A stretch of 64,000 bases of DNA, taken from Brachyhypopomus gauderio. Taxonomy: Eukaryota; Chordata; Actinopteri; Gymnotiformes; Hypopomidae. Location: contig NC_135218.1 in NCBI RefSeq assembly GCF_052324685.1, positions 12,478,858 to 12,542,857 on the forward strand, in the 5' to 3' direction. Below, in pieces: positions 1-64,000 of this stretch; position 1 is the first letter of the stretch; each line of letters starts with the position of its first letter. A model generated the notes under the pieces. That model did no database searches. It was given only the letters and a program-made list of their open reading frames with translations, and was not told the origin of the DNA. A program made the position numbers and the translations under genes.

Positions 1-113
1 CATAAAGTCACATTTTCATTTGATCAAATGTTCATACACGTTAAAAATCCTGGGAAATCTTATTCTGAAAAACGATGAAAGTGCTTTGTCACTCCTTTTT
101 GCAGAATTTCAAT

Positions 114-115
<2 letters not shown>

Positions 116-185
<70 letters not shown>
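116..185. repeat. (TG)n microsatellite
   Basis: An almost perfect TG dinucleotide run of about 70 bp that degrades into GTGGG at its right edge. Open reading frames crossing it consist of Cys-Val repeats and are not genes. The rest of 1-1097 is AT-rich with no coding or RNA signal that I can see. Confidence 0.95.
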
Positions 186-186
<1 letters not shown>

Positions 187-1144
187 GTGGGTGTGGGTGT
201 GTTTATTATGAATGCAATCATTTTTTTAAGTACTTCCTTCTTCCTTTACTCACTGTTCACCTGTTTGGCCCAACTTGCATGCTGGGTCTGAGCTTAGTGA
301 ATAAGGGAGGGTGAGAGGGATGGTACTATGTGTGCTTTTAACAAAGAGGAAGGCAGAATAACAGGTCGGTAGAGCAAATAATTTCAGTTGTACTCAGACG
401 AGCTAAGGTCTAGGAATACAGTGGACCAAATGATGATTTTGGACAGTGAGACAGACAATTTTTTGTTTCTTGATTTATTCTCTGGGGTTTCATAGAGCAA
501 ATTACACAGCCTCTGCTAATTTCTAAGGGTAAGAATATGCAATAATCAGTAATGTTATAAAATATGTTGATGATGATCAATTCAGCAAGAACTGTTTATT
601 CAAGCTGGTTTAAAATAAACATATACCACTGTGTAGGCAACTGTGTTTTAGTAACTGTCAGTAAACTGACAGTAAAAGTGATATAAAACCATTTAAACAT
701 TATAATGGCATATTAAAGAACATCTGTTTTGGCTCTTGGCACTATGATACAAATGTATCATTAAGTACTTTCTGACAGTTTTAAAAGAACCAAAATATGC
801 TTTGCAATATTTAAGATAGTGTTAATTTTTTGGTAAACGCTTCAAAAATACTCAAAAATAGGATAAAACTGATATTAGATATTTAACGTGACAGCTATTT
901 TGACTATTATTGTGCTTGTCCCTTTACTTTAATCTGGTAATGGATGTCGTCCTGCATACAGTTTGAAGACTGGCATGGCTCACCTTAGCATTAATAGTCT
1001 AATGCTAGCTAGCTGTTCTTAGATGTAGGAAATTCTAGATTTTATCTGAATCCATATGCACTGTTTATTTATTTCATGCTGTCAAATCAACATTTTAGGT
1101 TCCTTGTAGAGCAGAAGATAAGAGCAAGTCAACATTCCAAAACA

Positions 1145-1702
1145 ATGTCACACCAACACGAGACAGCACCCCCTAGTGGCGAGGATGATCATGTCTGGAC
1201 TGCTGCTCCTGAATGTTCCATCTGTTTCACCTCATATGATAATGCCTTCAAGACACCCAAGGTGCTGGAGTGCACCCACACTTTCTGTCTGGAGTGCCTG
1301 ACCCGCTTCATCGCCATCTCGCCGGAGTACGATGGAACTCTGATCTCCTGCCCTCTTTGTCGTCATCCAACATCTGTACCTGAGAGTGGACCACCAGCTC
1401 TAAGCACTAGCCAAGATGTCCTGGGCCAACTCCCTGCTGACCAGCAGCACGAAGAACACGTATGGCTCGATGGAAAGAGGCTCTGCTATTCAAATCCAAT
1501 GGCCCCAGACTCCATCTGCATTTACATTGGTGGAGGAAAGCAAGAGAATGAAGTCAGACAGGAGGAACGTGAGAGCTGTGGTAGGAGGCTGCTGCGTTTC
1601 CTGGGCTTTTATGGCAACTGGAAGCGACTGCTGATGCTTACCGTGGTGGTACTCATAATGTTCTCCATCATCCTTTGGCCCATACAATACATCTTAAGGT
1701 AG
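1145..1702 (+). CDS. rnf223: RING-finger membrane E3 ubiquitin ligase, RNF223-like
   Basis: Predicted 185-residue E3 ubiquitin ligase anchored by a C-terminal membrane segment. A C3HC4 RING lies at about residues 20-70: it opens with ECSIC, then CTHTFCLEC, and closes with CPLC. A hydrophobic helix (LLMLTVVVLIMFSIILWPIQ) sits 5 residues from the end, giving a tail-anchored topology with the RING in the cytosol. The reading frame is also open to an upstream ATG at 1076, but an AG acceptor-like site lies at 1097-1098 (AACATTTTAG), so the coding exon probably starts at 1099 and Met1145 is the likely start. Single-exon coding, RING-first/TM-last architecture and the adjacent PERM1 gene match human RNF223 at 1p36.33. 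RNF183 and RNF225 are close relatives, so the subfamily name rests partly on position. Confidence 0.8.
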   Translation: MSHQHETAPPSGEDDHVWTAAPECSICFTSYDNAFKTPKVLECTHTFCLECLTRFIAISPEYDGTLISCPLCRHPTSVPESGPPALSTSQDVLGQLPADQQHEEHVWLDGKRLCYSNPMAPDSICIYIGGGKQENEVRQEERESCGRRLLRFLGFYGNWKRLLMLTVVVLIMFSIILWPIQYILR

Positions 1703-3221
1703 CAGGCATGGTCTGTGAGAACCAGCCCAACAGCTTTAGCCAGAGGTGTTAAGAAAGGTTTTGCATTCATCTGGTGGCCCTTATATCTAATGTTTGGGTT
1801 TGGTCTTGTGACATAATTGATCATTCATTGAACTGATCATTTGTTCGTTCAGCGCATACTGCAGGACTTGACTGCAGTACAGACCTTTAACATTAAATAA
1901 GACTTTATATGTGCAGAATCATACTGGGCTTGACCAGACTGCTATGCCTGGCTTTGGTGTGAATGAATTGATTGAAAAAGTTCTTAAGAGGAACAAGACG
2001 AAGAAGAGACAGGCTGTGTTCGAAATAGTCTACTACATACTACTGGCATACTGATCGAGCCCCAAATCAGTATGTCGTATGCAGTATGTGACCAAAATGA
2101 AAATTTCCAGTACGCGAAACATACCCGGATGACCTACTACTTCCGCAAAATATTCCAGTACGCGAACAGAGCTATCTTCGTGGTGTACTGCATCCCATCA
2201 TGCAACGCTACGTTCACGTGACCCCGTAGTGTGCTTTGCTTTTGTCGCATACTGGAAACTGTACTGCATACTACTACGAGGACCAGTATGCAGTATCCAG
2301 TATATACTGAGTCCAGTATGCAGTATCCAGTATGTAGTAGTCTATTTCGAACACAGCCACAGTGATGCGGGTGTTTGATAACATTACAAAAACAATTCTA
2401 TCATTAACAAGTATGACAAAACAATCTTTTTCTCTGGCTTACATTCTGAAACATTTGCTTGATTAGAATTTGGTGTAATGTTAAATGTAAATGTTGTAAT
2501 GTCAAACGAATGTTTGAACGAGAATAATCTAATTGTATAACTACAGGAAATCATTCAACACCTATATTTCCTGTTGATCTGATAATGTTTTAAGGAATCT
2601 TAAATTTACTACTCATTGGTCCCTACAAAAGTGATATACATTGCTGTGTTTAAATATAATTTAACAATAAAATTATATTTTTTGGTATATTTTGTCTTTA
2701 CTCTGCTAATGGTAAAGGTATTTTTCAGCGTTAAAGACTTCATAAAGAGTTCAATTCATACATTTTTTGAAATTGTGTTGATAACAGTCATCCAGATGCT
2801 TTACAAATTCTTGGGATCTGCTACATTTGAGAGAAATATTATGATACATTAAAACAAAACAAATGCTGGATGCTGACAGATTATGCAGCTTAATCAGATC
2901 CCAGCTGTTTCTCATGCAATGCTCCTTAAGCCATGAATTCCTATTAGAGAAATAATATCCTGCATGAACATGTTGGTAAACAGTTAAGTAAGTGAGTAAG
3001 TGAATGACTACAGCTTTGTTAAGAGTGACACTCAGGCTATGTTACATTGGTTATATTTACGGTCCACTAGCTGTCTGCGGTTGATATAGGAGGAAAAAGA
3101 AACAGAAACAGTGGGAACCACAGTAAAAACTGAATATTGGTGGTTATAATCAGTCATGAATCAGTTTTCCTGATGAGTCCTATTTTAGGCTGTGTAACAG
3201 AATGCTTGTAGTGGATCAGGA
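1703..3221. other. non-coding spacer between RNF223-like and PERM1
   Basis: AT-rich sequence containing the 3' end of the RING-finger transcript and one MITE (listed separately). Short open frames here have no recognisable domain and poor codon use. Confidence 0.6.
2012..2358. mobile_element. MITE with long terminal inverted repeats
   Basis: The left end GGCTGTGTTCGAAATAG and the right end CTATTTCGAACACAGCC are inverted repeats. Over the first 30 bases they differ at only one position. The 347-bp element has no coding capacity; its inside is built of repeated AGTATGCAGTATCCAGTAT-like units in both orientations. ACA flanks both ends, so a 3-bp target duplication is possible, as in PIF/Harbinger elements. 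I have not fixed the superfamily. The well-matched ends suggest a fairly young insertion. Confidence 0.75.
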
Positions 3222-3290
3222 TCACATATGCAGTTCTTCATGTGACCAGACACATGGCTCTATTTATAACAGAACAGGACTTAAGCTTCA
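3222..3290 (+). promoter_or_regulatory. perm1: candidate PERM1 promoter with MEF2/TATA-like site
   Basis: CTATTTATAA at 3260-3269 fits the MEF2 consensus (YTAWWWWTAR) and could also act as a TATA box. E-box-type sites CATATG (about 3226) and CACATG (about 3251) lie just upstream. About 130 bp downstream is a strong splice donor (CATTAAG/GTAAGACA, exon end near 3397). The arrangement fits a muscle promoter followed by a short untranslated first exon. This is inference from motifs; no transcript evidence is available here. Confidence 0.45.
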
Positions 3291-3397
3291 CTCTCTCACA
3301 CACAAGGACACTGGGAACACTGGGAACGCTGGGGACAGCGCCATGCCGACCGTGGGCCAACGCTCAAGAATTCAGGAAGTGTAATTTATACATTAAG
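3291..3397 (+). other. perm1: probable PERM1 5' untranslated exon
   Basis: Bounded downstream by the donor AAG/GTAAGACA. The next good acceptor is TCTTTTCAG at 5090-5098, directly before the PERM1 coding exon. The 5' edge is unknown. The 1.7 kb between is intron-like, AT-rich and has no other supported feature. Confidence 0.4.
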
Positions 3398-5130
3398 GTA
3401 AGACAAGCACAAAGGAAAATAAAAGACTCAGTAACCATAATCTCTCTTGTGGTGTGGAACTTTATACTGCATGTAGACGCTTTGGGGTTTTTATATTTGT
3501 TTGGTTTGGTTTGTAGTTACAAATTGTTACAAGTGACATGTTCTTTTCATGTGGTGCTGTTCTAATGATGTTGGTCCATGCGGAATCATACAAAATAATA
3601 AAATGAATGAATTTTTAAACGAATTTAATAAAATATAATGCACTTTAAGTGCCCGGATCCAAATCAAGATGTGTACAATTTAAGAAGACATTTAGACATT
3701 TAGAGACTGAAGTAACAGGGAAACCCTATTGGCACAAGACAATTCTCATTAAAACATTGTTCAAAGTCAGCTAAAGATGTTTTAATAAATGTAAATTTAA
3801 ATATTTTAAATGTCTGTTCTCCGTTTACAAAAGACTCATTTCTGATATTTCATGTTCAATCACAGCACAGGCCATTACCATGTTGTTGGCATGTAAATAT
3901 GTAAATGTTACACATTTGCCCCTTTTGTCTACCTGTGGAGCTTACAGTGTAGCTTCGGTGGTTTTGTGCTGGAACACAAAAGACTCAGGGCATGCAGTGA
4001 CTGGAAGAGGGCATTTATGGTGGCTTGCATGGCCCCTGCTATGGATCTCAAGTGGGAACGACACTGTCCTCTGGGAAACATTGTTCCCGATAACCCAATT
4101 ACCCAGGTGTGGACAACAGATGGTTGTATACTAACAATTTTCAAAGCAAGCTTTGCTGCCTTTTCCCACTAATACAAGCAGGAAATTAGTTCATTGTCAT
4201 AAATTATAGTATTTTGATAGATTTAATAGCTTATGGCTTGGTTTGCTATTCATGTTCAGTATTTGATCTTATTACTGACAATAAACACACCTCAGTAGGC
4301 ACGGTGTACACAAATCATATACGACTGTTGCACAGTAATGTATTCCACCAGGTCTACATGATAAGTACTTGTATTATTAAAATAATCCAGTTAATAAAAC
4401 AAAAGCAAACAGACCTATATCTAACACCTACAAGATTCAAAATTACATAGATCGTTTTGGAGTCTTCAAACTATTCAAACACACAACTTTTTTTCCAGCA
4501 GCAGAGGGGCTGCTGGGGTATTGTGGGGGTTTGGTATTTGAGTGGTGTCTCTGGTTCATGTCCCACACTGCTCACCCAACAGACCGATGTGCATATTTCC
4601 CCTGGGTACAGCTTGCTGTGGAGTCATCTTACAGTCTAAGCTGCAATGGCTCCAAATACAGGGGAAACACCCAGCCGCTTCCATTTTTAAAATATTAGGC
4701 GTTCATGATTGCGGTTCTTTTGCATTAGTTAACTGCTGTTTATAAAGTTCTGTTGATTCTGCAAATACATGTTTTATCATAAGCATTTGCATTTGTTACC
4801 CTATATATAACAATTTTCTAAAAGTAGACCTTTATTCATTCCACATCTAGTTCCTATAATGTTGAGCTGGTTCTGTAATTACTGTTGTGTCTTGTAAATT
4901 ATTGTGTAGGCTTTGAATTTGAAATGGAATGACAATATAAGGGCACTCCCTTCACTACAACCTTTACAGCACTGTCCACTCTCTTGTTTGGTAGCATGAC
5001 TCTAATTCTAAAGCATCTTACTGACAATCTTTGCACTGATTAGACAAATACGGAAATGGTGAAAAAAAAAAGTGATGTAGCGCTTTTACTCTTTTCAGGT
5101 GCTGGATCACAGCAACCTAATTCAGCAATC

Positions 5131-8100
5131 ATGGATGACTTGGAGCACAGTGTTTTTATGGCAGAGCGAGACTGGACCTGTTTCTGTGAGGAGAGTGAAG
5201 AGTGCTCTATTCAGCAGGCCGGACTCGCGGGCCTGGATGACTCGGGCCTCAGCGATTCCGATGACGACAGACGATCCGCCCAAGAGCCTGTTCTTCCTCT
5301 TCAGACCAACCCTGACGAGCCCGATGAGGAACCAGGTGCAGCAGCACAAACACAGGACAAAGCCGAGGACCGCAACGCGAGACACCGGTCCCAGCATTCT
5401 GAGCACTTTTGCTGTGAGACAGATAGAGGCAGGCGTGCTGAGCATGCCGCACAGATCAGTTTGAATGCTAACGTGGTCACGCACACGTGCTTGACCACGG
5501 ATTGCAGCGTGAGTGGTAGTGACACGGCTCCCACAGAGTGGCAGCACAAGACTTCATACAAAGAGTGTGTTCAAGACCACAATCAGTGTCACGGCGAGAG
5601 CAAGATGGGTCAAGCCACCGGGGAGCTAGTTAGCATCACATCTGCTCCAACTACCCAGGCCACTGGGAGTGGTGGTAGCTCAGAATTCACAATGGTGATG
5701 GGGAGCTCAGCAACACCAAAAAAGGAGAAAGAACGGTGGTTTGTCACAGTAAATGACAGTCCAGTTCACCAAAGAAAACACCATGGAACTCCAGGCCAAA
5801 AAAAAAGAAGAAAAAAAAAACGTTCTAAGCGAAGCGGAGTAACAAAATGGCTGTGTGCTCTCTCAACCAAAGACAGAGAGGCAGGGGAAGATGAAATTAA
5901 CGCAGGACAAGAACACCAGCATACATTTCAACAACCTCTACAAAGATGTTCAAAACATTTATATTTCAATAGATCACCTGGTAATGGAAATGAAGAGGTC
6001 ATTTCAGGTTCGGCCAATACCCCAAAAGAAGTTTTATCCCCCATAAAAGAACCTGAAGTGGTGAAGTGTGAAAGGTCCTCTGTTACAAGCATTGACTTTA
6101 CTTTAGCTGCACAGACATCAGCTGCTAAAGCTGGAAACTCACGTCGTGCAGATTTTCCTGCAGACAAGCCAGGAAACAAATGTTTTATTTCTTTAAAATC
6201 TCCAGCCGCAAACATTCTTGCACAAAATTTACAATTACAAACTGATGTCCTAAATGATCCCATGACCCAACTTGCATATGACCAAAACACATTTAGCCAA
6301 TGTGAAAGTAACACTGCAACAAATGAAGAGGAGGAGCACCCCTCTCTCTCTGAGAATCAGGAATCAACCAATGAAAGCCTGGAGGCCGCTGTGAGCCCAT
6401 CTCATCCAATATATGCCCTTTCATCATTTTGGGATGAAATGGAAAAGTTGACAATAAATGATATTTTACATCTCAGAGTATCTAATAACAAATCTCCACT
6501 CCAAGGAAAAGCTAATCTTGAGGAGAGTGATGTCCAATACAGATGTCTGGAGAATTCTAAAGACGAGAGTTTGCAAGACTGTAGCTTGACAGATGATACG
6601 GCGGATTCAGATTATTTCACACATTTAGATGATTCTAAACCAGACCGCTCGAGCTGTGAATTTTCAGCTTGCTCTGATTTTGATGAAGACATTTTACAAA
6701 GTGCAAATCCAAGTCCTGAGCCTCAGAATGTCAAAGAATTCACCAATACACAAGATCTCTTACTAGGACAAGAAGCAGAGTTAATGATAATAAACAGTAA
6801 ACGTGAAGCAGAAGACATTATACTGATATGCCCTCCAGATGGAGTCCCTCTTTACCTGGGTCCTGCTGCAGAGACACAAAGCTCATTTCTTGCATCTGAT
6901 CAGGACTGCAGTGGACGTCCTTTTCAACGGGAAGCCTTCAGGAAAACACCCTCTCCAGTTTTATCTGTTGTCAATACTTTAGATGATAATTACCTGGTAC
7001 CTTTATCTGACATTTTCACTAAAGACATTGGAGAAGGACTTGAGACAAGGGGCGTAGATGGACATAGCTCTGTGATCTCATTTCCTTACCCACAACACCT
7101 TTCTGTCCCCGAGATGTACGATGATTTCTTTTCAGACTTCGAGGTCGCAAATGTTTTCTTTCCTTCACTACAAAATAAAATGATTCCCATTTTCTCGTTC
7201 CCACATGCGGTGGTGGGAGATCTGGTAATGCCTGAGGCTGAGGAACTGTGGGAGTCAGACACTGAAAATCAGCATTCTCAACTACAGGCCATGACTCGTT
7301 TCAGTAGCCAGCCAAAAAGGTCCACAAGTAACTCGGCAAACATTTCCTTTTTTACAAACCAGAGGAGAAACTGGAGTAGCATTCTCTCCCTGAGAAAAGT
7401 CAGATTTATGGGGAAGGGACGTACCTGGTGCCAAAAAATAAGTTCTTGGATTTTCCCACAAGAAGCAAAAGAGGAAACATCATATATCTCAAACATCCAG
7501 TCAGTGTCACCTCTGCTTCCCCTGGAAGGCAAAGCCCTAGTTCAGTTTGTAGAGCAGCAGGAAGATTTTCGACATGCCGTATCAATTTCAAGTAAGTTTA
7601 AATCTTTCACAGGTGTATTTGTAGGTGTATGCCCACAGGAGGATACATGCCTGTTGTGTGTTATGAGTTTGTATGTGTGTGTGTACATATACGCATGTAC
7701 GTTCACACACACATGGAGAAAAGTATTGGGCACATTACACCTACAACAGTTTCCACATTTTTGGGATTCTACAACATTTTGGAGTGTGTGTGTGGGAATT
7801 TTTGCCCATTCATCAAGAAGAGCATTTGTGAGGTCAGACACATTGTATGCGAACACCTAGTTCACAATCTCCATTGTAGTTCATCCCAAAGGTGTTCGAT
7901 GAGGCTGAGGTCAGAACTCTGTGGGCCAGTTCTCCCATACCAAACTCACCCGACCTATGGACCTTGCTTTGGCATAGAAAAGGGCCTTTCCCCAAACGGT
8001 TACCACAATGTTGGAAGCATAAAGCCGAAATGTCTGAAATGTTTTGGAATGCTGAAGCATGCTTATGAACTCCCTTCCCTTCACGTTAGCGTTATCGCTG

Positions 8101-8919
8101 CTCCACCAAATGTTAAAGCTGGCGCAATGTAGTCAGGCAGGTAATGTTCCCCCGGCATTCACCAACTCTAGTCTTTACATTCAATGCACCTCAGCACTCG
8201 ACAGCTCTGTCACACTACATGGTCTGCCACTTCACGGCTGAGTCACCGTCCCTCTTTTCAGCACCACCACTCACAGTCGATCGTGGAATATCCAGGAGGG
8301 AAGAAATTTCACAAACTGTCTTGTTGCAACGGTGACATCCTGTTACAGTGTTACGCTCAAATTCAGTGAGCTCTTTAGGATGATCCATTCTTTCACTGCA
8401 TGGCAGTGGCAAATGCTGTGGCAAAGTGACAGAAAGAAACACATGAATTCAGTTGTGTCCCAATACTTTTTTCCACTTATATATATTACACTTGATACAG
8501 TATATATAAAAATGATATATGTAATATTATATATAATTATATTTACTATTTATATAATTATATATAATATTTCTCTTTCAGCAAGAGAGGGCTTCCTCCT
8601 TTCTATAGGGCAAGCAGATATGTGCCTATTTTGCATTGCCTTTGCTTCCTGGGTACTGAAATCATCTAATCCACAGTCAGCAGACATGTGGAAAGCAGGT
8701 GTGTAACGACACAAATTATTTATGGCCATAATGATATATTGCTACCATATTTTAATATATTACATTTAGGAATTTACTTAGGTGATGTAATCACATAAAA
8801 TTAACATATTTTTCCACTCACTTTGATTTTTAGCGCTTCTGGCAAATGTGAGTGCAATATCTGCTATCCAGTACTTGCGGCAGTACACAAAAAGAGAAAC
8901 AAGTAATTATGACCCATGA
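5131..8919 (+). CDS. perm1: PERM1, PGC-1/ERR-induced regulator in muscle
   Basis: Nuclear regulator that in mammals is induced by PGC-1 and ERR and promotes mitochondrial and oxidative genes in muscle. Three coding exons fit in phase: 5131-7591, 8582-8698 and 8834-8919, total 887 residues. The N-terminus is acidic (MDDLEHSVFMAERDW, then LSDSDDD) and aligns with the human start. Human PERM1 is of similar size. A basic stretch near residue 230 (KKRRKKKRSKR) looks like a nuclear localisation signal. The middle is poorly conserved and acidic. PEMYDDFF near residue 680 resembles the human PEAYEFFF/PEVYEHFF repeats. The last two exons encode the most conserved part: the DMCLFCIAFASWVLKSS segment and LLANVSAISAIQYLR. 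I start at Met5131, because the acceptor at 5098 makes the in-frame Met at 5056 intronic. Intron 2 holds a Tc1-derived element. Confidence 0.88.
7705..8480 (-). mobile_element. Tc1-like DNA transposon remnant in PERM1 intron
   Basis: The ends carry inverted repeats: GGAGAAAAGTATTGGGCAC on the left and GTGTCCCAATACTTTTTTCC on the right. On the minus strand, about 8215-8390 encodes the start of a Tc1 transposase DNA-binding region (MDHPKELTEFERNTV, then EISSLLDIPRSTVSG). The catalytic DDE part is missing. At about 0.78 kb, roughly half of a full Tc1 element, it is an internally deleted, non-autonomous copy. An AT-rich low-complexity tract (about 8480-8575) separates it from the next PERM1 exon. 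Confidence 0.8.
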
Positions 8920-10904
8920 TCCACAGAATCTTAAATCTTTTTAGGAATCTCTCAGAAGTGGGCCAGTGTTAAATGAAGGGTTCATTTTGTATAAATTCAT
9001 GGCAACAAAGTTTGTTTTGATAAAGGTATATTAATAAACAAATAAAGAGCTTCCAAAGACAACATCCAAAGCACAGGGGATATCCATCATTTCATCCTGT
9101 TTGCTGCATTGTTACTAGACTAACATTTATTCTACCAGGGTAGTACTGGAGTACTGCCTTAGATGTTAGGTTCATAAGGACCAGGAGAGGGCACTGGAAG
9201 GATTTGTATCAGTGATGGAACTGGAGCTGTATTAAACACTGGTAGCTTGAGTACATAACTACAAGTGGAATAAATATCAGTAACTATTTTTGAAAATAAC
9301 AATAATACAATTTATATTTTAAAATAATAAAAATAAGAAAAAAGATGAATTACATGAATTGTACAATGCAATATTTTCATGGCTTTAAAAATACTCCCTT
9401 TGTTATGGCAACTGAGCTCATGGACCCATGCAACAGCCAGTAATGCTCCTTGCTAGACCAGTTTTAAATGTGAAGCATCCATTTTTTACTTATATGGTTG
9501 TATATAACTGTCAAAATAATTGTTAAGAAAAAGTGTTAACATGTTTACTACTGAGAATGCATCAAGACACTAACACTCTTACTATAACATTTATTTCTTT
9601 TAAAGACTATGTATTTTATAGAGGCAAAACTTTAAACAGCATTCAAACAACAATTATGTAACATAAGACTGAATACAGTAAATTTAGGCAAATGTATGCA
9701 AATGTAAAATCATGTTATTAAATATTTTAACCAATATATTTGCAGTAAAGGTATAAATGAATGTGAAGTAAAAGCTTGAACGTGTTTATACTAATCAGTT
9801 TTACTTTTTACAAGGTACTCATCAGTAAAAAAAAATTCAACAAATGTACAGTTTTATTACTAAAAGTGCAGTGTACATGTGTACTATCAACATTTGATTC
9901 GTGATCCAAACATGCATACTTTATGCTTTATGAGGAGGTTCCTTCAGTATTGTTTTCAGTATTGTTTTATTGTACAAAATGCTGATTTGTTGGCAGTTGT
10001 GAAATCAAAATTTGACATCTGTAGGTTTTGAATAATACTGTTAATAGTCTTGTTAACGTCAGTTAACATTGTCACTATAACTTATGTTCATCCAGGCACA
10101 CAAGAAGAAAGACACTGTTTTATTGTCACAGCTACCTTTATATTGTTACTTAGACATAATACCATATCCAGAGATATATGACATGATGTCAAGGAATTAG
10201 TTATTTGCTATTAATACAGTTTCACTTGTATTGCAATAAACAGTCCAAAAACTATTCTCTCTCTTTCTTTTGTCTATGTTATATAAACAAATGTTAAAAG
10301 GGATAAGACAGTGGAATATAGTTAACATATAGGCCAGTAAGGAATTACTACTACAGTGTTATACACTAATAAGAGTTTCCCCTCTAAGATATGCCTGAAA
10401 AGAGGATGTTAAAGAAAGGGTAAGATAGCGTATGTAAAGCATGCACTTTCTGCACACGGGTTACTGGAGTCCAAATCTACCGTTGGAACATTTTAATTTA
10501 CAAATAATGTAATATATTATTTGATACATATACTATTTACAATCTTATAGAGAGTAGGATTCAATAAATTTTGAAACTTTTTGCTATATTGTGTATATCA
10601 AGGACACTGGACAGCACCTTGCAAATACTAAATAAATCTAGTGCTTTTGCACTGTAACAAAGTTTCATTAGATTTCCTTTTTTAACAGTAAAAACTGCTA
10701 AGTAATATTCATGCAAGGAAAACAATGTCAGTGTGCTTGGAAAAGGCTAGTTATTTCATACAATACAACAGGGTGAAACTGGTAAGTGCAGAAAAGAGAG
10801 GGGGGGTACTGAGCCCATACGGGGTTATCTAAAGAAAAAATAAACCAGAGTTAATACCCTGAATACAGAATTCACTCCATAGTCCACAGTGTATGTCAGT
10901 CGTT
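8920..10904. other. AT-rich spacer holding the convergent 3' ends of PERM1 and RERE
   Basis: No coding frame of interest. PERM1 (+) and RERE (-) converge here, so most of this should be 3' untranslated sequence. AATAAA-type signals occur in both orientations, for example ATTAATAAACAAATAAAG near 9030 on the plus strand. I see no RNA gene or mobile element. Confidence 0.55.
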
Positions 10905-13900
10905 TCAAGACGGCTTGTCTCCCTCTTTCTTCAGACGGCTGTTGAACAGACGACAGCACAAAATGAGCACGAGAACAAACCCAGGTGAAACGCCATTGCG
11001 GCGGGTTCTATTGGACCTTACAGAAGGAGCCCGGTCTCACCTGTAGTAGTCCTCCTGGCTGGGGAGGGCGGCGCTGTGCAGGTGGGCGTGTCCGTGCAGC
11101 CACTGCTGCTCCAGCGCCAGACGCTGCAGCTCGGCCGACTGCGCCTGCATCGCCTGCAGCTGGTGCGCCGCAGACATGGGGCCCAGCGGGCCGGGCAGCT
11201 CTCGGGGGAAGGCCGCTCCTGCAAGCGCCACGCGGCGGACAGCAACGTTAGCGCTCAACAGATCAGCCACACAGGAAAAGGGCCGCGGTCCAGGCGACTC
11301 ACCGAAGAGGGGGTGGCGCAGGACGTCGTGTTCGTGGGGCAGTTCGGCCAAGAGAGGGTTGGGGATAGCACCTGGGGGATAAGGGAATCGGGCCATGGGC
11401 GGCCCGGCTGCCAGCGGGTCGACCAGCGGATGTGGTCCCGAGCCTTGGTGGGGAGACACGAGACTCTGGATCAGTCAGCAGACCCGGATACTGCTACTGC
11501 TCTTCACCAAAACATTCTCTCTCCTTTACTCTCCCACGATTATGTTAACGATGTAATGTGAGACTCACCCTGGTTGAGCGGATCCTGCTGGTGCAGATGG
11601 AGGTGGGAGTGAATGTGCGAGTGTTGGTGATGGTGAGGCGTGACGTTGAGCATCTGAAGCCTGGCGACGGGGTCTCCGGCCACCACGGTGGCGGCCATCC
11701 TCTCCGCGTGCAGCCGCTCGGCCGTCAGCCGCTCGGCGTACGTCAGCTCGGGCCGAGGCGGAGCCGCCACGTTGCGCTCCATGGCGGGGTGGAAGGCGGC
11801 GAAGGGGTGCGGCCCAGCCACATGGGGGAGGGGCAGGGCGCTGTGACGGGCGAAGTGCTCCATGGGGTTGGCCGACGGGTGGAGCTGGGCCTCCAGCTCC
11901 GGCGGTTTGACCTCGAAGCCCGGCTTCATCCTCTCCCGGATCTCCCTCTCGCGCAGCTCGCGGAGCTCTCGCTCGCGGAGGGCGGGGTCGGCCGCGTAGA
12001 GACCCTGCATGTGATAGGCCAACAGGTGGTCTCCCGGGCCGAGGGGCATGAAGAAGGGGTGGTTGCGGTTGCTGGGCGACATAACGTGTGGCCGGGCGTA
12101 CTCGCTAAGCGTGCGCAGGGCCGGCGTGTCGGGGCCAAGGTACGGCGGGACGGCGGCCACTGTGGTCGGGGGAGGAGGGTCGAACGAGGGCCGGACCTGT
12201 TGTGCGTGGGCAGCGAAGGGGTGGTCACCTAGACGACCATCATGGGACGAGCTAGAGGCCCGCTGTAAGTTATGAGAGACAATAACAATTTTTTCATGAA
12301 ATGCAAATCTTGCCAAAAAGAACATTTGGAGCTGGATTCCTGAACATAAACCGTCTACAAAATGATCAGACTGCACGAGCACTTACCGAAGCTTTGTCCG
12401 AATCTCGCTCCCTCTCGCGCTCCCTTTCTCTCTCCCTCTCGCGCTCGCGCTCTCGTTCGCGGCCCTGCCGCGCGCTCTGCTCCGCCTCCCTCCGGGACCG
12501 CTCGGCCGCCTCCTCCCGCTTCTTGGCCAGCTTGGAGGAGGCGAGCGGGGTGAAGTAGAGGTCGGTGCGTGAGCACGAGTTGTACCCTCTGTTCAGGTGT
12601 TTGATGAACCTGTCGTTCAACACAAAAGCCATCAGCAAAACAAGCTGCGATGACACCAGAGCCATTACGTCTCCGATAAAACCCTCCCCGTCTACGTTTA
12701 CCTCGCCGATTGGCTCGCGTGGCTGGGAATGTTGACCACCGTGGGCTCCGGGGAGGGACTCTGGCGGGGGGGAGGGGGGCTGTCACGGTCTTCGTCCTCG
12801 TCCACCGGCTCCTCTTTGATGGCCACGTGCGGGGGTGCGCTGGGGCCGCTGCCCGTGGACGAAGTGGAGGCCTGCGTGGCGGGAGCGGGGCACGAGGGCG
12901 GAGCCAGGGGGAACGCCGTGGCAGGCTCGGGGGCGGGGCGCGTCTGCGGGAGCAAAGGGTGGGGGCAGGCGGCAGCCGGAGTCACACCAGCCAGGTGACA
13001 TTTGCCTTGATGGCCCTGCGATGGAGAAAGCAGCGGGGGTTGAGGAGGATGAGACTGGGGCATGATGTGGAGGGGTGGAGGCTGAGAGCAGGGTGGATGC
13101 TGGGCGGGCAGGGAGGCCAGGGGCTTCAGGGCAGGAGGTGGAGGCAGGTTGGGGTGAATCTGCAGGAAGGGAGGAGCAGTGGGGAGGTGGGAAGGCTGTT
13201 TGTGAGAGGAGGGGATAGGTGTGGTCGGTGGGGGCTTGATCTGAGAGGCAGATGGCGGCGGTACTGGAGGAAGGAGACTCTCTCTCTGGAGGTGCAGTGG
13301 TTTAGGAGCAAAGCCGTGAGCGTGATGTGCTGCAGGAGGATGGCTTGGGTGGTGGTGATACTGGGCAGGCATTGGAAAGGACTGCCCGTGTACTGGGCTT
13401 GGTCCCTGGAAAGATGAGGGTCCAGAATGAGGCTGAGACACCGGAGTACCCTCCAAGCCCCTGGGACCCTCCAGGCCCCTGGGACCCTCCAAGCCCCTGG
13501 GACCCTCCAGGCCCCTGGGACCCTCCAAACCCCTGGGACCCTCCAGGCCCCTCTGACCCTCCAAGCCCCTGGGACCCCTCCTCTGAGCGATTACTGATGG
13601 ATCCTCCAGAGGAACATCCACAGGCACGACGACCCTGGAAGTGGCGGGGGCCACGGCGATTGTGGAAACTCCAGGAGAGGTTGCGCTTGAGGGCGACGGC
13701 TGAAAAGGCGTAGAGTTTGATGGCGACGGTGTTTGAGAGGGGGCAGGAGCAGCGGGCGGAGCAGCAGCAGCCTGCTGCACTTGGGTCGGGGGCCCGGGAG
13801 GAGGCGCCGGGACGGGGGAGTCGGAATCGCTCTCGTTGGCCGGCAGGGGGCTGGCGAGGCTCGGGGAGGAGCTGCGGTTGTCCTGGTCTATGTCCTTAGT

Positions 13901-15888
13901 GTCGCTGCTGCCGTCGTCATTAGCACTGCGACTGTCCGAGCTCTCCCCTTCACCCTCTCCCTCCGACTGGGAGTCCGGACTCTCCTGGAACAAGGTAAGC
14001 AGATACAAGGTAAGCAAATGTCCTACATCGCCTTGTCTATGAAATTATAGCATCATAATTTTGGCAAATAAAAATGTTTAATAATTCAAAAATGGCCACA
14101 GATGAGTGTAAAACCATCACATGGCAGAAAACCGGGACTGAAGGTGTTGGAGGCCGTTTTAGTCATCTGGATTGTTCCGTGTTACGTGGGCATGGTTTTG
14201 TTCCTCTTTACCTGATTCTTGGGCCTTTTCATGGTTTTTCTTTCTGGTTCATCCGAATCTGGGGCACCAGTTTCTCTCTGTCTCTTCACTCCCTTTACTA
14301 AAGATGCATCCACTTTCATCTTCTGAAACCCAGAGGCAAAATCATTACAAAATTCAAGATTAATCACAGCTAAAACGTGAATTAATAATTAAAAAGCAGA
14401 GCCTGCCACTCACAAATACGCAAGAAAAACACAAAACAATAATTATTACCTTGCTGGCCTTCCCCGTCACTCCAGGTTTGGTATCGGAACAGGATGCCCT
14501 GGTTGCCATAGCAGTGGAGCTAGATCTGGGGGTGTGGCCGCTGGCTCGGACATCATCGTGGGAGGGGGAGAGTCCCCTATCAGGGCTTCCTGTAAGTCTG
14601 TTCCGCCCACTTCTGAGAGACGACATCTAGAACAAGAAAAGGTATAATTATTTAAACTGCAGGAAGCTTTCCGAAGCTAGACAGAGCGTTTCAAACATGT
14701 AAAGCCGTACGTACCGGCGCTCTGCTCCGACGTGTCTTCATGCCATGTCGTGCACCGAGCCCCTCGTCCTCCTCTCGGACAGGTTTGAACAGGTAAGGCG
14801 GGTCGGTTGGCTTGGGAGCAGGTGGCAGTCGTCTGTGCTTGCTGAGGTGGGCGTGGCAGCCAGAGCACAGTAGGATGTTGTCACGCCCTCCGTGATGCCA
14901 GTCCTTAGAGCCTGACAGGGACATTACAGCCTATTAGAGGCAGGAAGCTCGCACAAGAGTGTACAGATGGAGCCTAAAGCATGTAAAGTGACTTTGGACA
15001 GAACCAAGATGAGTATTTTTGTAAAGCAGCTTTTGAGAACCAAATCCCTTTGCTTTATTTCCTTTTTCTACTCCAAGCTCTTTTGTTTTTAAAATAGCTT
15101 AGAGTAGTACTACATGCTTGGCGACTGCTGTTTAAAATGTCAGTGGATCACAAAGCCACAAGAAAACTGAATAAATACTGTCCAATACAAGAACTTCCAT
15201 GAAAAGCTGTGCTACCTTTACCTAGTACCCAAAGATTCATTATATGAAAATAAACTCTTCATATTCATAGTTAGGCTACTCCATAAAATGTCACAATGCA
15301 GACTTTCTTTGTGACACAATACATTAACTTGTACATGTTAGTGACAAAAAAAATTATGGCACAATATCAATTATTTCAAATGACAAAGTACAGCCGTACT
15401 AAAGAAACACAATTAATTTGAAATATGCAAATACACAATAATATTCAGAAAAAAAACAGTTTGCACAACAGCTGCAAAATCATACCTCCTGATGCAAAAA
15501 GAGAGGAACAAAAGTGGATCACGTATACCCCGCTATCTTTCAACGTTTAGATCTGCCTTAACAAAAAATTTCAGAATTTGAAATGAATATCACCGGCAGA
15601 TGGTAGAGGTGGTGGTGGTGACACTCTGTAACACTCTGTAACATGGTGATTGTGGCTTATGGTGGTGATGGTGGTGGTGTTGGGTAAGATGGTGATTGTG
15701 GCTGATGGTGGTGATGGTGGTGGTGTTGGGTAAGATGGTGATTGTGGCTGATGGTGGTGATGGTTGAGATGTACTTACTGGTGGTTAAACAATGGCTGCA
15801 AGCTTGACCTTTGCCCCCCTGCTCACTGTCCTCACTGTCCAGGTCGTCTTCGCTGGCTGAACTGAGCTCCACTGCAGCATGAAAGAGG

Positions 15889-15926
<38 letters not shown>

Positions 15927-18798
15927 CCGCTCAAAGGTTTCAGACGACCTTCAGCTCACTCAACAGACGCCACACATCCAAAGGGCACATCTGCGTCACG
16001 CTGTGCGGGACTCACCGGAGGAGGTGCGAGAGGTAGTATTGGCAGCAGCTGCGGCGTTGCGAGTCTTGACCTTGCGAGACGCAGGCTGCCGGCGGTGCTG
16101 GCGATGAGGTCGCGACCCCACCGCCTCAGGAGTTTTCTTCCAGTAGTAGTAGAATGTTATCAACTCACCCTGAGTATGAAGGCAGAAGATCAAATGAGCA
16201 CGAGCCTAGGAGAGCGAGAGTGTTTTCGTGCGCGAGCACTATTAAAGTTCTTCTACCGTTTTCTTATTGGCCAGCAGTTCTTTGCGTATCCTGAAAAAGT
16301 TTTTTCCATACTGTCTGAGACCTTTGATGAACCGCTTCTATTGACGCAGGAGAGAATAAGAGAAAGAAAACATACAAAGTTACATATCACATAAATACCG
16401 ACAAAAATAAACATCGCTAGAATGCAATATGTAATATATGAATGTAATATATCTAAACAGTTATTTTTGCTTTCACCACGGTACCAAGAGCTTCCACCAC
16501 AATATCATTTGTGAAGTGGGATCATGAGAATGTTAAAACATCACTTCTCACCACTTCATCCTCTGACCAACATTTCTCAATCAGTTTGGGGACCGGCTTC
16601 TTCACCAGGCACTGTAGGGCTTTGGCTGCATCATACTGGCTTTCATGGAGCTGCACACAAAAACCAAACAAAAAATCCCTTCCTCAAAAAACTCATTTAA
16701 AATGTTTTAAACAGCAATCATGAGGAATTTCTGCATGAAACATTTACTGCTGTATATGATGTCAGTAAATTAACTGCAGGGTTTTGCTTCTTACATTTCA
16801 CTACCACTTCCCAGAAATGTATATTTTAGTGTTTTTTTTAGTGTAATACTTGTTTATTCAACAGTGTATTACACCGTTGTTAAGCTTTAAAAATAGGAAC
16901 ATATACAAAGACATCTCAAATATTTACCGACCGTGTTCAAAGCATTCAGTGTAGTATCATCACGGGAGGCTGCGAGACAGCCATCTTCTGTTGAGCCTCC
17001 ATCACACATCCCTGCAAATGCTGCCATGCTCCTAAATACAGGAAGAAAATATAAACAAAACTCAGAGATAAGCCAATTTATAAACACTTGCCAGAAGGCA
17101 GCAAGCCTCCAAATTCCCTCCCCCACAACAGACATCATTAAGATTGTGTAGTCAGCTGTGGGGGAGGGGACTGGGAGGGGGGGGGGGGGGGCACACAGCC
17201 AAAAACCTCTTACCTGGCGGCCCGCAGGTACATGAGCAGGTCACAGTCGTTGACTCCAGGTGTCCAGACTAGCTCCTCTTTTTCTGTGACTGAGTGTGTA
17301 CTGGGAGCAGGCAGCGGCTGCAGCTCAGGGAGTTTGGCCTGCACACATACAAATGAAGCTAATAGCACGTTCATGGCAATCACACTGACCGACGTGCCTG
17401 CACGGTTATACATGCACATGAGAAAGTGCATGTAGACAGTACAAACATGCACATACAGTCTTTAAGCATCTTTGGGTTCTGAAAAGTGCTGTACAATTAC
17501 AGTTTATTATTATTATTAAGTCTATAGTGCAGAAGCATAAAAATATGCACCTGCTATTAGCTGTGATTGTTTTTATTATTCCAACAGGATTACTTATTCC
17601 AACAGGACCCAGTGGGTGTGTTTATCACCTACCTGGTGACTTGGGCCCACTCTAATCTCTCCTTGCGTGCTGTTCAGTTGCCTGAAAACACAGAAGACCT
17701 ATTAGTCTTGAAAATACGCAGCACAGAGATCTGCAATCATTTTGCTTCCATTACAGCATGAGGTATCCAGAAACAAGAGATATAACTTGACAGTAACATT
17801 CTGGTAACTTTTTTAACTTGACAGTACTATGCTGGTATTTTTTTAAGGGTAGAAATGACCAAAACATGTCACGTCAAAGTGAACCATCAAGAAAGCACAA
17901 ATCATAAGACGACAAGAGGAAATGACAATCCCATCTAAAAACTCAAGGATTTAAAAGCTAGAAAATAAATATCAACACCATTCAATAACTACAAGTGTGA
18001 TACGATGACGATGGGTATGTAGAAAAACGCTTTAAGTTACATATCAAAAACATATACACAAGTTCCGTCCCATTTATCCCGTTGAAACACACTTGTAAAA
18101 GTTTGAGCTGCGTCACGACGCGCACTCCTTTGATGTTTCTACCCTTTTAAATCGCCTCATTTTTAGTGTTAATCACAACATGTCACTCGCCTATCAGCAG
18201 TCAGGATTATCAATCTAAATCCCACCCATTTATCTCAAGTAGCCAATCAACGCCCGTCGGCATCGTTCCCTCCAAAGGTTATATAAACAGGACTTAAACA
18301 TGTACCGATTAGAAATGAGTAATTTTGCAAACGAGCATACATATTCATATAACTTTTACCTGGGAAAACGAGCGATTAACACGTGAAAACATTAAAAGAA
18401 ACGCAAACATTTATTATGCCATTTGGATCGGTTTTCGCTAACGCCACAGGAAAATAACCAGATGCACAGAGAACACTCCTTCCTCGAGAATAATCGAGAC
18501 TAACAAGTAATCAAACATAACTAAGTTGTAAAGCACACGACCGCCTTCACACGCGATATTCTAAACGACCGTCCGCCATGGTAGATAATCAGCATCTGTC
18601 CCATTTTCCTTCTCAAGACTGCCGTGGCTCCGCTGCCGTGTGTGGCCGAGCCAAGCTGTCAAGTTCATAATCGTCTGAGCCACATTTGCAGCACAAACGC
18701 AAAAGTAATTGCGGCGTCTGACAAAAAACGCAAACGGGCGAGTCATCGGCGAGGGAGAGAAACCCAACAAACCTTCGCGGACTGAATAAGTCGTCCAT
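10905..18798 (-). CDS. rere: RERE (arginine-glutamic acid repeats; atrophin family), form lacking BAH
   Basis: Nuclear receptor co-regulator that recruits HDACs. Seventeen coding exons (minus order): 18798-18773, 17681-17633, 17338-17214, 17031-16932, 16650-16552, 16337-16257, 16169-16016, 15871-15779, 14911-14715, 14626-14450, 14322-14212, 13984-12702, 12609-12387, 12262-11569, 11443-11303, 11218-11041, 10938-10905. They sum to 3765 bp, 1254 residues, all phases consistent. Order of domains: C-terminal part of ELM2 ([22 protein letters not shown]), SANT ([20 protein letters not shown]), GATA-type finger (CSHC...CSGC), proline-rich centre, the Arg-Glu dipeptide run, and the atrophin C-terminus ([34 protein letters not shown]). 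The first exon encodes only MDDLFSPR and joins in phase 2 where the BAH/N-ELM2 exons would normally connect. ENO1 begins 1.3 kb upstream on the same strand. Confidence 0.9.
13446..13577 (-). repeat. rere: coding minisatellite in RERE (GLEGPR repeats)
   Basis: A 15-bp unit (plus strand CCCCTGGGACCCTCC) is repeated about eight times inside the large RERE exon with alternating AAG/AGG variants. Read in frame on the minus strand it gives tandem GLEGPR-like units. I recall no such block in the proline-rich region of human RERE. Confidence 0.85.
15643..15766. repeat. GGT-rich minisatellite in RERE intron
   Basis: A unit of about 54 bp containing GGTGATTGTGGCTGATGG and GGTGGTGTTGGGTAAGAT is present twice with a partial third copy. 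It lies just downstream of a RERE exon end at 15779. Confidence 0.8.
15888..15926. repeat. (GA)n microsatellite
   Basis: A GAGAGA run with few interruptions, located 17 bases upstream (minus sense) of the RERE exon that starts at 15871. In the transcript it supplies a CT-rich polypyrimidine tract before that acceptor. Confidence 0.85.
17177..17191 (+). repeat. poly-G tract in RERE intron
   Basis: Fifteen consecutive G on the plus strand (C in the transcript), with further GGGG and GGG blocks upstream. It lies about 22 bases inside the intron after the RERE exon ending at 17214. Confidence 0.9.
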
Positions 18799-20051
18799 GG
18801 CGGGGGGCTCTTTCAGTTGTGTTTACAGACTGTTTGGTCCTGCGTCGGCTCGAAACTAAGCTACTTCCCCCCCTGTTTCATACTACTCAAAATGGAGGCT
18901 ACGCCGAGTATGTTCTCCCAGCTCAGGCGATGACCTCAGTCTTCACGGCACAGCCTACCGACATCCCCGTCCATGAGCATGACTGAGCATGTGCCGTCGC
19001 CGCCGTCGGTAACGGAATCATCTCCGTGTCCGGTCTGTCCGTTAAACGGGAAAATCAAGACGGTCTGGAATGTAGACAATCCCGATTCAACCGTCGACGG
19101 GGGCGTAGTATGCAAACTGTAAAATGAAAAATGGTAAATTGGCTACCCAACCTTACAATTCCGGGCCTCTCGGGGCAGTACCAACGTGAATGGTTTTTTT
19201 TTATCGTGCAAACACTTGGAAACGCAAACAAGTGCATTTATTAGCGCAATAACCGAATAAAGGTGTATTCCTGTTCCCCTCCCCCCGTGTTGAATCCAAA
19301 GCATCTACGCCACATTTATTCAACTTCCGTTATGTAAGGCATGTAGCTAACATGCTTAAACCTAGACTGACTTCGTCACTCACAGCGAAGTAAAACGGTT
19401 ACTGTGTATTTAATCCTAAACATTCAGTTAATACATTAATGCCAGGGTAATATACTTGGTACGGATCTAAAAAAAATTGTATTCGTGAGTGTACATGTAT
19501 GCATTATTTGTATAAACACATGCATACATACACACACACACAAAGCCGGGGAATAATCAGGCTGTCAGAATAGCCGTTTATTTCCCCTTTACATTTCCAT
19601 TACGATTACCGATTTCTAAACTATTCTTACCTATTCAGTATTCAAATGTATAAAAATAAAGTATATGTTCAGCTGCTTTCACGTAATTATTACATGCCAA
19701 TTTCTTAACAATTCTTACCTAACCAGTATACAAACATATAAAAGTAAAAAAATATTTTCAAATGCTGAAAAAAATGTTTCTAATGTAATATTTTATTTAA
19801 CTCCACAGGTTTCTCCATTGCATTACATTTTAGATCTATATAATTACACTGAATAAACAATTTTCACAAAACTAACCTTCTAACCACAATCAATAGCATT
19901 ACTACAACCTTTTATTAATGTAGCTTTGCAGATCGACTGAATTTTTCAACACTGTAAAACATACAGCATGGCTTCCAAAAGTTACTTTTTAGTTCACGCA
20001 TGTTCTTGGGTACACCTAAAGCTGTGGTCTGAAGTGTACAGTGGTTCAGAC
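18799..20051. other. RERE promoter side and ENO1 3' flank
   Basis: 18.55-19.1 kb is richer in CG dinucleotides than the surroundings and probably holds the transcription start for the MDDLFSPR exon of RERE. From 19.1 kb to ENO1 the sequence is AT-rich. Minus-strand polyadenylation signals (TTTATT on the plus strand, for example near 19912) would serve ENO1. I found no BAH-domain exon of RERE here in any frame. Confidence 0.5.
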
Positions 20052-24322
<4,271 letters not shown>

Positions 24323-25218
24323 GTTGCTGGAAAAATACCAAACAAGGAGCAGAAATTAATAGTGAGTTTGGTAGCCATTGTTTTAGAAATTAAAAAATGA
24401 CTACGTGTCCTGTTTCTGTGGAAACCATGGACTTCACCATGTTAATATCCCTTATTCATTCATATTCACACACACGGCCTCCACTCCCAGATTGGTACTC
24501 ATCTGCGGCTTGAGAGGATTTAGCGCTTGCTCTCATGGTCAACATATTTCAATCATTTAACATATCCTTAACATATTTTTACTTTACGTTACTGTAAATA
24601 GACATTTGTTGTGAATTTGCTTTTAGAACACGTGTTACGTGAAATCAGTAGTTTCTATTTTTGTGCCAGAAACCAGTGCTTAGGGCTAACCACGAATTAG
24701 ATTAAGCGCAACGATCATTACAGACAGCTCTTTGGAGGAAGGTTTTTGTATCATGTCAGTTTTACCGAGTATTACCGCAATGTTAAATGTTAACAGATCT
24801 GTATTCCTCGTCGTCTGTTCCTTTCTATAATCAAACCAGAACTCATTTTCTTGTGTCCGGCAGCCATCGTTTAAATTCTAGAGGCAGACGATCAAATGTC
24901 TCTCTTGCAGGTTATTATGTTGATGACAATGAGTGACCCATAAAAGATAAAAAGCGATCCATACAACCCCAGGACAAACTACGTGTCATTTTTTAATACT
25001 TCAAGAGGTTCACGTAACGGAATCGTTTCTAGGGCTCCGTAAAGCCACATTGCGAGGACGTCGTCTATGGTTAAATATCTTAAATATTGATAGTTTGCTA
25101 GCTAGGTTACATCACAAAGTCACTCTTGCGTAACCTTGAAGGCTAGCCACCTAAATCCCTACAGACACGCCATATTAAAGGTGATGCGATGTACCATTTT
25201 TGTTTTGTTTTGTTTTAC

Positions 25219-25430
25219 CTTGCAGAAGCTAGTCGTGAAGGACAGTGAGGAAATTTCCAGATGAATTTGAAGGATTTCCAGATGAATTTGAAGGAGATTG
25301 CCAGCTGAAGTTCTTGGGGAATACACACCACCGCGCATGCGCAGACCGCTACTTACCGCCACCTGCAGCTTCCTTCGTTCTCCTGCATGTATTCATCTGG
25401 CCTGCATTAAAATGATTCCTTCTTCGGGGA
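25219..25430 (-). promoter_or_regulatory. eno1: ENO1 promoter and 5' untranslated exon region
   Basis: Two good minus-strand donors occur: GGTGGCG/GTAAGTAGC (exon end 25357) and TGCAAG/GTAAAACA (exon end 25219), which suggests alternative untranslated first exons. An NRF1-type palindrome CGCGCATGCGCA lies at 25332-25343. Between the donors is a short tandem duplication containing TTCAAATTCATCTGGAAATC (about 25255-25297). The next downstream exon carries the start codon at 24322. Confidence 0.5.
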
Positions 25431-26310
25431 ACATTTTGAAGTAGTCAGAGTATGGTATATGACGAAAATATACCAACTAATGGAAACTAAGGTGTATTCA
25501 CATTAAAAACGTATCCCGTGAGACTAAACAGAAAATTGCTTACGTTTATTCATAAGCATGAGGTCATAGTTTTTTCAAAATAATCCATTATTTTACGTCA
25601 TTCTTGTATTTTTTTCATGCAAATGAAACATATTCAAACTAGCAAATTTCACTCTAGCTCACTAATATTGTAATAGTATTTTTGTTTTGTTTGTTATTTT
25701 GTGAACTTATACAATTTAGTAATCAGTGGGTTATGTCGATTTTTGTGTGAGCCTTACTGGCTGTTGTCTGTTGATGTTGAATTTCTACCCTTGTTTAAAT
25801 TCCTAAATAGTTAGGAATTATAGATTAGAGTTACACAGTATATACAGTGGGTATAACATTAATGAAAATCTATTTTAAAAGGTTGTTCTTTACATTTAGT
25901 TACATTTGTGTTTTTTCTTTCACAAGTGCTTTTGAATAAAAACATTTGGATGTCAAAAGCATGTATGGGTTGGCCACTAAAATGACAAAATGTTTATTTT
26001 GTTTAAAAATTACATAGTCTTACTGTTATTAAAAATCACACAAAATAAAAGCAATCAAAAGTATTAAAATGGTCTCATGCCACACAGATCCTTACTGTAT
26101 ACACATGTTCATGCAGTGTATTATATCAATAATTATTACATGTCTTGTATTTTTTACCACTGATCCCACAGACATTTTTCCATACTGCTACCCAGAGGAG
26201 AAACTGATGAAATAAACTAAGGGACAAAGAAGTGTTTTGCACGAGATCCGTGACAACTCCTTTGGACTCCTTAGTAATCCCTCAGGTCATCTCCCCCTGG
26301 ACACAGACAT

Positions 26311-26385
<75 letters not shown>
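26311..26385. repeat. (CT)n microsatellite
   Basis: Uninterrupted CT repeat of about 74 bp. The overlapping open frame is a Ser-Leu repeat artefact. Confidence 0.95.
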
Positions 26386-26386
<1 letters not shown>

Positions 26387-27549
26387 CGAGTGAGTTCAGT
26401 GGTGGCAGCAGTGGTAGTGGAGCTTGTTTTGTTGTGAGCCTTATTGCATGTATTCCCTCAGGGCTGCTTTGATAGCCAGCTGATCCCAGTATTCCTCCCC
26501 TCCACCACCCTGCCTTTCAAATAAACCGACATCTGGGAGCTCATTAGCAGGCTGCTTGGGCAGAGGAAGGCCTGGCAGTGAACTGTCACCTGGGTTACAA
26601 TCCTGAACAGCGTCCCAGGGTATAATGCCTACCAGTGGAAACTCAGATATCTGCCCAGTTTACAAAACATGAAATTCAAGAAAACATGTTAATAGAACAA
26701 TTTTTCATTTTGGCAAATTAACTTATATTACTTTGTGATTACAATGGTTATAAGGGCACATTTTGTGTTTATAGTTTATTAAAAACCAATGTAATATCAT
26801 TTCTTACTGTACCATGAGCTTATAAATTATAGTAATATGAATACTATCATATTAAAGCTATATTAATATACAAATACATCCACAAAATGAATGTCCAGTG
26901 ATCACAACTCATATCTTGTTAACACATGAATTAACAAGCTTGACACAGGTTACATAAAATAAACATATGTTGCATTATATAAAGATCAATGTATGAAGCA
27001 ATCAAAACTTAAGTCATACTTACTGTATATATTAAAACTCAAAGAAAAGTTATGTATGACTCTTCTTTTCAATTCCCTGTTCCATTAAGCAGTATTAATC
27101 ACTAAAATCCTATACATGTTCATTTATTTATGTTTGTTTCCTTAAATGTAAATAAAGCTTTGTTCCAGAGTAAAATATAATTGTTGTGTTTAAAAACATC
27201 ATTGTTAATATTCATATTTTTGCAATACTTTTAAATCAACAGAGAAGTAAGATTCATTTTGAAAATCAAAAATGAAAGCTGCTTATGGGACAAAGTGATG
27301 TAATTAAAACATTTTCCTTTCTCTATTACATTATATACATTTCTTTGCCCCACTGGACGTAATTGCTTGAGAAAGTTTTTTCAAAATTCAGTGGATACAG
27401 AGATACTCTTATTTTCATTTGCTCAAAATGAATAGCCTATATCCTGAAATACAGGACTTGAGATGTTACACGTGTTCTGAAATATGTTGAGGTAGAGAGA
27501 GTGTGTAAGGGGTGTGGTTTCTTAAAACCTTACCTCATGCATTCTGGGG

Positions 27550-27960
27550 GACTTCTCTGGTCACCTAACCAATCATGGGACATGAGACACACCTGCATGT
27601 GCATGGAGCGCAAGGATTGGCCGCAACATGAAAACGATACCTGGGCAGGGCTCCAAGGTGTACCTGAAAACCCAGATCTTTTTGTAGGAGCAGTTTCTTT
27701 GCTTCAGGAGCTTAAGGAGATTGTGTTTCTTGTAGTGCTTGAGATTCCACTTCTATTGTTCTGCTGTTTTATGCCTCCATAACATCAACAGCTCTACTGA
27801 AACTGGTTTGTGAACTTTCAGCCAACGTGGAAGGAAGAGTTGGTCCTTCAACAAATGGAAGGAGCAGGAAGTGAAGTTCTTTGGCTAAAGCAACACAACG
27901 CGGCGACACAATGGCATCTCTTGTTCACCGCTGCGTACTGAATGACCACAGCGAGAATCA
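27550..27960 (+). promoter_or_regulatory. candidate promoter/first exon of the pri-miR-200 transcript
   Basis: A block clearly less AT-rich than its flanks. It contains CCAAT at about 27569, an inverted CCAAT (ATTGG) at about 27616, a CACCTG E-box at 27590-27595 and, at its end, a donor-like AATAGG/GTAACTTC. It is about 1.6-2 kb upstream of mir-200b on the same strand. This is inference only; no transcript boundary can be seen. Confidence 0.3.
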
Positions 27961-28716
27961 ATAGGGTAACTTCAATATAATAATTTTCTCTTTTCCTTAT
28001 ATATTTGTAATATTGTCACTTTTAGGATTGATTACATGAGGTTTTTATAAAACTGAACTTTTATAAATAATATATCCAGAAAAATTACAGTACCCTACTG
28101 TAAATGAGTATAGAGTGAGATATTAAGATTTATTAACATTTAGATAATTACATGAATACGTGGTAATATATATGTTTGACAGATTAAGTATAGCTTCCAT
28201 AACTTGACAAACCTGTCGGGTCAGTTCAAAACAAACAGAAAATTTTTTTGAACTTATTTGTTTGGATACCAAACAGAGAAGATTCACTGTGTGTATCTGA
28301 GGCAGCATTAATGCATTCGGGCTCTAATGCACTGAAATATCAAACTTCTGGTCATTTTAGAGTTAAGTGTCTTTTACCATTTACTGCTCTTTAGTCCAGT
28401 TCTAGCAGACTTAATATATGTTGAGATCTTATTTAAAGTGCTTCTGCACCACTACAGAAGAGTGCCTTATTACAGTTTATTGTTCTAATTAGTGAAGGGA
28501 ATAAATGAAGCTCTTGTCTTCATCTCACTGATGGAGATTAGACCGAGAGAGTGAGTTGCAACAGAGACCGAGAGAGAAATCATTTCTTAATTATTTATGA
28601 GAAATCATGCCAACAGATATGTTAGGCAAGATAAACGGGCAGATTTATATGAGGATTCTTTTGTGTGGGTTTGGATTCAGTAGCAAGTAACTTGATGTAT
28701 GTAAATGTATGTAATA

Positions 28717-28750
28717 CAGGTGAGAGGTCAGTCAGGTGCAGGCTCAGGTG
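28717..28750 (+). promoter_or_regulatory. triple CAGGTG E-box cluster (ZEB/SNAI-type)
   Basis: CAGGTG occurs three times in 34 bp at 28717-28722, 28733-28738 and 28745-28750. CAGGTG/CACCTG is the known binding site of ZEB1, ZEB2 and SNAI repressors, which repress the miR-200b/200a/429 promoter in mammals. The cluster sits about 0.8 kb upstream of mir-200b. Confidence 0.5.
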
Positions 28751-29513
28751 TATGTGACAAGGGTGCCATTTTGATAAGCATGACTAAGCACTTTCATCGG
28801 CACTGCAATGGCCTGGTTCAAATGGTGTGTCACATGCTCTAGACACAGTTTTGTTTTGATGAAGATGCAGTCAACTAGTTTAGCTCTCCTGGGCTTAGGT
28901 TTTCCTGGTAATCACTCTAAGGTAATGGTTACCAGAGAAACAGGAGCCAGGGTGTTAATTAGTCTAGGCAAATTTGTGCCATGGATTGGTAGGTGTGACT
29001 TTCCAAATGCAACATGTTATATTAAATAAAGTTCAGGTAAAGGGTGGCTCTACATGATTTATGTAACGTTTTTAATTTTTTAAGATGTTTATATATAACT
29101 AGTCCTAATTAAATTCATTACAGACAAGTCTTAACACCACAGTATATGCAAAAGCATTTAACAGTTATTTTTTACTAATTGCTAACATTTCAGGTATCAC
29201 AGAAATGTCTTATCAATGTTAAATATATGCAATTTTACATTTATCTTAAATCTGTATTCTGTAAAAACAGGAACATAAGGAAAAGGCCAAAAATGGAGAT
29301 CAATTGGCTCATCAATGGTGTAAATATATATTTCTTATTAAAAGATTTGTAATATGTCTTCTGTAGAGGAACCTATGAAAACTATAAAATAAGGTGTCCA
29401 GTCTAAGCAGAGTCAGGCAATTAACAAACATTTGATTTGTACATTTTAGTGTGCACAAATTGTGTTTTAAATGAGTTATGTGGAAGAGACCAACTGTTGA
29501 ATGATTTTAAGGA

Positions 29514-29592
29514 TGGTCATCTCCATCTTACGAGGCAGTTTTGGATGTCATACTATTCTCTAATACTGCCTGGTAATGATGCAGATGGTCCT
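29514..29592 (+). ncRNA. mir200b: mir-200b precursor
   Basis: Epithelial microRNA that targets ZEB1/ZEB2 mRNAs. The 3-prime arm at 29561-29582 begins TAATACTGCCTGGTAATGAT, with seed AATACTG. The 5-prime arm at 29524-29545 begins CATCTTACGAGGCAG and pairs with it. The base of the stem extends by GTCATCT (29516) against AGATGGT (29583). The loop (about 15 nt) contains GTCATACTATTCTC. It is the first of three hairpins in the order known for the vertebrate cluster. Confidence 0.94.
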
Positions 29593-29767
29593 CTACAGGA
29601 CATCATTAAATATATACACATGTACCCATAGACATGTGCAGCACTAAAGGAGCACAACTATAATCCCTATGTCATGCCATACTGTGAAGACTAAAGAATC
29701 CCCTTAAATCTTAAGTAACTTGCTGTAAGCTGATAAGTGGTAACAAAAGAGGTGGAATTATGAGGTG

Positions 29768-29868
29768 ATATTGCTTCTCTGCTCTCAGGGCACATCTTAC
29801 CTGGCAGTGCTGGGCTGATTGCTGGTGTTCTAACACTGTCTGGTAATGATGCACACTGGGAGCAATGG
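29768..29868 (+). ncRNA. mir200a: mir-200a precursor
   Basis: The mature 3-prime arm at 29831-29852 begins TAACACTGTCTGGTAATGAT, with the miR-200a/141 seed AACACTG. The 5-prime arm at 29793-29814 begins CATCTTACCTGGCAGTGCTG. The outer stem pairs ATTGCT (about 29770) with AGCAAT (29861-29866). The mature arm has TAATGATG where I recall TAACGATG in zebrafish and human, a difference outside the seed. It lies 270 bp downstream of mir-200b. Confidence 0.93.
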
Positions 29869-30204
29869 AAACGACGAAACAAGACATGATGTGAAGAGTG
29901 TAGTAATTCAATATACAAATACTTGTAATCTATCATTCTCAGACTGGAACGCAACATCAGAAGCATCATTGCCTCTTAAAGCAGGCAAAATTAACACAAA
30001 TACTTCTAACTGAAATTCCAAACACGAGAGGAAGAAAATGTTGCTGAGACTGGTTTGACTATACAGACCACCTCACCAACCCTCTACACCCTGCTATTGT
30101 CATGAGATTCACCCATTAGTGTTTTCCACCCCACCCTGTATATATTGTACCTGTTACCTGTTACCTATAGTATGACTGCCTGGTGTCATAGTCCCCCCAC
30201 CCAG

Positions 30205-30230
30205 ACACACACACACACACACACACACCT
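30205..30230. repeat. short (CA)n repeat
   Basis: A run of about 13 CA units between mir-200a and mir-429. Confidence 0.85.
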
Positions 30231-30913
30231 AATAGTGTGCTCTGTCAACCTGTGATTGGTCCATCCAGCCCTACCTGCATGGCTTATTGTGTTGGTGACA
30301 CCTGAGACCTGTGTGAGGGGAAAAAGTCCACTTTTTACTCTGGATGATGAAGTGAGAGGACGTTATTGCTGTCACTGAAATAGATTAATAGGATCATAGA
30401 TCATACAGAATTATAGGAGTGAGTTAGGAGTTATTTTTCATTATTTGCATAAATTACAAAATGATAGAATCAAGAGGCCAAATTTCAAACTGCAGATTTG
30501 ATAGAATATACACAGCCTCTGACTGTACATAATAAGACGGAACACTTGAACAATGTCATGTATACCCAGATACTTCTGCAGACTGTATGTCCAACCTTCA
30601 TGGGTTGGGTGTTACACAAAACAGCATTTAACAACCATGTCATGTCAAGGCAATGTTTGCCAAGGGCCTGCTCTTAAAGTCTAGTGTAACCAAACCTTTC
30701 TTTACTTTGTCCCAACCTCCACCAATAGCAGCATGTGTACTGTTCTATTGATTTCTATAAACGTCCCATAATCCTCTTCTATTGCTCATCACACTCCACA
30801 CTTGCTGCCCCACAGCTTTATTTTCCACATCTAATTCTCCTACTCTCTTTCTTTCTGTCTTTGTGCAGTGTTGTCACAAAGCCCTTTTCCCTGGCCATAC
30901 ACCTCTACAAAAT

Positions 30914-30993
30914 CCTCTGATTTGCGTCTTACCAGGCAAGCTTAGATGTTGCTACTCTCTCTAATACTGCCTGGTAATGCCGCCAATCACAAG
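30914..30993 (+). ncRNA. mir429: mir-429 precursor
   Basis: The mature 3-prime arm at 30962-30983 begins TAATACTGCCTGGTAATGCC, with seed AATACTG as in miR-200b/c. The 5-prime arm at 30925-30946 begins CGTCTTACCAGGCAAG. The basal stem pairs TGATTTG (30918) with CAATCA (about 30984). The GCCG end of the mature arm identifies it as miR-429. It reads CTGCC where mammalian miR-429 has CTGTC. It lies 1.1 kb downstream of mir-200a. Confidence 0.93.
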
Positions 30994-32708
30994 GAAGATG
31001 ATCGTCATTCTGACCTCCTTGCTACACAGTCAGTGCAGGACATTTTCACACACATATCAGAATACCATCCTTATGTTTTAACTTTTTATGTATTACCCAT
31101 ATAATGGTCCTCTTATTGCAATATGAATGCTTGGTTTGCTATGCCATTACTAAATGAAGTGCATTAATGTATTTATATCTACGATTATGTATAAGCATAC
31201 ATCTAATCATTTTATTAATAATAAACAATTATTAAAATGTGTTGTCTGATAATATTCTCTGTGTGTTATTTTCAACCCCGGGTCAATAGGCTTCATTTAA
31301 ACATAGTTCAACAGAAAAATATACACACACAAGTTCAGACTTTTTAAATTAATAATTCCTTATTAAATCAAAGTGTATTTAAAAACCATGTTAATCAAGC
31401 ATTCAACACATACTTTGAAAACTGTTTGCAATGGTGCTACAAGTTTTGGCAATAGTTTTGATTGGTCAGAGGTTTATAAAGTGACTGAGATTAAGTCGAA
31501 GAATCCAATGGTAAGTGACCTGGCATAACAAATTACATTTGTCAGTAATAAAGGTGATAAAAAAAATGGAATAACTATTAAAGACCAGAATCCAATTTAC
31601 ACTTTATAGGCTTATGGTAGGCACCAGGGTCTTACACCAGATCCTAAAGCAAAAGCCTAAAACAATAGCCTCATTATCCCAAGTCATGACAATAGTCAAT
31701 CAAAAAGATAATCTGACATGAGAAATACCAAATAAATCATACAGTAATAAAAAAGAGAGTTGCTTTATCTACTTCTAACAAATTAGGTAAAATTCAATGG
31801 GCCACTTTTCAAAAGCACAGTTAAGACATTCAGCTATGTACTTGGTTGAAAATAGACTAGGCTACCAGCATCCAGAGGTGGACATACCAGGTTCATAAAG
31901 TAAAAGTCTTCCTAAATTGTGTTGATCCCACTAAATTTACCTGGCTGGATTAGAAAATACAGCAAGCTTGAATAAATTTCTGGGAAGGAGTTTTACTTTC
32001 TAAACCTGGACTGTTCACCTCTCCCAGTATCTACTAAAGACCTTCCTGCGCAAATCATGATATATTCCCTTTTAACATTGAACAATGTACAAGACAAAGA
32101 CACACGTGCTGTCCAACGATTAGCTACCCCAAATCTAAACTTGTAATGCGGTGTTATTTTACAACTATACGTTGTCATTCAAACCCGTTGTCTCCTTTTC
32201 CCATGCTACTTCAGTCCCCTCCAGTCTGCCATCTAAATATGTTTTACGTTAGATGTCAAGACAGTTTTGCCCCAAGCTATGTTCACGTACTGGGGGAAAG
32301 AACGTTGAAAAAGGCAACTTTCTGCATTCTTTCTTTCCCTTCTGTCGGTTTTCCTGACGTTGCTGCCAGTAAACAGATACTGGGTGAGCGAGTTACCTAG
32401 CAGGCAAGATGTGTGTTCTCTAAACCACGCGGAACTTATAGATATGGAAATGATTCACATATTGCGCAAATATAATAATTTTATGTATTACAACTTTTAC
32501 GTGAACCCTCAGTTTAGAAAGCTTATAGTCCCCCAGTCCGCTAGATGGTAGTACATAAAGTTATTAGTCTTCTCTTTGCAACAACAAACGGATTACTTCC
32601 TTTTTTAACAGTTCAGCGTGTCTCTTAGAGCATATATATAGTTATTTCGCAACGTAATTAATTCATAAATAAGTCGTTCACTTAATTTTCAGTTTCTTAC
32701 GACTAACA
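30994..32708. other. spacer between mir-429 and PPIL1
   Basis: AT-rich, no coding signal. The last 300 bp before PPIL1 are more balanced in composition and presumably contain its promoter; I see no diagnostic TATA box. Confidence 0.5.
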
Positions 32709-33886
32709 ATGTCAGGAGTACCACCAGACTCGTGGCAGCCCCCAACGGTTTCGCTTGAGACCACGTAAGTCCAAACATGTTCGCTTTAGCTAAATAATTT
32801 TTGAATGAATGAAGTGTTAAGGAACAGTGTCCAATTCACCGATCTTTGGCGAAGGAACGTAGCTAACACGTCTCTAACTTAGTTAAGTTAACTAACTGAC
32901 TGGTTGTGTAGATGGCGATCTTTTTGTAGCACTCCAAACGTACGACTAGTTAATATGTGTGACTAGTGATGTTCAGCCTCGTTTTCGATTGTTTCTAGAA
33001 TGGGAACAATCGTGATGGAATTGTACTGGAAGCACGCGCCTAAAACCTGCAAGAACTTTGCTGAACTGGGCAGAAGAGGCTATTATAACAATATTAAGTT
33101 CCATCGCATCATCAAGGACTTCATGGTTCAGGGGGGTGACCCAACAGGAACTGGTAAGCCCTGTCAGATTGTGCGGAGTTATACATGTTTAAATAATATA
33201 CTAAAAGATTTAACAAAACGAAAGTATTTAGTAGCAAGATTAGTACCAAACTAAACTATACTAGTTTACACTGCAAACGGGCAATTCTCTTTTTAATTAA
33301 GGTTAAATAGCTGTTTCTATATCTACATTACTCTATGGTATTTTTCTCATTATAGATACATAATTCTCTTTCATTTTTGCCACTTCAGGCCGTGGTGGTG
33401 CATCTATATATGGAAAACAGTTTGAAGATGAACTTCACCCAGAGCTGAAATTCACAGGTGACATTCACCTTAGCTGATATCTCTCAGTAGACTAGACTTC
33501 TAAATGATTAGTAGCTGTATAAACTTTTACAATATATGCATTTGGCAACAGCACATATGTGGATATTTAAAAGAAAAAAAAGACATAGTTCAGTCCTCTA
33601 CCTGAAAGCTGGCTTATATAGAGTAAAAAGCTGACCACTGCTTTCTTTTCGGTATTGTTGTCCAGGTGCTGGAATTCTTGCAATGGCTAATGCAGGCCCA
33701 GATACAAATGGGAGTCAGTTCTTTCTGACCCTGGCTCCCACTCAGTGGTTAGATGGCAAGCACAGTATATTTGGCAGAGTTTGCCAGGGCATGAGTGTTC
33801 TTAATCGAATTGGGATGGTGGAGACCAACAGTCAAGATCGCCCTGTTGAAGACATAAAGATCCTCAGAGTGACTCTACCTAACTGA
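32709..33886 (+). CDS. ppil1: PPIL1, spliceosomal peptidyl-prolyl cis-trans isomerase
   Basis: Nuclear cyclophilin that joins the spliceosome through SNW1/SKIP and catalyses Xaa-Pro isomerisation. Four exons: 32709-32764, 32999-33153, 33389-33457, 33666-33886, giving 166 residues, the same as human PPIL1. Seen: N-terminus [31 protein letters not shown] with the catalytic Arg (FHR) and Phe/Gln of the active site; [65 protein letters not shown]. All active-site residues of the cyclophilin fold are present and no frame break is seen. A polyadenylation signal (AATAATAAA) follows at about 33940. The in-frame Met in exon 2 is internal; the first exon supplies the true start. Confidence 0.96.
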
Positions 33887-34125
33887 AACATTTGTCTCAG
33901 TTTCTCTGATGTCTTATGACTTTGTACAGTTTTTTAAAATAATAAAAACTCATGGTTTGCAATGTGTGGATGAATATTTTAAATTTATACCTTATAGTGG
34001 TCAGCTTTTTAAAGTGGTAAATGTCACTGCTTTCACAACACTTCTGTATAAAATTAAGCCCCTTAGGGATGCAGACTGTTTCTTTTTTTTTTTTTACAAA
34101 CATTTGTGAAAGAAATGGGTTGCTT

Positions 34126-35053
34126 TCAGGAGCTCAGTGAATTCCAGCATGGAACTGTGATAGGATGCCACCTGTGCAACAAATCCAATCATGAAATTTC
34201 CTCACTGCTAAAGTGAACCACAGTCAGCTGTATTATAAGAAAATGGAAGTGTTTGGAACAACAGCAACTTCAGACACTGTGGTAGGCCATGTAAACTGAC
34301 AGATGCTGAAGCGAATAGTGCGAAAAGAGGTCGCTAACTTTGTCAATCACTACAGACATCCAAACTTCATGTGGCCTTTAGATTAGCACAAGAACAGTGC
34401 ACAGAGAGTTTCATGGAATGGGTTTCCATGGTTGAGCAGCTGCATCCAAGCCATACATCACCATGTTTAATGCAAAGCGTCAGATGCAGTGGTGTAAAGC
34501 ACACCGCCACTGAACTCTAGAGCAGTGGAGACGTGTTCTCTGGAGTTACGAATTGCGCTTCTCCATTTGGTAATCTGATGGATGAGTCTGGGTTTGGTGG
34601 ATGCCAAGAGAACGATACTTGTCTTACTGCATTGTGCCAATTTGGTGGAGGGGTGGGATTATAGTGTGGGGTTGTTTTTCAGCAGCTGGGCTTGGCCAGT
34701 ACACAAAGCAAGGTCCATAAAGACATGGATGGCAGAGTCTGGTGTGGATGGACTTGACTGGCCTGCACAGAGTGCTGACCTCAACCCTATAGAACTCCTT
34801 TGGGATGAATTAGAGTGGAGACTGAGAGCCAGGCCTTCTATGTGACCTCACAAATGCGCTTCTGCACCAAAAATTCCCATAGACACACTCCTAAACCTTG
34901 TAGACAGCCTTCCTAGAAGAGTTGTAGTTATTCTAGCTGCAAAGGGTGGACCAACATCAAATTGAACAATTAATGTCAATTAATGAGCTTAATGTCAATT
35001 AAGCTCATATGTGACCCAAGGAAGGTGAGCATATAATTTTGGCAATATAGTGT
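34126..35053 (+). mobile_element. decayed Tc1-like DNA transposon
   Basis: Recognisable Tc1 transposase coding sequence in several frames: GGAGCTCAGTGAATTCCAGC near the left, a GMGFHG-like helix region around 34415, then [11 protein letters not shown] at about 34665 and the final SADLNPIELLWDELE segment at about 34775-34820. The right terminal inverted repeat ends in TTTTGGCAATATAGTGTA. The left terminal repeat is not recognisable, internal blocks are missing and the frame is broken several times, so this copy is inactive. It lies just beyond the PPIL1 polyadenylation site. Confidence 0.85.
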
Positions 35054-38000
35054 ATCTTCCAGGCACCCCAAAGTGGAGGTTGAATTTGAGGACTTCTCAT
35101 TCTGCCTGTGATGTCTTAAAAAACAGATCTTTCCATCACCAGTGCAAAACCAGGTGGGATGCCCAAAAATTACCTGTTCAACAGTGGGACTCGCTGCGAA
35201 CCTGCAAAGAATACTATACTGTATTTTCAGCCAGGTCCCTGCATTGGTGATGGGCTGGTTGTTCAAGAGCAATGGCAATATAGCTACACAATCTCAATAT
35301 TAATCATATGCAGCACAAGACCTATAATAATCCCATATTGGCTTATATTAGTTATATTAGTGACCTGAAGCTAGAAAGCAACCAAAATGAAGCTCTCCCT
35401 AGCACTGGTCTTCTCTTCCTGCTGTAGCAGACACTAGAGAATAGTGGATACCTGATGCAGACTCTTCCTAGGATGTCCTGGTACCTAGAATCCCCTGACC
35501 CCAAGACCTACACATTGTCCCTGGTTTAGTGGTAGCTTCAGTCTTACAGCTAAATAGCAAAGTCATTCTAGTTAAGAACACTTACCCAGATGCAAATGTA
35601 CCAAGAATTAACAACTATCTGTAACAATATATCTAAGACTTTCTTCCAAACATGAAAGAACCATGAAAATGGAATGCTAGGCTTCATCCTGTGAATCCAT
35701 CATCACCTCTTAAGTGCCAGAGATCTTTAAAATGATATGCAAAAAGGCAAAGTCCTTGTTGATGGTGTTTGAAACATTTCAAAAGAGTTTCTATCATTAT
35801 AGAGGACAGACAACATAACAGTAAGAATTCTTTTGGTGGAGTGCTCCACATTCTGGGGGCAACAGCGGCAATGCACAATGTATTAAGAAATATAAGATTT
35901 TGCTGGATAATATTGTAGTAAAGAATCATACAATTATATTTAATTTAACAGAGATTTCCTGTTACTACAATCAGACTCATGAAGATTAAAATATGTTGTG
36001 ATTTTCCATACCTTAAGCCTCAGCCATTCTTTCCCCCCTACTTTTGCATGTTATTGAAAATTAGTGGTCATATACAGGTCACACCATGTATTCTAAGATG
36101 ATATAAATCCTCAGAGATGAGCACTAGATTTCCTGACAATTCAAGGAGCCACAGTAAAAAAAAGGGTGGTAAAAAAGGAGACAAATTCAGTAAGCCATTA
36201 TAATAACAGACAAAAAAAGACATTACTTTCAGTGAACAAGTGCTAAAATACAAGTATGTAAAATTACATCTGGTCTATTAGTGGCATCTCACAATTTTCA
36301 AATATGCCCAGGGCTTAATGTAGATTATCTCAAAATATACAGCTGATGGAAAGACTCTCAAATTTAACAGGACACAGAGGCCGCTTACCTTAGACTCTAT
36401 GTTCCACTCTTCTGATCTAAGCAATGATACATTTGGCACTTTCCCAATGTGGCATTTTAAAATTACATGTGAGTACAAATATTTCTTTAGAGTTCCATTT
36501 TTAATATTGACATTACATTTAATCACATTCATTTTTATTGTACAAGCCTTTCTCTTCAAAGGTTTATATGACTGAAAATAACATTCAATATGGGGCATGC
36601 CTGCTGTTGCATTGTGAGGAAGAGGAACGGGGTTAGAACTGCAACTACAACACACTACTGAAGTTCTCACCTCTTTGTACAGAGATGACAATGCATTGTT
36701 CATCTAATGAAATGAAGTTCAATGCATGGACTGTTTATCCTACAATTTGACTGCTGTGGCAAAAGTAGTGTGTTGCAACGACGAACACAGGAGAAGCTGA
36801 CTGCCACCGCATACCCATATATATGTTATGTACACACACAGAGATACATACTTACAAGAGAATGTAAATACTGTATACAAAGAAACCAACTGGAAAAAAT
36901 TTGAAATTCCAAGACAAAACAGTAACACTTTTTTTCATCAGCGGGGAATAGAAACATCAAGTGTAAATGGCCTGATGTAGGCGGATTACACGCCTTTCTC
37001 TGTGTTACAATCATACAGAGAGTAAGACTGTTCATCTGTTCATAGAGCGTCCAGAACAGCAGGCTCTAAAGAAGAGTCCATGCATAAACCGCTCTCATTC
37101 TCTCTTACTCAGACACATTTGGCACATAGTCACATTAATGTACAGTACATCACAGTCATTGAGCTCTGCCTAAGCCTTATTAAGACAATATATGATGCCC
37201 AACTGCAGGAAGTCATTCAGTTTTCAGTTAGGTTTCCTTCGCGACCCTCTTCAGTTGAAAATTCATCTCGGGTTAGGATGAAAACAGAATTTTCACTTAA
37301 TGGATGCAGATACCAAGTATGACATTGCATCAAAGGAGAGGTACATAGTTGTTTGATGAAAACTCGGATGAAAATATCAAATTCAGGAAAGTCTAAGCAA
37401 AGACTGCAGGTAAGCCACTAATTAGTCATAAATGCTAAGTGAACCTTGAATATTTCGTAAATTTTGAAACTCATAAGTTTACAGTGGGATTTACAATAGC
37501 GTAGAATCATTGCTGTCCTATTCATATTTTCAGTGCAACCAGTCTAGGTCCAAAGTGTGACCCAAGACATGAGATTCACAGCGAAGAGCTACTTCAGATT
37601 TACCCTGATAATGGAATAAAAGTCATGATAACCATGGAAAACCCTGACAAAAAAGAATCACAATACAAAGAGGCCTCACACAAATGATGAAAACAGGATT
37701 CTAAGATATGTGCTACTGTACCTTAGCTTTCCTGCAATCCAATAACAATACATTTCAGTTCAATGATTGTTTGGCAAATATCACCAGTGGCACAATTAGG
37801 TTCTTTATAATCCTATTTCTCACAGTTAAAACAAATACAATTTCCCCTACACCCCAGAGCCTGATTTAAGTACCCACAGCACACATGTATCATCACAAGG
37901 CCTGAGAAAGACAGCAACCCTAGTGCTGATCAAGACCTCTTTGAAAGGTGACCAAGCCTATGGTTCTTACCACAGGTCATCTTTCAACTTAGACAAACGC

Positions 38001-40413
38001 TGATATGACTCCAATAGCTGTTATTGCAAAATGTTTTTCACATATTACCAAAAATATAGATGTTAAAACTAGATTGATTCTCTCAAAAATGTTGAAAAGT
38101 GTCCAAATAGTTTATCATCGCATTCTTAAGAGTTCATTACAAAAACTGTAATGTACTTGTATGAGTGTATGTGTTACAGGTTAATTTTGTTTGGTTTAAC
38201 CTTCTTACAGCTTTACTGCAGTGAAATGTAAGGCCCAGCTAAATAGAAACAGTTATCTAATAACTAAGTAGTGGGCATGTATATCAGGTTTATGTAATTA
38301 ATAAATGTATACATTTATTCAACTTACATTCCTTTTAAACCTTGACCTTTCTAAAAATTCTTGTTCTTCTTTAAAAATTGGCATTCCTTGTGACAGTGAA
38401 AATACAGGATCTCAAATGCCTAATGAAACCCAAAAGAGGATGAATACTCAAACCTTCTTGCTCACGCTGGTCCTACAGAAGTAAATGAATAACAATGCCT
38501 TTTTTGACAAGTCAAATTACCAGTTACTGTAATTAAGTGTGGCCTTTCATTCAGTCCAGTATGGCTGCCCCTTTCAATGTGAAAACCTTTTTCCCTGCCC
38601 ACCTGAACAGCAAAACACTATTACTTTCCACCTATTTTCCAAACGTTCATAGACAACCACAGGTAAGCACTACATGCGCCGTTGGGGCGGTACCTGCGAT
38701 TATAACATTAAAATGTGAAAAAAAAACATGAGGAACACACTGTTCTCAAAGTATATTTACACAATGATGAAAGTTTGAAAAATTGGTGGAAAGTCCTTAA
38801 TAGGCTGTATAAAATGGAAATAGATTACTTGCTTAAGACAAGCAAATACTTTTGGGTATTTTCCTAACATCCCATAGGACTCTAGTCTTAGACTAAAATT
38901 CTGCACTCTTCCTTCCATTATCTATATTTTTCACTTTGGAGACACCCCCCCCTCCTTTAACTAGATGAACTGTCAGTTACAGAATTCTAACCAGCATCCA
39001 TATTCTAACCATCTTTATCACAATGTGATGCAAATACATTTTCAAGTTAACACATAGATGACCTCTTAGTGTAGATGGGCAAGCGTAAATGCTGACTAGA
39101 ATTCTGTGACTGATTTAAGAACTTCTGAGTTAATCAACAAATATGCAGTAAAACCATCCCTCACTGGGATGTACAATTGGGATTTCTTAAGGAATAGGTA
39201 AACAAGTTAGAATCATAAAGGTTAGATCCCTGGATAGCTTATAATAATCTTTGTAGTTGTAGAGTAGAGCTGCATTTTATTTTCAGTTGTTGTTGTAGTT
39301 AGCCCTCAAATCCCACATTCACCAATGGCACATGATTCAATATACTCAGCTGTTTGGCACAATATATGGTCAATATAATATTATTATTTAGCATGTAATT
39401 GCAATTCTTAAAAGACTAAAAATGGCAATCTCTAATCTGTGGTTTCCCTCATTGCCTGCAGAACCTCAACTATAATTAGTGTTAAATACAAAAATTTAAC
39501 AAATAAATACATAAATAATCATAAATTAAATAAATATAATTTGCCTACTTAAGGCTTATGGAATGACATTTTTCTTCAGTTATAAAAAATAATGAATGTC
39601 TCTCTCTGCATGTAAATGTCTATGATGTTTACACAATCTTTCAAAAACAGATTTACATAAATACACACTCTCAGATTTGCACTCCATTAATACTTGAACA
39701 TAAATCACTCACAGATAATTGTTTCCTTTGGGGGAAACCTTATTCAAAAGGTTCTTGTCTACATCTTACTCTAAGAGACAACTTACTGAAAAATCTTTTC
39801 TAAAAGAAATGAAAGTATAGACTTCCATCATCAAAATTTATAGGATTTTTTTCCTCTAGGCAAAAAATGGTATCAAGATATAGAATGTAATCTTTACATG
39901 GGACATGAGCAAAATTACTGTGTATGAACAAGCTTATAGACACACAGCACTCTGACTAGAGCTTATCTTGCCTTTCTGTAGCTAGCCCATTATAGAGTGG
40001 CTTGGGACTACAGCTAGGTGCATTTTTTATGAGGTTGTTACTTTAAAATACCTTATTTTATCATGTAAATCTTTAACATTACAACAGTTGTAAGCCTCCA
40101 GTTATTAAGGGGTGATTTCATTACAATTTGTACCAAAACACGTACCAAAATAGAACCAGGTCATCTCTGGTACCAAAAACAATTATGGACCTTCTTTAAA
40201 AATTGCATTCACTCATATAAATTTAGCCAAATATACTTTCACCTGACTATGTCAACAATAAGTAATTGGTTTGAGTGTTAAAAATATGAATGTGGGGACA
40301 ATCTAACTTAATGCTGAGAAGATTAATAATTCCACCAGAGCTCCATCCTTACACTTTTCTGCTCTTATCCATAATTCTACTCTTTTCTCTTCATTTACTC
40401 CTCTAGTCACCTC
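35054..40413. other. long AT-rich region, probably including the FRS3 3' untranslated region
   Basis: More than 5 kb with no supported coding exon on either strand. The part next to 40.4 kb lies downstream of the FRS3 stop codon and is likely 3' untranslated sequence. Open frames up to 141 codons (36278-36703, minus) lack recognisable domains. Several short A/T runs occur, but no clear repeat family. Confidence 0.5.
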
Positions 40414-40885
40414 TCACAGAGGCAGGTCGGTACTGTTGTGGCGAGTTTTTCGGGAGGTGCCATCATCGCGAGGCAGAGCTTTCTGAAGGTTGGACATGGC
40501 TGCTGTCTTCTGCAAGTCGATCACGGCATAGCACTCTCCTCTACGGGAAATGGGGTTTGCCGCCGCAGCAGCCATGCCGCGCTTAAGAGGGGGAGGTCTC
40601 TGGGGCACTTGAGCTCCGCCCCCTACTCCGTGTCCTGGGCAACTCGAGGCCCCGGCCTCCAGGTCTACCTGGATGTAATTGAGCTGGCGAGAGGGGGGAG
40701 GGGGCGGATGGCGGCCATGCTGCTCGTAGGCGGCACTTCCGATGGCGCCACGTCCCGCCCGCTGCCGACGGAAATCGAAGCTGAAAACTCGCCCCCCCCT
40801 TTCAGGAGGGTTAGGGTGGGGGGGGCACGCATGACGGAGACGTGTTGGAGGCTGTATCTGTATGAGGGAAACAAGACGTGGTCAA

Positions 40886-40972
<87 letters not shown>

Positions 40973-42916
40973 AGCATGTATGTGTAAGTCTGTTTCAGAC
41001 AACGGAGGACAGCGGGGGTCTAGTGGCTAGAACTATGGCAGGAATGGATATGTGCCTTTGTATGAGTTTTCCCACCTGCTCCGTGTTGACGTAGTTCTGT
41101 AGAGCATCACGATGAATCCCACCGCTTCCCCCGCCGTCCTGGTGATACCCGTTTGGGGTTCCGGGCCCCTCAGAATATTCATACTCATCAAAGTCCTCTT
41201 CTTCTTCCTCCTCATACTCATCGTCTTCGTCATCTTCGTCCTGCTCCTCCTCTTCCTCGCGCTGAAGGGCGCGGTACTCCCAGACAGGCGGCAGTGATGG
41301 GAGGTTCTCGTAGTTGAGCAGCGCGGAACGGCGATGACCGACAATGCCCGGCCCCCTCTCACAGGCGTAGGCCTGGGGTGGCAGCGGGACAGCGTGTGTG
41401 TGCGCCAGGGGCAGCGGGTGCGGGTGTGTGTGCGGGTGGCTCTCGCCGGCCGTGCTGCTGCTGCTACTCGAGGCCACAGACTGGGACTGGGACACGCTGC
41501 TGGGGCTCAGCCTCTGCCTGCGCCCACCCCGGAGCCCGTTAATGTTCTCGTACGTCAGCTGACTGCCCGGGCAGGGCTCCATGCTGGGGTGCCGGTGCAG
41601 GTGGTGGTGGTAATGGTGGTAGGAGTGCGTGTTGCACACGTGTACGGGCGGAGCCTCCTCCCCCTCCGTCTCGGAGCTGCCGTCGGGCGCGCGAAGCGGC
41701 CGAGGCGCGTGTCGGTCTCGTTCCAGCAGGTGGCGCTGTGCTGGGGTGGGACCCAGCATGAACTTCACCTCCTGAGCTCCGGGCTGGAGGAAGACCTGAG
41801 GGTCTTTGTGAGGGTCGTCCATGGGGCAGCAGTGGCCGGGAACCTGGCCTCCACGAACGGCTGAAGTGGCGGAGGCATCGGCAAAGGTGGGCGGCCGCAC
41901 CTCAGGCAAGGAGTGTACACAGTGACGGTTGGACAGGTCACTCTCCATACTCACTGTGTTCACATAGGTGTGTGTCTGCGAACACATATGAAATGAGCAT
42001 CCATTCAAGAGCTGTGTATGCTTACAAACGTAACAGTGTACTACATGCAGACTGTGAGAGTAAGGTACAGTTGGTCCATACATGTGGTCCATATATGCTT
42101 GTCCAAGACAAAAGCTGAGTTCCTAAATCCCAATTCTCAAACTATGCAGCCTTAATTTCACCACAATGCTTGGAGGGTCAGTGTGCATGTGTGTGAATAC
42201 TGGAGAGTGAGTGTTTTCCTCACCTGGTCATCCATCCCCATGAGGCTGTGTCTGTGGTCTTCAGAGAGGGAGGGCTGTGATGAGTCTGCACTCATAGGGT
42301 ACCCGGGGTATCCATTAGGAAAAGCCTGCATTGGAAACCCAGGGGCTACACATACACACATACAAAACAAAGTTGCTTTAGCCATTCACAGGTAGGTAAG
42401 GGGATTCATTAATGGAGTTAGAAACAAAAATAAGTGTGTATGTCTCTACTGGAATATTCTAAACATCTCCCAAGAGCTTCAGAGATATTCAGAGTCCCAT
42501 TACATAATATATGACATACCTGTATAACATAATTACATTCACATGTTAAATCCATATAGCAGAACTGTAGTGAAAAGATACTGGACCACTATATTTATGT
42601 TAGTTTATATAAATATTTCTACTGTCCACGTTTATATACATTTCTCATATATTTTGTGGGGATGACAGGTTTTAGTGCTTCCTAGTGTGATGCATAATTT
42701 AATGTGGTTTAATTGTTATATATTAGATATAGGGCTACAGAAAAGAGCTTGTCATAATAGCTTTGCATTGTTCTTGTTGGTTAGCATACAGAGCGCTCAT
42801 AAAGGTACCTAAATTTTTAATTAATACTTAGTTAATATTCATGTTCGGGTTATTGTTGTAAAGACATAAATTGAGTTTTGTAACCATGAAGTGTTGATTG
42901 GTTAATAAGACATGGC

Positions 42917-42956
<40 letters not shown>

Positions 42957-44175
42957 TCTCACTGTTGGGTGTTTGTGGGGTTCGAGGTAAGTCCATTTCT
43001 GGCGCGTGACTGGGCCGGGTCATGATCATGGGCTCCTCCACCACATTGATACTGTTGCACTGCATCAGCTCCTGCAGGAGGTTAAAGATCTCCTCTGCAC
43101 GAGAGCATTTAAATGCAAAGATCCCTGCAAGGGCAAACAACAGAGCACTTTAACTCCAGCGTTTATTGCATACACACACAAATTGAGTACAAGAAATACA
43201 ACTGGGAAGAACAACCAAATTCAACATCAATATATAATGCAAGTTTTCCAGAGAGAGGGAAATATATATTTTAGCTAACATAGTAACTTTGTTTTCAGTG
43301 TGTTCCGCACCAATTTTTCATTGTTGATCACTTATCGTGCCACTAGGAGGCAGTATACTACTATATATCATGTAATAGTCTTCTTCGCCCTCACATAGTT
43401 GAAGCCCAAGTTACTATATTTTCATGTGAATGCAGTTCATGAAGAGTATTGGAGATCAAAAGCAACTGCCCAGTGGATGATAAATACTACAATCAATTCA
43501 GTCCAAAGAAATAATTAATGTCAACTCTACTTTCACAAATGTTACACATTTCCACTTCCCTGGGAGTCTCTATAGCCCAGTAAGATGTAATAACCATAGA
43601 CACAGAAATAAAGCACAGGGAAATCCAGACACTATGAATTCCTAGACCATTTGAATAATCAAAGGTGTCTCTTCTACTGAATGCCACACTTATTCTCCGA
43701 TCACCACAAACTCAAATATCAGTCTAGGAGTTGCTAACCCAAGACAATGGAAACTTAAGCAGTACTGTACCCACCCTGCCCCGTCTGGCAGCGTCGCCCG
43801 CTCTCGAAGGAGAAGAGGTTGGAGTCATATCCGTAGCGGCGCAGGCACAGGTACGGCCACCGGATGGCATCGCGTTTGCGCGTGTGCAGAATGAGCTCTG
43901 TTTGGGTGAGCTCCATCGTCCCCGATCCCAGCTCGTTCCCTTCATCGTCCACGTTCGTTACCTGCACGTAACAACGGCTCGTTTACAGAATCAACAACTC
44001 CACGGCGCAGGTGCAACTCCATGGCTTTTATGTATCTGAATTTTAGATGTTGGTCCATTTCTTGAGTGCATCTTCATTTTGTACTGAAAATAGTTGTGCA
44101 AGTGTTTACCTTAAATTTGGTGGGGTGGGTGTCTTGGATGGAGTCTCTATACAGACAGCTCCAACAGCTCCCCAT
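40414..44175 (-). CDS. frs3: FRS3, fibroblast growth factor receptor substrate 3
   Basis: Membrane-anchored docking adaptor linking FGF and neurotrophin receptors to GRB2 and SHP2. Coding exons: 44175-44110, 43961-43775, 43124-42963, 42345-42224, 41975-41076, 40857-40414, in phase, 626 residues. MGSCWSC gives an N-myristoylation site. An IRS-type PTB domain spans about residues 20-115 (NVDDEGNELGSGTMELT, LCLRRYGYDSNLFSFESGRR, FAFKCSRAEEIFNLLQELM). Docking tyrosines lie in TYVNT, LTYENINGL, LLNYENLP, QNYVNTE and QLNYIQVDLE. The C-terminus is RDDGTSRKTRHNSTDLPL. VFSFDF and the final DLPL favour FRS3 over FRS2, as do the 6p21-type neighbours. A strongly acidic Glu/Asp run lies upstream of EYEYSEGPG. 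The intron 40858-41075 interrupts what I recall as a single large terminal exon in mammals. Confidence 0.93.
40889..40970. repeat. (TG)n microsatellite inside an FRS3 intron
   Basis: Perfect TG/CA run of about 80 bp. It makes up over a third of the 218-bp FRS3 intron 40858-41075. Confidence 0.95.
42920..42953. repeat. (TG)n repeat at an FRS3 donor
   Basis: TG run starting 10 bp into the FRS3 intron that follows the exon ending at 42963. Confidence 0.9.
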
Positions 44176-44333
44176 AGCTTCAACAGGTTAGCTGAAACCT
44201 GTAACATAAAAAAAGGGAGGATATTATGTTAAATGGGACAATGTTCAATTAACACCCTGCAGTTCATGTTCAGCTCACAGGTGAATTTTTAGTTAAACTG
44301 GTTCCATTTTAAACACACTGTAAAAAGAATTAC

Positions 44334-44458
44334 CTGTACCAGGCCATCAGCGGGAGTGATGCTAACGTCAATCCCAGAATCCTCTACTGGGTATCATGGC
44401 AGATGAGGTTTGTGCTGGTATGAGTAGTAACTCCCAGTGCAGAAATATTTCACATGTC
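44334..44458 (-). other. frs3: probable FRS3 5' untranslated exon
   Basis: A 125-bp segment bounded on the minus strand by an acceptor (TTTGCTTGTTAG/GACATG) and a donor (GGTACAG/GTAATTC). It lies upstream of the coding exon, whose own acceptor ends at 44192 and which starts at 44191. A further possible first exon ends at 47421 (ACAT/GTGAGTAG). The sequence from 44.5 to 47.4 kb is then intronic, and I see nothing else in it. Confidence 0.45.
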
Positions 44459-45040
44459 CTAACAAGCAAAGAAAAGAGTTTCCTGTGAGCACACTGGCCT
44501 ATTTTGCAGAGGAGTTATCCATAATGTTGTGTGCTGTGATTAAGATACAGAAATTGAAGTCAATCTGCAATGCCTCCCCAGGCTCCCCCTGGATATGAAG
44601 TGTAATTACTTTACATGACATTTCTGTCTCTCAAGTGGTGCACAGGCTGTAGCTCTGGCTAGTGAAGCACAAATATATCGCTTAGCTCGTAGTTCAACAT
44701 CCTGCTGTCAGGAAGACGATGAGCCACAGACTATTGGTAGTCCAAGACTAGCAGTTCCTTGAAAGTTTCTGCAACTGAATGTTGACCACTACTGCAATGC
44801 ACAAATTCTAAGAGAAAGTTTTTCTGAAAGGGCTTAGAATCGAAATGCAACCATTTGAGAAAACATGTAGGATTTTGTTTATAAGAGACCTTCTCTTTGA
44901 AAGGGTAAGGGAAAGCTATACTTGCCAATTGAGACTGGTATAATATGCTAGTAAAATAATAATGTTAAAACAAATTACTAACTAAACTAAAACTACACTA
45001 CACAAACTAAACCACACTAAAGATTACTGACCTCATTATG

Positions 45041-45045
45041 TATAT

Positions 45046-45076
<31 letters not shown>
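45041..45076. repeat. AT-rich simple repeat
   Basis: TATATA run with one interruption, within the presumed FRS3 5' intron. A short AAAT repeat follows at about 45222-45238. Confidence 0.8.
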
Positions 45077-45079
<3 letters not shown>

Positions 45080-48000
45080 TATATTATTCATTGTGATATA
45101 AAAGGTACTTTCAACATTGCACTCATTTGTAATGGTCAAATATGTCACAGAATTCATCCACAATCCAGGACACTTTAAAGTCAAAAACAACCTCCAACAG
45201 ATACGATTACACTTTCAACTAAATAAATAAATAAATAAGCAAAAAAATGATATAAAGAACTTTCTGCTGTTCTAAAAATACATACCTATTTTGGATCCAT
45301 TCATAAATACAGTATCAAGGTTTTATTTTCTGTCATACAATCTAAAACAACCTGTACTCAATCTGATGCATGATGTTTTCTTTAAATAAGTTGCAACTAT
45401 TTTGCAATTTAGGTAAATGCCCCCCAAATTCTGTAGTGTATTCCAAAACTTTGTGACTTAAGAATATGGAATGTGGAAACAATACGAAACGTAAACTTGT
45501 AGTAGACAATGTAGACTTATCACACAAAACTTTAGTTGTCTACAGTCACGATCAACACATTCACACAGCCAACCTGACAGATAACAGATACCTGCTTAAG
45601 AAGCAAAACCACTGTAAAAGGACCTGTAGGCCTATAGTTTTAAGCTCTAATGCCACAATCAGGACACCTAGAAGATGTTTAGTGCAAAACACTCTGGGAC
45701 AAAAAAAGAGGTCGACATGGATAATAAGAAGATGTATTTAAAAGGCTGTAGGAAAAGGGGTGTACACAGTTAGCAAAGCCCATTAGCGGGTCCAGCTTTA
45801 AACTTTAATAGCAGAAAGATGACGAGAACTGAACGGGGTGAAAAGGAAGGAACACAAATAATGACAAATGCCTAAAGGTATTGTAGGCTAGTAAGACACA
45901 GCGAGCTCATGAAGCGATGCACTATGTGGAGACATTCTGAAAGGAGTGGCATTATAATTTAGCACCAAAACGTAATGCTTTACAATTTACAAAATCTATT
46001 ATATTAATTTAGAAAAGTTAAAAAAAATCTGTGACAGAAGAGTAAACCACATTAGATAATCGACTTGTCTTTGCCTCTACAATATTTCTAATTCTTGTCT
46101 CCATTATTGTCTCCATAATTTTTTAATTCTCAAAATATTTTTCCACAGTTCAGTCCTTTAAACTGCATTGGCTTTTGTTGCGATAGTGCAATGTCTGCTT
46201 CAAAAGTAAGAGCAAAACAACAAAACTCCCATACTCCAGATGACGTAGAACAAGAACAATACAACAACAATACAATATTCTCCAACACGTTTCCTACCTT
46301 AGCACAAAACCTTGTAAAAAAGTGAAATATCCTCTCCTGGGATTATTTCTGTTCTTTTTTAACTTTCCACTACAACGGAGAAAGCTCTGAACTTCAGCAT
46401 GTACGCGCAGAGTACTAGCTAAATGTCATTAGTTGAAATACTAAACATTTTCGGTGGATTTGTTAAAATGCTTATTCAGAAGAAGCCAGGCACGGATCTA
46501 CTTTTACCTCCTATGGGCTAAAGACAATATTATAAACACCCATAAACGCATTTCACAGACTCCCCTAGCAGACCGGAGTGTGCTTGCACTCCTGTGAATG
46601 TGCGCCAACTGCAATCACGCCTTTCATCTCCATTTGTGTTATTTAGTCACTGTACTTGGCGTTTGGATGAAATTTGGGCGAAATATCCGCGGGTAGGGGG
46701 TGGGTGGTGGACGGGAGCTTGGAGTGTCCGATGAGACCATCAAATGTGTTAACATCAAACCCAGAAACGACGTTGATTCCTGATATCTAGATGGGTTCCC
46801 AAAGCCGTATACATGCTACATGCATGTACGCTTGGTCCCATGTATAGCTGAAGACGCTCAATAACACCTGCAGCAGGTTGTCCTGTTTCCAACGAGATTA
46901 GATCCACTGGCAGCTAGAAAATCGGACCTCAGAGCTCAAGGTTACGCAGTAAACGAGCTATTAATGAGCAGTCTCGCACCTTCACTACCGGGTCTGGCAC
47001 AGGTTCTGTGGCAGCAAACGCAAACTCATTTTTTCTATCTAATGAAGGCAAACAGGAACGTTTTGTACATCAGGAATTGGCCAAAACAGAACAAATATGG
47101 CTTCAAAGTGTGATTCTATCATCTAGTAACGCATAAAAACGAGATTAGTTTACAACATTTCCAAAAATGCGATTGTGCCAACAATCATGTAATAACTTGC
47201 GGCTCGATACAAGCGGCTTGCTGGAAACGCTGTAGTGACTGTATACGAATGCACTACAGCTGGATGCTAGTAACAATCGTGTCGGAAATCCAGTGCAATG
47301 ACAGGCTACAAACTAACAGGTTCTGAATAGAAGCAAGGATGCAATAGAGCTCGCGCTGTCCCGCGAGCATCAATACACGTTGCGTTGCTGCAGAACAATT
47401 CAGCTGCGGTTGCTACTCACATGTTTGGCAAAGATTGCAATACGAAACGAGACCGATCAAGGATGCAAATTGAAGTCCACAGCGGCTGTTGCAGGAAGAA
47501 TGCTGACAGGCGTTGCTCGTTTTCGCTGGTTAGGATAATGCTTTCAGTGATATATTTTTTTTAACTGGGTAGAAAGAAAACAATAAAGGCAATTGTTTTT
47601 TCCTTAACGCCCCCTTGCTGCGGCACGGGCCTCTCTTTGACATTTCCCGACCACCAGGGTGAGAGTTCAGGCAGACAACGAGGGTTGGTGGAGCGTCAAG
47701 AAGGTAGAAAACGCTGGAGGACCAGATGAGGTGTGAATGTGTTTTAGCATCAGACGATGACGTGTTGGCAACAGCTCTCGATCTGCCACAGTACTGTACT
47801 GTGACTCAAAATAGAGAAATCAAATATAAAACACTTTTCTGCATGTTCCCAAACAGGTGTTTTTTATTTAATAAATGTTGATAGAATGGCTCTCCCTAAT
47901 AGCTACACTGGGCATAAACACAGAACAAAATCACAGTGAAACTCCAGATAATGTGGTACTTCTTGAACGATGATTTGTTCTTAATCATTTTGGTTTGGAA

Positions 48001-48253
48001 TTTGTAGGTTTCATGAATAATGGGGCTTAAACACTATAGAAAAAAACAGCTGGAATAGTGATTTCAGAAAGACCTGTTAAGAGAGTGACAGAAAAAAGTC
48101 ACCTGTCATTCACTTCTATATAAATAAAATAGATGGCCCTAAAAGTGTTTCATCTTTCATCAAATGCAAAGAAAAACAGTATAGGTTATTACAAGTATTA
48201 TTCAAAATACATATTGACTATGCCATTTCATTTTTATCATTTGTATTAAAATT

Positions 48254-48800
48254 AGTGGTGGGCCGTTATCGGCGTTAACGGCGTTCGATAATGTGATACT
48301 CTTATCGGTCGATACAAAAAATATTGCCATTAATCTATTCTTAAAGTTGGGTTGGGAACTGGGTCAAAATGGGTAAGCAAACTATGATGACTTTCACCTT
48401 GATAGTTTAGCTCGGGTGTATTCCTAACCAAATTGCACAGTAGGGGGTGAAACGAGTTTTCAAACCTGTGGATTACAAAGACTACCACAACAAATCGCAC
48501 AAGTGTTTACATGGATGCAGCCACAAAGCCGTCAGGTTTGCTTCATGTAAAATTCATTTTTAAGAAGCTTCCTAATGGAGACATTGACAAGACTAAAGTT
48601 GTTTGCACCTTATGCAATGCGGAATTAGTTTACTGTAGGAGTACTACCAGTCTGAAGTACCATTTAAACGCAAAGCACCCGTTTGCTAATGCTGCTGACG
48701 CTGGGTCAAGCACTGATGCAGCCCAGGGCAAGAGTCGCCACCAAACTACTCTGAGTGCAACCAAGGCAAGGTCAGCGCAGCTCTATCAGACAAGTTGACC
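48254..48800 (+). mobile_element. 5' part of a hAT-type transposon with BED zinc finger
   Basis: An open frame at 48511-48798 encodes a BED finger: VVCTLCNAELVY with CxxC, then LKYHLNAKH with HxxxxH, after an MDAATKPSG start. BED fingers head hAT transposases and ZBED proteins. The frame stops soon after the finger and no catalytic hAT core follows, so this is a truncated copy. The left edge near 48254 (TAGTGGTGGGCCGTTATCGG) resembles a hAT terminal sequence. A domesticated ZBED gene is unlikely because nothing follows the finger. Confidence 0.65.
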
Positions 48801-48894
48801 AATCACTTCACTCAGTGGATTGCCACTAGCTGCCGGCCCATAAGCATGGTTAGAAACCCTATCTCAAAGACTGACTTTTAGTTAGTTATTTTAC

Positions 48895-49036
48895 AGCAAT
48901 CGCAACATGGCACCCCCTCGGCCGCTCAACAATCGTTACACGCCACCCCCCCCCCCCCGTTCAACAAACAACTTACGTTCGCCACCCCGAAATTTTCTGA
49001 CGCCCCCTCACTGTATAGGTTCTGGCGCCGGCCCTG
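48895..49036. mobile_element. terminal fragment of a second hAT-like element
   Basis: The right edge CTGGCGCCGGCCCTG is the reverse complement of the CAGGGCCGGCGCCAG end common among fish hAT elements. The C-rich stretch to its left has no continuous coding frame. The ends do not match the neighbouring BED-containing fragment, so two different elements seem to abut. Confidence 0.5.
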
Positions 49037-51853
49037 AATTGAATAGAAACACCTTAGTACAGTTAGAGATTATGTACAATTTGTTAGCCATATATCAATT
49101 CTCCATCAATGGTCAGGACCTCTGATAGCTTGATATGTTTGGGTATCCAGACTTATACCAGCAGTGATCTCGTGTCATATAAAACTGCAGCAATGTTGCA
49201 TCAACCAGCATCACTATGTGGCTGAAAATGAACTGTCACACATTTAATATCAAGTATGCTGTGGTCCAGTAGTCCTGTAACCAGCCAATAATGAACAAGG
49301 GAAGAAGCTGAGACAATATGTGTGGCAACATATTGGCCACAGTTTGTAAGTGTATAAGTGTAACTAAAAAGTAACCAAGTGTAGATGCAAGGTATGTCTT
49401 TCAGATGAAAGGTGTAGTAACGGCTTTATGTTACATGTGGGAAGTATTTTTAAAGTAGGTGGATTTGAAAGGGTGCAAATAGATTAGATTAGATTAGATT
49501 ATTGACATATAGTTCAAGAAAATTCAAATTGGTTTGGTTTTAGTGGCTTTTAGCAATGATTCTACAATTATTATTGCCAGTTGTTTTCATTGGTAGTAGA
49601 TAAGTACATGATGAAAATATTTCATTTGGTGGCCCAAATTTTAACGTTTTCAGCGATTGTGATCTTTTACTGGTCTGTGTACATCAATTCAGTGTCAAAT
49701 ACAGAAAATTGTTGCTCTGATAATTGAAAATTTTATGTAATTATGGTACATACACATCTCATCCTTTCCTATGGACATTCACAAGCGAGATTCAGAATGT
49801 AAGCAGAAGTATATTCTAATCAAATCATAATTCTGAATATGGAGTACACTTTTAGTCATTGTAAAGAACTGTCATGACACAACATGCTTTCAGTGCAGTT
49901 AAGACTTCCAAACTCATGTGTTTATGAACTCATTATTTTTTACCTAAAATGTGAGATCCAGTTCATCCTGAAGTTGTCAGCCAACACATAACCAGTAATA
50001 CTAGATCTACAAGAATGAAATATGTAAATATGCAAATGAGTACCAGTCTATTGTGAGCTAATTAGTCAATTTAAAATCAACAAAAATGTATGGGAATGAT
50101 TGGGAAATTTGGTAGGTAATTTTTACTAATTGGTTGTCGAGGTAAATAGTTTGTAATATGCTGATGTACTGAAATAAAATACGACGTTTACATATGTCAT
50201 GTGTATGTGTTGTATGAGCTTTGAAGTACAACTGTGCCCATGTCTGCACAGTCTATTACCCATCATTTGTATGGTTTTAAACAGAGAACATAAACATGGT
50301 TGTATTTTTAAATAGGCCTAAGTGCCCATTGGCTATAACTACATTGTTGGCACTAGAGTTGTGATGATAATTTACATTTCCCAACAAATGAAAGTTGACT
50401 CCTTCACTCTGGTTTCTATAATAAGCCATTCCTAGAAGATGGTAATATGAACCCTCTTATAGTGTATGTTGTAGTCACAAAACAATAAAAACAAGGGCTG
50501 CACCCAAGTCACAATATATGCAGCTACCTCATGCCAGCATTTTACAACTATGGCCAGGAAATACTGTGAAAATGTGTGATAAAAGTTAATCAAGGTTAAG
50601 AACAAGCAGCTACGACGAGTTTCGGATCAAAGCAGTCGCAATGATTCGAATCCAATAAAACAAGGAGGAGTTCAGACCCGACTCCACCTCTCGGGCTTTT
50701 GGTTCTGAATGACGGCGGACGGGGGTATGTGTCTATGCTTTTTTTGTGAACAAGCAGTTATTTGATGGGGCAAATGTAGGCTACATAAACTAACTACAGC
50801 CTAACGAGTGGTAAACAAAGAGCGTAGTTAAATGTTAAATCGTTAGAAACACCATAATGGTACATCACATCTCATCGTTGACTTGGTTATGAAACTCGAT
50901 GGGCACGCCTACAAAATTGTTATCTAACATTGAAAGACGCCATTGTAGTTCTAGGGTCACAAGAAACTTTCTTTACGCATAACGCAACATTCAGGCTTGT
51001 CATTAAAGGTAAGACGATTAAACGCACACAGGAACACATTGGGGAATAACCGCTAATTATCCGAGTCACTGAATTTTGTACGGGCTAACTTAACTACTTA
51101 GTTGTGTTGCTAACCACGAGCAATGAACACGAACTTTGGGTTACTTGACTGTGGCTCATATCTGATTATTAAACCGACTTACAGTGTGTCTATATATACA
51201 CTGTATATATACACACATCTCAGTGTTAATAACCGAGTGTTAATTTAAGTCTTAATTTAAGTGACGAGCATGTTAAAAACTAATGCTTAAATAGTTAGAA
51301 CTATAGCCTAACAAAGACATCTCAGGTGAACGAAGAAAGCACACCAAATAACATTTACCAATAGCCATTTGACTATGACTTTCTCAAAATAACTAATAAC
51401 TACCAATCATTATGATATGCGTACTGTGTAACATTGCACGTCTCTTTGACTTTGGGCAGATCACAAACCGTTGCCTATATTTTAAGTTAGATAAGCATTT
51501 GGGTTGGGCTAGGGGAGTTGGTCAAAGGCAGTTTGTGCTTTAACAGTTAACTAGTTAAGTTAATTTTCTAAGTTATTTGAATTAATTGATTGATTCACCA
51601 AGACAAAATCACATCTGCTGTGTATGTTTTATACTGTACTCTGTCGGTACTCTGTAGTACTGTTCTCTGTTTTGGAATGGAGTCACTAATGTTCAGTTAA
51701 TCAAATTTAAGAAATTGTATTTAAGATCTCACATAACTTGATCGAGTATTAAGACACTAGATGTATAGGGTGGCAGATGTCCAGGAGAAAGATCTGACGT
51801 ACATCATTATGCCATTGTGCAATTATTTAAAACATGCAGTCTTTGTTGCAGAC
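49037..51853. other. spacer and TSPO promoter/first intron
   Basis: AT-rich without coding signal to about 50.6 kb. At 50.62-50.73 kb a more GC-rich block ends in a donor-like GACGGGG/GTATGTGT (near 50724), a candidate untranslated first exon of TSPO. The acceptor TTTGTTGCAG at 51842-51851 precedes the start codon. Confidence 0.45.
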
Positions 51854-53104
51854 ATGTGGCTTCCAATGTTGGGTTTGACTGCCCTACCACATGTTGGTGG
51901 GTTTTTTGGAGGCTACATCACAAGAAAGGAGGTGAAGACCTGGTATACTACACTGAACAAGCCATCATGGAGGCCACCAAATGCTGCGTTTCCAGTGGTA
52001 TGGACATCTCTCTACACTGGCATGGGGTTAGTATTTGACACATTGTAATATGTATACATTTTATATATTCTCAGGTTCCAGGCTCCCATTTAAAAAAATG
52101 AATACAGATTATTGTACTTGCAACAGTGTTGGTCCCTATAAGGGTAATTGTCTAATTAAAGAATTGTTACTTTAATGCAACTAGTTGCTTGTTGGGACTT
52201 GAATGCAACTCGCATGCATCTTGACAAAAATGAATCAGTTCAAACACAACCAACGTTTTACAAAATGTATGATTACATCATAATTTAGTTAATATAAATT
52301 GGCTCTTATTTTTGATATTTGCTATATAAAATAAGATGTTAGAACTTCTGTTGTCTTTGTATAATTGCCATTCTTTTCCCTCTATGCATCTAGCTAGATT
52401 CTTCTTTGTATGTTACACTCAAGTATCCATCACCGTTATTTTTGATGTCATTGCACGTTTTGCATGACCCGTTTTGCAAAAGTTATTCTAAAGTTAGGCA
52501 GTCATTTTATGACCTTGTACTACTCTGGTGCTTTTCCCCCATAGTATCTTTTTTGAAAACATTTTTTTTAGATATGGTTCATACCTGGTCTGGAAAGAGC
52601 TGGGAGGCTTCACGGAGGACGCTGTGGTACCATTGGGTCTTTACGGCCTGCAGCTCGCACTGAACTGGGCCTGGACCCCCATCTTTTTTGGGGCACACAA
52701 GATCAAGCTGGTGAATTTGTGCTTTTCTTGACTTTATGGAGACATGCCTTTATGCAACTAACATTTTGTCAGTCATATAATAATATTGAGGTAGCATTGT
52801 ATTTAATACACCATGTACAATTGAGTCCAATTTAGGAACTGTAATTGACATTGCAAAAGTAATGTATTTTCAAGAAGCCAGGTAATAAATAACTAATCTG
52901 CTTGACAATTCTCAACTTCTCTCCTTGCAGGCACTCATTGAAGTTGTGGTGCTCACAGGTACAGTGGCAGCCACCATGGTGTCTTGGCACCCAGTGAGCC
53001 GCACTGCTACCCTCCTGATGGCTCCATATCTGGGCTGGCTCTGCTTGGCTACCACCCTCAACTACTGCATCTGGAGGGACAACCCTGAGACCAAAAAAGA
53101 TTAG
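51854..53104 (+). CDS. tspo: TSPO, mitochondrial translocator protein
   Basis: Five-helix outer mitochondrial membrane protein that binds cholesterol and porphyrins. Coding exons: 51854-52026, 52572-52710 and 52931-53104, giving 161 residues (human TSPO 169). Seen: [68 protein letters not shown] (all family hallmarks), and a C-terminal CRAC-type cholesterol site in [11 protein letters not shown]. The start follows two bases after an acceptor, so the ATG is in the second exon. The sequence looks like TSPO proper, while the neighbours (FRS3, TOMM6) match the human TSPO2 neighbourhood. Confidence 0.94.
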
Positions 53105-54095
53105 AGGGCAATCTATGTACGCATATACACTTACTACAGTTGGCACACTAACTTACATGGCCTTTACAAGGAATCTTCCTTTAATCTTGAGTGCACAATG
53201 TGATGTCTTTAATACAGCATCAGATTGGCTAATAAATTTTTTACTAATAAATATTTAAGTGAAAAGGATTGTGCAGCATCATTCATTTTATATCAGCAAA
53301 ATATTTTAATAACTATGTAGATTTTTATAATAAAATAAATGTCTTATTACTTCCACATGCTCAGCTGTTATGCCTTGCCGAAGTCATCACTCTGCACAAT
53401 ATACAAGAAACAGTGCAACACTCATGTCATACCCATTGTTTTGTTTTGGTTTTTCCCAGATTAGTCAAACTACTAATTACTGGACATGCATCTGTAATAT
53501 ATGCAGTGCATATTTTCTTATTTGCCTTATGAGAAAGTTCTGTTTAAAACCGATTAATGTGGCTCTGTTTAATTTGAATCATGATTCATTTCAGATAAAT
53601 CTTCAGATTAATTGCCTAGTCAGTAATTTTTTCAAGTGTCTAGTGCAATGTACCTTTTTAATGGTTCCCAAGACATGAACATAATGTAATTCTATGTTCA
53701 ACCCTAACCCTAGGGGCAGTCTTGGTCTGGTGGTTAGGGAACTGGTCTTGTGACCGAAGGGTGGTGGGTTTGATTCCTTGAGCAACGTACCTAACCCCAA
53801 CTGCTCCCTGGGTGCCGGGCTGCCCATTGCTCTGGGCACATGTGTAGCGTAATCACTAGTGTGTGTGTGTTCTAACTGTACCAATGGATAAAAGTGGAAG
53901 ACAAATTTCAATTGTGGTGAAAAATCACATGACATATGGCACATTTACATTTTACATTAAGTATTGTACAAGAATACAGGGGATATTAAGCACACTGAGC
54001 TGACAGCAGTAGTGGCAATGCACCATATACAAAGTGATAAAATAAGTAACATTTGAGAATTGAAGAACTATAGAAGTATCTTTAGGTGAACGTGA
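53105..54095. other. spacer between convergent TSPO and UQCC2
   Basis: 3' flanks of both genes. AATAAA-type signals follow TSPO near 53230. The only structured item is a SINE, listed separately. Confidence 0.5.
53713..53925 (+). mobile_element. tRNA-derived SINE
   Basis: The head resembles a tRNA: an A-box-like TGGTCTGGTGGTTAGGGAA and a B-box-like GGGTTTGATTCC about 35 bp apart. The body contains CTGGGTGCCGGGCTGCCC and TCTGGGCACATGTGT. The tail contains AATGGATAAAAGTGGAAGAC, similar to tails of fish SINEs. Length is about 210 bp. The family name cannot be fixed without a library search. Confidence 0.75.
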
Positions 54096-55676
54096 CTATT
54101 TTTCAGGCTTCTCAGGCAATCCATCTTCTGGTTTTGAGGAGAATCGCCCCATCAGCGTCTTCCACAATCCCTTTTTTGCTTCATCCATTTGTTGCATACT
54201 TCCTACAGGAGAATAATTTAATAACATGAAACTGGGGTCTGTTAGATAAGCAATCATTAAGATGAAAAAATTAAAATATTTTAAAACGTATTTCAGTCTT
54301 TGCACCTTGAAAAACAGAGTTTCCAAAGTATGTAAGAACAGAGTGAAAGAAAGGCTATAGGTGTTTGTTCCAAGTATGCACACATATAGCTGATTTCACA
54401 AATTAGGCAAGGAAGATTTGATTGATTTCTGTAATATTACATTAATTTAGACTAAAACCATGAAAAAATAATCAAAAAATCCTTTAATGAATTTAACCAT
54501 TATCAGATGAGAGTTGGAGTGCTTGTTTTAATTCCCACTTTTAGTTTTGACCTAAAATCCTCCCATTAATGATTTTCCCATTACTGATCAAGGTTTCTTG
54601 TGCAATGTTTGGTCAAGATAACTTTTTAAATGTTATATATGCTTAATAACAAAAAATCTTACTGTCTTAAACCTGTATATATTAGTTATTTAAACAGCAA
54701 AACTCACCTGTTGACAACAACATCCGACACTCTTCCACTGTCACACCCGTAAAACTTGTGTCTTTTGCTCGTGGAAACTAAAACAAATATTAGATATATT
54801 CCATTCAGTTTAATAATAGTGTAGCAATACTGTTTAAAAATGTCTCAATTTTAACGAAAATTTGAAAGGATCAATAAAACCACTATAGTGACATTCTCAC
54901 TTCACTCACCTTTTCTTTGTAAACGTTGCTGTTGATACGGGCCAGACTTTCATACATCTGATCACATTTTTCTAAGTCAGCGATCTATAAGAATAAAATT
55001 CTTTTTGAAGTCAAACAACGTTTTTTAAATAATATTGCCAAAAGCTTACTGACCTAGCTATGTAATGCAAGGCAAACATTACTTTAATTGGGATTTTCCT
55101 GAATAACGTAAAAACTTAAACACCACAGCACTGATCTTTTCTATAAGCTATCAGTCAAGTTTTACCTAATGAATTGTTTCACAAAGCCTGCACACACACA
55201 AGCAGCAAGTCCTGCTGAACAGCAAACGTACACATGATAATCCTAGTCTTTTTAAAGAAACATTTCAAAAATATCTACACAAATCACATCATATTTCAAG
55301 CTATACAGGTACAGGGATCAATATGACGATAAATAAATCTTGACTCTTAAGTCCAGCTTCAAAATGCATAACCTTTTTTGACCACCACTGTTTCTACATT
55401 ACAGAGACTTTCCAACCAAACTGTTAGACTGGACCATCAGGACGTTTCACAGATTCACTCTAACTGACCTCTGCTAACACACCCAGATACCAGCAGCGAC
55501 GTGTTGGTAGTTTTAAAGGGCAAATAAGCTAACGTTACCTGAGTATTTTCGCCTTCGCGGAATGCACTCGCCACCCTTTGCCTTAAGAAGGTGCCCAAAT
55601 CTCGACCTTTTTTCGATTCGTCTCTTGGCCATTCCTCGCACAACTTGAGGAATCGGCGGTACCTGGTGACAGACAT
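54096..55676 (-). CDS. uqcc2: UQCC2, complex III assembly factor
   Basis: Mitochondrial nucleoid-associated factor needed with UQCC1 for cytochrome b synthesis and complex III assembly. Exons: 55676-55539, 54984-54910, 54777-54708, 54202-54096, giving 129 residues (human 126). Seen: [91 protein letters not shown]. The in-frame upstream ATG at 55727 would add 17 residues not seen in the family, so Met55676 is preferred. Its start faces TOMM6 across 255 bp. Confidence 0.94.
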
Positions 55677-55931
55677 TTTGACTGTCGGTGAACGAAGGGT
55701 TAAAGTCGGGAGGCCGTGGAGGGACAAACTACCAAACTACTAAATGCGAACGGCGTTTCTATCGACGTCAGCGATGACGCGGCGACACGCGCAGATCCAT
55801 ATTTCCTCGGCCTCGTGCGTCGTTAGGTCACTTGTGGTTCGGCTGCGTAGCCATCGCGTCCTCATCTGTAGTTCAAGCCGTTGTACCTCGTTTTAAGATT
55901 TACAGTAATCGCAAAGAAATCAGTGAAAACC
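55677..55931. promoter_or_regulatory. bidirectional UQCC2/TOMM6 promoter
   Basis: The 255 bp between two divergent start codons is CG-rich and lacks a TATA box. It contains a CRE-like CGACGTCA (55763-55770), TGACG just after it (55775), an ETS-type TTCC (about 55803), an ERR/nuclear receptor half-site TAGGTCA (55824-55830) and a YY1-like GCCATC (about 55851). CRE, ETS, ERR and YY1 sites are typical of nuclear genes for mitochondrial proteins, which both flanking genes are. Motif assignments are by eye. Confidence 0.6.
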
Positions 55932-56364
55932 ATGAACGGTGCTGGAAAGAAAAATGAAGGTAGACCTGGCGTTGTGGGATGGATTGGCACCGCTTATCGA
56001 TTCGCGACGGATAGAAATGATTTCAGAAGGTCAGTTGACGTTAGCTATTTAGCACAGCACGCCTCTAAAGCATCTAGTTAACCAACACTCCGGGCCCATA
56101 CAGCTCCTGTATGCGGATTTAAATGTTATTTTCAAATGCCAAAGTAAACGTTAAAAACTTGATACATTTGTAATGTAATGATAACCTTATCACCGGGATC
56201 TTGTAAGTATTAGTATTGTCAGTCTTTGGATAAACGGTTTTTTTAAGTCTCTTTCCTCTTCTTATAGGAATCTTCTGGTGAATCTAGGTCTGTTTGCAGC
56301 AGGAGTTTGGGTAGCAAGGAATCTTTCAGACTTTGACCTGATGTCTCCTCAGCCAGTCACGTAG
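55932..56364 (+). CDS. tomm6: TOMM6, small subunit of the mitochondrial import receptor
   Basis: Small tail-anchored subunit that stabilises the TOM complex in the outer mitochondrial membrane. Two coding exons, 55932-56029 and 56268-56364, give 64 residues. YRFATDRNDFRRNLLVNLGL followed by FAAGVWVARNLSDFDLMSPQP is nearly identical to human TOM6, while the first 18 residues differ, as is usual. A donor after the stop (TTACAG/GTAACA, about 56394) and an acceptor near 56667 suggest a 3' untranslated exon that may extend to AATAAA at about 56957, overlapping the convergent RhoGEF gene. Confidence 0.95.
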
Positions 56365-56953
56365 TTCCAACCAAATTATAGTGTCTTACAGGTAACAAGA
56401 GAAAAAAAAACAATAACTGCCTATGCCCAAAGTGTCTTAGTAGTAAGGCGGTTAATGAATCATTAGTGTATTCCATTTTATTATTGTAAAAAGCCATGGA
56501 TTGTATGGCTGAAGCAGCCCTAAAAATCAGTGGTCATTGGCATCCACTAAAGTGTGTAAAGACAAAAAAAATCATTATTGCAAAAGAGAATACTTTTAGA
56601 TGAAACTTTTTTGCTTGGTCTTCCAAATACAGTTTTTCACTCTACATGTTTATATATTCTTAACAGGAGGAGGAGCAGATATTTCTTATGAAAAAGAATG
56701 ACTTCACAACATTGGGAATGAAGGGAACAGACCAGTGAACATGCATTTGGACCAACAACTAATGGAGGATTCTAAATGCTGTTGTAGATTTTTTTTTTAT
56801 TACAGTGAAACAACTTTTTAAAATGTCTTTATTTCAATTTAAACAATGCCTTTAAAGGTTACACAATATGAAAACATTCTCTCTGGAGCAAGACTATTTG
56901 AACATGATTAGTCACACACCTGGAAGAAGAGAATACACAGATGTATATAAAAC

Positions 56954-59900
56954 TCAATAAAATACTGATGTACTTCCATTTTGATCTCTAAAGCAGTTCA
57001 TGGATGCATTACCTGTGCCCTTCTGTGAAGATAAAAGCTGGACCCAGGTCTCTTTCTCCAACCTGAAGGACAAACGGTTTGAGACGAATCAATAAAGTTA
57101 GGCTTGGACTTCAGCGTTTTCTCTGTCCAAATTCCATTGAAAGCACATGTTGCAGCAAAGACATTTACTGTACGAATTCCAAGCATAGAGTCAGGATTCA
57201 GAAAAATAGTTACCGCGTCTGTGCAGCAAGTAGAAAAGCAGTGGCAGCTCGTGAGTGGTTGTGGGCAAGATGAAGGAAGAAGACATCTGGAGGCAGACCC
57301 AACATCCTGGTCTTTAACTCCTCTACACGAACATGAGCTGGAAACACTGCATGGTCTTGAACACTGAACCTATGTCCACTGGTAGAATGTACAGAAGATG
57401 CATACAAAGTTTGAAGTTCAGCTAAGGTACCATGCTCAGAATTTCAAGACTTAAAGCATAGGATATCTAGCACCAAAAGCTATTTGAATACATATCTATA
57501 ATACTCATGCCTCTTGACGGAGAAGAGCAAGAGGTCATTGAAGAGATGCAGGTAGATGTCCGTGCGTGAGACAGTGGAATTACTCTTGATGGTCAACTTT
57601 TTCAAGGGTCCCGCTCGAATCAGATGTCGCCCGCTTGCGATTAAAGGTATTGACTGATTGTAAACAGTGAGAAGAGAAAATGTTAACCAATGTAAAAAGT
57701 TTTAAAAAATAATAATTGGGAAAAAAAATTTCATACCTTGACATTGCCGAAGTCCAATAGCTTCTCCAAACAAACCAATTCTTCTGTACGTTTCATTTGT
57801 TGGACGTTGCAGTCACACTTAACTACTATCTGTTATACAGAACAAATAATGTATTTGCCACATGCACTTATAACTGATAGATTTCAGTGTTAATGTGATG
57901 TGATCCAAACTACAAAGGAACTTAACACCTGGGCCATATCTGCATTGCTATTTCTCAGTGCTCTAACTTTTTAGTCTTTCCCATTGAAGGCTAATTAAGA
58001 ATGGGCACTGGTGAGAGTAATTAACAAATTGCAGGATTGTGAAGTATGGAGGGATGCATGTGGAAATAAAAAATTACATGTTACAGTAGGACTTTACCTC
58101 TCGCACTGCTTCAATAGCTTCCTGTAGGTCAGAGGCATCAGTGGGGTCATCAGTTCTCTTAAGGATGTTCTGAAACAATTATGTCAATGTAAGCAAATTA
58201 TGGATATTTCAACAAGCATCCCCATGCTGTTATGAGCATACTGAGAGTAGGTGGTTTTAAGTATGTCCAGTTATTGCATTTGGAAAGTTTACCTCCAGAA
58301 TAAGTCTTAATCTTGTAATCCTTTGGAAGGGAAGCACCAAGAAAGACTTGAGTGTTTGTCTCTGGCAAAGTGGATCTTTCTCCAACTTTTTCAGGGTCAT
58401 TGCAAATTTCTTATTTTCCTGTCTAAAGAGAAATTACAATTTTGCTTAAATGATTATTGACCAGTTCTGATGAAATGGAATTCATGAAAATAGAGAATGA
58501 ACAGAACTAACAAAAGTTTTGCAACAAGGGCCTCCTGGTACATCATGTTGGTGACATACGGCACATAGACTTGACGAAATGCTGATCTGTGTTTCAACAC
58601 AACATCACCGACCTTGGACATCACCACATTTTGACCAAATCGAGTCTCCAGGTCTAGAAGGAATCTAAACAGGGCAAAAGAGCTTGTTTCAGAGCTAGAT
58701 TTTTGAAGACCAGTACAGCAGTTGCTAATGTGATGTACATACGGTCCTTACCCCTCACTTACGCGGCAGACCTCTTTAAGGTTGGAAAACAGAACGTGAT
58801 TCTGGACTGGAGATACTGTACGCTTCAGCTCTGAAGAGCACTGAAATAGACCAACTGCTACAAGCAAACTCTTCTGATATGAGGCTTCTGATACAATCAG
58901 TTCAAACATGGCCTATGCAAAAAAAAAAAGTACAACAAAATTTTAAAGCATTCCTTTGATACGAGGTTTGATAGAAGTATCTGCCAACAGACTATTGAAA
59001 GCTCCACCTCCTGCAGCCGAATGTCTTTGGCCGTAAGCATGTCCGCCAAGTTCTGCCGCTTAACTTCTGGCATCTCCTGCCACAGGGCATATGGTCTCAC
59101 ATGCATCCCTGTAGGGCTTGGCACAGGAGCTGGGCTGAGTGGAGAGGGAGAGGACATACCAGCAAGCGGCTGTGACGGCACAGGCTCTGCCAGAATTTTT
59201 GGTTTCACCTTTTGCAGGTCTGTTTTCAGACATTTCAGCCAGTACTCCTGATACAGAGGCACTGCTACAGAGGGAAAGGGAGAGCAGGTCTGGCTTTGTA
59301 ATTCACAGAATAATGGAAAATATTTATTACAAAAAAAAAAAAAAAAAACTATATGCACTTGAACTTACAACTATTAATATATTTTGATTTAAGCTCCACT
59401 TCAAATGCGTCTTCTTGGAGCATTTCTTGTTGTGTATGATCTGTGTGTCTTTAAACAAAAAGAAAGGGTCGTCAAGCAGTTTCAGAAACATTAGAGTAAA
59501 ATGAACAGTCAAAGCTGTGGTTTTGCCCATTTTATTGACTAAAGATGAATTTGCATTTGGCCTTTGTACCTAGGCTGCTTGGAAGTGCAACCTAAACTAT
59601 CCTCAAATGGGTTCAGAATCAGAAAAACTTTATTGAGCCCAGGGAAAATTGAAGTCATCATCCTACCGTTTGTCCTTATCTTGTCCATAGCCTTCGGAAG
59701 GAGAATCTAGAGGTTTTTGATTCTCTTCAGTAAAGACTGATGAAGTCTGTAAGAAAAGACCTTGAAGACTCCAGGACTCTGCGTTTGCAATCGCCCTAAG
59801 AGCATCAGCAATCCCACCAAACGTCCTAAAAACGAGATAAGCCGACGACTCAGTTCAAAGTTCACGGCAAACACGAGATTTAACTTGATCATTCGTAGTA

Positions 59901-60010
59901 AAGATCTTGTCACATTGTATACGATACGTTATACTTGAACGCACTATTTAAACAACCTACCCAAAAATCCCTTCTGACGTCTCCGTGTTTTCGAGTTGGC
60001 ATTCATCCAT
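56954..60010 (-). CDS. ephexin-type Rho guanine nucleotide exchange factor (DH-PH, no SH3)
   Basis: Activates Rho GTPases by GDP release. Exons: 60010-59961, 59825-59667, 59448-59369, 59264-59008, 58912-58752, 58664-58512, 58422-58293, 58169-58098, 57829-57737, 57653-57505, 57378-57214, 57062-56954; phases agree and give 525 residues. The ephexin signature precedes the DH domain: VPLYQEYWLKC and RPYALWQEMPEV. The DH domain (about residues 180-370) has MFELIVSEASYQKSLLV (CR1), VSEGFLLDLETRFG, and SFLVLPFQRITRLRLILE (CR3 helix). The PH domain (about 400-505) has LIRAGPLKKLT and IYLHLFNDLLLFS, ending in ETWVQLLSSQKG. The protein ends 19 residues later with no SH3. Candidates are ARHGEF15, ARHGEF16, ARHGEF19 or NGEF; I cannot choose. 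The N-terminus is short for the family. Confidence 0.85.
59328..59348. repeat. poly-A tract in RhoGEF intron
   Basis: About 19 A on the plus strand (T in the transcript), downstream of the donor at 59368. It is a plain homopolymer run. Confidence 0.85.
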
Positions 60011-62202
60011 TGTGGTAAGTGCAGAGTTACAAACGGGATCGCTGTAGGTTTCGTATGCCTAAGAGAAATACCGGAAACTCATTATCTTCAAGTATATTGC
60101 GAATACTGCCACGTTAAATTTTATGTTAAAATGTCTTATAAGGCTTAACTGGTTACTTTCACAAAAGTTTGTAAACTTTGTCAGCAATCACATTGCGCCG
60201 CATGCTGTTCTGTATCAAGCATGTGTTGTGTTAGACGTACAACTTAACACCATAGATCTAACGCGTTATATTGGAGGTTCGCTTATTTTCTGAAATCCAA
60301 GACTTACCATTTGGATTTTGTATGCTGTTTTAAAAGCCAAATAGGACCACTGACCTAGCCAGTGCTCGATGCCGGGTTCTGGATTGTAGTGGGTCGTTCT
60401 CAGGCGTGGTTAATTGATTAACTAAAAGAATTTAAATACGTCATCTGGAGGGTTTAAATTCAATTGATTATTGGTTTGCACTTAAAACCTTGTATGTGCG
60501 TGTATAGATGGCTTAGTTATTCAGTTGCACAATGAAACGCTTTCATGTCGAATTATAAAGAACCACCTTTTACTTTATTTGTTTTTTTTAACTGTATACA
60601 AGATTAAAGTAAATAATTAAAAGTTTAAACACAGCTGATACATGAACCAGAGACTACAATGTAAAAAAAATTCAAAGGGCTGACATGACAACACAGCTAG
60701 ACAGGGCTTGCCAGAACATTCAATCAGCATTCAAATATTCAAATTCAAATTAAGAGCATCATTGCAAATAAACAAAACCCTTTTAATGAAAGATGTTCTG
60801 AAGGCAGATAAAACCAAAAACGATACAAATTTCCAAACGTTTTTTTTTGCCCTTTAATAATACTTCAACACATTTGTCTCTCAAAACTGTTCCATGAAAA
60901 AAATTGAAAACTATCAGAAATCTCTGAAAATTAAAGATAAAGCAGCCAAATAACTTCATGACTTACTAATCTTATTCATCTTCCTCTAACAATTTTTAAT
61001 TTCCATTATTACAGAAAAATGTTTCGAGACATAGAAAACACTGCTATGAATGTTTTTATAACATTCACATAGAAACATAAGGAGTATATGGTTTGACAAA
61101 TTTATTGTTAAATAATTTATGAAGGCAACCAATTTAAACATCAACAAAAAATGACAATGTTCAAGTTATGCAGCAATTGGCAAAAATAAAATGACCATAA
61201 CGTGCATACCAGAAAGTAATATCGTCAAAAGGTACAGTGTTAATTATTGCAAATTCAGCAAAGGGGATGTTTATGGTTGCAGATGCACTGCTAAATTTTC
61301 AGGATGATTTCCCAGATATTAGCCTAGGTGTGTAACCTACAATACCTATAGTGACTTAGCATATTCTTTTTAGAATGGTCTCGGGCTTAACTTAAATCAG
61401 GGAAACTGGCACTCATAACTTAACATGATACAACACAAAAGTATCCATCTTGGATACATCAGGCACATATGGCCAGCTATGAAAAGTAAAATAATGAGGG
61501 GGGGTGGGGGGGTGGATGTACCTTAATTTGAGCAAATGCCATGATATGGTCTAAATATTTTTGCTTAAACATACTCAGGATCCACCAAATATGTATATGA
61601 GCTGTGTTCATTAAAGACTGAACGAAATGTGGCCTCTGTTTATTTGTGTTAATTAAGGAGTAATGGTACAGGAAGAGAAATAAAAGATACTACACAAAAA
61701 TATCAATCATCCACAACCGACTTTCAAAACCATTTTCATTAGTGCTCTTCACACACTGAAAAGAAAAAATGATCGTTTCATCTTAAAACTACCAGTCAGC
61801 AATCCACATTTGCTCTCACCTGTGTGGGTAAAGCAATCTTCATGTGCTAAGTAAAATTAGCAATAAATGTATGTCCAAAAGGGCAGGTAATAAATACCCA
61901 TCAAAAAAGATTATTGAAACCCACTTAAACCAATCAGTTAAAACCAACAACCCTTAAAAACCTCACCGAGAGCATGCAGGATTTAAAGGTAAAAGAAAAA
62001 AATTAGGATGTCAGTGTTCTTATTGGAAGGCAAGGGAATATAGCGTAGATGCTGTCTTCAAAAATCTGACACATTTTGGATTTAAAGAAAAATTAATAGA
62101 TTAAATATAAATTCAGCAACATTACTAAGAAAAAAGGGAAATTGCATTAAAAAGAAAGGCTCAGTAACCAATTCATGCTGCCATTACATGTTTGTAATAG
62201 GT
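60011..62202. other. RhoGEF promoter side and 3' untranslated region of the RSC1A1-like gene
   Basis: 60.0-60.45 kb contains the 5' flank of the RhoGEF gene; 60.5-62.2 kb is AT-rich and lies just downstream of the RSC1A1-like stop codon on the minus strand, so it is probably its long 3' untranslated region. No coding frame or repeat family seen. Confidence 0.5.
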
Positions 62203-63926
62203 TTAAGTGGGCACAGTGATCTTCCTGGCCAGCAGCACCAGTAGGGCAAGTTCCACACTGCCTTCGGCCCGATCGAGTGCCTCAGCTGCCTCGTGAGACG
62301 AGAACCCGGCCGCTTGTATCCTCTGGATGTGCTCTGCAGGATACTGTCCCGTTGAGGTCAGTGTGGAGGAAGGCTGGATGGAGTCTGCAAGGAGAGGAAC
62401 CGACCTGGTGGATTGTGTTGATGGGTGAGAAGAAGCAACAGGCACAAGGCTGGAACTGTCCACCGAGGAGTCAACTGCTACAGACAGGGGGCGCTGCTGA
62501 GACCCTTCAGCCAACCTGGGGGGGTCAACGTCTGAGGTCCTCCCATCTGCATGTCCTCGTCCCTGCTGACTTTCAGAAGCCTCCCTGAACTCAAAACAAC
62601 CCTGTAATGGAGATGCTTCCCCTGGTTCAGCCACACTGCCTCCCTCATTCCCTCCCACCCGATTTCCTTCAGGGATATGCGAAGACTGCGTCATGCCTTG
62701 TTCAACATTGATATTCGCCACTCCATTAGTCTGATTCTCTTCCTGCCCTTGAGGGCTTATTGTGGGTATCTCTATAGTACCATCCTCTGCTAGAGCAGCA
62801 TGTTCAGATTTGGCAAAATTTGTTTCATTGGTAGTGGCAGTGTGAGAAGATGATACATCAACAGTCGGGTTGAGACTGGCACAATCCTCCATGATGGGTT
62901 CCGGACCCTCTCCCTCAGTGTCCCGTCCTGTCGTAGTAGTACGAGAGGCAGGCGGAGGGCTCCTTTCACAGGCCTGAGCATGAGCACTGGACATCAGAAG
63001 CTCGTGAAGCTCTTTCAGGGCCTGAGCCAGAGAGGGAATGTTGTCCCCTTCTGGCTCTTCCCTCTCTGGTGGTGTGGCTTGTTTCGAGGAAGGCCTCGCG
63101 TCCATATTCTCCTCAAAATCAGAGTGCGTGAGATGCTGCTCAAGAGGCATGGCTGACACTGCAAGGTCGTGGTGAAAGGTCGGTTCTGAAGCGGGATTAA
63201 GCTGATCGACTTGATTGTTAGCAGCACTATTTACAATAGTGTCCACACTGTCTTGTTCTTTTTCCTGGAGCTGATCAGGCAAGTCAGAATCTATCCTAGT
63301 TGCATCAGTAGATTCGGTCATGTCTACTTCTTCTAGAAAAGCTCCCTTTGGGGGCCTTGCGTTTACATCGGTAAAGGGAGACTCTGTTTCTCGTCTCTCT
63401 TCTAAGGCAATGTCTTCCCATACATTTGCATCAAAATGATTCGCAGGCTCCTCACAAGTTACCAGGTTAGTCACTTCGTTGTCCTTTGACACAGTACTAG
63501 AGAGTGGTTCCTGAGCAGGGAGAATGGGTGGAACAGGAGCTTCTGTTGCCTGGTTGGCAAGTGATGTGGAATCAGCCTCAGACTGGGACTGAGGTGTGAA
63601 GGCATCGGCCAGTCCAAGGGTAGGATACCGAGAGGACTCTGGTTGAAGTGGGGGTGTTGCAGGTACTTCCACAGCATGAGGCAGATGATGTTCGGTCTCG
63701 CCCTGGACGTCAGATGGATGTGATTTGGTTTCTCCCTGACACTGAGGTGGACTGAACGATGCCTCTGGTGGCAGGGCATGGTGCATGGAGCCCGGGGCTG
63801 ACTTGGAGCGGTCCAGTGTGAAACTCCGATTATGACTAATGGTAGATGAGGAAGTGGTTGCGTTAAAAGGTTTACAAAGGGAGAGTGGTGGGGACTGTGG
63901 TGAGGTAGTTTTTCCATCTGCAATGT
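62203..63926 (-). CDS. rsc1a1: RSC1A1-like / DDI2-associated terminal coding exon with UBA domain (5' partial)
   Basis: Last coding exon, 574 complete codons plus two bases. It starts directly after a minus-strand acceptor at 63928-63927 (AACTTTCCTTTATAG), so upstream exons lie outside the window. Most of it is acidic, Ser/Thr/Glu-rich and low in complexity. The C-terminal 45 residues form a UBA fold: YPAEHIQRIQAAGFSSHEAA, then EALDRAEGSVELALLVLLA, ending KITVPT. This closely resembles the end of human RSC1A1 (RS1), a regulator of SGLT1 trafficking whose human gene is described as intronless and embedded in the DDI2 locus. The first residues after the acceptor (IADGKTTS) recall the IAD of the DDI2 C-terminus. 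Met63786 is an internal alternative start. Function in fish is not established by this sequence. Confidence 0.75.
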
Positions 63927-64000
63927 CTATAAAGGAAAGTTAAACAATGAGTGTCTGTACCTGCTGCTACATGCACTTAATACAATTATGTCATGTAAAA

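Follow-up and report, generated by a model that had tools for sequence, protein, structure and literature searches.

Which of the vertebrate mir-200 clusters lies beside the enolase gene in this 64 kb window (the whole stretch of DNA analyzed here), and is it likely to be a working one? A preliminary description had claimed a complete cluster of three hairpins in the canonical order, with seeds AATACTG, AACACTG and AATACTG, between ENO1 and PPIL1, and had named it mir-200b/200a/429. Among 4227 Rfam families, RF00241 (mir-8/mir-141/mir-200) was the sole one to score high enough in the window, where its covariance model gave three full-length matches, all on the plus strand, inside the three stretches claimed and above the gathering cut-off of 47 bits (Table 1). 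Folding had been suggested as a check; as 86-nt sequences, hairpins 1, 2 and 3 gave z-scores of -5.3, -3.5 and -5.0, with 0, 1 and 0 of 500 dinucleotide shuffles, respectively, equally stable; chance hairpins are ruled out by the Rfam scores together with these shuffles. The 3p arms carry the claimed seeds in the claimed order, the enolase and the PPIL1-like gene flank the trio as described, and all three seeds are those of the mir-200 family, which has a second seed besides that of group I. The group I seed is given in the available text of PMC9221129. If 2-nt overhangs are assumed for these folds, each star arm is 21 nt long, and the three start with ATCTTAC, ATCTTAC and GTCTTAC, respectively. 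The members of the trio are almost certainly genuine mir-200 genes, and the cluster is a real, complete and ordinary one, of a kind expected in any vertebrate.

Table 1. Features of the window, and of the second mir-200 cluster on contig C10, with the evidence for each.
Feature	Position	Strand	Evidence or remark
RING ORF	1013-1699	+	
RERE-type atrophin gene	11543-17683	-	Pfam Atrophin-1 on two ORFs; presumed human RERE guide
ENO1 (alpha-enolase) coding exons	20058-24322	-	presumed human ENO1 guide; best PDB match alpha-enolase
Conserved non-coding element, candidate promoter or enhancer	27569-27715	+	partner C10:78868-79021
Three CAGGTG E-boxes in 34 bp, candidate ZEB/Snail sites	28717-28750	+	at 28717, 28733 and 28745
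mir-200 hairpin 1 (putative fish mir-200c type)	29519-29586	+	RF00241 67.7 bits, E 5e-13; fold; guide
Hairpin 1, 3p arm	29561-29582	+	TAATACTGCCTGGTAATGATGC
mir-200 hairpin 2 (putative fish mir-141 type)	29788-29856	+	RF00241 59.8 bits, E 9e-11; fold; guide
Hairpin 2, 3p arm	29831-29852	+	TAACACTGTCTGGTAATGATGC
Second, weaker conserved element, between hairpins 2 and 3	30244-30306	+	partner C10:84599-84661
mir-200 hairpin 3 (putative fish mir-429b type)	30920-30987	+	RF00241 61.7 bits, E 3e-11; fold; guide
Hairpin 3, 3p arm	30962-30983	+	TAATACTGCCTGGTAATGCCGC
PPIL1-like cyclophilin coding exons	32709-33871	+	presumed PPIL1 guide; Pfam PF00160 on last exon
PTB-domain exon	43758-43982		
TspO-family exon	51761-52045		
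RhoGEF exon	58260-58433		above Pfam cut-off
RhoGEF exon	58457-58747		below Pfam cut-off
C10 hairpin 1	83405-83472		RF00241 above cut-off
C10 hairpin 2	83599-83667		RF00241 above cut-off
C10 hairpin 3	85440-85508		RF00241 above cut-off

The enolase gene stands head-to-head with the cluster, and a presumed human ENO1 guide sequence aligned with it in eight stretches from the start codon at 24322 downward (a further row at 6695-6504, E 0.78, was a chance match). Against PDB, this enolase scored 861 bits with alpha-enolase, 813 with gamma and 810 with beta. The distance of 4 kb from ENO1 given in the preliminary description holds from a CpG-rich stretch at 24500-25499 (4.0 kb), which is probably the ENO1 promoter, and fails from the start codon, which lies 5.2 kb from the cluster. 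Downstream of the cluster, the presumed PPIL1 guide aligned in four stretches beginning with the start at 32709, and a CpG-rich stretch at 32000-32999 is the likely PPIL1 promoter; over the 6.5 kb between the two CpG-rich stretches, the observed/expected CpG ratio is at most 0.5, with no CpG-rich promoter near the cluster. The next gene beyond ENO1, also on the minus strand, is an atrophin, with Pfam Atrophin-1 matches in ORFs at 11543-12382 and 12701-14044; exons as far as 17683 aligned with a presumed human RERE guide. Two short RERE-like exons (16525-16683 and 15999-16205) gave no Pfam domain, and the designation as RERE type thus depends on that guide. That guide aligned from residue 277 onward; residues 1-276, which we take to be the BAH region, gave only chance rows in the window (E 1.3 and 2.7), and the gene may be short or may have its first exons outside the window.

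A search of the genome (796.5 Mb in 840 contigs) revealed at least six places above the RF00241 cut-off, in two triple clusters, of which the second (C10:83405-85508) was absent from the preliminary description. The search scored 65 of 103,962 first-look candidates, a depth at which a diverged copy could escape; among the candidates scored no third cluster was seen, nine other places reaching at most 25.8 bits against the cut-off of 47, while six minus-strand rows below the cut-off were the antisense of the six mir-200 hairpins. RF00241 scores in the C10 cluster (62.4-66.9 bits) compare with 59.8-67.7 in the window, and the star arm of the third C10 hairpin measures 24 nt under the same assumed overhang. 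The hairpins of the two clusters match by position, with 80, 70 and 72% identity for the pairs 1-1, 2-2 and 3-3, as against 55-67% for the six remaining cross pairs. Around the C10 cluster lie laminin-G/EGF exons (presumably agrin), a RING ORF and RhoGEF exons, and a related RING gene and a related RhoGEF gene flank both clusters. When the ORFs of the window were compared with C10:6001-154900, 20 rows passed an E-value of 1e-4: the RING gene in one (48% over 167 aa) and antisense readings of it in three, pieces of RhoGEF exons in five (34-57%), miRNA hairpins in two, and probably repeats in the remaining nine. The RING gene is on the plus strand in the window and on the minus strand on C10, so at this point at least the two loci have undergone rearrangement of gene order, and the RERE, ENO1 and PPIL1 guides found nothing in C10:6001-154900 at E 0.01.

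Likeness between the two loci extends to non-coding DNA. The element 1.8 kb upstream of hairpin 1 matched its C10 partner with a blastn E-value of 2.8e-8 (best for the reversed control, 1.5) and a local alignment score of 83, which none of 100 shuffles reached (maximum 65); the window stretch 34000-39000 scored 49. Within it, ZEB-type sites are aligned, CACCTG at 27590 with CACCTG at C10:78889 and TACCTG at 27638 with CACCTG at C10:78938. The weaker element has TGTGATTGG.CCA and TACCTGCATGGC in common with its partner (blastn E 0.004, with 1 of 300 shuffles scoring as high); two AT-rich minus-strand rows at E 0.029 are probably noise, and the downstream stretches of window and C10 had nothing in common beyond shuffles (70 of 100 equally high). 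The three CAGGTG boxes upstream of hairpin 1 form the only triple of this kind among the window's 48 E-boxes, and none of 5000 Markov-1 sequences held a triple within 40 bp, in a test made after the triple was noticed. The C10 stretch has no equally tight triple, its nearest upstream boxes being at 78836, 78889 and 78938. In zebrafish, overexpression of Zeb1b lowers both miR-141 and miR-200b, which belong to different clusters, and its knockdown raises them, according to the available text of PMC3696638, which also notes, for both clusters, E- or Z-boxes in spacers and in putative promoters and states that boxes are conserved between zebrafish and human mir-200c/141. From these Zeb1b effects and the boxes at both zebrafish clusters we infer, as a fair analogy, that the window cluster would likewise be under ZEB control.

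The presence of two triple clusters in this genome mirrors the zebrafish situation, where, according to the available text of PMC4623745, six mir-200 members are divided between a locus on chromosome 6 and another on chromosome 23; an excerpt of PMC2427041 places 141/200c on chromosome 6 and 200b/200a/429 on chromosome 23. Antisense oligos in the available text of PMC3696638 lead to mature sequences of TAATACTGCCTGGTAATGATGAC for zebrafish miR-200b, TAACACTGTCTGGTAACGATGC for miR-141 and TAATACTGTCTGGTAATGCCGT for miR-429. Compared with these, guide 1 of C10 agrees with miR-200b at 22 of 23 nt and that of the window at 21 of 23, the latter being identical across the first 21 nt, and guide 3 agrees with miR-429 at 22 of 22 nt on C10 against 20 of 22 in the window. 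Guide 2 is tied at 21 of 22 nt with miR-141, since the window has the last base of miR-141 and C10 has its base 17, and hairpin 2 leaves the type of cluster unsettled. By guides 1 and 3, two of the three, C10 would be the chromosome 23 type and the better counterpart of fish mir-200b/200a/429a; because its guides fit that set better, the window copy would be the chromosome 6 type (mir-200c/141/429b), mainly by elimination and from presumed zebrafish 200c and 429b guides. In fish usage, the name mir-200b/200a/429 proposed for the window cluster is thus probably off. The window cluster resembles the zebrafish chromosome 6 cluster in its three hairpins and seeds (PMC4623745, available text) and differs from it by one base in the 141-type guide, at position 17. 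The first spacer is also the wider one, at 201 bp between Rfam matches in the window and 126 bp on C10, compared with 118 bp between stem-loops on zebrafish chromosome 6 and 49 bp in the other cluster (PMC3696638, available text), a weak likeness that rests on two clusters only. The guide strings of the window that were looked for did not appear in print in the one literature library searched. We also take eno1b to lie on zebrafish chromosome 6. That the window cluster is itself the chromosome 23-type mir-200b/200a/429a would agree with its gene order and seeds, and with the identity of guide 1 to miR-200b over 21 nt, but is very improbable given the closer fit of the C10 guides. Still less probable is a decaying, unexpressed copy that merely continues to fold; the lack of a CpG-rich promoter nearby would suit it, but the seeds and stems are intact, the Rfam scores are about those of the C10 cluster, and the upstream element is conserved.

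The descent of the window cluster is a separate matter from its fish name. In human, RERE and ENO1 map to 1p36, while their paralogues ATN1 and ENO2 are neighbors of mir-200c/141 on 12p13. The human mir-200b/200a/429 cluster is at 1p36.33 and mir-200c/141 at 12p13.31 (PMC9221129, available text), the latter with two genes only in the available portions of PMC9221129 and PMC4623745. The window cluster resembles the 1p36.33 cluster in its three genes (PMC9221129, available text) and seeds. RERE and ENO1 share the chromosome arm of that human cluster, which differs from the window cluster in distance, lying megabases from ENO1 as against 5.2 kb from the ENO1 coding start here. With the 12p13.31 cluster the window cluster has in common the seeds and a place near an enolase and an atrophin, whereas that cluster has two genes only in the texts available and its flanking genes are the other paralogues. 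Orthology with mammalian mir-200c/141, from a split in the early vertebrate duplications and with mammals losing the 429 gene that fish retained, would fit the fish naming of the cluster, the box conservation stated for zebrafish and human mir-200c/141 (PMC3696638, available text) and two of the seven quartet sites obtained with presumed human hairpin sequences; of the others, four join the window with C10, leaning weakly toward that pairing, and one supports the third grouping. Yet we consider this orthology rather unlikely, as the flank is not of the ENO2/ATN1 type: the enolase is closer to alpha than to gamma, and the atrophin aligns with RERE-specific parts of the presumed guide. Moreover, RING and RhoGEF relatives stand beside both fish clusters, and hairpin 1 is nearer to human 200b (73%) than to 200c (68%), with hairpin 2 at 66% to both 200a and 141 (presumed human sequences). 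Alpha-enolase, the RERE-type atrophin and the related neighbors of both clusters favor a teleost-duplication pair from a 1p36-type cluster, and a window cluster that is a fish-specific duplicate of human 1p36 mir-200b/a/429 rather than an orthologue of mir-200c/141, a reading that depends in part on presumed human positions and sequences. The animal is taken to be a teleost from its double triple cluster and the size of its genome. Because the neighbors point to such a duplicate, mir-200b/200a/429 may after all be the better label for the window copy by descent, and its nearness to ENO1 probably reflects an ancient linkage and nothing peculiar to this fish, if the orthology is right. On balance, we lean toward the view that the cluster annotated in fish as mir-200c/141 is the teleost-duplication twin of mir-200b/200a/429, with no orthology to mammalian mir-200c/141 and with a loss of the 12p13-type cluster.

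Taken together, the hairpins and seeds, the two clusters with their related neighbors and the conserved element, all directly observed, make it likely that the window holds a working mir-200 polycistron of the fish chromosome 6 type, one of two copies that the teleost genome duplication would have left of a single 1p36-type cluster; its transcription, processing, targets, ZEB control and date of duplication we infer. A single long non-coding transcript would start upstream, probably at or near the element 27569-27715, and would be cut by Drosha and Dicer into three duplexes. Loading would select the 3p arms as guides, with seed AAUACUG in hairpins 1 and 3 and AACACUG in hairpin 2. In epithelium, the guides would silence zeb1/zeb2 and other targets, and ZEB proteins would in turn repress the cluster through the upstream E- and Z-boxes, forming the known two-way switch. 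If this descent is true, the RERE-ENO1-mir-200 block of the window, with its presumed human counterpart ATN1-ENO2-mir-200c/141, would keep an atrophin-enolase-mir-200 linkage that predates the vertebrate genome duplications, and the enolase/atrophin linkage would serve as a simple marker with which to follow the cluster across them. Work that relies on the shared name to transfer findings between miR-200c/141 of fish and of mammals may then compare paralogues. In one library, searches for a link of mir-200 with RERE/ENO1 or ATN1/ENO2, or for its duplication history, returned nothing that seemed relevant as judged by title and abstract.

Several further features were observed in the window. Short frames at 48205-48795 match C10:100278-103708 with up to 91% identity, probably through a common transposon. 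Two long open frames had no Pfam match at E 0.01, one of 578 codons at 62206-63939 on the minus strand, near the window edge, and one of 938 codons at 5044-7857 on the plus strand, the first residues of which resemble what we take to be PERM1, a 1p36.33 gene. The PPIL1-like, PTB-domain FRS-like and TspO-family genes (32709-53100) presumably correspond to human 6p21, and the window may join 1p36-like and 6p21-like blocks.
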